This document shows, piece after piece, positions 1 to 64,000 of a stretch of 64,000 nt of DNA. The position numbers were made by a program, and so were the translations under genes. This stretch comes from Streptomyces roseochromogenus subsp. oscitans DS 12.976. Its GTDB lineage: Bacteria > Actinomycetota > Actinomycetes > Streptomycetales > Streptomycetaceae. Below the pieces are notes generated by a model. It had not been told where the DNA came from and did no database searches. It saw nothing but the letters and a program-made list of their open reading frames with translations. The stretch is from NCBI RefSeq assembly GCF_000497445.1, contig NZ_CM002285.1, forward strand, positions 9,268,961 through 9,332,960. The letters are read 5' to 3'. The first letter of the stretch is position 1. Each line of letters starts with the position of its first letter.

Positions 1-1174
1 GCACCGGGCTCGTCTTCGCCTTCACGGTCGTCTACCTCGCCCACGCCACTCACCTCTCCCTCGCGGAGATCGGCGCGGCGCTCACCCTGGGGAACCTCCT
101 CGCGCTGCCCGCCCCGCACTCGGCGGACACCTGCTGGACCGCTTCGGCCCGAAAGCAGTCGTAGCGCTCGCCAACCTCGTCTCCGCCGCCGGGTTCGCGG
201 CGTTCCTCGTCGTCCGCTCCGCGTGGCAGATCAGCCTCGCCTACCTCGTCGTACAGGCCGGCATCAACCTGTACTGGACGGCCGCCCGCAACCTGGTGCC
301 GTTCGCCTGTGTGCCCGGCGAGGAGCGCCTCTGGTTCGGGTTCATCTCCTCGCTGCGCAACCTCGGCATCGGTGCCGGAGCGGCGGTCTCCGCCGTCACG
401 CTGGCGCTGTTCGGCCCGGACAGCCTGTACGTCCTCATCGCCGCGAACGCGGGCACGTTCCTGTGCGCGGCGCTCCTGTTCCTCACGTGGAAGCCCGCAA
501 GAAGCCCGGCCGCGCCGGACGCCACCGGACCAGTGGAGAACAGCGCCGGGCCGGCCTCGCGGGGCAGCCGGCAGGCGGTCCTCCGGGACGGCCGTTACCT
601 TCTGCTCGTCGCGGCCAACCTGGCCTTCGTCCTCGCGCAGATGGTCCCGCCGGTCCTGCTGGCCGTGTACATCACCGGCACCCTGCACGCGGGCGAGTGG
701 ATCCCCGGCACGCTCCTGGTCATCAACACCGGCGCCGTCGCCGTCCTCACGCCGGCCATCACCCGCCGCTCGGCACGACACCGCCCGCACCGCGCGATCG
801 CCGGCGGATTCCTCGTGGGCGCCGGTTCCTTCGCCCTCTTCGCCGCGCCCCTCGCCTGGCAGGGCGCCCCCGGCTGGGCCGTGACCGCCGTCCTGGTGGC
901 GGCGACGGTCCTGTTCACCCTGTCCGAGATCCTCAGCTCTCCCGCGCTCAACGAACTCTCGGTCGCCCTGGCCCCCGCCGAGGCCAACGGCCGCCACCAA
1001 GCCGCCTTCCAGCTGTCCTGGTCCATCGGTGGCGCCGCCGCTCCCGTCGTCCTCACCACGCTCCTGAGCCGGCAACCCGTCCTGCCCTGGCTGCTCCTCG
1101 CCTCCCTCAGCGTGCTCGCCGTGCCCGCAGCCCACGCCCTCGCCCCACGCGACCAGGAGGAAGCCCTGCCGTGA
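1..1174 (+). CDS. MFS transporter, 5' end outside window, apparent frameshift
   Basis: A polytopic membrane protein of the major facilitator type: repeated hydrophobic segments, an 'LLDRFGPK' loop between early helices, and a long C-terminal half of about six more segments. The family exports or imports small molecules by proton antiport or symport; the substrate cannot be read. The gene enters from the left edge in reading frame 3 (TVVYLAHATHLSLAEIGAAL) and continues in frame 2 from about base 122 (GGHLLDRFGPKAVVAL). The switch lies between 105 and 121, and frame 3 meets a TAG at 162-164. A one-base loss would explain it, either a real mutation or a sequence error. The stop overlaps the GTG of the next gene (GTGA at 1171-1174), so the two are translationally coupled. 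Family call is fairly secure; integrity is not. Confidence 0.75.
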   Translation, partial: HRARLRLHGRLPRPRHSPLPRGDRRGAHPGEPPRAARPALGGHLLDRFGPKAVVALANLVSAAGFAAFLVVRSAWQISLAYLVVQAGINLYWTAARNLVPFACVPGEERLWFGFISSLRNLGIGAGAAVSAVTLALFGPDSLYVLIAANAGTFLCAALLFLTWKPARSPAAPDATGPVENSAGPASRGSRQAVLRDGRYLLLVAANLAFVLAQMVPPVLLAVYITGTLHAGEWIPGTLLVINTGAVAVLTPAITRRSARHRPHRAIAGGFLVGAGSFALFAAPLAWQGAPGWAVTAVLVAATVLFTLSEILSSPALNELSVALAPAEANGRHQAAFQLSWSIGGAAAPVVLTTLLSRQPVLPWLLLASLSVLAVPAAHALAPRDQEEALP

Positions 1175-2205
1175 TCCTCACCCTCACCCTTGTCCAGGAC
1201 ATCGGGAACGTCCCCGCCGCCGAGTGGGACGCCCTCGCCGCCCCGGCGGGCCTCTACCTCTCCCACCAGTGGCTCGCCGCCCAGCAGCACGACCCCACCG
1301 CCCAGGTCCGCTACGCCCTGGTCCACGCCGACAGCCGACTCATCGCCGCCGCACCGCTGTACGTGGTCGACAGCGAACCCAACGCCCTCTACCGCGTACA
1401 CGACCTGATCCCCGACCGCACACCGGTCAGGACCCTGCTCGCGGGAGCCCGCCGCGGCTACCTCAACGCCCCTCTCCTGCACCCCCGCCTCACCCCCGAC
1501 CGACGACGCGAAGCCCTGAACCAGCTTGTGAAGGCCGCCAGTTCGCTCGCTGCCGTCCACGAGGCGCAGCCATGGTGGTTGTACGTCGCCGACACGGCGG
1601 CCGCCGAACTCGCCGACGCCTGTGGCACCAAATCCGTGCAGCTGGGCGAGGACGCCCGTATCCCGCTGCCCGGCAGCACGTTCGGCGACTATCTCGCCGA
1701 CCTGCCCTCCAAGCGGCGCGTGGCCATCCGCCGCGAGCGCCGAGCCTTCGCCGAAGCCGGATACGAGCTGCGCACCCTGCGACTCTCCGAGTGCGCCGAC
1801 CCCGCCGGCGCGCTGCTCGCCCAGCTCCAGGAACGCCACGGCCACCCGGCCGACCCCGCCTTCATGGCCCGCCTACTGCGCGACCAGGCCGAGGGCATGG
1901 CCGACAGCGGGGTCGTCCTCGCCGCGTACGCCGAAGGCCGTATGGTCGCCTTCAGCCTCTTCTACCGCCACGCCGACACCGTCTGGCTCCGCGCCACCGG
2001 TTACGACTACGCCCGACTGCGGGGCGCGCACGAGTACTTCAACCTCGTCTACTACCTCCCCATCGAGGACGCCTACGCTCACGGCGCCACCGCCCTCCAC
2101 CTCGGCATGGAGTCCCTCCGCGCCAAGACCCTCCGGGGAGCCGTCACTTCACCGCTCTGGGCGATCGGAGGGGCCGGGAGGACGGTTCGCCCAGGGCGCC
2201 TCTGA
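1171..2205 (+). CDS. FemAB-like / GNAT-fold acyltransferase
   Basis: A 344-residue protein starting at the GTG that overlaps the MFS stop by four bases. The body resembles the FemAB-like (PF04339 or BioF2-like) GNAT group: an N-terminal 'SHQWLAAQQ' segment, 'DYLADLPSKRRVAIRRER' in the middle, and a C-terminal 'MESLRAKTLRG' followed by 'SPLWAIGG', close to the conserved H/K-rich end of these proteins. Family members transfer an acyl or aminoacyl group to an amine, in cell-wall or secondary metabolism. Coupling to an exporter suggests modification of the exported molecule; that is inference. No signal peptide, so cytoplasmic. Substrate unknown. Confidence 0.65.
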   Translation: MILTLTLVQDIGNVPAAEWDALAAPAGLYLSHQWLAAQQHDPTAQVRYALVHADSRLIAAAPLYVVDSEPNALYRVHDLIPDRTPVRTLLAGARRGYLNAPLLHPRLTPDRRREALNQLVKAASSLAAVHEAQPWWLYVADTAAAELADACGTKSVQLGEDARIPLPGSTFGDYLADLPSKRRVAIRRERRAFAEAGYELRTLRLSECADPAGALLAQLQERHGHPADPAFMARLLRDQAEGMADSGVVLAAYAEGRMVAFSLFYRHADTVWLRATGYDYARLRGAHEYFNLVYYLPIEDAYAHGATALHLGMESLRAKTLRGAVTSPLWAIGGAGRTVRPGRL

Positions 2206-2262
2206 AGGGGAGTTGCGGCGGTGAGGCGCCCGCGCGCCTCCCGCCGTGGCGGCGCGCGCGTG

Positions 2263-5200
2263 TCAGTACCGCGGCAGCGGGGCCACGTCGGTGCGGATGT
2301 GGTCGACGGCCCAGTACCAGTTGTTGCCGGCGTTGAAGACACGCCAGGTCAGGGTGACCGAGCGGGCGCCGGCGGGGACGGCCGTGTCGCGGGCGACGTA
2401 AGTGTTCTCCGCGTCCTTGCCGAGGTTGTCGTTGCCCGTGGTGGCCGACGAGTAGTGGAGCAGTCGTACGGTGGTTCCGTCGTCGAAGGCGGCGGTCAGT
2501 TCCGCCTCCTGTGGTGCCTCCTGGCGGTAGTGGGAGTCGAAGGTCACATACAGCCTGGTGGCGCCGTCGGGCAGCTTGACCGCCGGGGAGACGAGCGAGG
2601 AGTCGAAGCGGCCCTTGCTGGACGGAGAGCCGGTGTCGTCCCAGTCGTCCGGGTCTGCGACGGCGATGACGCCCAGCGCGCGGCTGAAGTCGGCGCGGTC
2701 CTGCCCGCCGGTCTGCCACAGCCGCTTGGTGTGGAAGGTCCAGCCCTGCAGACGCGGGGTGCCCTGCGGCATGGCGGCGGCGTTGACGACCTTCCAGCCG
2801 GACGGGGCGGTCGCCGTCCAGCCGAGGACACCGCCCGACGTCTGCAGGGTGCCGGCGACCGATTCGAAGTCCTCGCCGAGCAGATGACCCGCGACGGACA
2901 CGGCGGTACGGGCACTGATCTCGCCGTCGGCCAGCACATACCGCTCTCCGGCCCGGCCCCGCGCGGTGACGAGCACCCGGTGCCCGGCACCGGTGACATC
3001 GCCGGGGACGTCGATGTCGTAGACGGCCGTCGCCGCGGCGCCGGCGGGCAGTGACGAGGGCGGCGCGGTCACGGTGCGCACCTGCCAGCCCGGCGGGACG
3101 ACGGGGGCCACCTCCAGGGCGGTGACCTTCTCGCGCGCGCTCAGCTTGACGCTGATCCTGCCGGTGCGCCCGGGGATGAGGACCGCCTCGTCGATCGTGG
3201 CGGAGGCGGCGGCGAGGGTGACGGTGATGTCGAGGGCGTCGGGCAGACCCATCGCCGGATCGGTCACGCCCTGCAGCGGGGACGGGACACGTCCGGCCCA
3301 GCGGCGCCGGAAGAACGGCTCGCCCGCGATCCCGACCGCGAGGTCGTACCAGCCCTCGCGGGCCAGCGGAACCTGCACACTCTGCTCCGCGCCGCCGCCC
3401 ACCCGCACCTCGCGGGTGCCGCCGCCATAGGCCAGGTCGCCGACCAGGAACGTACGTGCCTGCCGGGACCGGTTGGTCAGCCGCAACTCGGCCTGCTGGG
3501 CGTCGGCCGACAGGTCCACGACGGCCTCGGCATCGCCCCCCGCGTCCCCGCGCAGATGCCACAGCTGCCCGTCGGGCCCGTGCACGCGAAGGTCGTAGCC
3601 GCAGTCGCCGATGCTCCAGGTGTCGGACAGCGTCGTCCCGGCGGACAGGGTGTAGTGCTTCGGCGCGGTGCCGGGCTCGGCGTACACCTGGAAGACGGCG
3701 CCCTGCCGGCCATGGTTGGCGAAGTCCACGGTGAGTGCACCGCGCTGCAGCCGGGGGAGGAGGGCCAGGTGGTACGGCACCGGCCGTGAGGTACGGGTGC
3801 CGCGCTGCTGCGCAGGGAACACCTGCGGTTCGGGCACGGTCGGCGCGGGGCGGCGGCCGGAGTCCATGACCTTCTGCCGGTTGCCCGAGGTGTCGGGCAG
3901 CGCAGGCCAGTCGGGGTTGCGGCCGCTGAAGTCGAAGACCTCCGTCAAGTCACCGGTGATCTCCCGGCGCCAGGCGCTGATGTTGGGCTCGTGGACACCG
4001 AACCGCTTCTCCAGGAACTGCAGTACGGAGGTGTGGTCGTACACCGTCGAGCAGACCGCGCCACCCCGGGTCCACGGCGAGACCACGATCATCGGTACCC
4101 GCATGCCCAGCCCCAACGGGAACGGCCCCGCGGTCTGCGTCTCGCCCGCGGGCAGGGTGTCCGACCAGGTCAGGGAGCCGTCTGCGCCCTTGGTCAGGTA
4201 CTGGCCCTGCTGGTTGACGGGTCGGTAGTACGTGGTGGAGCCCTTGGCGACGCGGACCACGACCTCGCCGTCGGTGGAGACCGTGGACCGGCCGCGCTGC
4301 GGGGAGACCGGAGGCTGGGGGGAGACCAGGTGGTCGAAGAAGCCGCCGTGCTCGTCGTAGTTGAGGAGGAACGCGGTCTTCGCGAACACCTCCGGGTTGT
4401 CGGCCAGCGCCGACAGCAGCCGTGCAGTGAGGTTCTCGCCGTCCGGCGGGGCGTAGTCGGCGTGCTCGGACAGGGCCGCGGGCGCCACGATCCAGGACAC
4501 CCGGGGCAGCGCGTCCGCGGCGACGTCGGCCGCGAAGGCCTCGACGAGCGCGTCGCCCATCTTCCACGGGTTGTTCGCGTCCACTACGTTGCCGACGCGC
4601 TTCATGCCACGCTCGTACAGCGGCTCGCCCGGCCTGGCGTTGCGGAAGGTGGTGAACCAGGCGAGCGCGTTGTCGTCGAAGTTCTCCTGTGCCTGGTACG
4701 TCTTCCAGCTGATCCCCGCCGTCTGCAGCCGCTCGGCGTACGTCGTCCACTCGAAGCCCGGCTCGGAGTTGTCGACGACCACCTGCTCGCGCACCGTACC
4801 GCCGCTGGTACCCGACATGAAGTGCTCGCGGTTCGGGTTGGTGGAGGTCTCCATGGAGCAGTAGTAGCTGTCGCAGATGGTGAAGACCGAGGCGAGCGCG
4901 TTGTAGAACGGCATGTCGGCGGGCTCGTAGTAGCCCTGGCCCAGCCAGCCGCTGCCGCGCCGGGTGACATAGCCGTCGGCCCGGCCCTCGTCGCGGGCGT
5001 TGAGGGAGTCGCCGAAGCCGAAGGCGGGGGCGCCCTGCTGGTAGGCGTTGGTGTGCGCGGCGTTCATCGGGAACGGCGCGAGCCAGCCCTCGGGGCGGGT
5101 GGGGTCGGGCTGGTAGAAGACCGGCTTGCCGTTGACACCGCGCACCGCGGTGCGGTCGCCGAAGCCGCGGACGCCCTGCATGGTGCCGAAGTAGTGGTCG

Positions 5201-5373
5201 AAGGCCCGGTTCTCCTGCATGAAGATCACGACGTGTTCGATGTCGTCGAGTGTGCCGGGCCGAACCGGCGCGGTCAGGGCGGTGCGCAGGCTCAGCGGCA
5301 GAGAGGCCAGCACACCGGCGGCCATGGCGCTGCCGAGCAGGGTACGGCGGGAGACTTCCGGTCTCGCATTCAT
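2263..5373 (-). CDS. Phosphocholine-type phospholipase C, Tat-exported, with extra C-terminal domains
   Basis: A 1036-residue secreted phospholipase C of the acid phosphatase-like superfamily. It starts at ATG 5373 with a twin-arginine signal (SRRTLLGSAMAAG). The catalytic core follows: 'DIEHVVIFMQENRAFDHYFG', 'STNPNREHFMSG' and 'LLNYDEHGGFFDHL', carrying the expected Asn, Asp and His metal and nucleophile residues. After about residue 480 come two C-terminal PLC modules (PF05506-like). Longer than the usual 680-700 residues, it adds a NEW3-like beta domain and a roughly 200-residue tail ending near 'NAGNNWYWAVDHIRTD', resembling carbohydrate or surface binding modules. The enzyme hydrolyses phospholipid head groups outside the cell, releasing phosphate esters. 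It sits beside another PLC and a phosphatase on the same strand, implying joint phosphorus scavenging. Confidence 0.92.
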   Translation of the reverse strand: MNARPEVSRRTLLGSAMAAGVLASLPLSLRTALTAPVRPGTLDDIEHVVIFMQENRAFDHYFGTMQGVRGFGDRTAVRGVNGKPVFYQPDPTRPEGWLAPFPMNAAHTNAYQQGAPAFGFGDSLNARDEGRADGYVTRRGSGWLGQGYYEPADMPFYNALASVFTICDSYYCSMETSTNPNREHFMSGTSGGTVREQVVVDNSEPGFEWTTYAERLQTAGISWKTYQAQENFDDNALAWFTTFRNARPGEPLYERGMKRVGNVVDANNPWKMGDALVEAFAADVAADALPRVSWIVAPAALSEHADYAPPDGENLTARLLSALADNPEVFAKTAFLLNYDEHGGFFDHLVSPQPPVSPQRGRSTVSTDGEVVVRVAKGSTTYYRPVNQQGQYLTKGADGSLTWSDTLPAGETQTAGPFPLGLGMRVPMIVVSPWTRGGAVCSTVYDHTSVLQFLEKRFGVHEPNISAWRREITGDLTEVFDFSGRNPDWPALPDTSGNRQKVMDSGRRPAPTVPEPQVFPAQQRGTRTSRPVPYHLALLPRLQRGALTVDFANHGRQGAVFQVYAEPGTAPKHYTLSAGTTLSDTWSIGDCGYDLRVHGPDGQLWHLRGDAGGDAEAVVDLSADAQQAELRLTNRSRQARTFLVGDLAYGGGTREVRVGGGAEQSVQVPLAREGWYDLAVGIAGEPFFRRRWAGRVPSPLQGVTDPAMGLPDALDITVTLAAASATIDEAVLIPGRTGRISVKLSAREKVTALEVAPVVPPGWQVRTVTAPPSSLPAGAAATAVYDIDVPGDVTGAGHRVLVTARGRAGERYVLADGEISARTAVSVAGHLLGEDFESVAGTLQTSGGVLGWTATAPSGWKVVNAAAMPQGTPRLQGWTFHTKRLWQTGGQDRADFSRALGVIAVADPDDWDDTGSPSSKGRFDSSLVSPAVKLPDGATRLYVTFDSHYRQEAPQEAELTAAFDDGTTVRLLHYSSATTGNDNLGKDAENTYVARDTAVPAGARSVTLTWRVFNAGNNWYWAVDHIRTDVAPLPRY

Positions 5374-5979
5374 AGGTCGATGTCCCACTTCTCGCGTCGA
5401 GGAAGGTGCCGACGGCTCCCGCGGCGACTTACGGCTCCGCTCCCGGGGGCTCATTTGGGCTAGACCCGTAATATTCGCGTGACGTGGGCGATCCGAAAAG
5501 GCGTGCCGGGCGAAGCGGGGATGACCGGAAGCCGACGTGATGGTGGCACGGGCGCGATGAGCTGAAGCCGGCCCGGGGCGGGACGGCACGGAGTCGGCAG
5601 GTGGGGGCAGTTGGTGGAGGCCGCCGGCTGCGCGCGGAAGGACGAACTGATCGTGCCGAGCAGGCGGAGGCGCTCCGCCGAGCCGGATCCGGGAGCGGCG
5701 CCCTGTTCATCTGGTCCGCCCGCTGATCCGAAAGACGGATCCCGGGCGACGGAGCCGCCGTGCACCGCGCTTACGCGGTGCCGCACTTCGACGCCAAGGC
5801 GGAGGCGGCCGCACCGTGAGCATCGCCGGAGAGCACGCCGCGAACATGTTCGAGTTCCACCCCGAGGCGTCCGCCTACTTCACCGCGCGCGACCTGGACG
5901 TGGTGCGCTGGCTCACCCCGCCCCTGGAACCCCGCGTCGCCGGCGAGAGCCCAGGGGCAGGGCGCGCGGGCCCGGCGTG
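5374..5979. other. Intergenic region with short coupled plus-strand remnants
   Basis: Upstream of the long phospholipase C gene. On the plus strand a short frame ends 'AVPHFDAKAEAAAP' with a TGA at 5817-5819. It overlaps a GTG at 5816 that opens 'SIAGEHAANMFEFHPEASAY', which stays gene-like to about 5950 before running antisense into the next phospholipase. The GTGA overlap suggests the end of one operon gene and the start of another, both truncated. I do not recognise either. A relatively AT-rich stretch (near 5470-5490) may hold the minus-strand promoter. Confidence 0.35.
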
Positions 5980-7407
5980 TCACACGTGCGGGCGGCGGCC
6001 GCTTTCCTGCTGCGGGAAGGTCTGGTCCGCGCCCGGCAGCGTCGGCTTCGGCAGAGTCGCCACCTCCTCCTCCGCCTTCTCCAGCTGCTCCGCGGTGTCG
6101 TCGGGAAGCCGGGGCGAGCTCGGACGGGCGTCGCTGAAGCGGAAGGCGGTCGTGAGGTCACCGAAGGTGGCGCGTCGCCAGTCGCTGATGTTCGGCTCCG
6201 CCACCCCCGTGAACCGCTCCAGGAACTGCAGGGCCGAGGTGTGGTCGAAGGCTTCCGAGGCGACCCAGCCTCCCACGGTCCAGGGCGAGATGATGATGGC
6301 CGGGACACGGAAGCCGCCACCGATCGGCAGACCCTGGACGTACTCGTCCGGCGTGCCCGCGGGCGGGGTGGGCGGAGCCACATGGTCGAACAGGCCGTCG
6401 TTCTCGTCGTAGTTGAGGATGAAGGCGGTCTTCTGCCACACCGTGGGGTTGGACGCGATCGCCTCGATCTTCGAGGCGACGAAGTCTGCACCGGCCGCGG
6501 GGAGATAGTCGGGGTGCTCCGACTGATAGCCCGTCGGAATGATCCAGCTCACGGCCGGGAGACGGTCGTTGCGGGCGTCGTCCTCGAAGGTGCCCTCGGG
6601 TTGCGGGCGCACGCCTCGCTCGTACAGCTCCGAGCCGGGCCGCGCATTCCTGAAGGTGGCGAACTGCTCCAGCAGGTTGCAGCCGTAGTCGTCGTCCTGC
6701 TGGTACACCTTCCAGCTGATGCCCGCCGCCTGGAGTCGTTCCGCGTATGTCGTCCAGCGGTACGGCGTGGGCGCGACGTTGCTGATGATCGGCCCGCCGT
6801 GGGTGCCGGTGGGGTCGATCGTGCCGGTCATCCACATCAGGCGATTGGGCCACGTCGGTCCGAACACCGAGCAGTAGTAGTTGTCGCAGATGGTGAAGGC
6901 CTCGGCGAGCGCGAACTGGAACGGGATGTCCTCGCGCGTGTAGTAGCCCATCACATAGGGGCCGTTGACGCCGTCGGCCTTGCGGTGGGCGGGCAGCCAC
7001 TGGTCCATCTTGCCGCCGTTCCAGGCCTGGTGCTGCACGGACCAGGCGTGGCTGGTGGACGGGATGGCCTGTGCGCTCGACTTGTGCGTGTCGAGGTGGA
7101 AGGGCAGCAGATAGCCCTTCGGGTTCTTGGCATCGGGCTGGTAGAAGACCGAACGCCCGTTGCCGAGCCTGAGGGCGTCCGGGTCGCTGAAGCCCCGGAC
7201 ACCCGACAGGGTGCCGAAGTAGTGGTCGAACGACCGGTTCTCCTGCATCAGCATGACCACGTGCTCGATGTCGCTCAGCGTTCCGCGCGGGGGCGGCCCG
7301 GCGGCGACGGCCTTCTGGATGCTCGGCGGGAGGAGGGAGAGCGCCGCGGTGGCGCCCAGCGCGCCCGCGGCCGAACCCAGCAGTCTACGGCGTGTCAACT
7401 CAGCCAT
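5980..7407 (-). CDS. Short phospholipase C / phosphoesterase, Tat-exported
   Basis: 475 residues, starting at ATG 7407 with a Tat signal (MAELTRRRLLGSAAGALGA) and a short hydrophobic core. The catalytic domain has 'DIEHVVMLMQENRSFDHYFG', 'WPNRLMWMTGT' and 'FILNYDENDGLFDHV', so metal ligands and the Asn/Asp signature are retained. Unlike the neighbour at 2263-5373 it has no C-terminal PF05506 repeats and stops after a charged tail (EQLEKAEEEVATLPK). It probably cleaves phospholipids or other phosphodiesters outside the cell. The two PLC genes are paralogues in the same orientation, separated by about 600 bp of unrelated debris, so they are not one transcript. Confidence 0.9.
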   Translation of the reverse strand: MAELTRRRLLGSAAGALGATAALSLLPPSIQKAVAAGPPPRGTLSDIEHVVMLMQENRSFDHYFGTLSGVRGFSDPDALRLGNGRSVFYQPDAKNPKGYLLPFHLDTHKSSAQAIPSTSHAWSVQHQAWNGGKMDQWLPAHRKADGVNGPYVMGYYTREDIPFQFALAEAFTICDNYYCSVFGPTWPNRLMWMTGTIDPTGTHGGPIISNVAPTPYRWTTYAERLQAAGISWKVYQQDDDYGCNLLEQFATFRNARPGSELYERGVRPQPEGTFEDDARNDRLPAVSWIIPTGYQSEHPDYLPAAGADFVASKIEAIASNPTVWQKTAFILNYDENDGLFDHVAPPTPPAGTPDEYVQGLPIGGGFRVPAIIISPWTVGGWVASEAFDHTSALQFLERFTGVAEPNISDWRRATFGDLTTAFRFSDARPSSPRLPDDTAEQLEKAEEEVATLPKPTLPGADQTFPQQESGRRPHV

Positions 7408-7506
7408 GATGGCCCTTTCTCGAGCGGGACAAGCGCTCCGGAGTGACGGCCGGCCCGGTGGAAACGTGGGCCACCAGCAATCCTTCGCTCGTGCCGACGG
7501 GGCGCA

Positions 7507-9309
7507 TCAGGCAAGCAGTGTGAACATGTCACCAACGCGCGGGAAGGGCTTGGCCAAGCTGTGATATTCAACGCCCATGCGTTGCACCGATGTTGCCGTG
7601 CGTTGAGAAACGGTGGCTGCTACATGGATTCGGCCGACGACGTACGGGGCACAACCGTGCCCCTGCTCGCAAGCGAGCGGAGGAGCCTTCGCGCAGGGCC
7701 GCGAACTCGCGCCGTACCCCTGTACTGAGGCGAGCTGCCGCCAGTGGTTGCCGCGTGGGCGGGTGAGGGTGAAGCGGTCGACGGGGACGAGGTCGCCGTA
7801 GGGCCCGGTCACCGTGTAAAAGGTGATGTGGATCGAGGTCGTGCCGCCAGGACGGCCAGGGTCGACCTCGAACGCCGCGAAGCCGTAGGAGTGCTCGGCG
7901 TCGCGTACCGCCGACCAGGGGGCGTCCTCGAGGACGTAGACGGGCGGGCGTTTGCCGGTCGCGGGGTCCGCCGGGCCCACCTTGGTGATCACCCGGCACT
8001 GCGGGGTGGGGAAGAGGAGCTGGTTGGAGGGGGCCGAGGTGCCGCCCCCGCCGATCACCATGTGCACGGTGCCCTTGGTGGTGTCGACGGTCTGCGTGTC
8101 GGTGGCGGCCGGGATCGGCGTGCGGGTGTCGTTGGACTGCTGGCCTCGGATGGGGTGCGAGCGCTCGTAATGGTGCTCGTGGCCGCAGACGACCAGGTCG
8201 ACGCCGTAGCGGTCGAACAGCGGCACCCACTCCTCGCGGATGCCGAGGTCGGCGCCGTTGAACTTGTCGGCGGTCGAGATCACCACCTGGTGCATGCACG
8301 CGACGACCCAGTCGATGCCGGGGTTCGCGCGCGAGGCGGCGAGCTCGGCTTCCAGCCACCGCTTCTGGGCGCCGCCGGAGTAACCGTGGACGTAGGAGTT
8401 GCCGCCGTCCTGGAAGGCGACGTCGTCGTTGTTGAGGCTGATCACGCGTACTGAACCCGCGGTGAACGCGTACCACAGGCCGTGCAGTTCGGTATCGGCT
8501 CCTGCGTCGGGCAGGCTGAAGTAGGTCTGGTAGGCGCCGTAGCCGATGGGGCCGTTGCCGAGTTCGTTCTCGTGGTTGCCGGCGGCCGGCATCCAGGGGC
8601 GGTGGCGGGCCGAACGGGAGTTGTTCTCGAACCAGTCGGACCAGGTGCGCACCCGGTCCGTGGACAGGTTGGCATAGCAGAGGTCCCCGTTGACCAGGTG
8701 GAACAGCGGAGCGATCCGCTCGACGCCGGCGGTGGTGTCACCGGCGGCAGGGGAGCCGAGATTGTCGTTGACGTAGATACCGCTGTCGTTCTTCTTGCCG
8801 AGGGTCGGTGTGCCCTGGTCGCCGAAGCTGGTGAAGGTGAACGCCGACCGGCCGCGCGGGGCGGTGCGTATGGTGCCGAACTCGGCCTGCGCGCCCTCGT
8901 GCACGGCGGCGTAGACGTAGTCGGTGTCCGGCCTGAGGCCGCGCACCCGGGCGTGGTGCACCTGTACCTCGGTGCCCGACTTGGCGTCTCGGTACGTCGT
9001 GGTCTGCGCGGCGACGGTACGGCCGAGGCCGCCGGCCGGGGTGCCGAGCAGCACGCGCGGCCGGGACACGGACGCGATGGTGTGCCAGGAGACCACGACC
9101 TCACGGGAGGCGTCGGATCCGAACTGAAGATGCAGCCCCGCGACCCGCGGTGCCCCCAGCGCACCCGGCTTCTCCCACAGCACCGGGCTCGCCGCGGCGG
9201 GCGTCGCACCGGCCAGTCCCACCGCACCGGCCAGCCCTGCCCCCGGCACACCCGCCAGCAGAGCTCGTCTGCTGGGACCTGAACGGACAACAGAGTCAGG
9301 AGTGTTCAT
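7507..9309 (-). CDS. Purple-acid-type metallophosphoesterase, Tat-exported, with abnormal C-terminal tail
   Basis: Starts at ATG 9309 (the upstream Met at 9381 lies before the regulatory repeat). An 'SRRALLAGVPGAG' Tat signal is followed by a fibronectin-like N-terminal domain (LQFGSDASREVVVSWHT) and a calcineurin-type phosphatase core: 'FTSFGDQG', 'VNGDLCYAN', 'MPAAGNHENE', 'VVACMHQ' and 'VVCGHEHHYERSHP'. These supply the usual binuclear metal ligands. The normal family end is near 'PVDRFTLTRPR'. Here the frame continues about 75 residues of low-complexity, non-family sequence to 7507, so the native stop seems lost. Releases phosphate from extracellular esters. A PHO-box-like repeat lies 24 bp upstream of the start. 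Confidence 0.85.
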   Translation of the reverse strand: MNTPDSVVRSGPSRRALLAGVPGAGLAGAVGLAGATPAAASPVLWEKPGALGAPRVAGLHLQFGSDASREVVVSWHTIASVSRPRVLLGTPAGGLGRTVAAQTTTYRDAKSGTEVQVHHARVRGLRPDTDYVYAAVHEGAQAEFGTIRTAPRGRSAFTFTSFGDQGTPTLGKKNDSGIYVNDNLGSPAAGDTTAGVERIAPLFHLVNGDLCYANLSTDRVRTWSDWFENNSRSARHRPWMPAAGNHENELGNGPIGYGAYQTYFSLPDAGADTELHGLWYAFTAGSVRVISLNNDDVAFQDGGNSYVHGYSGGAQKRWLEAELAASRANPGIDWVVACMHQVVISTADKFNGADLGIREEWVPLFDRYGVDLVVCGHEHHYERSHPIRGQQSNDTRTPIPAATDTQTVDTTKGTVHMVIGGGGTSAPSNQLLFPTPQCRVITKVGPADPATGKRPPVYVLEDAPWSAVRDAEHSYGFAAFEVDPGRPGGTTSIHITFYTVTGPYGDLVPVDRFTLTRPRGNHWRQLASVQGYGASSRPCAKAPPLACEQGHGCAPYVVGRIHVAATVSQRTATSVQRMGVEYHSLAKPFPRVGDMFTLLA

Positions 9310-9332
9310 GACCGCCGATTCTTGTCGGGAGC

Positions 9333-9362
9333 CGTGAACGGCACGGTGAGATCCCGGTGAAC
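9333..9362 (-). promoter_or_regulatory. Candidate PHO box (PhoP binding repeats)
   Basis: Read on the minus strand, three near-repeats occur head to tail: GTTCACC (9362-9356), CTCACC (9350-9345) and GTTCACG (9339-9333), spaced 11 and 12 bp. Streptomyces PhoP binds 11-bp direct repeats built on GTTCACC. The block lies just before the phosphatase start at 9309, which fits phosphate-starvation control. Confidence 0.55.
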
Positions 9363-9817
9363 GAAACGTCAAGCGCGACATCGGCGGTGAAGCTCAGGGC
9401 GGCGGAACTTGCGTACATCCGAGGGGAATTGACGGTGAGGACGTATCAGGTCATCGGCGAGCCAAGTCTGGTCCAAATAAGGGACGGCTTTTTCAGATTC
9501 CGGACGGAATGGTTGCGTACCGGCCAGCCGTGAGTGAACCGAGCGTGGACATCGGACCCGATGGCGCGCACCGTACGTGACACCCGGCGCCGGTACACGG
9601 GCCCGGCGTGCTCAGATGGCTACGACCCGGCGCCGCCCGTCGTGCCGCACGCTCGGCCGGATTGCTTCCTTGTTGTGGCGGGCGAGCGTCGCCATACTCG
9701 TCGCGCTTGGCATGGTCACGTCGGACCTTTGTGGCCCCCCGCCCCATGCCTTTCATCCCCTCATCCCTCCGGCCCGGCTCGTCGAGTGAGCGGGGCAACC
9801 CCCACAGGAGGCCTCCT
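9363..9817. other. Intergenic region between phosphatase and protease
   Basis: About 455 bp between divergent genes. No convincing gene is seen. It holds the PHO-box-side promoter of the phosphatase on the left, an AT-rich patch near 9470-9495, and the protease leader with its ribosome binding site on the right. Confidence 0.5.
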
Positions 9818-10900
9818 ATGGCGCAACGCCGAACAGCTCTCACCACCCGCGCGCTCACCGGAGCGAGCGTCGTGGTCCTCACCGCCGGCGCCGCACTGCT
9901 CCCCGGCGCGGGCTCGGCCACGGCCGCCACCGGTTCCGCCGCAGCCACCCCGGCCGCGGCCCGTGCCGCGTCCGCCGCGTCCCTCGTCGCCCGCCTGGGC
10001 GACCGCGCCGCCGGTTCCTACTACGACGCCGTGGCCCGCCAGATCATCGTCAACATCACTGACCCGTCCGCGGCCGGCCAGGTCCGCAACACCGGTGCCG
10101 TCCCCAGAACCGTGCGCTACTCCACCACCCAACTCCGTGGCGCACTCGGCACGTTGACCCAGCGGGCCCGGATCGCGGGCACTGCCTGGGCGATCGACCC
10201 CCGCCAGGACAAGGTGGTCGTGACCGTCGACCCGACGGTCACCGGAGCCAAGCGCGCCCAACTGAACACCGTGGTCCACTCGCTCGGCGACAAGGTCGTC
10301 GTGCGTCGGGCCGCTTCCGCGTTCAAGCCGCTCATCGCGGGCGGCGACGCCATCTGGGGCAGCGGTGTGCGCTGCTCCCTCGGGTTCAACGTGACGGTGA
10401 ACGGCGCGCCGTACTTCCTGACCGCCGGGCACTGCGGCAACGCCTCCTCGGCGTGGTCCGACTCGCAGGGCGGCGGCGAGGTCGGCCAGACCGTCGACTC
10501 CCATTTCCCCGGCACCGACTACGCCCTGGTCCAGTACGACGACGCGAACAGCGACCACGCCAGCGTCGTAGACCTCTACGACGGCGGCAGTCAGCAGATC
10601 ACCCACGCCGCCGACGCCTACGTGGGCGAATCGGTCCAGCGCAGCGGTAGCACCTCCGGTGTCCACGGCGGGTCGGTCACCGGCCTCGACGCGACCGTGA
10701 ACTATGAGGAGGGCTCGGTCTCTGGGCTCATCGACACCAACGTGTGCGCCGAGCCCGGCGACAGCGGCGGCGCGCTCTTCGACGGCGACGCGGCCATCGG
10801 CCTCACCTCGGGCGGCAGCGGCGACTGCAGCTCGGGCGGCGAGACCTTCTTCCAGCCGGTGCCTGCGGCGCTGAGCGCGGAGGGTGCGACTCTTCCGTAA
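9818..10900 (+). CDS. Streptogrisin-type S1 serine protease, secreted proenzyme
   Basis: 360 residues from ATG 9818, preceded by AGGAGG at 9806-9811. A Sec-type signal peptide runs to about residue 40, then an alpha-lytic-type propeptide to residue 172. The mature enzyme should begin at Ile173 (IAGGDAIWG), matching the mature start of streptogrisin B, and its 188 residues are close to that enzyme's length. The catalytic triad is His205 (TAGHCGN), Asp234 (TDYALV) and Ser316 (EPGDSGGA). Disulfide cysteines are conserved at RCSLGF, GHCGN, NVCAEP and GDCSSGG. The propeptide acts as folding chaperone and inhibitor and is removed autocatalytically outside the cell. A stand-alone gene followed by a hairpin terminator. 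Confidence 0.95.
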   Translation: MAQRRTALTTRALTGASVVVLTAGAALLPGAGSATAATGSAAATPAAARAASAASLVARLGDRAAGSYYDAVARQIIVNITDPSAAGQVRNTGAVPRTVRYSTTQLRGALGTLTQRARIAGTAWAIDPRQDKVVVTVDPTVTGAKRAQLNTVVHSLGDKVVVRRAASAFKPLIAGGDAIWGSGVRCSLGFNVTVNGAPYFLTAGHCGNASSAWSDSQGGGEVGQTVDSHFPGTDYALVQYDDANSDHASVVDLYDGGSQQITHAADAYVGESVQRSGSTSGVHGGSVTGLDATVNYEEGSVSGLIDTNVCAEPGDSGGALFDGDAAIGLTSGGSGDCSSGGETFFQPVPAALSAEGATLP

Positions 10901-10934
10901 CCGGGGCGCTTCGTACCTTCCGTGACTGACTGCG

Positions 10935-10976
10935 GAATGCCTCAACCAGCCTTCGCGGGGGCAGGTTGAGGCATTC
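10935..10976 (+). terminator. Hairpin terminator after the protease
   Basis: A perfect 13-bp stem: GAATGCCTCAACC at 10935-10947 pairs with GGTTGAGGCATTC at 10964-10976 around a 16-base loop. It lies 35 bp after the protease stop. There is no T-tract, as is usual in Streptomyces. Confidence 0.8.
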
Positions 10977-11106
10977 TCCTTGAGCGGGATCGACAGGCCA
11001 GCGCTCAGGATGTCCCCGAAGACATGGGAGGCGACCCGGTGGCGACCGCGGCCCCGATCCCAGCCAGCACCAAAGACACCAAAGACACCCTGCGCTCGGT
11101 CTCGAC

Positions 11107-11190
11107 GGCCACGCCCGAGCTTCTCGACGATCCACACGGCGAGCCCGGCCGACGAGTCGGTGAGCCCGACGGCGGCGGCACCCCCCTCGT
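11107..11190 (-). pseudogene. Fragment of an epoxide hydrolase-like alpha/beta hydrolase
   Basis: On the minus strand a short frame reads 'AVGLTDSSAGLAVWIVEKL', closely matching a motif typical of actinobacterial epoxide hydrolase-type proteins (YGLTDSPVGLLAWIxEKF). The surrounding frame is not gene-like, so only a scrap of about 28 codons remains. The rest of 10977-11492 holds no gene I can support. Confidence 0.45.
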
Positions 11191-11492
11191 CTCTCGCGTC
11201 ACTCACGCCTCTTTTATCCATTGTGGCGGACACCATGTGGCAGCCTGGCCGGAGCGGTCTCCGCCCGCTCTTCCTTACGGCTGCGGGAGGTAGTCAGGGC
11301 GTGGGCGCGCCGGAGGGGCAGTTCACACCATCGCAACGGACGTGGGGCCTCCGCTCGGCACGCCCCACCAGCCGGGATCAGCGATGACACGGCCGGAGGC
11401 GGTCTGATGGGGATGTCAGTGACGTAACGGCGTTGAGGTTCCGAGCCGGTCTCCTCTTGAATGCGCTTCAAGTATCCGTAAACTGGAAAACC

Positions 11493-12186
11493 ATGCGCTA
11501 TCTCTCAATGGGCACTTCCGGGTTACAGGTCTCCGCAGTCGGCTTGGGATGCAATGAACTGGGGCGATCTGTCGGGCTCGACCAGGCGCGTACGGTGGTA
11601 AGCGCCGCACTGGATGCCGGATACACCCGACCCGCACACTCCTATTGAGGAGACGCTCGCCGCTCTGACCGAGCTGGTGCGGGAAGGCAAGGTCCGCTAT
11701 ACCGGGAATTCTAATTTCGCTGGCTGGCAGATCGCTGAAGCCGCGTGCGTCGCCCGTTCCGCAGGGTTCGAACGGTTCATATCCGCGCAGAACCACTGGT
11801 CGCTACTTGACCGCGCCAGCGAGAACGAAGTCGTCCCGGCTGCACGTCATTTCGGACTCGGAGTACTGCCGTATTTCCCGCTGGAGAACGGTTTGCTGAC
11901 CGGGAAGGTGCGACGTGGCAAGGTCATCCCGGCAGGGACCCGCATCGCGGAGAGCGCGTACCAGGTGACGGAGGCGCGGCTTGACACCGTAGAGGCACTG
12001 GTCGCCTGGGGCATGAAGAACGGTCGCAGCCTCCTGGAGATCGCGGTCGGTGTCCTCGCCGCGCTTCCAGGCTGCAGTTCGGTGATCGCGGGGGCCACGA
12101 AGCCGGAGCAGGTGAGGGCCAACGCGGCGGCTGGGGAGTGGGTTCCCGCCGCCGAAGAGCTGGGGGAGATCTTGGAGCTGCTGTAG
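11493..12186 (+). pseudogene. Aldo/keto reductase with internal deletion
   Basis: ATG 11493 opens a normal aldo/keto reductase N-terminus (MRYLSMGTSGLQVSAVGLGC) in one frame, which runs to 'VVSAALDAG' and ends at a stop near 11646. Another frame resumes at about 11620 with 'DPHTPIEETLAALTELVREG' and continues through 'RYTGNSNFAGWQIAEA' and 'SVIAGATKPEQVRANAAAG' to the true C-terminus at 12186. About 90 residues of the TIM barrel are missing, including the segment carrying the catalytic Tyr and Lys, and the junction shifts frame. The family reduces aldehydes and ketones with NADPH; this copy cannot work. Confidence 0.8.
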
Positions 12187-12687
12187 AGCAGCCTGATCGC
12201 CCCCGGCTACAACTCCCTGTCGGCGTGAGTCCGCCGTCTCCACCCGGCCTTCGTCGGCTCCCGGAGCCGCTGTCCCCCGCACAGGATCGAGAGCCGCACT
12301 GTCAGGTAAAACAAGGCGTTCATATGGAACGCATCCCCCCGGGAGGGCCTCTCTACAGCCGGAACACGCATCGCGGGGTTGAGGAAGGAGGCCACGGCGG
12401 TTCCGGGTCCGGCCGTGGACGCTGAAACATCGGTCCAGGCCCGACGGACCTTCGCACACCCGCGATCGGCGAAATCCACCAGGACCGTTCCGATAGCATG
12501 ATCCAACACCCACGGCGAGCGCCCTGATCGCCCGTCCTGCACCGGGAAACGAAGCTGTCCGACACGTACAGCGATCTGTTTAATACATCTAGAAAATCGG
12601 CCAAACAAATTGATACCTATAGCATCACGGTTTTTTTCGCGAATAAAGTGCAGAATTGACTTCGCCGCGTGGCGTCGACCACGGGTG
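12187..12687. other. Intergenic region with an AT-rich promoter-like stretch
   Basis: No recognisable gene. A minus-strand frame (around 12207-12580) is open but matches nothing I know. The stretch 12570-12655 is markedly AT-rich for this genome (runs of T, TTAATACATCTAGAAAAT) and probably contains the promoter of the PAP2 gene. Confidence 0.45.
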
Positions 12688-13971
12688 ATGCTGTGGGTGA
12701 CGGCGGGTGTGGTGGCCCTCGGGTTCCTCATCGTGCTGGAGATTGCTGCGCGTGGGTACGGCCTGCCTGGGCCGCTCACCAATCAGGCGCGAGAGGTGGT
12801 ATTCCCTCCCAAGTCGGGTTTCCTGTTGTACGCCGGTATGGCGTTGCTGATGGTGGTGCTCACCTGGCGGCAACGATTCATCGCGGCCGGCGTCGCGATC
12901 GGCATCGACGTCGTCTTCTTGCTGGTGCGGTGGGCGGCCGACGTCAAGGTGACCGACGGCCACCCCTTCGGCAACGGCGCGTTGTGGGTGGTTCTGGGAT
13001 ATGCGGTCATCGCTGTCACGCGCCGCAAGGGCCGGGAGCGTGTCCTGCTCCTGAAGGGCGTCGGGCTGGCCCTGCTGCTGGTGGCCGGTCGCAAGACCGG
13101 CGATACCTGGCTGCTCATCACGTCGAAGACCCGCCCGGCGGTGTTCGACCAGTACGTGGCAACCGTCGATCATGTGTTGGGCGACCCTTCGTGGCTGGCA
13201 GGACGAATTGTCAGGGCCACCGGTCCGATCGGCTCCCATATTCTCGACTATGTCTACATTCAGCTTGCGGTGGCCGCGGTCGTCGTCGCGACGTACCAGC
13301 TGCGGAACGTGGCGGTCGAGCGGCGTTTCCCGCGCCACCATCTGGTGCGCACCTTTCTGGTGATCGGCCTCCTCGGGCCGGCCGTCTATATGGTCTTCCC
13401 GGTGGTCGGACCGGTCTTCGCCTACAGCGCCGAGGGCGGGCACTGGGCGGCGGCGAACCTGTGGCCGGACACTCCGCCGCCGATCAATACCCCGCACCAG
13501 ATGCCGTTCGACGAGATCACCCCACGTAACTGCATGCCCAGCCTCCACACGGCATGGGCCACCGCGATTTTCATTCATTCCCGCAAGGGCCCGCGGATTC
13601 TGCGCTACGCAGGCACCTTCTGGCTGATAGCCACACTCGGCGCAACGCTGGGATTCGGCTACCACTACGGCGCCGATCTCGTTGCCGGCATGGTGTTCGC
13701 GCTCACGGTCGAGGCTGCCCTGCGTTCGCTCGCACGTGGCTGGGATCGCTCAGGAACCCGATTGGTCGCCCACGGCACAGCGGTCTTTTTCGCGCTCTTG
13801 GTGTCGTACCGTTATCTGCCGACGGAGATGGCCGAACATCCGTGGGTGTTCGGACCGCTTCTCATCCTGGCGATGACCTCAGTGATCCACGGCTACATAC
13901 GGACCACCAGGCGATGGGAACCGCAGACCGCGGCAGTGCTGCAACCGGAACCGCAACCCGAACCCGTTTGA
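12688..13971 (+). CDS. PAP2-superfamily membrane phosphatase / inositolphosphotransferase-like
   Basis: A multi-spanning protein of about 427 residues. Hydrophobic segments alternate with short loops, and the C-terminal half carries the PAP2 signature: 'RNCMPSLHTAW' (phosphate-binding Ser-Leu-His) and 'GFGYHYGADLVAG' (catalytic His and Asp). The family dephosphorylates lipid pyrophosphates or transfers phospho-head groups in the membrane. The frame is open back to a TTG at 12610, but bases 12610-12650 are AT-rich and non-coding in style, so I prefer ATG 12688 (or GTG 12685). Neither has a strong ribosome binding site. Monocistronic. The exact substrate is unknown. Confidence 0.8.
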   Translation: MLWVTAGVVALGFLIVLEIAARGYGLPGPLTNQAREVVFPPKSGFLLYAGMALLMVVLTWRQRFIAAGVAIGIDVVFLLVRWAADVKVTDGHPFGNGALWVVLGYAVIAVTRRKGRERVLLLKGVGLALLLVAGRKTGDTWLLITSKTRPAVFDQYVATVDHVLGDPSWLAGRIVRATGPIGSHILDYVYIQLAVAAVVVATYQLRNVAVERRFPRHHLVRTFLVIGLLGPAVYMVFPVVGPVFAYSAEGGHWAAANLWPDTPPPINTPHQMPFDEITPRNCMPSLHTAWATAIFIHSRKGPRILRYAGTFWLIATLGATLGFGYHYGADLVAGMVFALTVEAALRSLARGWDRSGTRLVAHGTAVFFALLVSYRYLPTEMAEHPWVFGPLLILAMTSVIHGYIRTTRRWEPQTAAVLQPEPQPEPV

Positions 13972-14149
13972 GTCATGGTCGGATCCCTGTGGTGGGTTCG
14001 AAGCGATACGGAATACAGGTGCCTCGGACGAGGCGCAGTTGACGACAGTGTCCAAGGACGCCCGCCGAGCGGCATGCGTCTGCCACAGCGACCATGGTCC
14101 GAACTCGTGGTACGTCGTCCGGCCTCGGTGGCTTGGCTGGTAGGAAACT

Positions 14150-14711
14150 GCGTCAGTCCGAGCCGCAGTACAGCCGGAGGAACTCCTCCATCGCCGCCTC
14201 GACGCCGGCGCGATCGTCGGTGGCGAGCAGGTCGAGCAGCAGACCACGGACATCGAGGCGAAGACCCCGATGGCCCGGGCCCGTTCGGCGGCACCCGTGA
14301 ACGTGTTCGCGACGATCGCCATGGCCACTGGGTTGAGCATGGTCCCGCCGACGGCTTGCAAGACGCGCGCCGCGATCAGCCAGCCGATGCCTGGGGTCAG
14401 GCCGCACGGCAGCGACCCGAGACCGAAGGCCGCGAGCCCCGCCTGGAAGACGCGCCGCCGGCCGATCCGGTCGGCGGCGGAACCGGCCAGCACGAGGAAC
14501 CGGCCAGCACCAGAGTGTAGGCGTCGACCGTCCACTGCAGGCTGGATTCCGAGGCGCGCAGGTCACGGCCCATGGTGGGAAGCGCGACGTTGACGATGGA
14601 AATGTCCATGACGACCACGACGATGCTGATGCAACAGATCGCGAGCACCAGGGACTTGCGACGCGGGCTCAGTTCGGCAGCCGCGAGTGGAGAGAGCACT
14701 GATGAACTCAT
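14150..14711 (-). pseudogene. Decayed DHA2-type drug efflux MFS gene joined to a TetR C-terminus
   Basis: ATG 14711 starts a normal 14-helix efflux transporter: 'SLVLAICCISIVVVVMDISI', then 'VNVALPTMGRDLRASE' and 'LQWTVDAYTLVLAG'. The frame then shifts near 14515; a second frame carries 'SAADRIGRRRVFQAGLAAFG' and 'RVLQAVGGTMLNPVAMAIVA'. Near 14250 it passes into a third frame ending 'GLLLDLLATDDRAGVEAAMEEF', which is a TetR-family C-terminus, not a transporter. So a deletion removed most of the pump and the start of a neighbouring regulator and fused what was left. It is divergent from the MerR gene with 24 bp between starts. Confidence 0.75.
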
Positions 14712-14735
14712 GGCCACGACGCTAGGATTTAGAGC

Positions 14736-15212
14736 GTGCTCGAAATCAAATCGCAGCCGGCATCCGACACCGGCGAGCCGAAGGCGGGCCACGGCGCTGT
14801 GCCCGCAGAAGGTCTGACCATCGCGGAGGCGGCCCGCCGTACCGGGGTGAGCGTGCACACGCTTCGGTACTACGAGCGCGCGGGCCTGGTCATCAGTCCG
14901 GTCGTCCGTACGAGCGGCGGCCGTCGCCGGTACCGGGAACTCGACCTCAAGTGGATCATCATCTGCACCAAGCTGCGCGCCACCGGTATGCCCATCAGAG
15001 GTATCCGCCAGTACGCCGAACTGGTCGCCGCAGGATCGGGCAACGAGGCGGAACGGCTCGCCCTCCTGGAAGCCCACCGTGCCGACATCCTGAACAGGCT
15101 CGCGGAGATCCAAGAGAACCTGACAATGATCGACTACAAGATCGAGGTCTACCGGGGAAGCCTGGCCGCGGGCGAGGCCGACCAACTCTGGGCACCCGTC
15201 AGCCCCCGTTGA
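14736..15212 (+). CDS. MerR-family transcriptional regulator
   Basis: 158 residues from GTG 14736. The MerR winged helix-turn-helix lies at about residues 27-95: 'LTIAEAARRTGVSVHTLRYY', then 'ERAGLV', 'GGRRRYRE' and 'IRGIRQYAELV'. A coiled-coil dimerisation helix follows (ALLEAHRADILNRLAEIQEN). No clustered cysteines mark it as a metal sensor; it resembles the small-molecule or aldehyde-responsive group. It faces the decayed efflux pump across 24 bp, the classic arrangement of a regulator with the transporter it controls, so its target is probably gone. It may now regulate only itself or act elsewhere. Confidence 0.85.
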   Translation: MLEIKSQPASDTGEPKAGHGAVPAEGLTIAEAARRTGVSVHTLRYYERAGLVISPVVRTSGGRRRYRELDLKWIIICTKLRATGMPIRGIRQYAELVAAGSGNEAERLALLEAHRADILNRLAEIQENLTMIDYKIEVYRGSLAAGEADQLWAPVSPR

Positions 15213-15319
15213 GCGGCGCGCAGGACGGCAGGCCGCGGACCTCGATCGGGGCTGGACCCGCGTCACCGATCGCTGTGACCAGAAATGCTCGCCGGGTGAT
15301 CAGGCAACGTCGTGGTACC

Positions 15320-15469
15320 CGGTGGTCGAACTGCGACGAGGTCATCAACCCGAACAGCAGCGTGCTCCTGAACGGGGCCGACAATCACGCGGCGGGCCGC
15401 CTGGCTCGCAACGCCCTGCTCACCGAGGAGTCCGTCTCGCAGCAGATCCGGGCCTTCCTGCGCGTCTGA
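15320..15469 (+). pseudogene. 3' fragment of a secreted lipase
   Basis: A plus-strand frame reads 'WSNCDEVINPNSSVLLNGAD' followed by 'ALLTEESVSQQIRAFLRV' and a stop at 15469. This matches the C-terminal part of actinobacterial extracellular triacylglycerol lipases (the Asp of the triad lies in the CDE motif). The upstream part with the GxSxG nucleophile is absent. Confidence 0.55.
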
Positions 15470-15590
15470 GGCCCGACGACGCTCTCTGAGCACATCGCGA
15501 CGCAGGCCAAAGGGCCAAGGCCCCGGTGCAGGCGCCGGCTGCGACAGCGACTCCGTTCGCCCGCACCTTCGATGGCGAGGTTCTGCCGTC

Positions 15591-18107
15591 TCAGCGCAGG
15601 TCGACGACCGTGCGAAGCTTGCCGCTGACGGGGGTGCGCTCGAAGGTCTCCCTCCGTACGTTCTGCACGGCAAGGGACAGCAGTCCCTCCTCCACCGCTG
15701 AGGCCACCTCCGGAACGTCGGTGGTGACCGCGGTGCGTGTGAGGTCGGGGTCGGGGGCGTACTGCTCGTCGAGCCGGACCGTCAGCTGCTCCCGGTCGGT
15801 GCCGGGCGCCACCGACAGCTGCACCTCACCGTGATACGCGAGCCGCTCCTCCAACGCCCGTACGATCCGCCGGTAGTTGATGAAGTACGTGCCCACGCGC
15901 ACCACATCGCCGTAGCGCCCGAGCAGTTCCAGGCGCGGCACGGTGCTGCCGCAGGCACACGTACATTCCACCGCACGTCCCAGATCACCGATCTCGTAGC
16001 GCTCCAGGCGCTGACCGGCCCGGGCTCGGGAGGTGAACACCAGCCGCCCCGGTTGGCCCGAAGCCACCGGCCGGTCCTCCCGCGGATCCAGGATCTCCAG
16101 TGTGTGCAGGTCGGTCAGCACATGGTGGACCGAGCCGTCGGAGGACGCGCACTGGTAGCCGAGGGGGCCGAGGTCGGTGCTGCCGTAGGCCGCGGAACGG
16201 ATCACCTTCACCCCGAAGACCTCGGTGAGCACCCGGCGTTGTTCGGTGGTGAAGTGCTCGCCGCCGTAGAACACCTGGCGGATGCCGCCGTAGGCGCGCA
16301 GCCGGTCGGACTCGGCGTGCAGCAGCTGCCACAGGTAGGACGGCATGCCGAAGACGGTGTCGGCCCGGTGGGCGATCAGCGCCTCGGCGACCATGGCGTG
16401 GTCTGGGCCTGCGGCGATCGGGAACTGGGTGGCGTTCAGGCGTTCCAGGATGGAGAAGAAGCTGATGAAGCTCCCGTACATGCCGCCGCTGTAGAAGAGG
16501 TTGGCCGCCCGGTCCCGTGCCGGGTCGAAGCCGGCCGCGAGCAGCCCGTCCGCCGCGGCGCGCATCTGGTTGTCGTAGTCGTCGCAGGTGAACACCGACA
16601 GCGCGGGTGCGCCCGTGGAGCCTCCGCTGCGGAAGTGCAGGTGTGCGTGGCGCGGTTCCAAGGCGGCGAGCGCGCGCTGCACGCCCTCCTTGCCCAGGAG
16701 TGGCGCGTCCGGTGCGGGGGGCAGCACCGGTGGCGCCACCAGGTCGTCCAGACAGGGCACCGTACGGAAGTCCGCGTCCCCGGCGCGCACGCTCACCCTG
16801 CGGCTGTAGCGCTGCAACGCGTAGACGCCGTCGTGCGGTTCGCCCTCGTAGCTGTCCAGCATGGAGCCGACCGGGGTGACGCGGGTGACGCCCGCGGCGA
16901 ACACCGCGCGCGAGAGCTCGGCCACTTCCGCGCGGGTGCCGCCGATCGCAGCGGTCTGCAGATAGCGGCGCATGGGCCGCAGTGTCGCGGTGACCGCGTG
17001 CCGGGGGAGCGGTTTGACCCAGACGCTGCGGTGCAGCGGGGAGGCGTCGAGTGCGGCACGTGTGTCGGCCAGTACCCGCCAGGAGCCGTCCTCGGCGGCG
17101 AACACACGGGTGAGGCCCAGGTGTTGTTCGAGCCGGGCGAGTTGCTGCACGGTGGTGATCTCCGCCTGCTCGGCGGGATCCGGCGCGGGCGCCTGATGTC
17201 CGTCGGACACCTTCGCCAGCCGTTCGGCGAACCGGCCGGCGAACGCGAAGAGTTCCCCGGTGTCGTCGGTGTCGAGATACACCACCTGTGGGCTGGAACA
17301 CGCCTGCTGTTCGTAGCGGCAGACATCTTCGGCGAGCGCGTCGAGCACCCCGTCCTCGGACGAGGCCCGCCGGGTCAGGTAGGCGAAGGAGATCCGGTGA
17401 CCCCACTCGACCAACCGACAACCGGGCTGGGCCAGTTCGCCCGCCGCGCGCACCGCGTCCTCGCCGCCCCACACCGCGATCGCGTCCGCCGGCCCGCAGA
17501 CCGCTTCCAGCCACGCACGGCGCGCGGAGGAGAAACGCAGGGCGACGACGCGCTCGGCGATCAGCCCGGACGGGTCGGCCGCACCGAGCGCGGCGAGCAC
17601 GTCGAGGGCGAGGGCCGAGTCGGAGCTGCTGGTCTTCAGCACGTTGAGGTTGCCCGCCAGCAGTCCCTCCACGACGCTCAGCGGTGCCACGGCCGCGGCG
17701 TTGCCCGGCGCGATGTGCACCAGCAGGCCGACGGGCGCCCAGGCCTCGTACACCGTCTCGCGGGCGTCCGGCCGGGTCAGCCGTTCCGGGCGCAGGCCGC
17801 CCAGCTCCCGCCGCAGTTTACGCTCCAGCGCCTCCCGGGTCAGTGCGCTCGCCAGCTCGGCCAGCACGGCCGGGGCCTCGGCCGCGGGCAGCTGCCCGGC
17901 CAGCCGGCCGTACAGGGCGGAGGCGGGATCGGCCAGGGAACGGCTGACCGCGGCACAGGCGCCGAGTACCACGTCGGTGGGCAGGGGACGGCCCAGGACC
18001 TGCCCGGCCAGCTCGGGCAGACCGGCGAGCCGCCGGCCGGCCTCGGCGTCGTCGACGAACTCGCCCTGCCAGAGGTGGAGTACGGGGTGGTCTACGGAGG
18101 TGGTCAC
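15591..18107 (-). CDS. LuxC-type acyl reductase fused to a PaaK-like adenylation domain
   Basis: 838 residues from the GTG at 18107, which overlaps the stop of the preceding gene (GTGA). Residues 1-445 form a LuxC acyl-CoA reductase (PF05893, aldehyde dehydrogenase fold): 'APVGLLVHIAPGNAAAVAPL', 'NLNVLKTSS' and the active-site Cys270 in 'EQQACSSPQ'. Residues 470-838 form an ANL-type adenylating domain like phenylacetate-CoA ligase: 'FRSGGSTGAPALS' at about 492-504, 'YGSTDLGPLG', and the 'CTCACGSTVPRLELLGR' cysteine cluster. LuxC reduces an acyl thioester to an aldehyde with NADPH; the fused domain should activate a carboxylate as adenylate. Normal LuxC is about 480 residues, so the fusion is unusual. 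Last gene of the five-gene operon; no luxAB nearby. Confidence 0.85.
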   Translation of the reverse strand: MTTSVDHPVLHLWQGEFVDDAEAGRRLAGLPELAGQVLGRPLPTDVVLGACAAVSRSLADPASALYGRLAGQLPAAEAPAVLAELASALTREALERKLRRELGGLRPERLTRPDARETVYEAWAPVGLLVHIAPGNAAAVAPLSVVEGLLAGNLNVLKTSSSDSALALDVLAALGAADPSGLIAERVVALRFSSARRAWLEAVCGPADAIAVWGGEDAVRAAGELAQPGCRLVEWGHRISFAYLTRRASSEDGVLDALAEDVCRYEQQACSSPQVVYLDTDDTGELFAFAGRFAERLAKVSDGHQAPAPDPAEQAEITTVQQLARLEQHLGLTRVFAAEDGSWRVLADTRAALDASPLHRSVWVKPLPRHAVTATLRPMRRYLQTAAIGGTRAEVAELSRAVFAAGVTRVTPVGSMLDSYEGEPHDGVYALQRYSRRVSVRAGDADFRTVPCLDDLVAPPVLPPAPDAPLLGKEGVQRALAALEPRHAHLHFRSGGSTGAPALSVFTCDDYDNQMRAAADGLLAAGFDPARDRAANLFYSGGMYGSFISFFSILERLNATQFPIAAGPDHAMVAEALIAHRADTVFGMPSYLWQLLHAESDRLRAYGGIRQVFYGGEHFTTEQRRVLTEVFGVKVIRSAAYGSTDLGPLGYQCASSDGSVHHVLTDLHTLEILDPREDRPVASGQPGRLVFTSRARAGQRLERYEIGDLGRAVECTCACGSTVPRLELLGRYGDVVRVGTYFINYRRIVRALEERLAYHGEVQLSVAPGTDREQLTVRLDEQYAPDPDLTRTAVTTDVPEVASAVEEGLLSLAVQNVRRETFERTPVSGKLRTVVDLR

Positions 18108-19270
18108 GACATTCCCTTCATCAGTTCGGCGGCGGCGACCGCGCAGCTGCGGTTGCGGCTCACTCCGGCACGGCCGTGCACGGTGAACCAGTCCGTCGAC
18201 AGCGCACAGGGACACTCCTCGCCGGGGTGCAGCGACGCGAGGTCGCCCATCACCACGCTCTGCGCGGGCACCGAGGTGATGTAGGGGCTGACCAGGTGCA
18301 GGAAGCCACGATCGCCGTACGGCAGTGGACGCAGCGTCCCGGTGTCACGGACGGCCGCTCGCGACCACACCGGCACGTGCAGCCGGTGATGGGCGCACTC
18401 CACGTACGGCACACAGTGCTCGACGGAGCCGAACGTGTCGCGGACACGCTCCGCGGGAATCCCGAGGCGGTCGGTGACCTCGGCGTAGAAGGCGTCCTTG
18501 CCGATCTGCCGGTCGGCGTGACCCTTCCAGCCGCCGCCGAGCACCACCAGCGATCCCTCGGGCAGCCGCAGCGGCGGCAGCCCCATCGCCCGCATCCGCT
18601 CCAGGGTGAAGTACAAGAACGCGGGGAATCCCAGGATGCGGACCGGTACGTCGTCCTCGGCGTAACGCTGGATCGCCGCGATGCAGCCGTTCACGTCGAA
18701 CTCGTGGCCGGTGCCGGTGTGCCGCAGGGCATGCGTGGTGTGCCGGGCCGGGGCGAAGTCGCACAGATAGTTGTCGGTGAACGACGTGCCCAGTCTCAGC
18801 GCCGGAGCAGGCTCGTAGCTGTAGAGCAGGTAGTTGACCGGCTGCTCGGGAGTGATCCAGCCGTAGTGGTCGAAGATCCGGGCCACCATGCGCTGCGCCG
18901 AGCGGATGGTCCACTCGTCGAAGAACATCTGTGACTTCTGGCCCGTTGTGCCCGAGGAGGTCAGGTGGAGGAACACCTCGTCGCGCGGGATCGAGAGCAC
19001 CTCATGACGCTTGAAGAAGGCGGCGGGCACGAGCGGGGTGCGCACGCCGTCGCCGACCGTGGGAGCGGGTGTTTCGGCCTGCTCCCCGAGCAGGGCCGCG
19101 AAGAAGGGGGAGCGGCGGGCGTGCCAGGCGTTGGCCTCCGCCATGGCGGAGGCGAACAGCGCGTCGGCGTCGGGGCCGTCGGCGTACGGCTCCGCCAGGT
19201 CGCACAGGCGTTGCACATGGCCGAGCGCCGCCGGGTCGGGGACCTCGACGGGGGCGAGATGGGGTTTCAT
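18104..19270 (-). CDS. LuxE-like acyl-protein synthetase
   Basis: 388 residues from ATG 19270, close to the usual LuxE length of about 370. It is an ANL-superfamily acyl-protein synthetase (PF04443): the ATP-binding 'TSSGTTGQKSQMFFDEW' at 104-120, 'VVLGGGWKGH', 'DTFGSVEHC' and 'YGDRGFLHLVSPY'. In bioluminescent bacteria LuxE activates a fatty acid with ATP, carries it on a cysteine near its C-terminus, and hands it to LuxC. Cys376 in 'NRSCAVAAAEL' is in the right place for that carrier. Start overlaps the GNAT stop by four bases and its stop overlaps the LuxC start, so stoichiometric production of a LuxE-LuxC complex is likely. Acyl substrate unknown. Confidence 0.85.
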   Translation of the reverse strand: MKPHLAPVEVPDPAALGHVQRLCDLAEPYADGPDADALFASAMAEANAWHARRSPFFAALLGEQAETPAPTVGDGVRTPLVPAAFFKRHEVLSIPRDEVFLHLTSSGTTGQKSQMFFDEWTIRSAQRMVARIFDHYGWITPEQPVNYLLYSYEPAPALRLGTSFTDNYLCDFAPARHTTHALRHTGTGHEFDVNGCIAAIQRYAEDDVPVRILGFPAFLYFTLERMRAMGLPPLRLPEGSLVVLGGGWKGHADRQIGKDAFYAEVTDRLGIPAERVRDTFGSVEHCVPYVECAHHRLHVPVWSRAAVRDTGTLRPLPYGDRGFLHLVSPYITSVPAQSVVMGDLASLHPGEECPCALSTDWFTVHGRAGVSRNRSCAVAAAELMKGMS

Positions 19271-20400
19271 CGGGACACCTCGTGAAGGGGCAGGTAGGTG
19301 GTGGTCCAGGCACTCAGGTAGGCAGCGAGGTACGGCTGGAGCAGCGGGCTGACCGCGGTGGTGCGGAAGTCGATCTGACGGCTGGTGCGCGAGAGCACGA
19401 CATAGTCGTGGAGCCGGTCGTGGACGCGGCGCATCGCGGGGTAGACCGCGCTCGGTACGAATCCCGAGGCGAGGAACACCGCCAGCGCCTCGGTGTCGGC
19501 CAGCGGCAGCAGCGCTTCGACATAGTCGGCGCCGGCCCGCGTGACCGACGCGATCATCGCCTCCAGGGTTCCCGCCACCGCGGACGGACGTGGATGGACC
19601 GCGACCAGCGCGCAACTGCCTGCCACCGGGTCGAGATCGGCGTACGCCTCGAAGCGGCCGTCGGCGGCCACCAGGACCGCGTTGGGCGTGTGCAGCGGGA
19701 AGAAGCGGTCGTCTGGTGCGGGGAACAACTCCAGGAAGCGGCGCCGCACGAAGGCCGGGGCCGCGATCAGCTCGACCGGTTCGGCCTCGGTGGCGGCCGC
19801 CGCACCGCGGCAGGGGGCAGGCCGAGTGCGGGTGTAGTCGATGCCGACGCCGCGGGAAGCGGCGGACAGCAGCGCCGACAGCCGCTCGGGCACGCTCGCC
19901 ACGGGTGCGCGGCGCTCCAGCACACCGTCGGCGTAGCGGGCGAACAGGGCGAGAGTCTCGCAGCCTTCGACCTCTACGGCGTTCGGGAGCAGGCCGAGCG
20001 GCCGGAATCCGTTGCGTACGACGACCTGCTGCGGACCTTCGGTGACCAGGCGGACGGTGGCATACACCGAGTCCAGCAGGCCCGTGGCGAAGGCCTCGTC
20101 GCAGACCGCCCCGGTCAGCCGGGAGGCCAGACCGCCGCCGCGATGGCCGGGGTGCACCGCGAGGCCGACCAGTTTGCCGATGCGGCTGCCCGGTTCGGTC
20201 AGGACGACCGCGGAACCGACCAGGTCGCCCGCGTGGGCGCGGGCGGTGAGCCAGTAGGCGGTGCCGTCGGTGATCAGCTTGCGCATGACCACCGGGTCGC
20301 TGCCGAGCGGCACCGGGTAGCCGTGCCCGTACACCTCGAAGTACAACTGCCGCAGCTCGGCGATGTCCTGGACGGAAGCGGGGGAGAGGACGGCGTTCAT
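19267..20400 (-). CDS. Double GNAT-domain acetyltransferase
   Basis: 377 residues from ATG 20400. The N-terminal GNAT domain has a clear acetyl-CoA binding motif at about residues 78-94 (VGLAVHPGHRGGGLASRL) and 'VVVRNGFRPLG'. A second, degenerate GNAT-like fold occupies the C-terminal half (YVEALLPLADTEALAVFLAS). The family N-acylates amines or peptides. In this operon, between an MFS exporter and a LuxE-like enzyme, it could acylate an amine in the pathway product or protect it; that is inference. Four-base overlaps on both sides show tight coupling. Cytoplasmic. Confidence 0.8.
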   Translation of the reverse strand: MNAVLSPASVQDIAELRQLYFEVYGHGYPVPLGSDPVVMRKLITDGTAYWLTARAHAGDLVGSAVVLTEPGSRIGKLVGLAVHPGHRGGGLASRLTGAVCDEAFATGLLDSVYATVRLVTEGPQQVVVRNGFRPLGLLPNAVEVEGCETLALFARYADGVLERRAPVASVPERLSALLSAASRGVGIDYTRTRPAPCRGAAAATEAEPVELIAAPAFVRRRFLELFPAPDDRFFPLHTPNAVLVAADGRFEAYADLDPVAGSCALVAVHPRPSAVAGTLEAMIASVTRAGADYVEALLPLADTEALAVFLASGFVPSAVYPAMRRVHDRLHDYVVLSRTSRQIDFRTTAVSPLLQPYLAAYLSAWTTTYLPLHEVSR

Positions 20401-21668
20401 GAGGCCTCTCCCGCGGGTACTGGCGCCGGTGCGTCCGGCCCGCGCTGCTCAGCGACGTGCGCGCGGCTGCCGAGCCACCACAGCGTCAGCGCGACCGGCA
20501 CGAGCCCCGCGCCCTGCGCCAGGCACAGCGTCCGGGCGGTCAGCTGGTCGCCCAGCGCGCCGAAGACGAGCGAGGACACCGGGAACGTGGCACCCAGCAG
20601 TGCCTGCATGACCGCGAAAAAGGCCGGTTTGTCGTCAGCGGGCACCATCCGCTGGCACAGCGCTACGAAACGCACGCCGATGACACCGAGGCTCCAGCCG
20701 ATGACGGCCATCGAGACGAGCGCCACCGCGTGGCCGGGGAACAGCCCTGGCAGTCCGAAGGCCGCGGCCATCACCATCAGGCACACACTGCTGACGGTGA
20801 CCGGACGGCCGGGCAGACGCCCGCCGATGAACGTGCCTACCAGGGTGCCCGCACCGAGGGCCGTCTCCAGTGAGGCGACGGTCGACCCGGTCGCGTGCAG
20901 CACCTCCCGGGTGTACAGCGGCATGACGACGTAGACGGCGGTGGTGAAGACGTTGGCGGCGGCGAAGCAGACCAGCACGCGACGGATGAACGGCAGACCG
21001 GCCAGTACCCGGCGCAGCGAGCGCCGCTCCGGGGCCGGGCCGTCTCCGGCCTCACGGTGCGGAAAGCGCGTGGAGCCGATCAGCAGGGCAGCGAGCAGGT
21101 ACGCGGCGCCGCAGACGGCGGTCACGCCGGCCAGTGCGCCCGCGTCTACCACGAGGGGACCGAGCAGGCCCCCGGACAGTCCGGCGACGGACTGGGTGGA
21201 CAGTTCGAAGCCGGTGGCCGACTCGATATCGGCGTCCTCGACGAGTTCCGGCACCGAGGTGGTCAGACAGGGATCGAAGACCGCCTGACAGCCGGCCAGC
21301 ACCAGCCCCACCGCGTAGGCGGCGGCCATGGGAAGAGCCCCGGCGCAGGCCAGGGCGGCGGCCGTCACGGCCACCGCACCCGCGACAGCCGCCGCGCTCG
21401 CCAGCACCGTGCGGTGCGCGTGCCGTGCGACGACGCGGGCGATCACCGGGGCGAGTGCCACCGCGGGCACGGTGCTCACCATGAGGAACAGGCCCGAGTC
21501 GAGCCCGCGGTGCTCGCCGCCCGCGAACCCGACGAGCCACCAGACCGCGCCGACCTGGAACATACGGCTCGCCGCCTGGGTGAGGAGCTGACCGGCCCAG
21601 ACCCTGCCGAACGACGGATTGCGCAGGACAAGCGGCAGGCGCCGAGCGCGCGCAGGCGCCGCGCTCAC
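20397..21668 (-). CDS. MFS transporter of the acyl-reductase operon
   Basis: 423 residues from the GTG at 21668, which overlaps the stop of the adenylating enzyme. Twelve hydrophobic segments are visible, with 'RNPSFGRVWAGQLLTQAAS' at the start, typical of MFS_3-like macrolide or enterobactin-type exporters, and conserved loops 'ARVVARHAHRTVL' and 'GGRLPGRPVTVSS'. It probably exports the pathway product, or the compound against which the host needs protection. Its position inside the operon, with ATGA/GTGA overlaps on both sides, ties export to synthesis. An earlier in-frame Met at 21746 lies within the upstream gene and is unlikely to be the start. Confidence 0.85.
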   Translation of the reverse strand: MSAAPARARRLPLVLRNPSFGRVWAGQLLTQAASRMFQVGAVWWLVGFAGGEHRGLDSGLFLMVSTVPAVALAPVIARVVARHAHRTVLASAAAVAGAVAVTAAALACAGALPMAAAYAVGLVLAGCQAVFDPCLTTSVPELVEDADIESATGFELSTQSVAGLSGGLLGPLVVDAGALAGVTAVCGAAYLLAALLIGSTRFPHREAGDGPAPERRSLRRVLAGLPFIRRVLVCFAAANVFTTAVYVVMPLYTREVLHATGSTVASLETALGAGTLVGTFIGGRLPGRPVTVSSVCLMVMAAAFGLPGLFPGHAVALVSMAVIGWSLGVIGVRFVALCQRMVPADDKPAFFAVMQALLGATFPVSSLVFGALGDQLTARTLCLAQGAGLVPVALTLWWLGSRAHVAEQRGPDAPAPVPAGEAS

Positions 21669-22927
21669 GTGTGCGGCCGTTCGTCGACGACCCGGATGAG
21701 CTTGCCCGAGCGGGAGTTGACCGCGAGATCCTGATGGCGCACCCATTCGACGCGGAGCGGGTTCACGTGCCCGGCGACGGTCGCGCTTGCGTAGAAGGGC
21801 CGCTCGGCGAGGACCGCCGCCACGACGGACTCCTCCAACCCGGCAGGCACCTTCCGCGGTTCGGCGACCGCGAGCCGCAGCACCAGGCCGTCCCGGCCGT
21901 CCCGGCGCCGCACCACGAGCTGCACACCGGTCACCTCGCCCCGGGTGTCAGCGGCGGTGACGATGTCATGGACGTCCTCGGTGTAGAGGGAGACGGGGCC
22001 GACCCGCACGCCCTCCTCGGCGCGCCCGAGGATACGGAAGACACCCGCGTCCCGGTCCACCCACTCGGCCCGGTCGCCCGCCGGATAGCGAAGCACCGGC
22101 ATGAGCCGTCTGCGGAGATCGGTGACGACCAGCCGCCCCGGCACGCCGTTGCCATCGACGGGTTCGTCGGTCTCGTCACGGAGGATCTCGACCACCGTGT
22201 GCGGTGTGAACACGCGGTGCACGCGCGGATCACCACCGGGCACGGCCTCGCCGAGGAGCCCCGCGTCGACGCTCGCATAGCCCAGGGAGCGCGGCTCGGC
22301 ATTCGGGAACGCGTCCCGAAGCAACGGGAGTTGGTCTCCGAAGAGGCATTCCCCGCCGAAGAAGAGCAGCTCCACGTCCGGCAGGGGCCGGTTCGCGCCG
22401 GCCAGGCGTTCGGCGAGCGAGCACAGTGTGGTCGGGGTGCCCGCGACGACCTGGACCTGGAACTCCTCCAGAGTCGCCGCGGTGGATTCCCAGGGCGTCG
22501 CGCCGCCGATGGGCAGGCGGACGTTGGCCACCGGGGAGCGGTGCAAGGCGTCGAGCACGAAGCTGAAGCTCGCGTACAGGTCGCCCGCGTAGAAGAGATC
22601 CGCCACCCGGTGACCGGGCTGCAGCCCGGCGCGGACGAGTCCGGCGCCGAACGCGGCGGTGAATTCGCGCCATTCGGTGCGGGTGTAGTAGGAGAACTTC
22701 GGCGAGCCCGTGGTTCCGCCGCTGCGGAATACGACCGCTTCGTTCAGGGGGGCGGTCAGCAGCCGGTTGTCGCGAGGCGCGTTGGCCCGCCAGAAATCGG
22801 CCTGGGGCACCACCGGGAGATCCGTGAGACGCGTCACGCGAGGGCCGAGGTCGGCGTAAAGGTCGCGGTAGAAAGGCGAGTTGTGCCGGGCGAAACGTAT
22901 GAGTTCCGCAATTGGTTGAACGGGCAT
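21665..22927 (-). CDS. PaaK-like acyl adenylating enzyme (phenylacetate-CoA ligase family)
   Basis: 420 residues from ATG 22927, chosen because AGGA sits five to six bases upstream; the longer GTG at 22960 has no ribosome binding site. An ANL enzyme of the PaaK/LuxE branch: 'FRSGGTTGSPKFS' at 67-79 (phosphate-binding loop), 'LLFFGGECLFGDQ', 'LRYPAGDRAEWVDRDAG' and 'FRILGRAEEGVRVGP' in the hinge region, then a small C-terminal domain ending with a Lys (SRSGKLIRVV) that fits the A10 catalytic lysine. It should activate a carboxylic acid as acyl-adenylate and then thioester. First gene of the operon and the third adenylating domain in it. Confidence 0.82.
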   Translation of the reverse strand: MPVQPIAELIRFARHNSPFYRDLYADLGPRVTRLTDLPVVPQADFWRANAPRDNRLLTAPLNEAVVFRSGGTTGSPKFSYYTRTEWREFTAAFGAGLVRAGLQPGHRVADLFYAGDLYASFSFVLDALHRSPVANVRLPIGGATPWESTAATLEEFQVQVVAGTPTTLCSLAERLAGANRPLPDVELLFFGGECLFGDQLPLLRDAFPNAEPRSLGYASVDAGLLGEAVPGGDPRVHRVFTPHTVVEILRDETDEPVDGNGVPGRLVVTDLRRRLMPVLRYPAGDRAEWVDRDAGVFRILGRAEEGVRVGPVSLYTEDVHDIVTAADTRGEVTGVQLVVRRRDGRDGLVLRLAVAEPRKVPAGLEESVVAAVLAERPFYASATVAGHVNPLRVEWVRHQDLAVNSRSGKLIRVVDERPHT

Positions 22928-23492
22928 CAATTCCTGCTCGAAGGCGTGGACCGCCGACACGGGAAAGCCGGCAGAGTGCGACGGGAAGGGCCCACTGACG
23001 TGGGCTTCGTTCGCTGAATGTGTGAAAGGGCGGACGCTCGTGACGAGCGGGCGCCCGGAGGCGAGTTTATCTCACCATTCGGAACGTTCTTGCGCCAACT
23101 TGCCATCCACGGAGGGAAGGTTGACACCTCGCGGACGGGTTATGGGGTACCTCGGTTCCCGGGACGTCCGGAGACGGTGATCACATCCAACTTGTCCCCT
23201 ATAATGGCTCTTTGAGGATGGCTCAAGGAAGACTTATGGAAAGCCGGTTCCCGGCGATTTCGTTTCATGGCTTGAACTTGACTCCGTCCGCTCCATCGGT
23301 CTGATCCCAAGAACGGGAAAAATCAGGGACCTGTCGCCGCGCTCGGCTGCTGGGCCGCGACGGCGTCGTGCGTCATCCGAGCAGTGGTCCCCCGGGCCGA
23401 CCGGGATTGCCTGCCGAAGAAGTGTTATCCGGGGCGCGTCACGAGGTCTCCCAGGTGTCGGACACAATCGTGCGGTCTCGAGGACAGGAAGC
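22928..23492. other. Divergent promoter region between the acyl-reductase operon and the sigma-CAP gene
   Basis: 565 bp without a convincing gene. On the operon side are two small palindromes: GCCCAC-TGAC-GTGGGC (22990-23005) and GCTCGT-G-ACGAGC (23036-23048). A minus-strand TAAACT at 23069-23064 could be a -10 element. On the plus strand TTGACA occurs at 23121-23126 without a good -10. The two transcription units face away from each other and could share regulation. Confidence 0.45.
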
Positions 23493-25130
23493 ATGGGTAT
23501 GAGCACGCAGGACGCGATGGAGACGGCGGCACTGGTCACGGCCGCCCGAGAGGGCGACACACAGGCACAGGACGCCTTGGTCAACGCGTACCTCACCCTG
23601 GTCTACAACATCGTGGGCCGAGCGCTGAACGGCTCGGTGGATGTCGACGACGTGGTGCAGGAGACCATGCTGCGGGCCCTGGACGGGCTGGGCGGACTGC
23701 GCACCCCCGAGCGTTTCCGCTCCTGGCTGGTGGCCATCGCGATGAACCAGGTCCGGGAGTACCGGCAGAATCGTCTCTCCGCCCCGGGCGGAGTGGAGGA
23801 GGCCGAGGACCTGGCCGATCCGGGTGCCGACTTCGTCGATCTGACCGTCGTCCAGCTCCAGCTCACGGGGCAGCGCCTGGAGACGGCGCGGGCGACACGC
23901 TGGCTGGAGCCTGACGACCAGGAACTGCTGTCCCTGTGGTGGCTGGAGTGCGCCGGCGAGCTCACGCGGGCCGAGGTCGCCGCGGCTCTGGAACTCTCGC
24001 CTCAGCACGCAGCGGTCCGGGTCCAGCGGATGAAGGCACAGTTGGAAGCGGCCCGCGTGGTGGTACGAGCGCTCGACGCACGCCCGCGGTGTGAGGAACT
24101 CCGGATCGTGCTGGCCTCCTGGGACGGCAGGCCTTCGGCTCTGTGGCGCAAGCGAATAGCCCGGCACGCGCGCGGCTGCACGCGCTGCAGTGGGTTGTGG
24201 AGCGGACTGATGCCCGCAGAGGGGCTGCTGGCCGGTCTGGCACTGATAGCGGCGTCACCCGCACTGCTTGCCGTGGTTTCCTCTGGTCCGGGAAAGCTTG
24301 CCCCGGCTGGCGCTGCGGCACGACTCTACATACCGGGGGGTGGCGCGGGATCGGGCCCGGGCACAGGACGGCGTGGCGTACGGGACCGGACCGGCTCGCG
24401 CAGTCAGTCCCGTCGGCGTCGGCGCATGCGCCGACGGGCCGTCGGTGGCGCCGTCGTTGCGGCCTGTGTGGCGGGAGGCGGTCTGTGGTACTTCGGTACC
24501 GACTCCGGCGCCGACGGCGCGAACGCCGGGCGAGGTTCAGCCGTACCCGTCGTGGACCTCTCCACGCCCAGCGCCGAGGGCGGATCGCCGTCGCCCTCGC
24601 TTACTCCGTCCCCGTCCGCAACGAAGCGGAAGAAGGCGAGCGCCACCAAGTCGGCGAGCCCTGCCGAAAAGCGCACACCTGCAGCCCCCCGATCCACCCA
24701 CCGGACTCCCGCCGCCTCAAACCCACCGCAGACTCAACCCGATCCGACCAACGTCGCGGACCAGGTAGTTGCGCTGGTGAACAAGGAACGGTCAGCCGCC
24801 GGCTGCGGCCCGCTCACCGAGAACCCGCAACTGCAGAAGGCGGCCCAGGGCCACTCCGACGACATGGCCGCACGCCACTTCTTCGACCACACCAACCCGG
24901 ACGGCGCGGATCCCGGGCAGCGCATCACCGCCGCCGGATACCAGTGGTCCACATATGGCGAGAACATTGCCCAGGGCCAGCAGACCGCCGCAGCCGTCAT
25001 GGAGTCCTGGATGAACAGCCCCGGCCACCGGGCGAACATCCTCAACTGCTCCTTCAAGGACATCGGCGTCGGCGTGCACAAGGGAGACGGCGGTCCCTGG
25101 TGGACGCAGGACTTCGGCGCCAAGATGTGA
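23493..25130 (+). CDS. Sigma-70 (ECF-like) factor fused to zinc finger, membrane segment and CAP domain
   Basis: 545 residues from ATG 23493. Region sigma2 spans about 12-92 (VDVDDVVQETMLRALDGLGG, FRSWLVAIAMNQVREYRQ) and sigma4 about 130-195 (LTRAEVAAALELSPQHAAVR). A zinc-finger-like anti-sigma motif follows: H225-x3-C229-x2-C232. There is a hydrophobic stretch at 242-262, an Arg-rich stop at 301-315, a strong membrane helix at 316-335, a Ser/Thr/Pro/Lys linker at 336-420 and a CAP/SCP domain at 424-545 ('HSDDMAARHFFDH', 'GENIAQG', 'HRANIL'). By the positive-inside rule the sigma part is cytoplasmic and the CAP domain outside, so one polypeptide may be sensor, tether and transcription factor. 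ECF proteins with C-terminal anti-sigma and membrane extensions are known in actinobacteria. Whether this one needs cleavage for release is inference. Confidence 0.85.
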   Translation: MGMSTQDAMETAALVTAAREGDTQAQDALVNAYLTLVYNIVGRALNGSVDVDDVVQETMLRALDGLGGLRTPERFRSWLVAIAMNQVREYRQNRLSAPGGVEEAEDLADPGADFVDLTVVQLQLTGQRLETARATRWLEPDDQELLSLWWLECAGELTRAEVAAALELSPQHAAVRVQRMKAQLEAARVVVRALDARPRCEELRIVLASWDGRPSALWRKRIARHARGCTRCSGLWSGLMPAEGLLAGLALIAASPALLAVVSSGPGKLAPAGAAARLYIPGGGAGSGPGTGRRGVRDRTGSRSQSRRRRRMRRRAVGGAVVAACVAGGGLWYFGTDSGADGANAGRGSAVPVVDLSTPSAEGGSPSPSLTPSPSATKRKKASATKSASPAEKRTPAAPRSTHRTPAASNPPQTQPDPTNVADQVVALVNKERSAAGCGPLTENPQLQKAAQGHSDDMAARHFFDHTNPDGADPGQRITAAGYQWSTYGENIAQGQQTAAAVMESWMNSPGHRANILNCSFKDIGVGVHKGDGGPWWTQDFGAKM

Positions 25131-25243
25131 GGCAGCCGCCGTGCAACCTGTGTGGCGCGTACGCACACCTCGCTCTCGCCGCACCACCAGCCACGGCCGG
25201 AGACCGGCTCAGGCTGCCTGACCGCGGTGTTCTGCACCCCGCG

Positions 25244-25454
25244 TCAGGCGTTCACCCCGTACCGGCCGTGCTTCAGGAAGTACCACAGTGCGTCCGGGGT
25301 GCCGTTGTCGAGGGCCCTGCTCCGCCGCGCGGAGCACCGGGCTGGTGGTCGGATCGGCGAGGATCCGGAAGACGGGGACGCGGTCGTCGTCGGCCTGGGC
25401 GACCGACCGGCCGGTCCGCAGGAAGTTCCGCTGGTCCTCGACGGTGTCGTCCAT
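25244..25454 (-). pseudogene. ALF-repeat protein fragment, frameshifted
   Basis: Two minus-strand frames together give an ALF-like repeat (PF03752): 'DQRNFLRTGRSVAQADDDRV' and 'PVFRILADPTTSPVLRAA' in one, then 'ALDNGTPDALWYFLKHGR' in a frame shifted by one base, ending at TGA 25246-25244. ALF repeats occur in secreted Streptomyces proteins of unknown role. Only about 65 codons remain and no ribosome binding site precedes them. Confidence 0.5.
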
Positions 25455-25589
25455 GGCCCTCTGCCGGCGGTGGTGGAGCTGCCTTCGCCCGACGTGGCCG
25501 TCACACGGGCGGCCGAGGCGCAGCCGGCGTGGACCGTTTCGGTGCGTGGAGGCGCGGCCGAGGATTCCGGGACCTCCCCGGCGAGCCGT

Positions 25590-26168
25590 GGCTGATGCTG
25601 CGCGGTGACGTGGAGCGGGCCGCGTTCCAGGCGCTGCCCGACGACGTGGAGATCCGCTGCTCGACGGTGCCGACGAAGATCGAGCAGGACGCCGAGGGCG
25701 TGGACTTCACGCTCACGAACACCGCCGCCGACGGCACCGTCACCGAGCGGTTCGACCTGGTCGTCGGTGCCGCCGGGCCGGTCGTCGCGGGTGTTCGCGT
25801 TCGCCGACCAATCGCCGACGATCCTGATGGGATATCGAACCGACGACGTGGACGCCGAGTTCACCGAGCCTCCGGCCGTCCGCGTACGCAAGGCGTTCGG
25901 ACGCGGACCCAACGGCTACACGCTCGGCGCCGCGCTGGAAGTGCTGGAAGCCACCGACGAGCTGTTGTTCGACTCGGTGGAGCAAGTGCAGAGGGACCGT
26001 TGCCGCAAGGGACGGGTCGTGCTCATCGGCGACTCGGCCTGGCGCGTGACCCTGTACGCCGGCATGGGGGTGTCGGCTGGGCTGGCCGGCGCGGACCTGC
26101 TGCTGCGGTTCCTACGCACCCGCAACAAGTCTGCCCGAAGGAAGGAAATCGACATCGCGCGGGCATGA
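25590..26168 (+). pseudogene. FAD-dependent monooxygenase, decayed
   Basis: One frame carries 'ALPDDVEIRCSTVPTKIEQD' through 'VTERFDLVVGAAG', the central part of a class A flavin monooxygenase. After a frame change near 25785 the next frame has 'FAFADQSPTILMGYRTDD', then 'RKGRVVLIGDSAWRVTLYAG', where the family's GDAAH motif is recognisable but altered. The N-terminal FAD-binding GxGxxG region is missing and segments are deleted, so the gene is dead. Such enzymes hydroxylate aromatic or polyketide substrates. Confidence 0.7.
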
Positions 26169-26211
26169 TCGCAGGCCGGCGCGGGCGCGCCGACACGACG
26201 GGAGGACGACC

Positions 26212-26684
26212 ATGGCGGTACTGGCCGAACAGGATTCCGGCAGCGCGGCGCGCATTCTGGCCGCGGCGCGGCAACTGGTGCTCAAGCGCGAAGGCAAGGG
26301 GCTGACCATCGCGGAGATCGCGGAGAGTGCGCACGTCGCCAAGGGCACCGTGCACCCGCACTGGAGCACCCGCGAGGACCTGCTGGTGGGCCTGTTCGCC
26401 AGGAACTTCCTCGCCGTGCCCGACGACTTCATCGAAATGATCACCGCCAGTCCCGACGACAGCCGTCCCAGCCGGAGCCGTTCGTCCGCGCGGCTCGGCA
26501 GCGTGTGCTGGTAGCGGTGTCCGTGGACGAACCGGCCAGAGTGATCGCCGCAGCGGTGACCTCGCTGCTCGGGCCGGAGACGCCCGGCCCCGACGACGTC
26601 CAGGCCACCGCCGACGCGGCAGTGGCCGCGATGACGGCCAAGCGCCAGAAGCTGCTGAACTCCATCGGCAAACGAGAAGGCTAA
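26212..26684 (+). pseudogene. TetR-family regulator with frameshift
   Basis: ATG 26212 opens a TetR N-terminus: 'AARILAAARQLVLKREGKGL' and the helix-turn-helix 'TIAEIAESAHVAKGTVHPHW'. The frame stops at 26514, but another frame continues the expected C-terminal part (VDEPARVIAAAVTSLLGP, VAAMTAKRQKLLNSIGKREG) to TAA at 26682-26684. A single frameshift near 26470-26510 explains this. A short frame at 26687-26770 (27 codons, VKTEQRFTRQEQPEVGTE) follows directly and may be the beginning of a lost third gene. Confidence 0.65.
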
Positions 26685-26864
26685 ACGTGAAGACTGAGCA
26701 ACGTTTCACCCGGCAGGAGCAGCCCGAGGTCGGCACGGAGGCCCTGCTGGAGTTCCTGCTCGACCGGTGAAATCCCGCCGGATCAGCTGGTGTTGGAGTC
26801 GGGCGGGGGGTCGATGGTGGTCTTCGCGTACCGGACGCGAAGGCCACCACCGTGTGCGGTTGGT

Positions 26865-27332
26865 TCAGCAGGAGGCCCACTGGGTCACCCTGGCCGTGGC
26901 GCCGTAGACGCTCGGCTCGTAGGTGCCATTGGCTGTCCAGTCGTGCCTCTTGCTCGCCCACATGGTCGGGCTGTCGTAGGTGGATGTGGTGAACAGGCTC
27001 TGACCTGCTGGGTTCTTCAGTTCGAAGCGTGCATGCCACACGTCGCCGCTGAGGGTGAAGTCCGTCCAGGTCCGCGCGCTGAACGTGAGACGGCCATCCG
27101 CGTACAGCCGCAGGTACCCGCCGGTCTGATGGCAGTCACCGACCTTGAGGTCCCCCCAGCTGAACCACTTGTACGTATCGTCCGCGAGCCCGGTCCGGGA
27201 TCCGGTCGACATGCCCGAACGAACAGCGTTGCTGCCGGTGGCGGCCGACGCCGGCGTGGGGAAGACCAGCACCGCGGCGAGGATGGCGGCCATCGTGGCC
27301 GTGAGCCGGGCGAGGCGTCGAAGAGCGGTCAT
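26865..27332 (-). CDS. Small secreted protein, DUF6294-like
   Basis: 155 residues from ATG 27332 with a clear Sec signal peptide (LARLTATMAAILAAVLVF, cleaved near ASA-A). The mature part has 'YKWFSWGDLKVGDCHQTGGY' and 'RTWTDFTLSGDVWHARFELK', a pattern I associate with small secreted actinobacterial proteins annotated as DUF6294. Cysteines at 'VGDCHQ' and the terminal 'WASC' could form one disulfide. Function unknown. Its ATG overlaps the stop of the upstream small gene (ATGA), so the two are co-translated. Confidence 0.7.
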   Translation of the reverse strand: MTALRRLARLTATMAAILAAVLVFPTPASAATGSNAVRSGMSTGSRTGLADDTYKWFSWGDLKVGDCHQTGGYLRLYADGRLTFSARTWTDFTLSGDVWHARFELKNPAGQSLFTTSTYDSPTMWASKRHDWTANGTYEPSVYGATARVTQWASC

Positions 27333-27544
27333 GACCGGGCTCCCCTCGTGGCTTGGAGGGTCGAGCCGAGACGGACGCCGAATGCCTGGACGCCGGTCGG
27401 CGCGTCCCAGGTGGCGCCGACCCCGTACGTGTAGCTTCCGCCGGCCGCTCGAGCGTCGGCGGGCACTGCCGCCGGCAGCGCGAGCGCGAAGCCGGCTGCC
27501 AGGGCAGGCGTCCGCACGCGGCGGAGTACCAAGGACATTCTCAC
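27329..27544 (-). CDS. Small secreted hypothetical protein
   Basis: 71 residues. I chose GTG 27544 because GAGGGG lies four bases upstream; ATG 27538 is possible. A signal peptide (RRVRTPALAAGFALALPAAV, cleavage near ARA-A) precedes a short mature part 'GGSYTYGVGATWDAPTGVQA'. No family recognised. Coupled by a four-base overlap to the DUF6294-like secreted protein that follows, suggesting that the pair acts together. Confidence 0.5.
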   Translation of the reverse strand: MRMSLVLRRVRTPALAAGFALALPAAVPADARAAGGSYTYGVGATWDAPTGVQAFGVRLGSTLQATRGARS

Positions 27545-27948
27545 GATTCCCCTCTCTTTTCCCCTGTCAGCAGCTGCCACATGGGTGTTCCGAGAACCAC
27601 GGCTGCGAGCACACCGGTCCGTCAGGCCAGGTCGCCGTAGATGTCCCAGAAAGGGCAAGACCGCTGTCGGAGAGTCAGCGCTCCGATTGTCGTGAACGAC
27701 GATCAGACCCCGGTAGAGCGCGCGAGGTGCTGCCCTGGAGCGCGACGACCATGAACCGGGGTACCTCCGTCGGATGGGCGCCCACGGGCGGGGCCGGGGT
27801 GGCGGGAGTGCGTCCCTGAAGCGGAAGCCGTCATTGACAAGTGACGTTTCCTGCTCAATTATCTGCTAAATCAAGCACATTCTTGCACTGATCTGGAACG
27901 GACCTTGTATCGCAGCTCTCAGGCCCCCTTCGTCGAAGGAGATGCGCC
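27545..27948. other. Intergenic region with the GH31 promoter
   Basis: About 400 bp without a gene I can support. The right half is AT-rich for this genome (27830-27900) and contains the promoter candidate described separately. Confidence 0.5.
27834..27862 (+). promoter_or_regulatory. Candidate sigma-70 promoter upstream of the GH31 gene
   Basis: TTGACA at 27834-27839 is a perfect -35 hexamer. After 17 bases comes AATTAT (27857-27862), a weak -10. It lies about 85 bp before the GTG start, a plausible distance. Confidence 0.35.
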
Positions 27949-30084
27949 GTGCTCGGACGACTCCGCAGACTCAGAATGCTCCTCGCCGTCTCCTCCCTGG
28001 CTCTCGCTCTCCCCGGGGCTCTGCCCACCCGGGCCCAGGCAGCCGGAGAGAGGCCGGCGCCAGCCCCGCCGAGGGTGAGCCGCACCGCCGGCGGACTCGC
28101 GCTCACGGTCCCACCGAGCGGCAACGCCCCCGGTTACGTTGTCGACGTGACGACCGCTCAACTGGAACTGTCCACCAGACGCTCCGGCACATCCGTACTG
28201 GCCACCGCGGCCGGCGACACCGGCGCGCTGCGCTTCCGCCTCGGCGGCAGCTGGCAGCACGCCACCAGGGTCACCGGTTGGACCTGGCGCGGCGGCACCC
28301 TGACCCTCACCGCGGACACGACCGCCGACGGCGCCACCGTGGAGGCCCGTCTCACACCGTCCGCCGACCGCTACTCACTCGACTGGAACGTCAAGGGCGC
28401 CGTCCCCGACCGGCTGGGCCTCGCCTACGACCTGAAGTCCGCCGGTCACTGGTACGGCCATGGCGAGGCCGAGACCCCGCAGGGCGGGCCCGGCACCGAC
28501 CAGCCGTGGCCGCTCGACAGTGGTGAGGTCGTCCACCCCTCCTTCAGCCCGTCCTCGTACGACATGATCGATCCGTTCTGGTACACCTCCAGCGCGACCG
28601 GACTGCGGGTGGACACCGGGCACGTCATGGATGTGTCGATCAACGGCGGCATGGACGGGATCGGGCGCTTCGACATCGAATCCGCCGATCCCTACAAGGC
28701 GACCGTCTTCGTGGAGTCCACCCCGCTGGAGGTCTACCGCGACTACGTCGGCATCGTCGGCAAGCCCGCCAGGAGCGACGCGACGTACGAGCAGTACGCC
28801 AAGCCGGTGTGGAACTCCTGGGCGCAGTTCTACACCCACGTCGACCAGGCCCGGCTCCTGGACTACGCACAGGACCTGCACGACAACGGCCTCAGCGGCC
28901 ACACGCTCCAACTCGACGACAAGTGGGAGTCCGACTACGGGAACATGACCTTCGACGCGAAGGCCTATCCGGACCCCAGGGCCATGTCAGACAAGATCCA
29001 CCAGCTCGGCTTCGACTTCGGCCTCTGGGTCACCCTCTGGATCAACCTGGACTCCGACCAGTACCGGTACGCCGCCGACCACGGCTATCTGCTCAAGGAC
29101 GCGGGTGACACGACGAAGCCGTGCACGGTCACCTGGTGGAACGGCACCGCGGGCATCGTCGACCTCGGCAACCCCGAAGCCAAGGCCTGGTACGTCGGAC
29201 GGCTCGGGAAGCTGATGAGCTCCTACGACATCGACGGCCTGAAGTTCGACACCCGCTTCTTCGACGACAAGTGTGCCCCGCACGAGGGCTACCAGCCCAC
29301 CGACTACCAACGGCTCGGCGCCGAACTCGCCGACCGTTTCGACCTCCAGGGCGTCGGCATCCGGGTGCACTGGGACAGCACCGCCCACCGCGCCGGATTC
29401 GTCACCCGGCAGGTGGACAAGGGCACCGGCTGGAACTCCCTGCGCGCCTCCGTCACCCAGAACCTCGCGATCTCCACGATCGGCTACCCCTTCGTCACCA
29501 CCGACATGATCGGCGGCTCCAGCAGCGAGCCCCCACCGAGCAAGCAGGTCCTGGTGCGCTGGGCCCAGTCCGCCGCCCTGCAGCCGCTGATGTACTCCTC
29601 CACCTCACCCGTGGACACCATCGACGTGACGACCGGCAAGAAGGTCACCTACGACCGGCAGACCATCGACCTCTACCGCAAGGCGATCGCACGGCACGAA
29701 CGGCTCGCTCCCTACATCTGGGACCAGGTCCGGCAGACCGTGAAGACCGGCGACCCGATCATGCGTCCCCTGTTCTTCGACTTCCCGCGGGACACGGCGG
29801 CCTACACGATCACCGACGAGTGGATGCTCGGCCCGGCCGTCCTCGCCGCCCTGCAGCTCACCGACCGCGCCACCCGCACCGTCCATCTCCCGCCCGGCAT
29901 CTGGTACGACGTCAACCACGGCACGGTGATCCACGGACCCAGGACCCTCCCCGCCTACCCCGCCCCGCTTGGCGTCACCCCCGCCTTCGTGAACCTCAGG
30001 GCCCAGGGCGCCGCCAAGGCCCTGCGGGCGTTGCGGGGTGCCGACGACCCCGTGCCGCTCGCCCTGAAGACTCCCTCCCCGTGA
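27949..30084 (+). CDS. Secreted glycoside hydrolase family 31
   Basis: 711 residues from GTG 27949, with AAGGAG about ten bases upstream. Signal peptide (LLAVSSLALALPGALPTRAQA), then the GH31 N-terminal beta domain and the catalytic barrel: 'YAKPVWNSWAQFYTHVDQ', 'HTLQLDDKWESDYGNMTFD', 'FGLWVTLWINLDSDQY' and 'DIDGLKFDTRFFDDK' with the likely nucleophile Asp434, then 'GYPFVTTDMIGGSS' and 'DPIMRPLFFDFP'. GH31 enzymes are retaining alpha-glycosidases (alpha-glucosidase, alpha-xylosidase, alpha-N-acetylgalactosaminidase and others); the subfamily cannot be fixed by eye. The next gene is also a secreted alpha-hexosaminidase, so both probably act on one polymer or glycan outside the cell. Confidence 0.9.
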   Translation: MLGRLRRLRMLLAVSSLALALPGALPTRAQAAGERPAPAPPRVSRTAGGLALTVPPSGNAPGYVVDVTTAQLELSTRRSGTSVLATAAGDTGALRFRLGGSWQHATRVTGWTWRGGTLTLTADTTADGATVEARLTPSADRYSLDWNVKGAVPDRLGLAYDLKSAGHWYGHGEAETPQGGPGTDQPWPLDSGEVVHPSFSPSSYDMIDPFWYTSSATGLRVDTGHVMDVSINGGMDGIGRFDIESADPYKATVFVESTPLEVYRDYVGIVGKPARSDATYEQYAKPVWNSWAQFYTHVDQARLLDYAQDLHDNGLSGHTLQLDDKWESDYGNMTFDAKAYPDPRAMSDKIHQLGFDFGLWVTLWINLDSDQYRYAADHGYLLKDAGDTTKPCTVTWWNGTAGIVDLGNPEAKAWYVGRLGKLMSSYDIDGLKFDTRFFDDKCAPHEGYQPTDYQRLGAELADRFDLQGVGIRVHWDSTAHRAGFVTRQVDKGTGWNSLRASVTQNLAISTIGYPFVTTDMIGGSSSEPPPSKQVLVRWAQSAALQPLMYSSTSPVDTIDVTTGKKVTYDRQTIDLYRKAIARHERLAPYIWDQVRQTVKTGDPIMRPLFFDFPRDTAAYTITDEWMLGPAVLAALQLTDRATRTVHLPPGIWYDVNHGTVIHGPRTLPAYPAPLGVTPAFVNLRAQGAAKALRALRGADDPVPLALKTPSP

Positions 30085-30274
30085 CGGGGCAGCGCGGGCC
30101 CCGGGCCGTCCCTCACCGCCACCGAGGTGTCGCCGCCCCGCCCACCCCTCGAACCGGCTGTCCCCGACGCAGGCTGCGGTGCCGCCCTCGCCCCCGCAGC
30201 CGGAACGGCCGGGTGCCCGTCCACATCGCGCTCTGTCTCGCTCCCCGTCCGCCCCACGACCGAGAGGCCCCAAC

Positions 30275-33200
30275 GTGTCCGCCAGCCGCAGATCGCCCGG
30301 CCCCGCGCACGTCGGCGATGACGACCAGGTGCCCCGTTCCGCAGGGACGTTCAAGGACAGCGACAACTGCGGCGCCGTCGGCGTCACCCGCCGAGGTGTG
30401 CTCGCGGGCGCCCTTGTCCTCGGCGGTGTCGCCCTGCCGGCCCGCCCACGGGAGGCGCACGCGGCCGACGACCCGGCACCCGCCGCGGCCGCGCTGCGGC
30501 GGCTGCTGCCCGAGCACCACGACCAGTTCACGCTGCTGCCGCTCGCCGCGGACGGCACGGACCGTTTCCGGGTCACCGGTAGGACCGGCCGGATCACCGT
30601 CGAGGGCACCAGCCCCGCAGTCCTCCTCACCGGCGTCCACACCTACCTGCGGCGCACCGTCCACGCCTCGGTCTCCTGGACCGGCGACCAGCTCGCTCTG
30701 CCCGGCCTGCTTCCTGCTCCCGCCGAAGAGCTCACCGGGAGGGCGAACGTACCCCACCGATTCGTCCTCAACGACACCGACGAGGGCTACACCGGCCCCT
30801 ACCGCGACTGGGACACATGGCAGCGCGAGCTGGATGTCCTCGCCGCTCACGGTGTCAACCGCATCCTGGTCTATGCGGGCGCGGACGCGGTCTATTACGA
30901 CACGTTCCGGAAGTTCCTCTACACCGACGCCGAGATGCGGTCGTGGATCCCGGCCCCGGCCCACCAGCCGTGGTGGCTGCTGCAGAACATGTCGGGCTTC
31001 GGCGGCCCCGTCTCGCGGCAGCTCATCGAGCGGCGGGCGCAGCTGGCGCGGCGGATCGTGGACCGGGTACGGGAACTGGGCATGACGCCGGTTCTGCCCG
31101 GCTATTTCGGCACGGTCCCCGACGACTTCCCCGCCCGGTACGGAGGGGACGCGAGGGTGGTGCCACAAGGGACCTGGGTCGGGTTCAACCGGCCCGACTG
31201 GCTCGACCCGCGCACCACGGCCTTCGGGGACGTGGCGGCCGCCTTCTACCGCGCCCAGTCGGACCGCCTCGGCGACAGCACGATGTACAAGATGGACCTG
31301 CTGCACGAGGGCGGCAACCCCGGCGACGTGCCGGTGGGCGAAGCCGCCAGGGCTGTCGAGGCGGCCCTGCGGCGGGCACACCCGGGCGCGCTCTGGGCCA
31401 TCCTCGGCTGGGAGAGCAACCCGCCCCGGGCCCTGCTGGACGCCGTGGACAAGTCCCGCATGCTGATCGTGGACGGGCTCTCCGACCGCTACCCGACGGT
31501 CACCGACCGAGAGAGCGACTGGGGCCGCACCCCCTACGCCTACGGCAGCATCTGGAACTTCGGCGGACACACCGCGATCGGCGCCAACACCCCCGACTGG
31601 GTGGAGTGGTACCCCAAGTGGCGTGACAAGAGCGGGAGTTCCTTGGCCGGGATCGCGGTGATGCCCGAAGCCTCCGACAACAACGCGCCCGCCCTCGCCC
31701 TGCTCACCGACCTGGCATGGACGCCCGGCACGATCGATCTGGACGACTGGTTCGCCGCCCACTCCGTCTACCGGTACGGCGGCGCGGACCGGCACGCGGC
31801 CGCCGCCTGGCACACGCTCCGTGCCACCGCCTACGGCATGCGCCGCACGGACTCCTGGAGCGAGGCCCCGGACGGCCTCTTCGGTGCCCGCCCGAGCCTG
31901 ACCGCGACCAAGGCCGCCACCTGGAGCCCGGAGACCGACCGCTACGACACCACGGCCTTCGACCCGGCGCTGAGCGAACTCCTCGATATCCGCGAGGAGT
32001 TGAGGCAGAGCCCCGCATACCTGTACGACGTCGTGGACGTCGCCCGCCAGGTCCTGTCCAACCGCAGCCGTCTCCTGCTCCCGCAGCTCAAGGCGGCCCA
32101 CGATACGGGCGACCAGGACCTGTTCGGCACGCTGACCCACACCTGGCTGTCCTGGATGGACCTGCTGGACCAGCTGCTGTCGACATCCCGCCCGCACCTG
32201 CTGGGCCGCTGGCTGGCTGAGGCGCGATCCTGGGGCGCGGACCCCACCGAGCAGGACCGCCTGGAGTACGACGCCCGGTCGCTCCTCACCACCTGGGGCG
32301 GCCGGGAGAGCAGTGAAGCGGGCCTGCACGACTACGCCAACCGCGAGTGGGCAGGCCTGGTCGGCGGTCTGTACCGAACGCGTTGGCAGACGTACTTCGA
32401 CGCCCTGTCGTCCGGAAACGACCCGGACACGATCGACTGGTTCGCCCTCGATGACGCCTGGGCACACGCCCACGAGGCGCATCCGGCCGAGCCCCAGGGG
32501 TCCCCGTACACCCTGGCCTGCCGGGTGCGGGACGTCCTCGCGGGCACCCCGTACCAGTCCACACTGACGGCGGTGGCCGACCCGGGCGCGGTGGCGCCCA
32601 ACCGCCCGGCCATCGTGAAGCTCACCCTCACGAACCGAAACGGATTCGCGCCGGCACGCGAGGTGACCCTCTCCCTGAAGCTCCCCGCCGGCCTGACAGC
32701 GCGCCCCCTCGGCCCGGTGGAAGCGGCAACGCTGGCCCCCGGCGGAACACTCACCGCCCGCTTCGAGATCCGTCTCTCCGGAGCCCCGGACGCCCTGGTC
32801 AGCCAGCTGGTCGCGGTGGCGACCCAGCGGGGCGGCGGCAGGACGGTCGCTCCGGTACGCCTGCTGGCGGTCACCGGAGCCGGCGAGCCGTATCGCGCGG
32901 TCACGTCCAACGACGCGGAGTTCGGCATGCTCGGCGAAGAGATCGCCGTCGAAGGCGCCGGCGCGGACCTGTGGGGTGGCACGAACGACTTCGGGGCCCT
33001 CTACCGCGCCGGCGCGTACGGCGCGGGATCCATCGCCTCGGTGCGGGTCACCTCGCAGGACGCGACCGGCCCCTGGGCGCGGGCGGGACTGATGCTCGCC
33101 AACGACCTGACCGCCGTCGGCTCGGGAGGATACGTCAACCTTGCGGTGACCCCGTCCAACGGCTGCGTCCTGAGCTGGGACGCGGACGGCGACGGCGGCT

Positions 33201-33439
33201 TCGACTCGATCGCGACGGACGATTCCGCGGAAGTCCCCGTCCACCTGCGGCTACGCCGCGACGGCACGGCCTTCGTGGGGGAGTACAGCACGGACGGCAC
33301 GACATGGACCGAGGTGGGCACGGCGACGCCGGCGAAGACGGCCGGGACCCAGGACGCGGGAGTGTTCATGACCGCGGCGAGTGGGGCGACGGGAGGGAGG
33401 GGCATCGCGACGTTCACGAACTTCACGATCGCGCCCTGA
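30275..33439 (+). CDS. Secreted alpha-N-acetylglucosaminidase (GH89) with C-terminal NEW3 and beta-sandwich domains
   Basis: 1054 residues from GTG 30275, with a Tat-like signal (VTRRGVLAGALVLGGVALPA). The GH89 barrel is recognisable by 'DWDTWQRELDVLAAHGVNRI', 'WWLLQNMSGFGGP', 'MTPVLPGYFGTVPDDFPARY', 'MYKMDLLHEGGNPGDVPVGE' and 'PYAYGSIWNFGGHTAIGANT', the same order as human NAGLU. After about residue 760 there is a NEW3-like domain (APNRPAIVKLTLTNRNGFAP) and then a DUF1349/laminin-G-type sandwich (SWDADGDGGFDSIAT). GH89 removes terminal alpha-linked GlcNAc. Located 190 bp after the GH31 stop on the same strand, possibly one transcript. The C-terminal modules may bind carbohydrate. Confidence 0.92.
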   Translation: MSASRRSPGPAHVGDDDQVPRSAGTFKDSDNCGAVGVTRRGVLAGALVLGGVALPARPREAHAADDPAPAAAALRRLLPEHHDQFTLLPLAADGTDRFRVTGRTGRITVEGTSPAVLLTGVHTYLRRTVHASVSWTGDQLALPGLLPAPAEELTGRANVPHRFVLNDTDEGYTGPYRDWDTWQRELDVLAAHGVNRILVYAGADAVYYDTFRKFLYTDAEMRSWIPAPAHQPWWLLQNMSGFGGPVSRQLIERRAQLARRIVDRVRELGMTPVLPGYFGTVPDDFPARYGGDARVVPQGTWVGFNRPDWLDPRTTAFGDVAAAFYRAQSDRLGDSTMYKMDLLHEGGNPGDVPVGEAARAVEAALRRAHPGALWAILGWESNPPRALLDAVDKSRMLIVDGLSDRYPTVTDRESDWGRTPYAYGSIWNFGGHTAIGANTPDWVEWYPKWRDKSGSSLAGIAVMPEASDNNAPALALLTDLAWTPGTIDLDDWFAAHSVYRYGGADRHAAAAWHTLRATAYGMRRTDSWSEAPDGLFGARPSLTATKAATWSPETDRYDTTAFDPALSELLDIREELRQSPAYLYDVVDVARQVLSNRSRLLLPQLKAAHDTGDQDLFGTLTHTWLSWMDLLDQLLSTSRPHLLGRWLAEARSWGADPTEQDRLEYDARSLLTTWGGRESSEAGLHDYANREWAGLVGGLYRTRWQTYFDALSSGNDPDTIDWFALDDAWAHAHEAHPAEPQGSPYTLACRVRDVLAGTPYQSTLTAVADPGAVAPNRPAIVKLTLTNRNGFAPAREVTLSLKLPAGLTARPLGPVEAATLAPGGTLTARFEIRLSGAPDALVSQLVAVATQRGGGRTVAPVRLLAVTGAGEPYRAVTSNDAEFGMLGEEIAVEGAGADLWGGTNDFGALYRAGAYGAGSIASVRVTSQDATGPWARAGLMLANDLTAVGSGGYVNLAVTPSNGCVLSWDADGDGGFDSIATDDSAEVPVHLRLRRDGTAFVGEYSTDGTTWTEVGTATPAKTAGTQDAGVFMTAASGATGGRGIATFTNFTIAP

Positions 33440-33563
33440 CACGGCGTCCGGGGTCGTGCGGACCTTGAACTCGTAGGTCCAGGTCCGCACTTCCCCACGA
33501 GGGACGCCTTGACCGGCCCCGGGCCGTGCGACTTCGACGGAGATCCGTAATTCGGTGTGAGCA

Positions 33564-34448
33564 ATGCCGTATACCCCCTACGCTGAAGCCCATATGACAC
33601 TTCTACACGCTCATGACTATGGGGGCGATGGCCCGCAACTGGTTCTCCTGCACGGTTACGGACGGTCCCTCACCGACTGGGACGCCTCGGCCCCCCTGCT
33701 CACCGCCGGGCACCGTGTCCTCGCCGTCGACCTTCCCGGCCACGGCAACTCTCCCGGTATCTCCCCCTGGACCATCCCGACCGTGGTGCGGCACATCACG
33801 GACACGCTCGACGCGCATGGCGTGCCAGAGGCCGTTGTGGTGGGCCATTCCCTCGGCGGACTGGTCGGGGTCGAGTACGCCCGGGCGAACCCGGATCGGG
33901 CCCGTGCCGCCGTGAATCTCGACGGTTTCTGGTGGGGACGCGACTACCCCGGCGCTGAACGGGTGAGTGAGGGGCTGCTGGCGTCGGCCGGGACCATCGC
34001 GCCGCCCGAGTACATCGAACATCAGGTCATCAACGCCGCCCGATTCGGCATCCCCGCCGACCGCGCGGAAGCCGCTGCCCGCGCGGCCGTACGCCCCTTG
34101 CCCGACGGCACGTGGCAGACGAGGCCGGAACGGGCGGAGGCGGTGGGGATCCTGGACGAACTTCACAGGCTCGGCGCGCTCGGTGTGCCCACGTGGCTGG
34201 ACGGGGTCGACTGCCCGCTGCTGCTGGTACAGGCCGGCCGAAGGCTACCGCCTGCTCCTGGCATGGAGTGGTTCGACGATTTCAGCGCCCGGTTCGCACA
34301 TGGAGTCTCCGACGAGCTGGCCGCGCTCTCCCGTACCCGGCCGACGATCAGCGTCAACCGGATTGACGCCACGCACCCCATGATCATGGAGACTCCGGAA
34401 GCGGTGGCGACGCTGGTCGCCGGGTTCGTTCGAGGGCTGCCCGACTAA
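33564..34448 (+). CDS. Alpha/beta hydrolase
   Basis: 294 residues from ATG 33564; the alternative ATG 33594 (MTLLHAHDYGG) would give 284 and starts nearer the conserved fold. Motifs: oxyanion region 'LVLLHGYGRSLTDWD', nucleophile elbow 'VVVGHSLGGLVGVEYA', acid in the 'DCPLLLVQAGRR' region and the final His in 'RIDATHPMIMETPE'. A soluble cytoplasmic esterase or hydrolase of the alpha/beta fold; substrate unknown. The gene stands alone between the GH89 gene and a convergent oxidoreductase. Confidence 0.88.
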   Translation: MPYTPYAEAHMTLLHAHDYGGDGPQLVLLHGYGRSLTDWDASAPLLTAGHRVLAVDLPGHGNSPGISPWTIPTVVRHITDTLDAHGVPEAVVVGHSLGGLVGVEYARANPDRARAAVNLDGFWWGRDYPGAERVSEGLLASAGTIAPPEYIEHQVINAARFGIPADRAEAAARAAVRPLPDGTWQTRPERAEAVGILDELHRLGALGVPTWLDGVDCPLLLVQAGRRLPPAPGMEWFDDFSARFAHGVSDELAALSRTRPTISVNRIDATHPMIMETPEAVATLVAGFVRGLPD

Positions 34449-34555
34449 AGAATCCGGCACAGTTTACGAACCTCGTGGTCGCCCCGGCCTTGCTCCACTC
34501 GCTGAACCGCCGGTGCGCCGTGGCACCCGACAGCCCGAGGGACATCGCGGCCGCG

Positions 34556-35458
34556 TCAGCCGACCAGCAGCACGAGCTTCCCGCGAACGTGACCGTCCTC
34601 GCTGACGCGGTGCGCCTCCGCGATCTCGGCGAGCGGGAAGGTCTGCGCGACAGGAAGCGAGAAACGCCCGGCCTCGATCAGCTCGCCGATCTCGGCGAGT
34701 ACATGGACCGCGCGGCCGGCGTCCCCACGGCTGAACGTCACCCCGTACCTCTGCGCGCCGGCGAAGTCGGCGACCGTCACGACGTGCTCCGTGCCACCCG
34801 TGAGCTCGATGAGCTCGGGCAGCACGCCGCTCCCGGCGACGTCGAGCGCCTCGTCGACGCCGTCGGGAGCAAGCACGCGAACCCGCCCGACGAGGCCCGA
34901 ACCGTAGGCGACAGGCTCGGCCCCCAGGGAGCGAAGGTACTCGTGGTTGGCCGGACTGGCGGTGCCGATCACGCGCGTGCCGCGCACCACGGCGAGCTGA
35001 ACCGCGGCGCTGCCGACGCTTCCGGAGGCGCCGTTGATGAGCAGCGTGCTGCCGCTCCCGACGCCGAGCTGGTCAAGCGCGCGCGTGGCCGTCTCGATGG
35101 CGGCCGGCAGCGCGGCGGCGCCGGGGAAGTCAAGCGACGCCGGGATCGGCGCATAGTGGTCCAGCACCGCCAGCTCGGCCTGGGCCGCCCCCTCACCGGA
35201 GAAGCCGAACACGCGATCGCCGACGGCCACGTCCGCAACCCCCTCGCCGAGCTCGTCGACGACGCCCGCCGCCTCGTGGCCCAGCATCTGCGGGAGCTCC
35301 CGATCCATCAGGCCCTTGCGCTTCTTCCAGTCGCTGGGGTTGACACCGGCCGCGCGCACCGCAATCCGAACCTGGCCGGGCCCCGGATGCGGATCGGGGA
35401 GATCCACGATCCCGAGGACCTCCGGGCCCCCGAACTGGTTGAAACGGACCGCCTTCAC
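34556..35458 (-). CDS. Zinc-free NADP-dependent quinone oxidoreductase (MDR family)
   Basis: 300 residues from GTG 35458, with GGAG six bases upstream; the Met at 35548 has no such site. Motifs: 'VRFNQFGGPEVLGIVDLPDP' N-terminus, 'LGHEAAGVVDELGEGV' and nucleotide-binding 'LLINGASGSVGSAAVQLAVV'. There is no zinc-binding cysteine cluster, placing it with quinone oxidoreductase or enoyl reductase-like MDR proteins that use NADPH. Convergent with the alpha/beta hydrolase and not clearly in an operon. Confidence 0.88.
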   Translation of the reverse strand: MKAVRFNQFGGPEVLGIVDLPDPHPGPGQVRIAVRAAGVNPSDWKKRKGLMDRELPQMLGHEAAGVVDELGEGVADVAVGDRVFGFSGEGAAQAELAVLDHYAPIPASLDFPGAAALPAAIETATRALDQLGVGSGSTLLINGASGSVGSAAVQLAVVRGTRVIGTASPANHEYLRSLGAEPVAYGSGLVGRVRVLAPDGVDEALDVAGSGVLPELIELTGGTEHVVTVADFAGAQRYGVTFSRGDAGRAVHVLAEIGELIEAGRFSLPVAQTFPLAEIAEAHRVSEDGHVRGKLVLLVG

Positions 35459-35544
35459 CGTTCGCTCCGATCTCGACTCAGGACGTCGCGCTTGCTGCGC
35501 GTTCGACAGTGCACGCTCTTCGCTGCGAACACCTTCCGGGTGGT

Positions 35545-35940
35545 TCACGCGGACCCGGGCGTCGTTTCCCGGTCGGCCACGTCGAGCAACAGCTTCGCGG
35601 CCAGTGTCGCACCGTCGGTGCGGATCGTGCCGGCCACGGCCTTCGCCCGTGCTCGGATCTCGGGGGTCAGGGCCGTAGTGAGCGCGGCTGACAGGGAGTT
35701 GAAGGTCGGGGTCGGACCGTCGTGTGCCGCCCCGATGCCCAGCTCGGACACCCGGGCGGCCCAGCGCGGCTGGTCCACGATCTGGGGCACCACCACCTGA
35801 GGCGCGCCCGCCCGGGCGGCCGTCGTCGTGGTGCCCGCGCCGCCGTGGTGCACGACGGCGGCCACCCGGGTGAACAGCGCCTGATGGTTCACCTCACCGA
35901 CTACGAAGCAGTCGTCCCGGTCGTCGATCAGGGCCAGGCC
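35545..35940 (-). pseudogene. C-terminal fragment of a macrolide-type UDP-glycosyltransferase
   Basis: A minus-strand frame contains '[20 protein letters not shown]', '[20 protein letters not shown]' and '[20 protein letters not shown]'. This is the donor-binding signature of GT1/MGT glycosyltransferases of natural-product and sterol type. Coding begins abruptly near 35940, exactly where a plus-strand acetyltransferase fragment begins, so the N-terminal acceptor domain has been lost by a rearrangement. A GTG at 35892 could start a short product but it would be non-functional. Confidence 0.8.
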
Positions 35941-35943
35941 GGC

Positions 35944-36169
35944 AACGCATCCCGACTACCGGCGGCTCGGGTTGGGCCGGGCGATGCTGCTGCACGGGAT
36001 GCACCTGGCGCGGGAGGCCGGGGCCCATCACATGACGGTCGTCTGTCTGGGTGCGCCAGGGCATCCCAAGGCGCGCGGGCTGTACTACAGCGTCGGGTTC
36101 CGGGAGTTCACACGAGACGCGCCGCTCATCAAGACCGGGGGCCAGGGCGCTTCTTTCAGGTCACCTTGA
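35944..36169 (+). pseudogene. C-terminal fragment of a GNAT acetyltransferase
   Basis: A plus-strand frame starts at the junction with '[20 protein letters not shown]', the acetyl-CoA binding motif (RRLGLGRAML). It continues 'GHPKARGLYYSVGFREFTRD' and stops at 36169. The first half of a GNAT domain is missing. Confidence 0.75.
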
Positions 36170-36530
36170 GCAAAACGCAGTCGCGCGGCGCGTCGTCACC
36201 GACCGCGACCAGGACGCCGAGCTGGAGCGGCTGCTCGCTTTCGGCGCCAGGCCCGTCGACGTCGGCCAGACCGGCACCGCGAGCTGGCACGTCCTGGCCG
36301 GTCCCATAGCTCTTCAAGGCCGCTTCCATCGTGGCCGCCAGGTTCTCCAGGTTGTCTGGCACTGGCACGCGGAGCAGGACGTGCTGCTTGCGGTGGGCGA
36401 GGAGGAGATCACCGACGGGCGTGGTACCGGTCCAGTCCCTCCAGGCGGCCTCGCACTACACCCTGGTCGTCGAGGAGTACGAACGCGAAGACCTGGCCGC
36501 GGTTGCCCCGAGCGGTAGAGCCTTCCGAAG
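36156..36530 (-). pseudogene. Unidentified degraded reading frame
   Basis: On the minus strand a coding-like stretch reads 'EAAWRDWTGTTPVGDLLLAH', 'RVPVPDNLENLAATMEAALK' and ends 'DDAPRDCVLLKVT'. An upstream part in another frame (GQVFAFVLLDDQGVV) appears to belong to it. I do not recognise the family. No start codon is available in frame, so it is a remnant. Confidence 0.35.
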
Positions 36531-36639
36531 ACCGGAACGACGAACAGGTCCTCGCCAAGCGGTGCTGGTCGGCACCGCCCCCACGGGCGCGCCCTGGAAG
36601 CGGACGTGGGGTACAAGTCGGCGTCGGTTTGCCGATCCG

Positions 36640-37296
36640 TGGGCATCGGCCAGGAGGTGAGGACCCGGCTCAGATCAGGACGGTGCTGGGCGGCACCGCG
36701 CACGGGCCCGGTGAGTCTTTTCAGCGCACGGCTGACGGCTTGCTGGGCTGGTGTGAGGTGGCGACCCGGCGGGTGTCTGAGGGGTGTCGTCACCCACGGG
36801 CTGGCTCCCGTGCGGGCACGGTCGGCGAGCACTGGAACGCCCTGGTGCTCACAGATCCGGATGATCCGGTGGGCGCAAGCCGCGCTCAGGTCGTGGGCAC
36901 ACCGGGCAACGCGGGCGAACTTCACAACAGCCGCCCTTCCGGGTCGGTCACGACCTGCACGTTCACTCTGTGCCGACGGCGCTTGTGGGAGTAGTCGGCC
37001 CGGCTGCCGCCGACCCGGTCGCACTCCCCGCGAGGGTGTCATGCCGACGCAGGTCCAGCAGGCCGACCAGGGCACGCTGGTGCGGCAGGAGCTTGCATGG
37101 GCAGTCACCCTCACGGGTGACAATGAGCAAGGTGACCCACTCGACCGGAGCATGCGGCAGGTCCAGTGCGGCAGGACAGGAAACGTCTGCGCCGGTGGAT
37201 TGAAACTTCGAACACCTCCCTCAGCAGCACGGAAGCCTTGTCCGTTGCAGACACCAACGCCGTCACCCCATCAGTGGCCACGCTGAAAATGCTCAC
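36640..37296 (-). pseudogene. IS5-like DDE transposase remnant
   Basis: Minus-strand pieces in different frames align in order with an IS5/IS112-type transposase: 'CDRVGGSRADYSHKRRRHRV' and 'NVQVVTDPEGRLL' near 37045-36930, then 'CAHDLSAACAHRIIRICEHQ' and 'GVPVLADRARTGASPWVTTP' near 36900-36780, then 'LTPAQQAVSRALKRLTGP'. Several stops and frame changes interrupt it. No intact terminal repeats were found. Confidence 0.6.
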
Positions 37297-37436
37297 TGAG
37301 CGATGTGCCGCGTATCGCGGTCAGCCGAGGCCGGCGTATCCCCTGGAAACGCATTCTGATCCGGCCCTGGGGGGTGGCTCACCCGCTCGGATGCGCTCGG
37401 CGCGACAGCGGTCGCGAGGGTGTGCATGGTGAGTTC

Positions 37437-37679
37437 ATGATCACTACACCTCACCCCAAGAAGACCGTTTCCCGGATGCCGCGAGTTTTCGCGGTGAGTG
37501 CCGCCCTGGGCATCGCTTGTGCGGCGGGGGTGGCGACTGCCACATCCGCCGTGGCCGCGACGCCCGTCACGCACGTCGCCACAAAGGCCGCCCCGGCCTG
37601 GAGCCACGGCGGCCACGGCGGCGGGGACGAAAACAAGTGTGGCAACGGGCTCCTCGACCTCCTCAACTTCTGCAACTGA
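37437..37679 (+). CDS. Small secreted peptide with C-terminal cysteine pair
   Basis: 80 residues from ATG 37437; a longer frame to 37305 looks non-coding. Signal peptide (MPRVFAVSAALGIACAAGVA, cleaved near VAA-T), then a His/Gly-rich stretch (WSHGGHGGGDENK) and a compact end 'CGNGLLDLLNFCN', with two Cys ten residues apart. The layout resembles small surface-active or chaplin/rodlin-like Streptomyces peptides, but it does not match the chaplin consensus. Stand-alone. Function unknown. Confidence 0.55.
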   Translation: MITTPHPKKTVSRMPRVFAVSAALGIACAAGVATATSAVAATPVTHVATKAAPAWSHGGHGGGDENKCGNGLLDLLNFCN

Positions 37680-38332
37680 CCGACAACCGGCGGTAGTTCC
37701 TGCCCGCCGACCGCACAACCGCACAACCGCACAGGGAAGAAGTCCACCCACCCCCGGGGCGGTCAGGAGCAGGGGCACGATCCCTGTCCCTGACCGCCCT
37801 GCCGACCACAATCGAAGGCCTGCGCCGCCCACTGCTCCGGCCGGACGGCGATCTTTCCGTGTGGGGCGGCGACTGCAACGGCAGTCCCTTCCCCACACCA
37901 CAGTCTCCGTGCATCAGGCGACGGCGTTCGCGCAGGACGAGTCCTGGAGCACCGCGCGCACCGCGCGCCCTCGCATCACGTTCGGCTTGTGGTGCGGCTG
38001 AGCGGTGTACCGCGTGACGGCTCGCTGATCACGCATTCGGCGGCTGTGCGCAGCGTCAGGCCCAGCAGCGGGGCGCGCCTCTTCCTCCACCCGGCTCAAA
38101 AGCCGCTGTGATCTTCTCCCGAATGGGTTCGGCTTCTTGCGGCCTGTCAGCGGCGAAATCCTCCCGCCAGGAAGGCCTTGACCGCGGAGGCCAGGCCGGC
38201 CTGGTGTCTCACTGATGACCGCAACATCTCTCAGAGTGCGCGATGCGAGTCGTCGCCTACTGCCCGACGGTGGACGACGACCCGCCTATGTCCGACTCGA
38301 GACCGGACCGCAAGCCGCGGCTTTGCTACGCC
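37680..38332. other. Intergenic region, nothing recognised
   Basis: About 650 bp. Short frames exist on both strands but none has a ribosome binding site, family motif or sustained coding bias. The A/C-rich 'CCGCACAACCGCACAACCGC' tract near 37710-37735 is a small direct repeat. Confidence 0.4.
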
Positions 38333-38983
38333 TCAGCTCAGTGCGTCGAGGGCGGTGATGATGTCGGACGGTTCGGCGCGGGTGGTGTAGTCGGTGTTGA
38401 CGAAGGCCCACCGGATGACGCCATCGCGGTCGATGACGTAGGTGGCGGGCAGCGGGATGGTGCGGGGGTGGCCGTCGTTGACGCGCTGAAGGTCGAAGCC
38501 GAGCTTGTCGTAGACCGCGGCGAGGTCGTCGGGGAGGTCGAAGGCGAGGCCGTACTGCTTGGCGGTGTCGGAGCCGACGTCGCTGAGGACGTCGAAGGTC
38601 AGGCTGTGCTTCTCGGCGAGGCTGAGAGATTCGTCCGGGATCTGCGGGGATACGGCGACCAGGCGGGCGTCGCGTGCGGTGATATCGGTGTGGTGCTGCT
38701 GGAGGGCGCGCAGGGCGATGTTGCAGTACGGACACCAGGCGCCTCGGTAGAAGGTCAGCACTACCGGGCATTCGGCGATCAGGTCGTCCAGCGCGACCGT
38801 CTGGCCGGTGGCTGAAGGCAGCCGGAACCGGGGAGCTCGATCGCCGACGGTGAGGGCGCGGTCGACCTGTCCGGAGTCGGCGAGTTCCTGGCCGGCCCGA
38901 TGCATGACCTGCCGCACTTCGGCGGGGATCTGCTGTTGGCGGGCTTCGTAGAAGGCGCGAAGTTCAGCGTTGAGGCTGGTCAC
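38333..38983 (-). CDS. Peroxiredoxin-like (AhpC/TSA) thiol peroxidase
   Basis: 216 residues from ATG 38983. Thioredoxin-fold peroxiredoxin: 'VGDRAPRFRLPSATGQTVAL', active-site 'FYRGAWCPYCNIALRALQQH' with a CPYC pair, and 'YVIDRDGVIRWAFVNTDYTT'. It belongs to the group whose peroxidatic Cys sits in a CxxC motif, reducing hydroperoxides or disulfides with thioredoxin-type donors. It is divergent from a TetR regulator, and one of two near-identical palindromes (39036-39057) lies 53 bp before its start, so it is very likely repressed by that TetR protein. Confidence 0.9.
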   Translation of the reverse strand: MTSLNAELRAFYEARQQQIPAEVRQVMHRAGQELADSGQVDRALTVGDRAPRFRLPSATGQTVALDDLIAECPVVLTFYRGAWCPYCNIALRALQQHHTDITARDARLVAVSPQIPDESLSLAEKHSLTFDVLSDVGSDTAKQYGLAFDLPDDLAAVYDKLGFDLQRVNDGHPRTIPLPATYVIDRDGVIRWAFVNTDYTTRAEPSDIITALDALS

Positions 38984-39035
38984 GGTGCCGTTCCTCCTGG
39001 ATTACGCCTGGCGCGGGGCCCATGTCCCGGCCAAT

Positions 39036-39057
39036 TCTTGAAACGATCGTTCCAAGA
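39036..39057. promoter_or_regulatory. TetR operator, peroxiredoxin side
   Basis: A 22-bp near-perfect palindrome, TCTTG(A)AA-n6-TTCCAAGA, centred on CGATCG. Its half-sites recur at 39221-39242 in the same divergent region. Confidence 0.65.
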
Positions 39058-39220
39058 TAGCGGCAGAGCGAGGGCTCGCGCCAGGCGAGGTGCGGTATCG
39101 GCTTTCAGAGGGTGGTGGCGGGCGAGGAATCGAAGGGCCGGTGGTGCTTGTGGGCCGTATGCGGCTGTCCATAGTGCTGGTACGGGATTCATGGCCGCGG
39201 GATGGCGCCCGGGCGGAGTA

Positions 39221-39242
39221 TCTTGGAACCCTTATTTCAAGA
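39221..39242. promoter_or_regulatory. TetR operator, regulator side
   Basis: TCTTGGAA-n6-TTTCAAGA, the same half-sites and spacing as 39036-39057. It ends 14 bp before the TetR ATG, fitting autorepression. Confidence 0.65.
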
Positions 39243-39256
39243 TGGCGGGGTGGAAC

Positions 39257-39856
39257 ATGCCGGATATCAAGCACTTCGACCCGGACGCGACCCTGGACAC
39301 CGTGGTGCGGTTGTTCTGGCAACAGGGTGTGGCCACCACCGGCATCCAGGACATCGTGACCGCGACCGGCCTCAACCGCTCCAGTCTGTACGCCACCTTC
39401 GGCGGCAAGCAGGAGCTCTACCTCACCGCACTGCGCCGCTATCTCGAACAGCGCTCCCAGCCGATGTTCCGCCGGCTTGCGCAGGATGAGCGCGGCTTGC
39501 CCGCCATCGCAGAGTTCTTCGACGGCCTGATCGAGGCAAGGTGTTCGGGCGAGTACGCCCGCTGGGGCTGCATGGTCTCCAACGCGCACGCCGGAGCGGA
39601 GAACGGCGATCCCGACGTCCGCGCCATTCTCGACCGGCACCACCAAGAGCTGCGGGACGCGATGTACGCGGCGCTCGTCACGGCCGAGGCCGCGGGGCAG
39701 CTGGCCGCTGGGGCCGCCCCGGGAGCGGCGGCCGATCTGCTGGCCTTGCTCGCCTATGGCGTGAACCTGCGCTCGCGCGCCGGCGCCGAGGCCAAGGCGC
39801 TGCTCAGGACGGTGACCGTGGCGCTGGAATCAATCGGCCGGCCGGCCGCCGCCTGA
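39257..39856 (+). CDS. TetR/AcrR-family regulator of the peroxiredoxin
   Basis: 199 residues from ATG 39257 with GGGGTGG upstream. The helix-turn-helix reads 'QQGVATTGIQDIVTATGLNR' and 'SSLYATFGGKQELYLTALRR', the AcrR/YcdC-like subgroup. 'WGCMVSNAHAG' holds a cysteine in the position where redox or electrophile sensors of this subgroup (NemR-like) often carry one; that sensing role is inference. Divergent from the peroxiredoxin, with duplicated 22-bp operators between them. An upstream in-frame extension to 38900 would read through the operator and is rejected. Confidence 0.88.
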   Translation: MPDIKHFDPDATLDTVVRLFWQQGVATTGIQDIVTATGLNRSSLYATFGGKQELYLTALRRYLEQRSQPMFRRLAQDERGLPAIAEFFDGLIEARCSGEYARWGCMVSNAHAGAENGDPDVRAILDRHHQELRDAMYAALVTAEAAGQLAAGAAPGAAADLLALLAYGVNLRSRAGAEAKALLRTVTVALESIGRPAAA

Positions 39857-39889
39857 GGCAGATGTCTGGATCGCTGGCCGGCGCTCAGC

Positions 39890-40479
39890 GCGGATTGCCG
39901 GTCGTCGGGTTGGTTCGTGCGTAGGCGAGGGCGGCCTTGGCGAAGATGTCATCGAGAAGCTGCCCAGCTTCATCGGGATGCAGATGATCGCCACCGTGAT
40001 CACGACATGGATCGGGTCGTCCTTGACGAAGGCGCTCACAGCGGGGGCGCGCATGCCGGAGGAGTAGGCGGAGGCGGCCAGTACACCGAAGGCGATCAGC
40101 AACGGCAGGTCCTTGACCAACCAGTTCGTGTTCTCGTCACCGCAGACGCCCATGGCGTCCTCCAGCACGGCTTGGATGCCCACGAGTTGGAGGCGATGCA
40201 CGGCATCGTCGCGAGGATGCCGGTGAAGGCGACCGCCAGTGACAGGCCCCTGGAGCCGAAGCGGCCGCGCACGAAGTCGGCCGTGGCCGTGTACGCGTCA
40301 CCGCCGAGCACGAACCAGGTGATCGAGGCGCCGAACGACCGTCCGCCCAGGCCCGATTCGTCCAGCGAGTGCTCGTTGTCGGGCTTGCTCCGGCGGGCGG
40401 CGCGAAAGCCCATCACGGTGAGGGCCAGGAAGAAGAAGGCGAAGACTGCGAGAGCGACGCCGTTGACGCCCCCGGTCAT
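39890..40479 (-). pseudogene. Sodium:solute symporter (MctP-like), decayed
   Basis: ATG 40479 opens a normal N-terminus of a monocarboxylate-type SSS symporter: 'VALAVFAFFFLALTVMGFRA', 'LGGRSFGASITWFVLGG'. A deletion then joins 'DAYTA' to 'TADFVRGRFGSRGLSLAVAF', skipping about 50 residues and two helices. Later parts are spread over two more frames ('GDENTNWLVKDLPLLIAFGV', then 'DDIFAKAALAYARTNPTTGN'). The 3' two thirds are absent. The family takes up pyruvate, lactate or acetate with sodium. Confidence 0.75.
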
Positions 40480-40937
40480 GACCTCGTGCCTCCCTCGCCG
40501 GGAACGCGCGTCGTCGGCGTGGTCTGGATGGCGACAGTTTCGCTGCGCACGACGTCGTCGAGTTCGGCGTCCGGTGGGGTGGCGCCCGTGATCGGCTGAG
40601 AAGTGGGCTGCGGGTTGCTCCCGCGGACGGCGACGGCGTTGCCTGCCAAGGCCGTGGGGAGTAGGACCGGCAGCGAGCCGGCCGGCCGCGTGGCGAGCGG
40701 CCGGCCCGATCCACCGTCGGTGCCTCAAGTCCGAAGGACGCACGGGTTGGCTCGACGAGCCCGAAGGCAGACGGTGGCACACCGGGTGGGAGCAGGAGGA
40801 CTTCCCCATGGACGCCGACAGGCGAGCCACCTGAAGGGCTAGGGCGAGTGGCGCTCGCCCCGGTCGCGCCGCAGGCTGGATCGGGACGTGAACGAGCCGC
40901 CGAGGACCCCTCGGCGGCCACGCTCTGGGAGGACCGT

Positions 40938-41675
40938 GTGACTGCTCCGTCGCCCGCCACCGATGCACCGCCGGCCCGGTACGACGACCTGCGCGCCCTC
41001 GTGATCAACTGCACGCTGAAGCGTTCGCCGGAGACGAGCAACACGCAGGGGCTGATCGACCGGAGCACCGCGATCCTGGACGCGCAGGGGGTGCACGTCG
41101 ATGTCGTCCGGGCCGTGGACCACGACATCGCCACCGGGGTGTGGCCCGACATGAGAGAGCACGGCTGGAAGACGGACGCCTGGCCGGACCTCTACCAACA
41201 GGTCCTGGAGGCCGACATCCTCGTCCTGGCAGGACCCATCTGGCTCGGCGACAACAGCTCCGTGATGAAGCAGGTGATCGAACGCCTCTACGCCTGCTCC
41301 AGCCTGCTCAATGAAGCAGGCCAGTACGCCTACTACGGCCGCGTCGGAGGGTGCCTGATCACCGGCAATGAGGACGGCGTCAAGCACTGCGCCATGAACG
41401 TGCTCTACAGCCTGCAGCACCTGGGCTACACCATCCCGCCCCAGGCGGACGCCGGCTGGATCGGCGAGGCGGGTCCCGGCCCCTCGTACCTCGATCCCGG
41501 CTCGGGCGGCCCGGAGAATGACTTCACCAACCGCAACACCACCTTCATGACCTGGAACCTGCTGCACCTGGCCCGCGCGCTGAAGGACCTCGGTGGCATC
41601 CCCGCCTACGGGAACCAGCGCACCGCCTGGGACGCCGGCTGCCGCCGCGACTACGAGAACCCCGAACACCGGTAG
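40938..41675 (+). CDS. Flavodoxin-like NAD(P)H:FMN oxidoreductase
   Basis: 245 residues from GTG 40938, chosen for the GGGAGG six to eight bases upstream. A flavodoxin-fold protein: 'LRALVINCTLKRSPETSNTQ' is the FMN phosphate loop, 'EADILVLAGPIWLGDNSSVM' the second flavin-contact segment, and 'YYGRVGGCLITGNEDGVKHC' the third. Such proteins are FMN-dependent reductases of quinones, azo or nitro compounds. Stand-alone; a long right-hand intergenic region follows. Confidence 0.85.
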   Translation: MTAPSPATDAPPARYDDLRALVINCTLKRSPETSNTQGLIDRSTAILDAQGVHVDVVRAVDHDIATGVWPDMREHGWKTDAWPDLYQQVLEADILVLAGPIWLGDNSSVMKQVIERLYACSSLLNEAGQYAYYGRVGGCLITGNEDGVKHCAMNVLYSLQHLGYTIPPQADAGWIGEAGPGPSYLDPGSGGPENDFTNRNTTFMTWNLLHLARALKDLGGIPAYGNQRTAWDAGCRRDYENPEHR

Positions 41676-42003
41676 GGACACCAGCGGCCGCGGACGCCCT
41701 GGTGTACGTGACGGAGTGTGGAGCACTGGCTGTCACGCTTGGGTAACTGTTGGTGCGGTCAGTGGTGATGAGGCAGTCATGAGGAAGCTATGGACCAGCT
41801 ATGAGATGGTCAAAAAGGTGCGGTCGAAACGACATAAATCTCTGTTTTCGGGGCCTGGGAGTGGCTGAATAGCGACTCGTCGGCGCTCCGGGGGCTGTTT
41901 TCAGGCAAGGCTTACCTAAGTACGGTGAGCCTTGCTTTGTTGATGGCGGGTGCGTGCCGTGGGGGCGGCGTCGACGGCCCGTGCGTGTCACTTCGGAGGT
42001 CCC
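41676..42003. other. Intergenic region and leader of the iron transporter
   Basis: The left half contains an AT-rich stretch with a 29-codon plus-strand frame at 41779-41868 (basic peptide, start MRKLWTSYEMVKK); I see no ribosome binding site of note and do not call it a gene. The right half carries the iron box and the transporter promoter. Confidence 0.4.
41901..41919 (+). promoter_or_regulatory. Iron box (DmdR1/IdeR-type operator)
   Basis: TCAGGCAAGGCTTACCTAA matches 15 of 19 positions of the actinobacterial DtxR/IdeR consensus TWAGGTTAGSCTAACCTWA. Its right half belongs to a second inverted repeat (AAGGCTTACC...GGTGAGCCTT, 41908-41932). It lies 85 bp before the solute-binding protein start, so the transporter should be repressed by iron. 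Confidence 0.65.
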
Positions 42004-43080
42004 ATGTCTCGTGTCGTCCTGCGGTCCGCTCGACGGTCCGCCGCGCTGGCGACGGCGGTGTCGCTGTCCGCCCTGGCGCTGGCCGGGTGCAGCGGTTCGA
42101 ACGACTCCGGGGGCGCGTCGTCGGACAAGGAGCCGGCTGGTTCGCTGAGGGGGCAGACGATCACCGTCTACAGCGGTCAGCACGAGCAGACGGTCAGCGC
42201 GCTGGTGAAGGACTTCCAGGCGCGGACCGGCATCAAGGCCAACGTCCGCTCGGGCGACGAGGCCGAGCTGGCCAACCAGATCCTCACCGAGGGACCGGCC
42301 TCCCCGGCGGATGTGTTCTTCGCGGAGAATCCGCCCGCGCTCACCACCCTGGAGAACAAGGGCCTGCTGGCAAAGGTGAACGCCGCCACCCTGGCGGCGG
42401 TTCCGTCGGGCGACAGCTCCGCCAAGGGCGACTGGGTGGGTGTCTCCGCCCGCGAGGCGGCGTTCGTCTACAACACCGGCAAGCTCCAGGCGGGCCAAGT
42501 ACCGCCCAATGTGAAGGACTTGGCCGGCACGGCGTGGAAGGGGAAGCTGGGCATCGCGCCGGGTGAGACGGACTTCACCCCGATCGTCACCAGGATGATC
42601 CAGACGGATGGCGAGGCCGGAGCGAAGAGCTGGCTGGAGGGGCTGAAGGCCAACAGCAAGGTCTACGGCAGCAACGAGGACCTGGTCGCCGCGGTGAACC
42701 GGGGCGAGGTCGAGGGCGGCGCAATCGACCACTACTACTGGTACCGTCTGCGCGACGAGCAAGGCGCCGCCCACATGCACAGCGCACTCGGCTACTTCAA
42801 GCAGGGCGACCCCGGCGCGCTGGTGGACGTCTCCGGCGCTGCCGTCCTCTCCCACGGCCAGCACCGGGCGGCCGCCCAGGCGTTCCTCGCCTACCTGACC
42901 AGCAAGCCCGCCCAGCAGATCATCGCCACCTCCGAGAGCTACGAGTATCCGCTTGCCGCCGGGGTGAAGAACACCAAGGTGAGCCGGGCGCTGACGGCTT
43001 CCGGACCGGTCGCGCAGGCCGGCGACCTCGGTGACGGCAAGAACGCGCTGCAGCTCCTGCAGTCCGTCGGTCTGCTGTGA
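42004..43080 (+). CDS. Iron(III) ABC transporter, solute-binding lipoprotein
   Basis: 358 residues from ATG 42004. Lipoprotein signal with lipobox 'ALALAGC'. Type-2 periplasmic binding fold of the FbpA/SfuA group: 'ITVYSGQHEQTVSALVKDFQ', 'SGDEAELANQILTEGPASPA', 'DVFFAENPPALTTLENKGLL', and the Tyr-Tyr pair in 'IDHYYWYRLRDE' that typically ligates ferric iron. Attached to the outer face of the membrane, it delivers iron to the permease encoded next. An iron box precedes the gene. Its stop overlaps the permease GTG. Confidence 0.92.
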   Translation: MSRVVLRSARRSAALATAVSLSALALAGCSGSNDSGGASSDKEPAGSLRGQTITVYSGQHEQTVSALVKDFQARTGIKANVRSGDEAELANQILTEGPASPADVFFAENPPALTTLENKGLLAKVNAATLAAVPSGDSSAKGDWVGVSAREAAFVYNTGKLQAGQVPPNVKDLAGTAWKGKLGIAPGETDFTPIVTRMIQTDGEAGAKSWLEGLKANSKVYGSNEDLVAAVNRGEVEGGAIDHYYWYRLRDEQGAAHMHSALGYFKQGDPGALVDVSGAAVLSHGQHRAAAQAFLAYLTSKPAQQIIATSESYEYPLAAGVKNTKVSRALTASGPVAQAGDLGDGKNALQLLQSVGLL

Positions 43081-44618
43081 GGACACTCCGTACGGCACCG
43101 GGCCCGCTGCCGCTGGTGGCGGGTCTGGTCGCGCTGCTCGTCGCCTCGCCGTTGGTGTTCGTCGGGCTGCAGGCCGCACAGGCGGGCGGGGACACCGCAC
43201 ACCGCCTGCTGGCCCGGCCCGTGGTCGGCACCCTGCTGTGGCACACCGTCGCCCTCACCACGGTCGTCACCGCCGGCACGCTCGTGCTCGGCTTCGCCGC
43301 CGCCTACCTGGTGGAGCGCACCGACCTGCCCGGTCGCCGGGCGTGGACCGTGGCCCTGGCGATGCCGCTCGCGGTGCCGGAGTTCGTCCACGGCTACTCC
43401 TGGGTCTCGCTGTTCCCCCAGGTGCAGGGGTACTGGGGTGCGGTGCTGGTGATGACGTCCTCGCTGTATCCGCTGGTGTTCCTGCCGGTGGCCGCCACGC
43501 TGCGGCACGCGGACGCCTCGGCCGAGGAGGTCGCGCGCAGCCTGGGCCGCGGCCGGCTCGCGACCCTGTGGCGGGTCACGCTGCCACTCACCCGCCCCGC
43601 CCTGGCGGGCGGCGCGCTGCTCGTGTCGCTCTATCTCCTGGGCGAGTACGGGGCGTTCGCGATGCTGCGCTACACCACGTTCGCCACCGCGATCTACAAC
43701 GAGTACCAGACCAGCTTCGACATGGCCTCCGCCAGCCTGCTCACCCTCGCCCTGGTCGGCCTGGCCCTGCTCCTCGTCGCTCTCGACGCGCGCGCCGCGC
43801 GCCGCGGCCGGGTGGTGCGTGAGGGCACCACCGGGCGGGGCTGCGCCCCGGCGGCCCTGGGCCGCTGGAAGCCGGTCGCCGCAGGCGCGTTGGCGGTGGT
43901 GGTGGGGGTGACGCTGGGGGTGCCGGTCTTCGCACTCGTCCACTGGCTGGTGCGTGGGAGTTCCACCACCCTGCCGTCCGCCTCCATCGTCACCGAGACG
44001 GCGACGACCCTGGGGTACGCGCTGTCGTCGGCTGCCGTCGCCACCGCCGCAGCGGTGCCGGTGGCGCTCTACTCCTGGCGCCGCCCCACCCGCCTGGCCC
44101 GCACCGTGGAACGCGCCGCCTACCTGACCAGGGCGCTGCCCGGAATCGCCGTCGCCCTGTCGGTGGTGTTCTTCGCGATCCGCTACGCCCAGCCCCTCTA
44201 CCAGCAGCCGTCGTTGCTGGTGGCCGGGTATGTGGTGCTGTTCTTCCCGCTCGCCCTGACCTCGGTGCGGGCCTCCCTCGCACACGTGCCGCACGGCGTC
44301 GAGGATGTGGCGCGCTCGCTGGGCGTCCGCAGGATCATGGTCCTGGGCCGGGTCACCCTGCCGCTGATCCTGCCCGGACTCGGCGCCGCCTTCGCGATGG
44401 TCACGCTCACCGCGAGCACCGAACTCACCGCCACGCTGCTGCTGCGCCCGACCGGCACCGAGACCCTCGCCACCCAGTTCTGGGTCTACACCACCGGCCT
44501 CTCCTACGGGGCGGCGGCGCCGTACGCCGCCGTGATGGTCGCCCTGTCCGTGCCCGCCGTCCTGATGCTCACCCGCCGCACCCTCGGCACTCGCGCAACC
44601 GCCCCAAGGGAGAACTGA
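43077..44618 (+). CDS. Iron(III) ABC transporter permease
   Basis: 513 residues from GTG 43077 (GTGA overlap with the binding-protein stop). Two fused permease halves, each with about six helices and one EAA loop: 'EEVARSLGRGRLATLWRVTL' near residue 150 and 'EDVARSLGVRRIMVLGRVTL' near 410. This fused arrangement is typical of FbpB/SfuB ferric iron permeases. Followed after one base by the ATPase gene. Confidence 0.93.
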   Translation: MRTLRTAPGPLPLVAGLVALLVASPLVFVGLQAAQAGGDTAHRLLARPVVGTLLWHTVALTTVVTAGTLVLGFAAAYLVERTDLPGRRAWTVALAMPLAVPEFVHGYSWVSLFPQVQGYWGAVLVMTSSLYPLVFLPVAATLRHADASAEEVARSLGRGRLATLWRVTLPLTRPALAGGALLVSLYLLGEYGAFAMLRYTTFATAIYNEYQTSFDMASASLLTLALVGLALLLVALDARAARRGRVVREGTTGRGCAPAALGRWKPVAAGALAVVVGVTLGVPVFALVHWLVRGSSTTLPSASIVTETATTLGYALSSAAVATAAAVPVALYSWRRPTRLARTVERAAYLTRALPGIAVALSVVFFAIRYAQPLYQQPSLLVAGYVVLFFPLALTSVRASLAHVPHGVEDVARSLGVRRIMVLGRVTLPLILPGLGAAFAMVTLTASTELTATLLLRPTGTETLATQFWVYTTGLSYGAAAPYAAVMVALSVPAVLMLTRRTLGTRATAPREN

Positions 44619-44619
44619 G

Positions 44620-45696
44620 ATGACCGGCCAGCCGGGCCTGTTGATCGAGCAATTGGAGGCGGCACACGGCCGCAGCCCGGTGCTCACCGGACTCGACCTC
44701 ACCGTCGAGGACGGGGCGCTCGCCTGCGTCCTGGGCCCCTCCGGCTGCGGCAAGAGCACCCTGCTCCGCATCGTCGCGGGCTTCCATCCCGCGGCGCGGG
44801 GCAGGGTCACCCTGCGCGGCCGCCTCCTCGACGACGGCCGCACCAGGGTCCCCGCCGAACGCCGGCGCATCGGGTACGTACCGCAGGACGGGGCGCTCTT
44901 CCCGCACCTGACCGTCGCCGCCAACATCGGCTTCGGCCTTCCCCGCGACGGCCGCCGCGAGCGGGTGGGGGAGATGCTCGGCCTCGTCGGGCTCGACGGC
45001 CTCGCCGACCGCCACCCGCACCAGCTCTCCGGCGGCCAGCAGCAACGCGTGGCCCTCGCCCGCGCCCTCGCGCCGAGGCCCCAACTGCTACTGCTGGACG
45101 AGCCGTTCGCCGCTCTGGACGCCGCGCTGCGCACCGAACTGCGCACGGAGGTCGCCGCCACCCTGCGCCGCGCGGGCGCCACCGCGATCCTGGTCACCCA
45201 CGATGTGGACGAGGCACTCGCCTTCGCCGACGCCATCGCCGTAATGCGGGACGGCCGTATCGTGCAGGCCGACACCCCGCACGCTCTCTATCACCGGCCG
45301 GCCGACGCGAGTGTCGCCAGGGCCCTGGGCGAGGCCAACCTGCTGCCCGCCAAGCAAGCCGACGGGTACGCGGTCACCGCGTTCGGCCCCCTGCCCCTCA
45401 CCAGCGACACCGGGCAAGACGGTGTCGTCATGCTCCGTCCCCACCAGCTTCGGATGACCTGTGAACCCGGTCCGCACTCCGTCCCGGCCCGGGTGACCGC
45501 CTGCCTCTTCCGGGGCCACGACCACCGCGTCGAGTTCGCCCCGGACCCAGGCCGGGACCTGCCCGAGCGCCTGGTCGCCTATACGGATGCCCCGCCGCCG
45601 GCGGTCGGCAGTGAGGTCCACCTCCGGACCCAGGGCCCCGCTCACCCCCTGCCTGCCGCGGGCCGCTCGGCGGAGGCAGAGACCGTCGCGTCGTAG
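44620..45696 (+). CDS. Iron(III) ABC transporter ATP-binding protein
   Basis: 358 residues from ATG 44620. Walker A 'GPSGCGKST', Q-loop 'YVPQDGALFPHLTV', ABC signature 'LSGGQQQRVALARAL', Walker B 'LLLLDEPFAALD', switch His in 'ILVTHDVDEAL', then a TOBE-like C-terminal domain (VVMLRPHQLRMTCEPG). The nucleotide-binding subunit of the FbpC type energises uptake by the two preceding gene products. Third gene of the iron-regulated operon. Confidence 0.93.
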   Translation: MTGQPGLLIEQLEAAHGRSPVLTGLDLTVEDGALACVLGPSGCGKSTLLRIVAGFHPAARGRVTLRGRLLDDGRTRVPAERRRIGYVPQDGALFPHLTVAANIGFGLPRDGRRERVGEMLGLVGLDGLADRHPHQLSGGQQQRVALARALAPRPQLLLLDEPFAALDAALRTELRTEVAATLRRAGATAILVTHDVDEALAFADAIAVMRDGRIVQADTPHALYHRPADASVARALGEANLLPAKQADGYAVTAFGPLPLTSDTGQDGVVMLRPHQLRMTCEPGPHSVPARVTACLFRGHDHRVEFAPDPGRDLPERLVAYTDAPPPAVGSEVHLRTQGPAHPLPAAGRSAEAETVAS

Positions 45697-45930
45697 CTTC
45701 GACCTCGGCAACGCCTTCAGCGATGATGAGCGGTTGAGTGGTCGAAGCAGTCGTACAGCGACGGGAGTTGTTGCACGATCACGCTGCGGCCCGATGAAGC
45801 CGCCGCGGCGATGAACCCGGCGTGGGCCGGCAGCTCCGGGCGCGGCAGTTGGCGTAGGTGACGGCGGTAGCGGAGGGCGGGCGGCTGTGGCTTTCCTCCC
45901 CGGCAGCCGTCACCTCACGCAGCCGTCACC

Positions 45931-47460
45931 TCATGGCGGGCCCTGGTCGGCGGACCGAGGCGGTCTGGCCCACCCCAGGGACCGTTCGACGGCCCGCTGC
46001 CAGTTCTCGTACTCCGCCTCCCGCAGTGCGGGGTCCATGTCGGGGAGCCACTGCGCGGCCCGGTGCCAGTTGCGGCGCAGAACTTCGAGGTCCGCCCAGT
46101 AGCCGACGGCGAGCCCGGCCGCGTAGGCGGCGCCGAGGGAGACCGTCTCGGCGACCATGGGCCGTACCACGGGCACGTCGAGCACGTCGGCCACGAACTG
46201 CATGAGCAGGTTGTCCGCGGTCATGCCCCCGTCCACTTTGAGCTGCCGGAGGGGGACCGAGGAGTCGGCGTTCATGGCGTCGACGACCTCTCGTGTCTGC
46301 CATCCCGTGGCCTCCAGGACGGCACGCGCCAGGTGTCCCTTGGTGATGTACGAGGTGAGGCCGACGATGACCCCGCGTGCGTCGCTGCGCCAGCGAGGCG
46401 CGAACAGACCAGAGAAGGCCGGGACGATGTAGCAGCCGCCGTTGTCCTCGACCGTCCGCGCGAGGGTCTCGATCTCCGGGGCGCTGCTGATCAGGCCCAG
46501 GCGGTCACGGAACCACTGGACGAGTGCTCCGGTGACGGCGATCGACCCTTCCAGCGCGTAGACCGGCTGCTGGCCCCCGATCTTGTAGGCGACGGTGGTG
46601 AGGAGTCCGTGCCGGGACCGCACGATGTCGTTGCCGGTGTTGAGCAGCAGGAAGCTGCCGGTTCCGTACGTGCACTTCGCCTCGCCCGGGGAGAAGCAGG
46701 TCTGGCCGAAGAGCGCGGCCTGCTGGTCGCCGAGCGCGGCCGTGATGGCGACACCCGGGAGCAGCGAGCGGGCGTCGCCGTAGGACTCGGCGGAAGACCT
46801 GATCTCGGGCAGCATCGAGCGGGGCACCCCGAAGAAGGCCAGCAACTCTTCGTCCCAGGTGAGCGTGCGGATGTTCATCAGCATGGTGCGGCTGGCGTTG
46901 GTGACGTCGGTGATGTGCAGGCCGCCGTCGGTGCCTCCGGTGAGGTTCCAGATCAGCCAGCTCTCCATCGTCCCGAACAGCACCTCGCCGTCCATGGCGC
47001 GCTGCCGTAGACCCTTGACGTGGTCGAACAGCCAGCGGAGGCGCAGCGCAGAGAAATAGGTCGAGGGCGGCAGACTGCACCGTTCCAGGAAGAAATCCTC
47101 GCCTGGGTGCCGTCGGAGTTCCTCCACCAGCGGTGCCGTGCGGGTGTCCTGCCAGACGATCGCCCGGCCCAGTGGGGCGCCGGTCCGCCGGTCCCAGAGC
47201 ACCGTGGTCTCGCGCTGGTTGGCCACGCCGATGGCGGCGACCTGGCCCGCGTCGACACCGGCCTCGGACAGGGCCTCGGGCACAACGCGCCGCAGGTTCT
47301 GCCATATCTCGACGGCGTCATGCTCGACCCAGCCGGGCCTGGGGAAGTGCTGCTGATGCTCCTTCTGCGCGACCGAGACCAGCCGCCCACGGTGGTCGAA
47401 GAGAATGCATCGGGTCGAGTTGGTGCCCTGATCGATGGACATTACATACCGTTCAGCCAT
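45931..47460 (-). CDS. glpK: Glycerol kinase
   Basis: 509 residues from ATG 47460, the normal length. FGGY-family kinase: '[20 protein letters not shown]' (ATP phosphate loop), '[20 protein letters not shown]', '[20 protein letters not shown]', '[14 protein letters not shown]' and '[20 protein letters not shown]'. It phosphorylates glycerol to glycerol-3-phosphate with ATP in the cytosol. The preceding gene on the same strand (45 bp away) is an IclR regulator, recalling the Streptomyces gyl system. The facilitator glpF and dehydrogenase glpD that normally accompany it are absent. Directly 3' of the gene is a short tandem repeat (GCAGCCGTCACCTCA twice, 45903-45933), which overlaps the stop. 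Confidence 0.95.
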
Positions 47461-47505
47461 GATCGGGTCTGCCTTCCCACGGGTCGAGGCGGCGGCCGGC
47501 CCGGC

Positions 47506-48273
47506 CTACCACCGGGCGGCTCCCAGGTCTCTGGAGATCGCCCTTGCGGCCTCACGGATCAGGGTGATCAGGCTCGGCCGGGGGTGACCCTGGCTGTCAC
47601 AGATCCGCTCGACCGGCCCGGACAGCCCGATGGCGCCGACGACGAGCCCGCCGTGCCCGCGGATCGGCGCGGCAAGCCCGGCCTCGCCCATGCTCATCTC
47701 CTGGATCTCGGCGGCCCAGCCGAGTTCTCGGACCTCGGCGAGAGCCCGGGCGAGCTGCTCGCGATCGATCAGGGTGTGCCGGGTGTACGCCTCCAGCCCC
47801 GGATACTGGCCGGGCTCGATCGCCGCGGTCCCGAAGGCCAGCAGCACCTTGCCGAGCGACGAGGCGTGCAAGGGCAGCAGCGAGCCCACATCCAGGGTCT
47901 GGAAGGTGTCGTCCGGCCGGAACACATGGTGGACGATGAGCACGCTGCCCTCCAGGGGCGTCCCCAGGCGAACCGCTTCCCCGCTCCGGGCGGCGAGAGC
48001 ATCGGCCCAGTTGAGGGAGCGCGAGCGCAGCTCATTCACGTCCAGGTAGCTGGTGCCGAGGTGCAGCAGGGCGGCCCCGAGCTGGTATTTCCCGGTCGCC
48101 GCGTCCTGCTCCACGAAGTCCACGTGCTGGAGAGTGCGCAGAATGCCGTGTGCGGTGCCCTTGGCCAGCCCGAGCGAGGCCGCCACCTCGCCGAGCCCCA
48201 GTCGGCGGGGCCCACCGGCGAGGAGGCGCAGAATCGCCGCCGCCCGCTCGATCGACTGGACTGGGCCGGCCAT
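47506..48273 (-). CDS. IclR-family regulator (GylR-like)
   Basis: 255 residues from ATG 48273. Winged helix N-terminus 'VQSIERAAAILRLLAGGPRR' and 'LGLAKGTAHGILRTLQHVDF', then the IclR effector domain with 'SVLIVHHVFRPDDTFQTLDV', 'PLHASSLGKVLLAFG' and 'GHGGLVVGAIGLSGPVERI'. Immediately upstream of glpK and on the same strand, as gylR is in S. coelicolor, where it represses glycerol catabolic genes until glycerol or glycerol-3-phosphate is present. The same role here is likely but inferred from context. Confidence 0.9.
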   Translation of the reverse strand: MAGPVQSIERAAAILRLLAGGPRRLGLGEVAASLGLAKGTAHGILRTLQHVDFVEQDAATGKYQLGAALLHLGTSYLDVNELRSRSLNWADALAARSGEAVRLGTPLEGSVLIVHHVFRPDDTFQTLDVGSLLPLHASSLGKVLLAFGTAAIEPGQYPGLEAYTRHTLIDREQLARALAEVRELGWAAEIQEMSMGEAGLAAPIRGHGGLVVGAIGLSGPVERICDSQGHPRPSLITLIREAARAISRDLGAARW

Positions 48274-48481
48274 GAGGCGAGCCTATTACCGCCTCGGACG
48301 CTTCGCTTCACGGGCGGACGCCACGGGCGCACAGCCGCTGCGCAGCCGCGGTGAAGATCCTCGTTCGGTAATGCCGACCGCCGTTCATTGACCTGTCTGA
48401 TTTGCCTCCCTAACTTGCTGCGAAGCCGGGATGCGCTGAGACAGGGCGCCGGACAGGTAGTACACACCACCGGGAGAGACC

Positions 48482-48907
48482 ATGGCGGCACAGCTCAACA
48501 CGCTGCTCCGGGCGACAGAGGAACATGTGTGTCTGGTGCCGCCCGCCGCCGGCGCTGTCTCGGCCGTACGCCGAACCGTGGCGGCGGCACTCGCCGACTG
48601 GAACGTGTCCCCGGAGACCGCCGAGGACACGCTGCTCGTGGTCTCGGAACTGGTCACCAACGCGATCGTGCACGCCCGCCCCCCTGCCGTACTGCGGCTG
48701 TCCTGGGTGCCCGGCGACGGCGTACGCACTCTGCGCGTCGAAGTCACCGACGCGGGACCTGCGCTGGCGATGGGGCAGTCCCTCACCGGGATCGACCCGG
48801 ACGAGCACGGCCGGGGCGAGACGATCGTCCACGCCCTGGCGAATCGCCACGGCATACGTGTCCATCCGAGCGGCGTCACCCGGTGGGCCGACCTCGTCGC
48901 GGTCTAG
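48482..48907 (+). CDS. RsbW-like ATP-binding regulatory protein
   Basis: 141 residues from ATG 48482, with GGGAGA before it. Single HATPase_c domain of the anti-sigma/switch kinase type: N box 'LVVSELVTNAIVHARPPAVL', 'RVEVTDAGPALAMG' (G1) and 'GRGETIVHALANRHGI' (G2). Streptomyces encodes dozens of these. They bind or phosphorylate anti-sigma antagonists or act as free regulators. Its 3' end overlaps the SpoIIE-type phosphatase gene tail to tail by four bases (CTAG stop shared, 48904-48907). Confidence 0.88.
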   Translation: MAAQLNTLLRATEEHVCLVPPAAGAVSAVRRTVAAALADWNVSPETAEDTLLVVSELVTNAIVHARPPAVLRLSWVPGDGVRTLRVEVTDAGPALAMGQSLTGIDPDEHGRGETIVHALANRHGIRVHPSGVTRWADLVAV

Positions 48908-50076
48908 AGCGCGGCTTCCGCCTGAGACGGCACGGGTGCCGTCCCGTCCGCGGTCTGCCTGCGGAGAAGGAGCAGGGCGGCGTCGTCGTGCAGTCGACCG
49001 CCCACATGCGCCAGCAGCTCGTCATGGAGGGCTGTGAGCGTGCGCACCGGGTCGTCGGACACATGGCGGGGCAGGCCTTCGACCAGCGGATAGAACGCCC
49101 GGGCGTGATCGCGAGCCTCGGTGACCCCGTCGGTGTAGAGCAGGAGCTGGTCTCCCGCGGTGAACGACAGATGCTGGAGACGGGGAGCCTGTCCCGAGAG
49201 GGCGCGCAGCCCGAGGGGCGGCGCGGGATGAGCGGGTTCCACCGGCCTGACGTCGCCGGCCGCGGATATCAGTAGCGGAGGCGCGTGCCCGCAGTTGACG
49301 ATCTCCAAGTGTCCCGACGGGGGACATCCGGCGATCACGGCGGTGACGAAGTCGTCCGGGCCGAGGTTGCGGGACAGGCTCCGCTCGATCCTGTCGACGA
49401 CGGCCAGCAGGTCGGGCTCGTCATAGGCGGCCTCGCGGAACACCCCGAGCACGAGTGCGACAGTCCCCACGGCGGGCAGCCCCTTGCCGCGCACATCGCC
49501 GACGATCAGCCTGACTCCGTACGGAGTGGGCACCAGGGCGTAGAGGTCCCCGCCGATCCGGGCCTCGGCCGCCGCGGCGCTGTAGCGGACGGCCACCTGG
49601 AACGGGCCGACGGTCTCCGGGATGGGCTGCAGCAGCGCGTGCTGGGCGGCCTCGGCGACCGAGCGGACGGCCGCGAGGACCCGTTCACGACGGCCACGCA
49701 GCACGCTGGCCAGCCCGCTCGCCGCGGTGACGGCCAGCAGGGCGGACAGTACGGCTGCCATCTCGCCGGCGGGAACCCCGTGCTCATTGCCCAGCGTCGC
49801 GCCCATCGCGGCGGCGAGGAGTCCGACGCCCAGTACACCGCGCGGCCCGTTGGTGGCGGCGGCCAGCGCGGGCCCGGCCGCCAGCAGCGGCAGCCAGACC
49901 CCACCGGCGACGTCGAGGAACGCCACGACGGCGATGACCACAACGGGCAGTACGCACATTCCGGGGACCAGGTGCCCGGCGGCACACCGGCGGGCCGATT
50001 CCCGGGCACCCGCCAAACAGTCCCTGAACAGCCGCATCCACGCGTGGTCGCCGCCGTGATGCCGAGCCTGAATCAT
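48904..50076 (-). CDS. Membrane-anchored SpoIIE-type PP2C phosphatase
   Basis: 390 residues from ATG 50076; a Met at 50139 is possible but has a poorer leader. About four hydrophobic segments (residues 30-120: VPGMCVLPVVVIAVVAFLDV, GVLGVGLLAAAMGATLG) anchor it. The C-terminal SpoIIE/PP2C domain has 'GGDLYALVPTPYGVRLIVGD', 'VRGKGLPAVGTVALVLG', 'CGHAPPLLI', 'LLLYTDGVTEARD' and 'RLHDDAALLLLRR', including the metal-binding Asp residues. Such phosphatases dephosphorylate anti-sigma antagonists in partner switching. It converges on the RsbW-like gene, a natural partner class. Confidence 0.9.
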   Translation of the reverse strand: MIQARHHGGDHAWMRLFRDCLAGARESARRCAAGHLVPGMCVLPVVVIAVVAFLDVAGGVWLPLLAAGPALAAATNGPRGVLGVGLLAAAMGATLGNEHGVPAGEMAAVLSALLAVTAASGLASVLRGRRERVLAAVRSVAEAAQHALLQPIPETVGPFQVAVRYSAAAAEARIGGDLYALVPTPYGVRLIVGDVRGKGLPAVGTVALVLGVFREAAYDEPDLLAVVDRIERSLSRNLGPDDFVTAVIAGCPPSGHLEIVNCGHAPPLLISAAGDVRPVEPAHPAPPLGLRALSGQAPRLQHLSFTAGDQLLLYTDGVTEARDHARAFYPLVEGLPRHVSDDPVRTLTALHDELLAHVGGRLHDDAALLLLRRQTADGTAPVPSQAEAAL

Positions 50077-50175
50077 GCTTCGTCCGTAGTCCTCGCCTGC
50101 GTGGGACACACCACCCGGAATGTCCGTTTCATCAAGCAAACGGGCTGGGCGTGGGCAGCCACAAGGAGCGGAATT

Positions 50176-50934
50176 TCAGATAGTGAGCGAGAGACTTCTG
50201 GTCACGCGGCTCGCCACGAGAAGCATGCGCGCCCGGATCTCCTGCAACTGGGCCTGCCGCTCCACCGGCAAAGAGACCCCGAGCGAGCCGAGCGTGTCCC
50301 CGCTGTAGACCGGTACGGCAACGCACACGGTGCCGAGCGCGTACTCCTCCAGGTCCGTGACGGCCGGTGCCAAGGGGGACGACTCGATCCTGCGCAGCAG
50401 TTCCGGAACACTGGTGATCGTCCGTGGCGTGAGATCGGCCAGGTGGTGCCTGGACAGATAGTCCCGGCGGGCATCCTGGTCCAGCTCGCGCAGTACGGAC
50501 TTGCCCAGGGCAGTGGCGTGTCCGGCGTCCTCGAACCCCACCCACAGATCCACCCGGGGTGTACGGGGGCCGTCGACGATCTCGGCGACTCGGATCTCGC
50601 CGTCCTCGTAGAAGGTGAGGTAGGTCGCGGCGGACAGCTTGTCCCGGAGGGCCGCGAGCGCCGGGCGGACACGGCTGAGCAGCGTCTGAGCGTGGCCCGC
50701 CGAGTGCAGGGACATCAGTTTGTCGCCCAGGACGAAGCCGCCGTCGTCCAGTTTCCGCACGTATCCGTCGTGCACCAGAGTGCGCAGCAGGTGATAGGCG
50801 GTGGCCAGGGGCAGCTCGGTCTCGCGTGCCAGCTGTTTCGCCGGCGCGCCGTTCTCGTGCGCGCTCACCGCCTCCAGCAACCGGAAGGCCCGCTGCACGG
50901 ACGTGATGAGCGTGGGGCCGTCCTGAGCGCCCAT
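50176..50934 (-). CDS. IclR-family regulator
   Basis: 252 residues from ATG 50934. Winged helix 'LITSVQRAFRLLEAVSAHEN' and 'LARETELPLATAYHLLRTLV', effector domain with 'YLTFYEDGEIRVAEIVDGPR', 'GHATALGKSVLRELDQDARR' and 'YALGTVCVAVPVYSGDTLGS'. Ligands of this branch are often aromatic acids or their lactones. No catabolic operon is adjacent, so the target is unknown. The frame extends to 51264 but without conserved sequence. Confidence 0.88.
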   Translation of the reverse strand: MGAQDGPTLITSVQRAFRLLEAVSAHENGAPAKQLARETELPLATAYHLLRTLVHDGYVRKLDDGGFVLGDKLMSLHSAGHAQTLLSRVRPALAALRDKLSAATYLTFYEDGEIRVAEIVDGPRTPRVDLWVGFEDAGHATALGKSVLRELDQDARRDYLSRHHLADLTPRTITSVPELLRRIESSPLAPAVTDLEEYALGTVCVAVPVYSGDTLGSLGVSLPVERQAQLQEIRARMLLVASRVTRSLSLTI

Positions 50935-51288
50935 AGGACCAGACTGCGCCCGGGCACCTTGCACGGGCAAGGCGGGGATCACCGTGCGGTGGTGGTACCG
51001 CTGGCTTGGCGCCGCCTCGGCGGGGTGCTGGTGTTGCTGGTGGGGCAGACCTCGGCGGCCGGCGGGTGGGGTCCCCTGATGAAGGGCGGGTGCTGATCCT
51101 TCGGCAGCGGCTCCTGGGCTTTCCGGATGTGTTCGAGCACGCTCTGCCGCGGTTGGACGAGAGCCCTGGACACGGTCCTCGGTCCGCATGGCCGGTTGGC
51201 GTCGACGGTCTGGCCTTCGGGTGGCTTTGGGGCCCAGGTGTTGGTCCGGAGGATGCTGCTGCACCGTATTTCGGCTGGTGAGGGTGGG
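50935..51288. other. Intergenic region, no gene recognised
   Basis: Several long shadow frames cross it. One minus-strand frame (SVLEHIRKAQEPLPKDQHPP) is coding-like but I cannot place it; it might be a transposase tail. Confidence 0.35.
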
Positions 51289-52053
51289 TCAGCGGGTGGT
51301 GTAGCCGCCGTTGATGAAGAGCGTCTGGCCATTGGCCCACCAGCCGTCGGTGAGGAGGTGGCATACCCATGGGACGATGTCGTCGATCTTGGTGAGGTCG
51401 CCGTTCATGGCCGAGGACTTGTGGTAGGCGATGGAGTCGTCGTCCTCGGCGGGGTAGAAGAACGAGGTGTCCATGGGCCCGGGAGCGATGTTGTTGACCG
51501 AGATGTTCCGGCCGAACAGCTCCTTGGACAGGGCCCGGGTGAAATGCTCGACCGGGGCCTTGCTGCCGGCGTAGCAGGAGTACAGGCCGGTGTAGGCGGC
51601 CAGCAGCGAGGTGACGATGGTGATGATCTTTCCGCCGTCCTCGATTCTGCGCGCTGCCTCGCGCATGACGAAGAAAGCGGCCTTGCAGTTGACCGCGAAC
51701 ATCCGGTCGTACTCGTCCTCGGTGATCTCCGTGAGGGGTTTCTTCAGCACCACGCCGGCGGTGTTGATGCTGCAGTCGAGTTTGCCGAACCGGTCGACGA
51801 CCTCGTCGAGGACCCGCTGGACCTCGGTCGGTTTCGTCAGATCGGCCTGGACGGCGAACGCCTCGCCCGGGCCGGCGTTGATCTGTGCGACCACGCCCTC
51901 GGCCTTGGCGCGGGAGGAGTCGCTGTTGTAGTGGACTGCCACCTTCGCGCCCTCGGCTCCAAGGGTGGTGCTGATCAGTCCGCCGAGGTTGCGGGACGCA
52001 CCGCCGACGAAGACCGCCTTCCCGCTGAGCGTCTTGTCCGGAGCGTTGACCAT
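51289..52053 (-). CDS. Short-chain dehydrogenase/reductase
   Basis: 254 residues from ATG 52053, with AAGGAG seven bases upstream. SDR fold: cofactor motif 'AVFVGGASRNLGGLISTTLG' (a GGASxNxGG variant of TGxxxGxG), 'DCSINTAGVVLKKPL' and 'SLLAAYTGLYSCYAGSKAPV' with the catalytic Ser and Tyr-x3-Lys (YAGSK). 'NISVNNIAPGPMDTSFFYP' completes the set. Reduces or oxidises a carbonyl/alcohol with NAD(P)H. Stand-alone. Confidence 0.9.
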   Translation of the reverse strand: MVNAPDKTLSGKAVFVGGASRNLGGLISTTLGAEGAKVAVHYNSDSSRAKAEGVVAQINAGPGEAFAVQADLTKPTEVQRVLDEVVDRFGKLDCSINTAGVVLKKPLTEITEDEYDRMFAVNCKAAFFVMREAARRIEDGGKIITIVTSLLAAYTGLYSCYAGSKAPVEHFTRALSKELFGRNISVNNIAPGPMDTSFFYPAEDDDSIAYHKSSAMNGDLTKIDDIVPWVCHLLTDGWWANGQTLFINGGYTTR

Positions 52054-52690
52054 GACAGTCTCCTTGATCATGCGTGGGAAGGAGCACGTGAACCGGACCG
52101 CCGGCCGAGGGCGGGCGGTCGGGATGCGCCCGTACCAAGGAATCACCGTCCGGGCATCTGGGCATCTCGGGCGGTCCGATCGGCTCCGGCGTCGGTCCTG
52201 ATGGCCGGGACGCGGTGCGGGTCACTTCGCAGGCCACGACTTTGCCCACGCGGCGGGCAGGGTGACATGGCCTCGCGGAGGGGCGGAGGGGCGGAGGGGC
52301 GGAGGGGTCTGCTGGCGGCGCGACGAAGCCCGCCGAGACGAGCCGGGTGTCGCATGAGGCAACTCGCATTCCGGAACGGTATGGCTACCGAGTGCCAGCC
52401 GGCTGTCGGGCGGGTGCCCGCGTGCTCATCCGCTCGTGCAGCAGCGGAAACCTCACGGTGGCCTGCGCCGAAGTCCTCGGCGCGGCCGGGGCATCTGCGC
52501 CAGGGCACTGCGCTCGACGGCGTTATGTGATCTGCGGGCCCGTCCCAGCCGGCCGGTGTCTCACTCAGCGGGGTGCAGCCAGCACCCTTCCGCTGCGGCC
52601 CGGCACGGCCCGTGGGGAGGATCGGACCGGATTTTGACGGTAGCGATCAGCCGGTGATGCGCTGCTGCGGAACGCGCCCCGGCTCGGGGA
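52054..52690. other. Intergenic region with octamer tandem repeat
   Basis: No supported gene. The stretch 52275-52306 is four exact copies of GCGGAGGG. Other frames are shadows. Confidence 0.4.
52275..52306. repeat. Four tandem copies of GCGGAGGG
   Basis: An 8-bp unit repeated four times without error. It is a purine-rich microsatellite, prone to slippage. Confidence 0.85.
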
Positions 52691-52699
52691 ACCGGCCCC

Positions 52700-53035
52700 G
52701 CCCGTTCCCGCACCGGTCGCCGCCTTGCCGCTGGAGTGCATCGCGAACCGGGACGACATGAACACCGGCCACCTCCCGGCATCTCGCTGGCTCTTCCCCG
52801 GCCGCCGGGCCGGTCAGCCGTTCCGGCCCGACCACCTGTCCGCGTTCTTCGACGAAGTGGGGGTCCCTGCCAACGCTGCCCGCGGCGCCGCCATCCGCCG
52901 GCAACTCCTCGAAATTCCTGCCCTCTCGTCGAGGACGCTCTCGGCTGCCATGACAAGGCCACCGCCCGGCCCCGCGACAAGACCGGTGGGACATAGAGCC
53001 GATACGCCCCGGGCGATCACGCAAGGTCACCAGCG
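52700..53035 (+). pseudogene. Fragment of a tyrosine-type site-specific integrase
   Basis: Plus-strand frame 'NRDDMNTGHLPASRWLFPGR' then 'RAGQPFRPDHLSAFFDEVGV' and 'ANAARGAAIRRQLLEI' matches the C-terminal part of Streptomyces recombinase/integrase-like proteins. The expected continuation 'PLVEDALGCHDKATARPRDK' appears only after a frameshift. The catalytic domain upstream is missing. Confidence 0.6.
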
Positions 53036-53307
53036 GGCTGGGTTCCTCGGGGAACAGGCGACAGCTGAGTTACGAGAACCCGCCAGTAGACCGGGGCAGG
53101 GGCTTGGGCCGGTGTCGGCGGGTTGTCGGCGGTCGTCGGTGGCCTGTCGCTGACATGTCGGTGGCGGCCGGGACATTGGAGCTGGTCGGCGCCGGCCATC
53201 CACGGCGCCGGCCACCAGCATCGCATCGTCCCGACTCACGGGAACGGCGCTCCAGGCGTGACCTGCCGGGTGTCCGCCCAGCGGTCCACAGTCAGGAAAG
53301 AAGCACC

Positions 53308-54444
53308 ATGACCACTGACGTCACGATCATCGGCGCCGGGCTCGGCGGCCTCACGCTCGCCCGCGTCCTGCACGTCCACGGAATACCGGCCACGGTCTAC
53401 GAGGCGGAGACCTCCCCGGCTGCGCGTTCGCAGGGCGGGATGCTCGACATCCACGACTACAACGGTCAACCCGCCCTCGAAACAGCCGACTTGATGGACC
53501 AGTTCCGTGGCCTCATCCTGGAGGGCCGCCAGGCGATGCGGATCCTCGACCCGGACGGGACCGTCCTGTTCGACAAAGCCGACGACGGCACAGGCGGACG
53601 CCCCGAGGTGCAACGCGGTGAGCTGCGACAGATTCTGCTCGACTCGCTCCCGGCCGGCACCGTCCGGTGGGGGCGCAAGGCCGGCAGCGCCCGTGCCCTC
53701 GGCGGGGGCCGCCACGAGGTGACCTTCGCCGACGGCACCACCTTGGCCACGAGTCTGCTGGTCGGCGCGGACGGCGCCTGGTCACGCATCCGGCCACTGC
53801 TCTCCACTGCCACACCCGAGTACATCGGCAAGTCGGTCGTCGAGACCTACCTGTTCGACGCCGACACCCGGCACCCAGCCGCCGCGAAGGCGGTCGGCGG
53901 CGGGTCGCTGATCGCGCCCGCGCCGGGCAGGGAGATCTTCGCTCACCGGGAAAGGGGCGACACCCTGCACGCCTACGTGGGGTTGTCCGAGCCGCAGGAC
54001 TGGTTCGCCGCCATCGATTTCACCGATGCCGCCGCGGCCACCGCGCGGATCGCGGCAGAGTTCGACGGCTGGGCGGCGGAGCTCACCGCCCTGATCACCG
54101 ACAGCGACACCACGCCTGTTCTGCGTCCCCTGTACGCCCTGCCGACCGAACACCGGTGGGACCGGGTGCCGGGGGTGACCCTGCTCGGCGACGCCGCCCA
54201 CCTTGCGGCCCCGAACGGCGAAGGCGCCAACCTGGCCATGCTCGACGGCGCCGAACTCGGCAAGGCTCTCGCCGCGCACCCCGACGACATCGAGGCCGCG
54301 CTCACCGACTACGAGCAGGCCATGTTCCCCCGCAGCACCGAGGCCACCGCTTTCGAAGGTGCCGAGGCCCACGGGACCGACTCCGACAACAACACAGCCC
54401 ACGGCCTGGTCGCAGCGTTCACCCGATATGAACAGGCCCGGTAA
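53308..54444 (+). CDS. FAD-dependent monooxygenase (TetX-like)
   Basis: 378 residues from ATG 53308, with AGGAAAG upstream; the longer frame to 53104 is non-conserved. Class A flavoprotein: 'VTIIGAGLGGLTLARVLHVH' (FAD Rossmann motif), 'GGMLDIHDYNGQPALETADL' as in TetX-type hydroxylases, 'LLVGADGAWSRIRPLL' (DG motif) and 'VTLLGDAAHLAAPNGEGANL' (GD motif). It uses NAD(P)H and oxygen to hydroxylate an aromatic or polyketide; TetX relatives inactivate tetracyclines. Activity against a drug cannot be read from sequence. Stand-alone gene between integrase and IS debris, so possibly acquired horizontally. Confidence 0.9.
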   Translation: MTTDVTIIGAGLGGLTLARVLHVHGIPATVYEAETSPAARSQGGMLDIHDYNGQPALETADLMDQFRGLILEGRQAMRILDPDGTVLFDKADDGTGGRPEVQRGELRQILLDSLPAGTVRWGRKAGSARALGGGRHEVTFADGTTLATSLLVGADGAWSRIRPLLSTATPEYIGKSVVETYLFDADTRHPAAAKAVGGGSLIAPAPGREIFAHRERGDTLHAYVGLSEPQDWFAAIDFTDAAAATARIAAEFDGWAAELTALITDSDTTPVLRPLYALPTEHRWDRVPGVTLLGDAAHLAAPNGEGANLAMLDGAELGKALAAHPDDIEAALTDYEQAMFPRSTEATAFEGAEAHGTDSDNNTAHGLVAAFTRYEQAR

Positions 54445-54512
54445 GGCGTTCGCCTCACTGGCCCCAACAGAAGTCGTTGATCATGTGACTGGCGGCTTGC
54501 CTGCTCGTTGGT

Positions 54513-55125
54513 GTGGTCGTGGGGGAGTGTCAGTCGCGGCCGTGGATCGTGTCGGATGAACTGTGGTCGCTGGTGGAGCCGTTGTTGCCGGAGCCTGGGC
54601 CCACGCTGGTCACGGGGCGGCCGCGGGTGCTGGACCGGCAGGCTCTGTGCGGGATCTTGTCCGTGCTGCACACCGGATCCAGTGGGAGTACCCGCCCCAG
54701 GAGCTCGGCATCGGTTCGGGCATGACCTGCTGGCGGCGCCTGGCCGCCTGCAACGAGGCAGGCGTGTGGGACCAGTTGCATGCGGTGTTGTTGAGGGAGC
54801 TGCGTTCGGCGCAGAAGCTCGACTGGTCGCGGGCGGTGATCGACTCCTCCCGCGTGCGGGCGGCCCGGCGGGGCCCCAAAACGGTCCCAGCCCGGCCGAC
54901 CGCGCACGGCCGGGCAGCAAGCACCACGTCCTCACCGACGGCCAGGGGATCTGGCTAGCGGTGTCGCCGACCGGCGGCAACCGCCACGACGTCACCCAGT
55001 GGCCGCCCCTGCTGGAGAAGGTCCCGGCCGTGGCCGGCGTCGTCGGTCGGCCCAGACACCGGCCGATACGCTGCTCGCCGACCGCGGCTACGACCACGAC
55101 AAGTGCGATCGCTGGACACACGGAC
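54513..55125 (+). pseudogene. IS5-family transposase, frameshifted and truncated
   Basis: The N-terminal part 'WIVSDELWSLVEPLLPEPGP' and 'DRQALCGILSVLHTG' is in one frame. 'IQWEYPPQELGIGSGMTCWR' and 'KLDWSRAVIDSSRVRAARRG' follow in a second, 'GSKHHVLTDGQGIWLAVSPT' and 'GGNRHDVTQWPPLLEKVPAV' in a third, and 'DTLLADRGYDHDKCDRW' in a fourth. These are ordered pieces of an IS5 (IS1373-like) DDE transposase. The 3' end is cut off near 55125, next to the metallophosphoesterase stop. It belongs to a different branch from the remnant at 36640-37296. Confidence 0.85.
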
Positions 55126-55147
55126 GCGGCAAGGAGTCTTCCCCTGC

Positions 55148-56137
55148 TCACGCCAGCCTCTCGTCCTTGATCGCCAGCTCCCGGTCGCCCTGCCGGTAGC
55201 CCACGGTGCGAATGCCTAGCGCAGCCTTGAGCTGTCGGGCGGGCACGACCTGGGGAGTGGGGGCGGGGGCCCGTCCCGGCTTCGGCAGTGGGTAGGCGGT
55301 GGTGGTGGCAGAGTGGAAGGTGATGTTGCCATCTGTCTTGGTGAACAGTTGGTGGACGTGTCCGTTGAGACAGGTCACCGAAGAGAAACGGCGCAGGAGC
55401 GCGATCACCTTCAACGCGTCGTCCGTGCTCCAGCCCCACCGGGGGTACATGGCGAACAACGGGATGTGACTGAAGACCACGATCGGGGTGTCCGATGACA
55501 GCCCCGCCAGGTCCTTGCGTACGAAGTCGATCTGCTCGGTGCCGAGGTGGCCCAGCTTCTCCAGGCGCAGAGTGTTGACCAGGGCGATGAAGTGCACTCC
55601 GTGGGTGTCGAAGCTGTACCAGCCGTCGCCGAGCGTCCCCTCGCCGAAGACCTGCCGGTATGCGCGGCCCGCATCGCCGATGGAGTCGTGCTCACCGGGC
55701 ACGGTGAAGACGCGGTCCGTGCGCAGTCCGGTCATCATCTGCCTGACCTGGTCGAACTGGTCCGTCGTAGAGAGGTGTGTCAGGTCGCCGCTGTGCATGA
55801 CGAAGTCGGGCCGGAAGCCGAGGGTGTTGACCTGGTCGATCGCTTCGGTGAACGAGCCGACCACGTCCATGTTCGCCGGCCCGTGGAAGCCGATGTGGCT
55901 GTCGGAGACCTGCACGAACCGCAGGGCGCCGCCGGTTCCTGTGGCGGCCTCGGCGCTGCTGCCCCGGGAGCCGGCGATGTGGCTGAACACCTCTCCGCCG
56001 GCCACGGTCAGCACGACGGCCCCGCCGAACCATCCCGCGTGCCGGATCAGTTGACGCCGTGTCATGCCATGTTCCCCGGCGGGCTGGTCGTCGGCGCCGC
56101 CCGGAACTGGGTCCTGAGTGTCACGGTACCCGGTCAT
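55148..56137 (-). CDS. Exported metallophosphoesterase
   Basis: 329 residues from the start at 56137. A Tat signal 'MTRRQLIRHAGWFGGAVVLT' follows a 24-residue hydrophilic lead. Calcineurin-like core: 'FVQVSDSHIGFHGPAN', 'DFVMHSGDLTHLS', 'VFTVPGEHDSIGD' (GEHD replaces the usual GNHD), 'IVVFSHIPLF' and 'CLNGHVHQLF'. Binds two metal ions and hydrolyses phosphoesters outside the membrane; substrate unknown. Start overlaps the stop of the cupredoxin gene by four bases, so the two form an operon. Confidence 0.9.
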   Translation of the reverse strand: MTGYRDTQDPVPGGADDQPAGEHGMTRRQLIRHAGWFGGAVVLTVAGGEVFSHIAGSRGSSAEAATGTGGALRFVQVSDSHIGFHGPANMDVVGSFTEAIDQVNTLGFRPDFVMHSGDLTHLSTTDQFDQVRQMMTGLRTDRVFTVPGEHDSIGDAGRAYRQVFGEGTLGDGWYSFDTHGVHFIALVNTLRLEKLGHLGTEQIDFVRKDLAGLSSDTPIVVFSHIPLFAMYPRWGWSTDDALKVIALLRRFSSVTCLNGHVHQLFTKTDGNITFHSATTTAYPLPKPGRAPAPTPQVVPARQLKAALGIRTVGYRQGDRELAIKDERLA

Positions 56138-56676
56138 CGGGTCACCTCCACCTTGGCTGTCATGAAGGGATGGATGGAGCAGAGATAGGCGTAGGTGCCC
56201 GGCTTGGTGAACCGGTAGCTGTAGGTGGCGTGGGTGGCCAGAGCGGGTGAGTGCAGCGGTCCGTCTGATCCGGCGCTGGTGACGGTGTGGGCGTCGGTGT
56301 CCTGGTTGGTCCAGGTCACCGTCGTGCCCGTGGTGACCTTCAGTGTGGCCGGGGAGAACGCGAAGTTCTTGATCGCCACGACGTCACCGGTCACCGGCGC
56401 ATCAGCAGCTGTGCCTGTCTTCGGCGAGCCCGTGGGCATGCTCATGCTGGGCATCGGTGAGGTGCTGGGCGCGGTGCTCGCGGCATGTCCCGGTGCGGAG
56501 GCACCAGGCATCCCGGCCACCTGCCGCTGACCAGGACCCGGCGTGATGGCACCGGCTGCGGTGGAGTGTGGGGGCTGGCCGCACGCGCTGAGGAGCCCCA
56601 GGGCGGCTGCCGTCACGGTTGCGAGCCCGGCCGCGACGCGTGATCGCCGGCCGACATGACCAAAGTTCGGGTACAT
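56134..56676 (-). CDS. Cupredoxin (plastocyanin-like) lipoprotein
   Basis: 180 residues from ATG 56676. Lipoprotein signal with lipobox 'LGLLSAC', a Pro/Ser/Met-rich linker (TSPMPSMSMPTGSP) and a C-terminal plastocyanin-like domain: 'VAIKNFAFSPATLKVTTGTT', 'VTWTNQDTDAHTVTS' (first His ligand), 'TYAYLCSIHPFMTAKVEV' (Cys, His and Met ligands). All four type 1 copper ligands are present. Membrane-attached electron carrier or copper-handling protein. Co-translated with the metallophosphoesterase and divergent from an ECF sigma/anti-sigma pair. Confidence 0.9.
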   Translation of the reverse strand: MYPNFGHVGRRSRVAAGLATVTAAALGLLSACGQPPHSTAAGAITPGPGQRQVAGMPGASAPGHAASTAPSTSPMPSMSMPTGSPKTGTAADAPVTGDVVAIKNFAFSPATLKVTTGTTVTWTNQDTDAHTVTSAGSDGPLHSPALATHATYSYRFTKPGTYAYLCSIHPFMTAKVEVTR

Positions 56677-56870
56677 GGTGTTTGTTCCTCGCCGATCAGG
56701 AAGAGAGGGAAGGCGGTGGCCGAGTACGCGCGACGGTCTGAGGCCCGCGGGATCCGCGGTGCGACGGCCGTGCGTCCCGCAACGGGCCCGGCGAGCGGGG
56801 GTCATGTTGCGGCGGCGGTGCATTGACGCTTGTCGGCGATCTGCCGTGTATCTCGGCTCTTGTCTGACTT

Positions 56871-56895
56871 CACGGGCGGCAGTGCCGCTCGGTTC
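56871..56895 (-). promoter_or_regulatory. Candidate ECF-type promoter for the cupredoxin operon
   Basis: On the minus strand GAACC (56895-56891) is followed after 16 bases by CGTG (56874-56871), like ECF promoters (AAC-n16-CGT). The spacer contains a 13-bp palindrome, GCGGCA-G-TGCCGC (56876-56888). It lies about 195 bp before the cupredoxin start. Confidence 0.3.
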
Positions 56896-57022
56896 ATCCG
56901 ATACACACCTTTTCTTCCGCTTTCTTCGTGATCTCCCCAGGCTGAGCCGGTCTCTATCGGCGTCACACGGCACGCGGCACGACAAACACGACAAAAGAGC
57001 GCATATACGTGATGATCGATTT

Positions 57023-57625
57023 ATGCCATGGAATGCTCGCAAACGTGGCCAAAGTACTGATACGGATCGTTCCGCGCGCCGTGTCCCTGGTGAAGGGACC
57101 ATTTCGGCCACGGACGAGGAACTGATCCGCGCTCTGTACGCCGAGCACGCGGGTCCCCTGTTCCACTACGCGCTACGCCTGACGTCAGGAGACCGGCAGT
57201 GGGCCGAGGATGTCGTACAGGAGACGCTACTGCGGGCGTGGCAGCACCCCACCGCGTTCGACCCCCGACGCGGTCCTGCCCGGGCCTGGCTGTTCACCGT
57301 CGCCCGGCACCTGGTCATCGACGCCCACCGGGCCCGGAGGGCCAGGCCGGCGGAGACCGGCGGCGAGGCCCTGGAGCGGGCCGCCGAGCAGACCGTGGGC
57401 GAGGACCAGATCGAGCAGGCACTGCAGAGCTGGGCGGTGGCCGACGCCATCCGGACGCTGTCCCCGGAACACCGCGCCGTACTGGTCGAGACGTACTACC
57501 GGGGCCGGACCATGGCGGAGGCCGCGGGCGTGCTGGGCATCCCGCTGGGCACAGTCAAGTCGCGGACGTACTACGCACTGCACGCCCTTCGGCTTGCGCT
57601 GCAGGAACGAGGCATCGAGCCATGA
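57023..57625 (+). CDS. ECF sigma factor
   Basis: 200 residues from ATG 57023; the frame is open further upstream but without conservation. Region 2: 'LIRALYAEHAGPLFHYALRL', 'WAEDVVQETLLRAWQHP', 'GPARAWLFTVARHLVIDAHR'. Region 4: 'ALQSWAVADAIRTLSPEHRA' and 'MAEAAGVLGIPLGTVKSRTY'. It resembles the SigK/SigL group that is held by a membrane zinc-finger anti-sigma, which is encoded 26 bp downstream. The 346-bp gap to the divergent cupredoxin gene contains a 9-bp direct repeat CACGACAAA (56978-56995). Confidence 0.92.
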   Translation: MPWNARKRGQSTDTDRSARRVPGEGTISATDEELIRALYAEHAGPLFHYALRLTSGDRQWAEDVVQETLLRAWQHPTAFDPRRGPARAWLFTVARHLVIDAHRARRARPAETGGEALERAAEQTVGEDQIEQALQSWAVADAIRTLSPEHRAVLVETYYRGRTMAEAAGVLGIPLGTVKSRTYYALHALRLALQERGIEP

Positions 57626-57650
57626 CCGAGGCGTGGAGGAGGTGCCGGCC

Positions 57651-58445
57651 ATGAACACGGACCACGACGCCGTGCGGATGGCGCTGGGAGGGTACGTCCT
57701 GGGCGCGCTGTCCCCGGCCGAGATGGAACAGGTGCGCGCCCACCTCGCGACATGCGACGCATGCCGGACGGAGCACGAGCAGCTGGCCGGACTGCCGGCG
57801 CTGCTCGCGATGGTCACAGCAGCCGAAGCCGCAGGCCAGACGGTGCCCGCCGGCGACAAGGACCTGGCCGACCGCTTGGTACGGCGGGCTGCCGAGAGCG
57901 CGCAGGGCGCTCCGCAGGCACCGTCCGGCGTGTCCGCGGCGCCTCAGGCTTCCGAAGCGGGGTTGATCGACAGGATGCTCCAGCAGGCCGCGGCCAGGCG
58001 CCGCAGGACCTGGCGATTGCAACTGGCCGGCGCGGCCGCCTCCCTGATGCTGGTCGCCGCAGCGGCAGTCGGCGGCACCTGGCTGGCAGCCAGCACATCC
58101 GTGACGAGTCAAGGCAAGCAGCCCGGACCTACCGCGCCGACTCCGTCGCGCACCTTCTCCGGAAACGACTCCACCACCGGCGTCACCGCCACGGTGAAGG
58201 TCTTCCCCTCGACCTGGGGCAGTGTCCTGGAGGTCTCGGCCCATGGTGCGCCGACCGGCATCATCTGCCGATTGCAGGCAATCGGGCCCGGCGGGACCAG
58301 GGCGGACGCCGCCAGCTGGCGAGCCGGCACGTACCCGACCGGAACGAAGATCCCAGGGGCGGTCCCCATGACTCCGGGAACCATCCAGCGCTTCGAGATC
58401 ATCAACGCGGGGAACGGCCAGAAGCTCGTCACGATCCAGGCGTGA
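57651..58445 (+). CDS. Membrane anti-sigma factor (zinc finger)
   Basis: 264 residues from ATG 57651, with AGGAGG about nine bases upstream. The N-terminal zf-HC2 domain has H-x3-C-x2-C (VRAHLATCDACRTEHEQLAG). A linker, one transmembrane helix near residues 125-147 (LAGAAASLMLVAAAAVGGTW) and an extracellular RskA-like C-terminal domain follow (VFPSTWGSVLEVSAHGAP, FEIINAGNGQKLVTI). It binds the sigma factor encoded just upstream and releases it on an envelope signal. Release may involve proteolysis, as in the RskA system; that is inference. Confidence 0.9.
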   Translation: MNTDHDAVRMALGGYVLGALSPAEMEQVRAHLATCDACRTEHEQLAGLPALLAMVTAAEAAGQTVPAGDKDLADRLVRRAAESAQGAPQAPSGVSAAPQASEAGLIDRMLQQAAARRRRTWRLQLAGAAASLMLVAAAAVGGTWLAASTSVTSQGKQPGPTAPTPSRTFSGNDSTTGVTATVKVFPSTWGSVLEVSAHGAPTGIICRLQAIGPGGTRADAASWRAGTYPTGTKIPGAVPMTPGTIQRFEIINAGNGQKLVTIQA

Positions 58446-58625
58446 GGTCGGCCGGAAGTCACCAAGTCGGGAAAAGGTATGAATCGGTCGAACCGTATGC
58501 CACTCGCCGTGCGTATTACCGGATGAGCGCTCACATGCAGGTTCCGGCGTACCGACCGCCTCCACGTCCTTGGCGGTCCCCACCTTGATCCAGCTTCCGC
58601 TCCCACATAGAAGAGCCAGAAGACC

Positions 58626-59045
58626 ATGTTTGTGACCAATTCCGAGCGCACCAGCTCACGGCCCTGCTCCCATCGGGCGACGCTGACCCTGCCCGCTCGG
58701 GAGGTGCATGTGTCCGCCGCGCGTCACTTCACGGCGGATCTGCTGGAGTGCTGGAGTGTTCCCGAGCGCGAGCGTGACTCCGCCGTGCTCATCGTCGACG
58801 AACTCACCGCCAACGCCGCCCAGTACGGCCGCGAGTGCATGACGTTGGTCCTCGTCCTCGACCACGGTGCCCTGTACATCGTGGTCAGTGACTCGGGAAC
58901 CGCGGTGGAGCACGGTTCGTACGACGTCGCCCCGGACGAACACGGCCGCGGTACCGGTATCGTCAAGTACCTCGCGCAGTCGACCGAGATCCGCCAGACG
59001 CGCGGCGGCCGGGAAGTCCGCGCCTGCCTCCGGTGCTCGGCATGA
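58626..59045 (+). CDS. RsbW-like ATP-binding regulatory protein
   Basis: 139 residues from ATG 58626. HATPase_c_2 domain: 'DSAVLIVDELTANAAQYGRE' (N box), 'YIVVSDSGTAVEH' (G1) and 'DEHGRGTGIVKYLAQSTEIR' (G2). A small switch kinase or free anti-sigma-type regulator. It follows the ECF anti-sigma gene by 180 bp on the same strand; a functional link is not shown by the sequence. Confidence 0.88.
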   Translation: MFVTNSERTSSRPCSHRATLTLPAREVHVSAARHFTADLLECWSVPERERDSAVLIVDELTANAAQYGRECMTLVLVLDHGALYIVVSDSGTAVEHGSYDVAPDEHGRGTGIVKYLAQSTEIRQTRGGREVRACLRCSA

Positions 59046-59352
59046 CCGGTCCCGGGAGACCGTCGTCCAACCAGGCGCCCCACTGCAGCGCCAACACCGC
59101 GCCGAACTCGCCCAGCCCGCGGCAGGTCAGATACCCGGCCAGGTGGTGGCCGGCCTGGGCGACCAGCACGGTACGGCACACGTAGGGCGTTTCCCCGACG
59201 GAGCGACACATGTGCGGGGAACTGGCCGGCAAGCCGCTGCCGCCCGGCAAGGTCGTGACGCTCGACGCCACGGCCGATCGCCGACACAGCCCTCTGCAGG
59301 GCGCGTTTTGTGTGCCGGACGAACAGGCCCGTTTATGCGGCCGTGCGACTGT
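59046..59352. other. Intergenic region with a coding-like minus-strand stretch
   Basis: A minus-strand frame contains 'TPYVCRTVLVAQAGHHLAGY' and 'LGEFGAVLALQWGAWLDDGL', which looks gene-like. I cannot place it and it lacks a clear start signal; possibly a short hypothetical gene or remnant. Confidence 0.35.
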
Positions 59353-59754
59353 TCAGTGTTCCAGGGCGCGGGCGATGGGCAGGGTGTCGCAGGTCTGCTG
59401 CAGGCGGACGATCCTGCTGTCCCGCAGAGTGAAGACGTGCGCGAACCGTGAGGTCACCGCGATGCCGGCGGTGGTGATGCCTGCGTATCGTCCCAGGACG
59501 ATGACGTGGTCGCCGTCCTCGAAGAAATCCTCGCTGACGACCTGGAACTCCGTGAAGTGGGTGAGGAAGCCGAAGAAGTCGCCCAGGATGCTGTCCAGGC
59601 CGCGGTACACCCCGCCGTTGGGGAAGCCTTCGACCACATCCCACTCGGCGCCGGGGGCGACGACCGACCGGATGACCTGCGGATCGCCCTTGGCGCTGTA
59701 GTAGCGGCGGACGACGTCGATCTGCGATGAGTCCGGCACGGCTGCTCCTCCCAT
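59353..59754 (-). CDS. SnoaL/NTF2-like protein
   Basis: 133 residues from ATG 59754. NTF2-fold: 'VVRRYYSAKGDPQVIRSVVA', 'PGAEWDVVEGFPNGGVYRGL', 'SILGDFFGFLTHF' and 'GDHVIVLGRYAGITTAGIAV'. Such small cone-shaped proteins act as cyclases, isomerases or ligand binders (limonene-epoxide hydrolase or polyketide cyclase relatives); the substrate is not deducible. Stand-alone. Confidence 0.85.
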   Translation of the reverse strand: MGGAAVPDSSQIDVVRRYYSAKGDPQVIRSVVAPGAEWDVVEGFPNGGVYRGLDSILGDFFGFLTHFTEFQVVSEDFFEDGDHVIVLGRYAGITTAGIAVTSRFAHVFTLRDSRIVRLQQTCDTLPIARALEH

Positions 59755-60230
59755 TGGTGCCCCAGGCCGGGGCGTCTTTCAGTTTCCTCGGTTGTCCGTG
59801 AGCACGGCCAGTACGCGCCCGGCCGAGTGGCGCAAGCTGTGTGCGGACCTGCGCGGTCGTCGGTGTCCGGCATCGTCTTCTCAGGCACGGCCGCCGTGCC
59901 GAGGGTCTGTCGGAGATTCCCGAGACATTCGTGAGTCTATGCGTCCCACCTTCTGGCGCTGGCCTACCGCCGGCTACCTTGACGACATGGTGCGGTGACG
60001 ACCCGACGAGCCTCTCGGGGCCCAGACGAGGAGGCCCCGGGCCGTCGAACTCAGCGGCCGCTTCGGTGCCTGTGAGACGCACTGTTCCTCCGCGCCTCGG
60101 CGAAAGTTGCGGTGTCGCCGATCCGGCACTCCTGAGCGGATGTTACGAAGTCAACTGCGACAATTCGCCCTGCTGGCTTCGCAGTCCACGGGGTCGTCAC
60201 AGGTTCGGCAGCGGACTTCGTACCGTCCGC
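59755..60230. other. Intergenic region with repeats
   Basis: No gene supported. The right part (60132-60230) contains two copies, in opposite orientation, of the repeat that brackets the following gene pair. Confidence 0.5.
60132..60152 (+). repeat. Third, partial copy of the bracketing repeat
   Basis: A 21-bp segment beginning CTGAGCGGA matches the first 21 bases of the 42-bp repeat at 61870-61911 in the same orientation at about 18-19 positions. With 60214-60234 it could fold into a hairpin with two mismatches. Confidence 0.6.
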
Positions 60231-60234
60231 TCAG
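60193..60234 (-). repeat. Left arm of 42-bp inverted repeat
   Basis: Its reverse complement matches 61870-61911 at 40 of 42 positions. The inner end includes the stop codon of the oxidoreductase. Outside it begins GGGGTCGTCACAGG (60190), reminiscent of Tn3-family ends. Confidence 0.8.
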
Positions 60235-61166
60235 TGGACGTCGATAACGACTTTGCCCGGCACGCGGCGGCCTGCCAGTTCGGCAGCTGCCCGCGCTGCC
60301 TGCGTCCAGTCGGTGCGCAGGGCGACTTGCGGATCCAACTCGCCGCGCGCAGTGAGTGCGGCGAGCCAGGTGAGGTCGGCGCCCAGTCCTACGGCGTCGT
60401 CCAGCAGGAAGTAGGTGGCGATCTGGCGGTTGTGACGGTGGCCGTTGCCGAAGAGGGCTCCGTAGGGGAACTGCTCGCCGTCGCCGGATATGTGTCCTGC
60501 GGCAACCAGCACGCCGTTCTCGGCCAGGGCGCCATGTGCGGCGACCATGTGGGCGCCGCCGACCAGTTCGACCACGCCGTGCACCGGTTCGAGGTGCTGG
60601 AGCGCGGCCAGGTCGGTGACGGTTTCGTGGGCGCCGAGTGCGCGCAGCGCGTCCGCCTTCGCCGGATCGCTGGTCACCGCGGTGACATGGGCGCCGCCCC
60701 GGGCCGCGAGCTGCAGGGTGAAGCGGCCCACGCCGCCGCCCGCGCCGGTCACCAGGACGCGCCGTCCCAGGATCGGACCGATGCGGCGCAGGGCGCGCAG
60801 GGCCGTGCCCGCTGCGACCGGCAACGTGCTGATCGGGCCGAGGTCGGCTCCCTCGGGCACAGTGCCAATCAAATCGGTGTCCACGGCGCGCAGTTCGGCC
60901 CAGGCGCCGTCAGCCCCCACGGTGACGACGGGGGTGCCGACCGCGGGACCGGAGCCGTCAGCGGCTGCCCGGACCACCACGCCTGCGGCGTCCCAGCCGG
61001 GCACCGTGCCGGCTTCGCCCTCGGGGATGACGTGGTGGACCTCGCCGGCGTTGAGCGAGAACGCGCGGACCTGGATCAGAGCCTGGTGGGCGGCGGGTTC
61101 GGGGTCGGGGACCGGGGTGAGCGCAAGGTGACCTGGGGCTGAGTGATCAATCGTCAGTGCCTTCAC
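60231..61166 (-). CDS. Quinone oxidoreductase-like NADP-dependent protein (MDR family)
   Basis: 311 residues from GTG 61166; another GTG at 61184 is equally open. Motifs: '[20 protein letters not shown]', '[17 protein letters not shown]' and cofactor-binding '[20 protein letters not shown]'. No zinc ligands. NADPH-dependent reduction of quinones or enones is the family role. It is divergent from a TetR regulator with a 68-bp gap containing palindromes. The gene ends exactly at the inner edge of a 42-bp inverted repeat whose partner lies at the end of the TetR gene. Confidence 0.88.
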
Positions 61167-61179
61167 GACGAGAGATAGT

Positions 61180-61228
61180 GCCACTCAGTGGCGTAAGCCT
61201 ACAAGGGGCAAATGCTGCTGGTAGGCTT
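61180..61228. promoter_or_regulatory. Operator region between oxidoreductase and TetR
   Basis: Two inverted repeats: GCCACT-C-AGTGGC (61180-61192) and AAGCCTAC (61195-61202) with GTAGGCTT (61221-61228). Both starts lie within 15 bp, so a bound TetR dimer would block both promoters. Confidence 0.55.
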
Positions 61229-61234
61229 TGTCTC

Positions 61235-61873
61235 GTGCAGAAGGACCCGAAGGAATTGCCGCTGCGTGAGCGCAAGAAGCTGCGGACCCGTCAAGCTCTG
61301 GTCGATACGGCCCTCGAGCTGTTCACCGCGCGCGACTTCGCCGCGGTCACACTGGACGAGATCGTCGATGCTGTAGAAGTCTCCAAGCGCACCTTCTTCC
61401 GCACGTTCACCTCGAAGGAAGACGTGGCCCTGGCCCCCGAGAAGGAACTGTGGGCCGCCTACCTCACAGACATCGAGAGCCGGCCCCTGACCGGCGAACA
61501 CCTGCTCGGCACCTACAAGGACGCGCTGTTCGCGGCACTGGAGCAGATGACGGACGGATGGGAGCAGCGCTTCCTGGCCAGCCGCAGCCTGGCCGACCGC
61601 ACCCCCGCGCTGACCGCACACAGCCTGCGCCACTGCTCAGAGGTCTCCGCGACCATCGTTCGGATCGTGGCAGACCGGCTGGCCGGACAGTCCCCCGGCC
61701 GCACCGAGCTGCGCCTACTGCTCGACCTCATGCTGGCCGCCTGGCGCTGCGCACTGGAGACATGGACCTCATCGGACCCCGCACAGCAAGACCGCGCGGC
61801 ACTCATACGGCACATACACAAGGCCTTCGCGGCCATCCCCGCGGTCGCGGCACTGGCAGCACAGGACAGCTGA
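61235..61873 (+). CDS. TetR-family regulator
   Basis: 212 residues from GTG 61235. DNA-binding domain: 'LRERKKLRTRQALVDTALEL', 'FAAVTLDEIVDAVEVSKRTF' and 'FRTFTSKEDVALAPEKEL', the subgroup with a Phe-Phe-Arg recognition helix. The C-terminal ligand domain includes 'LLLDLMLAAWRCALETWTSS'. Divergent from the quinone oxidoreductase, the typical arrangement for local repression induced by the enzyme's substrate. Its stop (61871-61873) is the start of the right arm of the inverted repeat. Confidence 0.88.
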   Translation: MQKDPKELPLRERKKLRTRQALVDTALELFTARDFAAVTLDEIVDAVEVSKRTFFRTFTSKEDVALAPEKELWAAYLTDIESRPLTGEHLLGTYKDALFAALEQMTDGWEQRFLASRSLADRTPALTAHSLRHCSEVSATIVRIVADRLAGQSPGRTELRLLLDLMLAAWRCALETWTSSDPAQQDRAALIRHIHKAFAAIPAVAALAAQDS

Positions 61874-61911
61874 GCGGACGGTACGAAGCCCGCTGCTGAA
61901 CCTGTGACGAC
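61870..61911 (+). repeat. Right arm of 42-bp inverted repeat
   Basis: Inverted match to 60193-60234, two mismatches. It begins CTGAGCGGACGG and contains the TetR stop codon. Confidence 0.8.
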
Positions 61912-62105
61912 AGGACGCCCACCCACCGCCGGGCACGCCTCAGCGCTGACGTCTTTCCGGTCCCCGGCCCACTTTACGGCTGGTGACACGCTTCTTCAGT
62001 GGGTGTTCTGTGACGGTTCGTTCTGAGCGGTCACGGGGTTGTGCCGGTGCTCAGCCCGACTCGGGCCCTGGCGAGAACGGCGTCGGCTGGGCCGGATCCG
62101 TGCCA

Positions 62106-62648
62106 TCAACTCCGGCGCCGAATCGTGATCTGTGGGTCCCAGCGGAAGAAGCCCAGTCGATTCTTACCGCTGAGGAGCTGGAAGAAGAATTTGTACCGGT
62201 CGCTCCCTGACCTCTGGACGTGTGCGGCCCAGTAGTGCCCCAGGACGGCCTGCGTTTCGAATTCGTGGTCTGTTTCGGATACCGGGAGCGGAAGAAGAGC
62301 GTCAACGATCACAGGTTGAAGGTCGCTGATGAGCTTCCTGTCAGTGCGGACCACGTACTTGTACAGCAGGACGCTGTAGTCGAAGCCGAGTGACAGGGTT
62401 GTCTCGCGCCACCTGATCACGTCTCCAGGATCGGCTCTGACGCAAAGCCGGTGTGCCGACTGGCCGATCACGCCGTCCTGCTGGGTCGTCAGGTGGATCA
62501 GTGCCGGGTCGACCGGCGTCGGTCGGGCGGGGTCCTGCGAGGGGTTCGGGTATCGCTCGACGATAGTGAAGGCATCGAATGCGATCAACACATTGACGAC
62601 ACGCAGGCATTCCTGCGCAGTGCAACCTGCGGGGATTGCTGTGATCAC
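62106..62648 (-). CDS. AidA/PixA-family inclusion body protein
   Basis: 180 residues from GTG 62648, with GGAGGG upstream. AidA/PixA family (PF12306): 'VVNVLIAFDAFTIVERYPNP', 'VDPALIHLTTQQDGVIGQSA', 'ADPGDVIRWRETTLSLGFDY' and the end 'KNRLGFFRWDPQITI'. Family members form crystalline cytoplasmic inclusions in Xenorhabdus or are quorum- and stationary-phase-induced in other bacteria; their role is not settled. A tandem paralogue lies 183 bp upstream, with a strong hairpin between, so this copy is probably expressed from its own promoter. Confidence 0.88.
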   Translation of the reverse strand: MITAIPAGCTAQECLRVVNVLIAFDAFTIVERYPNPSQDPARPTPVDPALIHLTTQQDGVIGQSAHRLCVRADPGDVIRWRETTLSLGFDYSVLLYKYVVRTDRKLISDLQPVIVDALLPLPVSETDHEFETQAVLGHYWAAHVQRSGSDRYKFFFQLLSGKNRLGFFRWDPQITIRRRS

Positions 62649-62735
62649 GGTTCGCCCTCCTTCGGCTGTCCGATCGGATGATTCCGGTAATGCCGCACAA
62701 TGGGCGTAAGAACCTGGAAGCCGCGGGAAGTCCAG

Positions 62736-62782
62736 AGCCGGGCGGCCCAGCGGGCAGGATGCGCCCGCCGGGCCGCCCGGCT
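62736..62782 (-). terminator. Strong hairpin between the two AidA/PixA genes
   Basis: Arms 62736-62755 and 62763-62782 pair at 19 of 20 positions around a 7-base loop, all GC-rich. It lies about 50 bp after the stop of the upstream paralogue and should terminate or stabilise that transcript. Confidence 0.8.
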
Positions 62783-62831
62783 AGCCACGTGCGGAAGGGT
62801 CTGTTGCCGTGACGGCTCCGTGCTCCGTCAC

Positions 62832-63365
62832 TCAGCGCGGCTTGATGGTGATGAACGGGTCCCATTGGAAGAACCCCAGCCGGTTCTTGCCGTCGAGAAG
62901 CTGGAAGAAGAACCTGTACGTGACCGTTCCCAACTTCAGAACTTCCGTGCTCCAGTAGTGCTGCTCGATGTCCTGCGTTTCGAATTCGTGGCTGTTGGGG
63001 ATCGGCAGCGGCAGCCTGGCGTCGATCCTCCGGACCTGCGGGGGACTGATGAGGTGCTGGTCTGCGCTCACATACCTGTACAGCAGAGCGCTGTAGTCGA
63101 AGTTGAGCGACAGGGTTGTCTCGCGCCACCTGATCAGGTCTCCAGGACTGGCAGCGATGTTGAGCTCGGCTCCCGGCATGCCGATGATGCTGTCCTGGCG
63201 GGTCGTCATGTAAATCAGATCGTGGCCGACGTGTGTCGGATTGTTGGGGTCCTGGGAGGGGTTCGGGTACCGCTCCTTGATGGTGAAGGCGTCGTAGGAG
63301 ATCAACACGTTGATGATCTTCGAGGCTTGTGCGGGAAGGGCTTCTTCGTTGGCTTCTGCCGTCAT
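62832..63365 (-). CDS. AidA/PixA-family inclusion body protein
   Basis: 177 residues from ATG 63365, with AGGAGAGG upstream. Same family and order of motifs as the downstream paralogue: 'IINVLISYDAFTIKERYPNP', 'VGHDLIYMTTRQDSIIGMPG', 'ASPGDLIRWRETTLSLNFDY', 'KNRLGFFQWDPFITIKPR'. The two proteins share most of their conserved blocks, so a duplication is clear. Cytoplasmic, no signal peptide. Upstream lie 635 bp without a gene, probably including its promoter. Confidence 0.9.
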   Translation of the reverse strand: MTAEANEEALPAQASKIINVLISYDAFTIKERYPNPSQDPNNPTHVGHDLIYMTTRQDSIIGMPGAELNIAASPGDLIRWRETTLSLNFDYSALLYRYVSADQHLISPPQVRRIDARLPLPIPNSHEFETQDIEQHYWSTEVLKLGTVTYRFFFQLLDGKNRLGFFQWDPFITIKPR

Positions 63366-64000
63366 GGTTCCTCTCCTTTTCTCTGCCGCTCTGGCGACGC
63401 TTGCCGGGTCGCGCGACGAGCATGTAGATCTGGGGACCGGGGAACTCTGGAACTCCTTTCGCGCGAATATCTTCCACGGCTGGTGCGCGGATCACGAACC
63501 CTGGGTCACTTTTCGTTGCGGCGAATATTCAGCTACACAGAAGCTCGCAACCTGCCGTTGGTGGAACACGAAGAAGAATTACAGCTACTAGATACGCTAA
63601 CAAGCACGGTATCCGGACATGCGTGAGAATTGGACGTGAAAACCCCCTATGAAGTCACGGTGATGAAGCCTGAAATATGCCATCAGCCAAGGCCGTGCAG
63701 AGGACCGGCTCTCGCTTGTGTCACGCCAGGCGCTCTCTTCTCTTCTGTGAGCGGGGCGTGTTCCGGGCGGGATGAGGGAAGTACTGTGTGGCGACGGGGT
63801 GCGTACAAGTTGCGCTGACAACAACGAAATTAGGATCGGTCAGAACCGGCGAGGTCATGCGCATATGACAACAGCAGAGCGTTCTGTGCACCGCAGCCCA
63901 GGACTTGCGCCGCTCGATCAGCGGCGCGGTGATTGTCCGTGGCGCCGGTTGACACGACACGCCGACCGCACCATCGGGCTCATGCACTTCGCCTTTGCTG
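63366..64000. other. Intergenic region to the window edge
   Basis: No gene supported on either strand. The part 63500-63660 is AT-rich and probably contains the promoter of the AidA/PixA gene. The last 150 bp may belong to a gene beyond the window; frames there show no motif I recognise. Confidence 0.4.

Follow-up and report, generated by a model that had tools for sequence, protein, structure and literature searches.

A five-gene Streptomyces operon with LuxC and LuxE homologues as a probable route to leupeptin-type peptide aldehydes

The stretch of DNA considered here (the window: 64 000 nucleotides of Streptomyces roseochromogenus subsp. oscitans DS 12.976) contains, between 22927 and 15591, five minus-strand genes in which each neighbour is joined to the next by a 4-bp overlap (four in all), in the order PaaK-like ligase, MFS exporter, tandem GNAT, LuxE-like protein and LuxC–PaaK fusion (Table 1). 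The first-pass annotation of the DNA had described these genes and overlaps, and all the frames are as it claimed; the gene content agrees with its count of three adenylating domains, a single acyl reductase and a single acetyltransferase besides the exporter, and its statement that luxAB, carrier protein, NRPS and PKS are lacking holds for the five operon proteins, which gave no Pfam or NCBIfam match to luciferase, carrier, condensation or ketosynthase families. Nor was the LuxD family matched among them. The ATG of the ligase gene is backed by a preceding AGGA-containing stretch conserved in 18 loci, including the window; there is an alternative in-frame GTG at 22960. In the promoter-like stretch further upstream, the TGAGAT is kept in all 18 aligned loci and the TTGGCG portion is partly kept.

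Table 1. Features of the operon and its upstream region (window coordinates)
Feature	Position	Strand	Basis
PaaK-like adenylating ligase	21665..22927	-	ORF translation, NCBIfam match, similarity to Salmonella ligase
MFS exporter (GTG start, 4-bp overlap with ligase gene)	20397..21668	-	MFS_1 match and position
Tandem GNAT	19267..20400	-	Pfam GNAT match and AlphaFold2 model
LuxE-like acyl-protein synthetase	18104..19270	-	Pfam LuxE match and similarity to Salmonella plasmid protein
LuxC reductase fused to PaaK-like adenylating domain	15591..18107	-	Pfam LuxC and AMP-binding matches
Promoter-like stretch (TTGGCG, 18 bases, TGAGAT), 5' of first gene	23068..23099	-	Picked by eye

The enzymes are intact at their catalytic positions. 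In the LuxE-like protein (Pfam LuxE, E 4.8e-26), C376 (codon 18145-18143) is kept in 40/40, as is C270 (codon 17300-17298) in the LuxC part of the fusion, which bears out the earlier remark that LuxC has its catalytic cysteine. The fusion is a single protein matching both LuxC (E 1.5e-86) and AMP-binding (5.8e-9), and K830 of its PaaK part is kept in 39 of 40; the remaining one, L031, lacks this part. The separate ligase lies below the Pfam AMP-binding cut-off (25.0 vs 29.9 bits) and matches a PaaK-like NCBIfam model (E 3.4e-20); its K420 is kept in 34/34. That the GNAT is double was already suspected, and the fold supports this: the AlphaFold2 model (mean pLDDT 88.5) has two successive alpha/beta units, and Foldseek with this model returned acetyltransferases throughout among the 50 matches listed, one of them a tandem GNAT of clavulanic acid biosynthesis. 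The Pfam match (E 1.4e-9) is confined to the first unit, which retains the acyl-CoA loop (G90 and A92 in 39/39, R87 in 36/39). The MFS protein (MFS_1, E 1.3e-22) is encoded at the same place in all 33 complete loci.

The five-gene block is a real unit. All five genes lie on one strand in 33 of the 40 loci examined, and in these complete loci the order, whose conservation the first-pass annotation had put forward as a check, is identical throughout (33/33), with exact 4-bp overlaps at 120 of 132 gene junctions; the flanking genes vary between loci. When 45 window ORFs (called with a custom gene caller that misses overlapping genes) were used in tblastn, the five genes were found in at least 24, and up to all, of 28 loci, and any non-operon window gene recurred in three at most. 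A chance neighbourhood is ruled out by the overlaps together with this recurrence, and a cluster extending beyond the five genes by the sparse recurrence of the remainder. Among 392 Streptomyces genomes sampled, 45 have the operon when it is traced by its GNAT. No match was found in the E. coli genomes or the viral contigs searched. In a tree, the window belongs to a subclade of 21 rows, and related cassettes, which vary in gene content, group into separate clades. Elsewhere, on a plasmid of S. europaeiscabiei (L200), a LuxE–LuxC pair without PaaK is located at a RiPP-like cluster.

The first-pass annotation recognised no described product for this gene set. On this point it does not stand, since the leupeptin operon leupABCD of gammaproteobacteria has the same enzyme set. 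In PMC8283571, PMC11480411 and PMC11212599, leupABCD (primary paper: Li et al. 2020) is given as the leupeptin cluster of Klebsiella michiganensis/K. oxytoca, Photorhabdus and Xenorhabdus, with a transporter adjoining it (PMC8283571); for Xenorhabdus bovienii, PMC11212599 ascribes leupeptin to separate AMP-dependent ligases and a reductase. In K. michiganensis CAV1374, the leup cluster as published is 5831 bp long. The reverse complement of the published primer leupB_r translates to EQLKDH(A), a peptide present in 66 of the 373 proteins compared (at residue 47, or 23 in one short row), and leupB is the LuxC–PaaK fusion, because all 66 carriers, without exception, are such fusions. By arithmetic, the CAV1374 cluster has room for a leupA of c. 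1079 nt and, beyond leupB, for a further 2293 nt; the genes for LuxE, PaaK and GNAT in Salmonella are of 1128, 1302 and 885 nt, so that leupA, leupC and leupD would fit LuxE, PaaK and GNAT, by length and Salmonella analogy only. The Salmonella enterica plasmid operon in question has these four kinds of enzyme encoded side by side (LuxE, LuxC–PaaK, PaaK and GNAT in CP054717; the first three annotated in CP053580, which has no annotated GNAT), and has no MFS gene.

Judged by sequence, the LuxC–PaaK fusion of the window is the leupB counterpart: it shares 40% identity with fusion P0267 of K. michiganensis from end to end. The LuxE-like protein (53% identity over 369 columns to its Salmonella plasmid counterpart) is proposed as the leupA counterpart by length and order. 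The separate ligase is 37% identical to the Salmonella plasmid ligase over 421 columns, and when the latter was compared with the window's whole genome it found the separate ligase best (273 bits), followed by the PaaK part of the fusion (82 bits) and then a match of 44; we propose it as the counterpart of the leup-operon PaaK gene, which would be leupC by order and length. For the tandem GNAT, the putative leucine N-acyltransferase and proposed leupD counterpart, the sequence link is weak (28% over 135 residues of the Salmonella GNAT, which gave no tblastn match on the window at 1e-3), with a profile comparison giving a probability of 96.5% over 182 columns. The window thus has the features of the leupABCD type (the fusion, an adjoining LuxE, a separate PaaK-like ligase and a GNAT), the latter three being matched to leupABCD by length and Salmonella counterpart. 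It differs in order (PaaK–MFS–GNAT–LuxE–fusion, against LuxE–fusion–PaaK–GNAT), in its internal MFS gene, in the translational coupling of its genes, in protein sequence (37–53% identity), and in its GNAT, which at 377 residues is longer than the Salmonella protein (294) and has a second GNAT unit. The analysis shows which genes are present, that their coupling is conserved, that the catalytic residues are intact and that there is homology with the leup operon. The activation, reduction, N-acylation and export without a carrier that were read from the gene set at first are supported, and the idea of an unrecognised product is not, as only the gene order and built-in MFS differ from leupABCD.

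Streptomyces leupeptin producers were picked via papers on leupeptin. According to PMC12235219, leupeptin, acetylleucylleucine and congeners are produced by S. cattleya DSM 46488 and also by S. griseochromogenes DSM 40499; according to PMC13364919, S. anandii NC-SA6 produces leupeptin and acetylleucine, as detected by metabolomics. The five genes are present on a plasmid of S. cattleya DSM 46488 itself, in the genome of S. griseochromogenes (same species as the producer), and in S. anandii JCM 4720 (the reported producer being another strain). All three lie within the 21-row subclade, and their fusions are 73–82% identical to that of the window. The link between operon and leupeptin in Streptomyces is one of co-occurrence only, in 3/3 species checkable for both. 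Further producers, outside this count, are reported: S. albospinus RLe7, S. roseus ATCC 31245, S. virginiae THA-960 and an Edelweiss isolate.

Three adenylating units, a reductase, an N-acyltransferase and an exporter equal the number of steps needed for leupeptin. On this and the homologies above, the operon very likely makes and exports a leupeptin-type N-acyl peptide aldehyde, the most likely one being leupeptin itself (acetyl- or propionyl-Leu-Leu-argininal) with congeners. In the route that we infer, leucine would be N-acylated by the tandem GNAT, and the separate ligase and the PaaK domain of the fusion would each form one amide bond at the expense of ATP, giving acyl-Leu-Leu and then acyl-Leu-Leu-Arg (both the substrates and the assignment of ligase to bond are putative). 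The LuxE-like protein would adenylate the peptide acid, carry it on Cys376 and, by analogy with luminescence, pass the acyl group to LuxC Cys270, where the thioester would be reduced to the aldehyde with reduced nicotinamide; the MFS protein would export the product. A solved entry, 7xc6, contains luminescence LuxC and LuxE together. The window shares with luxCE the synthetase, the reductase and both catalytic cysteines, and differs in having no luciferase or LuxD family match among its five genes, an extra adenylating domain on LuxC and, as proposed, a peptide acid as substrate. The imine metabolite suggested earlier is unsupported; the aldehyde itself is likely to be the warhead of a peptide-aldehyde protease inhibitor.

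There is a modest chance that the same machinery makes a different N-acyl peptide aldehyde, with other residues or as a dipeptide or longer chain, as might be expected from the variation among related cassettes and from congeners with Val, Lys, propionyl or other residues in producers (PMC12235219, PMC5511137); against this stands the position of the window among three reported leupeptin species. It is improbable that Streptomyces leupeptin comes instead from an NRPS of the antipain type that ends in a reductase, leaving the operon to make something else. Products of the same kind do arise from antipain-type NRPS clusters, and PMC10548850 attributes Streptomyces leupeptin to NRPSs, as PMC11212599 names an antipain NRPS as the source of the leupeptin congeners made by strain LN699. 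The five genes, however, gave no match to carrier domains, condensation domains or NRPS reductases, and a scan of three genomes for NRPS-type thioester reductases (TIGR01746, curated cut-off 213 bits, without an antipain-NRPS positive control) gave nothing above cut-off in the window's genome (best 61 bits) or in S. cattleya (best 110 bits, ORFs starting with the reductase), and one 810-aa ORF in S. griseochromogenes. Two-protein aryl acid reductases such as GriC/GriD of grixazone and EhpF/EhpG of a phenazine also combine a PaaK-like ligase with a LuxC-like reductase, and reduction of an aryl or fatty acid to a non-peptide aldehyde or imine is very improbable here, because LuxE, separate ligase and fusion match the leup-type set far better (53, 37 and 40%) than, for LuxE, other plasmid proteins (Priestia, Rhizobium; 24–27%).

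Leupeptin is a standard laboratory protease inhibitor. It was described from Streptomyces in 1969 (reference in PMC11212599). If our reading of the operon as a leupeptin-type pathway is right, it identifies the leupeptin genes in the original genus and provides a way to peptide aldehydes that is compact, needs no carrier and can be cloned, while its relatives probably make other such compounds; in place of one giant peptide synthetase, the work would very probably be done by free-standing ligases and, for the aldehyde, by a pair of enzymes of the luminescence type. The literature searched contained no report linking these Streptomyces genes to leupeptin (Li et al. 2020 may do so) and nothing relevant on LuxC/LuxE in Streptomyces clusters.

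More speculatively, and with considerable doubt, the LuxE–LuxC pair may be a portable module of Streptomycetaceae that turns peptide acids into aldehydes, joined to differing peptide makers, a RiPP-like cluster included. Type I (five genes) would then use free PaaK ligases, one per peptide bond, the type without a separate ligase would give dipeptide aldehydes and type II another peptide, and the L200 pair would convert the C-terminus of a ribosomal peptide to an aldehyde; if so, ligase number and clade would predict the inhibitor made. No MFS homologue was matched in ten type II loci, and their flanks share only what close relatives have in common. A fixed NRPS partner, considered on account of L053 and L163, is ruled out by the sparse recurrence of the L053 protein, which has A and carrier domains and no condensation domain (Pfam) and was matched by tblastn in two of nine other type II loci (L162 at 24% and L163 at 32%).

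On the minus strand of the window, five genes follow one another in the order PaaK-like ligase (the separate ligase), MFS exporter, tandem GNAT, LuxE-like acyl-protein synthetase and LuxC reductase fused to a second PaaK-like domain (the fusion), and their coupling, recognized in the first-pass annotation, is real: each junction is a 4-bp overlap. The annotation had seen no described product that fitted them, but a leupeptin-type gene set would explain all of them. On sequence grounds, this is very probably a leupeptin-type operon in Streptomyces, leupeptin being the protease inhibitor acyl-Leu-Leu-argininal.

The five genes form a unit. In a set of 40 loci (the window and 39 chosen by a match to the LuxC-PaaK or GNAT protein), all five are on one strand in 33, and the order noticed at first reading is kept in every one of these (33/33), with the exact 4-bp overlap at 120 of their 132 junctions. 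The seven incomplete loci comprise two at contig ends (L046, L051), a Kitasatospora locus (L053), three that lack the separate ligase (L114-L116) and one that has just LuxE and LuxC (L031); a further 15 loci divide into six of the five-gene type (type I) and nine of a second type. When the 45 called ORFs of the window were compared with 28 loci by tblastn, the five genes were found in 24 to 28 of them and each other gene in three at most. With the window's own genome counted, the cassette is present in 45 of 392 Streptomyces genomes (judged by GNAT), and, judged by LuxE, in 22 of 101 genomes of a family sample and 10 of 394 of a class sample, seven of these last matches being in the same genus and three weak and partial.

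Its position at 9.27-9.33 Mb within a 9.66-Mb contig puts the window on a chromosome arm. Among named relatives, the closest one found, Streptomyces sp. IMTB 2501 (L034), shares 92-96% identity across the five proteins. In the window's genome, the LuxC family gave a single strong match, at 294 bits, besides two marginal matches of 24 and 23 bits. Next to the window's operon, and divergent from it, is a gene for a protein that starts with a sigma-70 region 2 domain and ends with a CAP domain; among the other loci it has this place only in L034 and L036. The window also has a secreted protease gene, for which the 28 other loci gave no match and whose family could be a target of the inhibitor.

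Positions of the operon and of other features discussed
Feature	Location	Coordinates	Remark
Five-gene operon	window, minus strand	22927 (or 22960)-15591	
Sigma-70 region 2/CAP protein	window	23493-25130	divergent
Secreted protease, alpha-lytic/trypsin family	window	9608-10900	~5 kb off operon end
leupABCD	Klebsiella michiganensis, CP011636.1	315353-321183	transporter alongside (PMC8283571)
LuxE and LuxC	L031, Streptomyces	9146-11643	52%; no PaaK, GNAT or MFS adjoining
Region with LuxE-LuxC pair (no PaaK)	L200, Streptomyces europaeiscabiei NBC 01735 plasmid NZ_CP109155.1	4070-12528	pair 50% and 46% to window
Three peptidase inhibitor family I36 genes (annotated)	L201, Streptomyces sp. NBC_00158 plasmid	11455-12822	just past five-gene operon

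The chemistry of leupeptin-type operons is already known from gammaproteobacteria (leupABCD), and many of the fusion homologues (best 120 of 526) are from K. michiganensis. The primer leupB_r, as printed in PMC8283571, translates in reverse complement to EQLKDH(A), a motif found in 66 of 373 proteins screened (a set containing no K. michiganensis LuxE, PaaK or GNAT), every one a LuxC-PaaK fusion among the listed homologues, and, one shortened row apart, always at residue 47; leupB is therefore the fusion. A tblastn scan of plasmids revealed LuxE (53%) and the fusion (34-39%) on two Salmonella enterica plasmids: on CP054717, LuxE, LuxC-PaaK, PaaK and GNAT form a single run, and CP053580 has annotations for the first three of these and none for a GNAT. 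(On both plasmids, which are conjugative and of IncF type, the leup-type operon, L174 and L175, is flanked by recombinase and toxin-antitoxin genes.) The distances in K. michiganensis, about 1079 nt before leupB (LuxE, 1128 in Salmonella) and 2293 nt after it (PaaK and GNAT, 1302 + 885), fit a LuxE gene before leupB and PaaK plus GNAT after it. The window's proteins resemble their leup-type counterparts at 53% over 369 columns (LuxE), 37% over 421 columns (separate ligase) and 40% over the whole length (fusion), and the Salmonella ligase, searched against the window's whole genome, found the window ligase first (273 bits; next 82 and 44). For the GNAT, the link to Salmonella is weak, with 28% identity across 135 residues and a profile probability of 96.5% across 182 columns, and tblastn with the Salmonella GNAT gave no match on the window at 1e-3.

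The operon's enzymes look active, judging by their conserved residues. LuxE Cys376, which we take from the lux system to be the C-terminal acylation site, and LuxC Cys270 are each kept in 40/40, Lys420 of the separate ligase in 34/34, and Lys830 of the fusion's PaaK domain in 39/40, the exception having no PaaK part. The first GNAT unit keeps the acyl-CoA loop; none could be seen by eye in the second, in which YPAMR is invariant (39/39). The confident GNAT structure model (mean pLDDT 88.5) matches solved GNATs, including phosphinothricin acetyltransferases and a tandem GNAT of clavulanic acid biosynthesis. Most likely, the GNAT would acylate leucine, the two PaaK-like ligases would form the two amide bonds, LuxE would activate the peptide acid and hand it over to LuxC for reduction, and the MFS protein would export the aldehyde; we infer the substrates, the ligase assignment and the thioester hand-over. 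There are three adenylating units for three activations, with one reductase, one N-acyltransferase and one exporter, exactly matching the needs of an N-acyl tripeptide aldehyde, with none surplus and none lacking.

How does this distribution relate to reported producers? Leupeptin, its precursor acetylleucylleucine and congeners are ascribed to S. cattleya DSM 46488 and S. griseochromogenes DSM 40499 in PMC12235219, and leupeptin and acetylleucine are listed for S. anandii NC-SA6 in PMC13364919; PMC5511137 reports leupeptin from a further S. cattleya strain, as well as strepin P1 from Kitasatospora cystarginea. All five genes are present on pSCATT, a plasmid of S. cattleya DSM 46488 itself, in L121, whose fusion is identical to that of S. 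griseochromogenes (P0031), and in S. anandii JCM 4720 (L047), a strain other than NC-SA6. The operon is present in all three testable reported-producer species (met via leupeptin papers, with further reported producers outside the count), which share a 21-row subclade with the window in a fusion tree of 67 proteins. An origin of Streptomyces leupeptin from NRPSs, as asserted in PMC10548850 and, for strain LN699 and an antipain NRPS, in PMC11212599, seems to us highly improbable: neither the window's genome nor S. cattleya has a match to the NRPS terminal reductase TIGR01746 that exceeds the curated cut-off. S. griseochromogenes has one; weaker matches exist, and 14/14 control genomes, with no antipain genome among them as positive control, match below the cut-off.

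Both the probable genes for a classic Streptomyces metabolite and their variants, which differ by clade, can now be tested directly. In the fusion tree, type I (41 rows), type II (10), a ligase-less type (3) and proteobacteria (13) are each set apart by a well supported branch. Type II loci, from Kitasatospora and related genera (L053, L160, L162-L165, L169-L171, L173), have GNAT-LuxE-fusion without an MFS gene, and their ligase gene adjoins this cassette, either in convergent orientation or downstream of it. Two of them, L053 and L163, have nearby a protein that carries adenylation and carrier domains of NRPS type (domain scan of L053 only), not found in other type II loci at comparable identity. 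L114, L115 and L116 have MFS-GNAT-LuxE-fusion (fusion 52-53% to the window), with no separate ligase gene within the 10.9-20 kb examined, and would presumably form one fewer peptide bond. In L200, the LuxE-LuxC pair is in a same-strand run with genes for a metallo-beta-lactamase-fold protein, a 51-aa ORF and an MbnB/TglH/ChrH-type RiPP enzyme (DUF692), with a YcaO-nitroreductase protein on the opposite strand; this RiPP-like cluster may make a RiPP whose C-terminus is an aldehyde. Because of such variants, one might tentatively entertain LuxE-LuxC as a portable peptide-aldehyde module, although we consider this rather doubtful. Another plasmid locus, L201, carries annotated peptidase inhibitor genes beside its operon.
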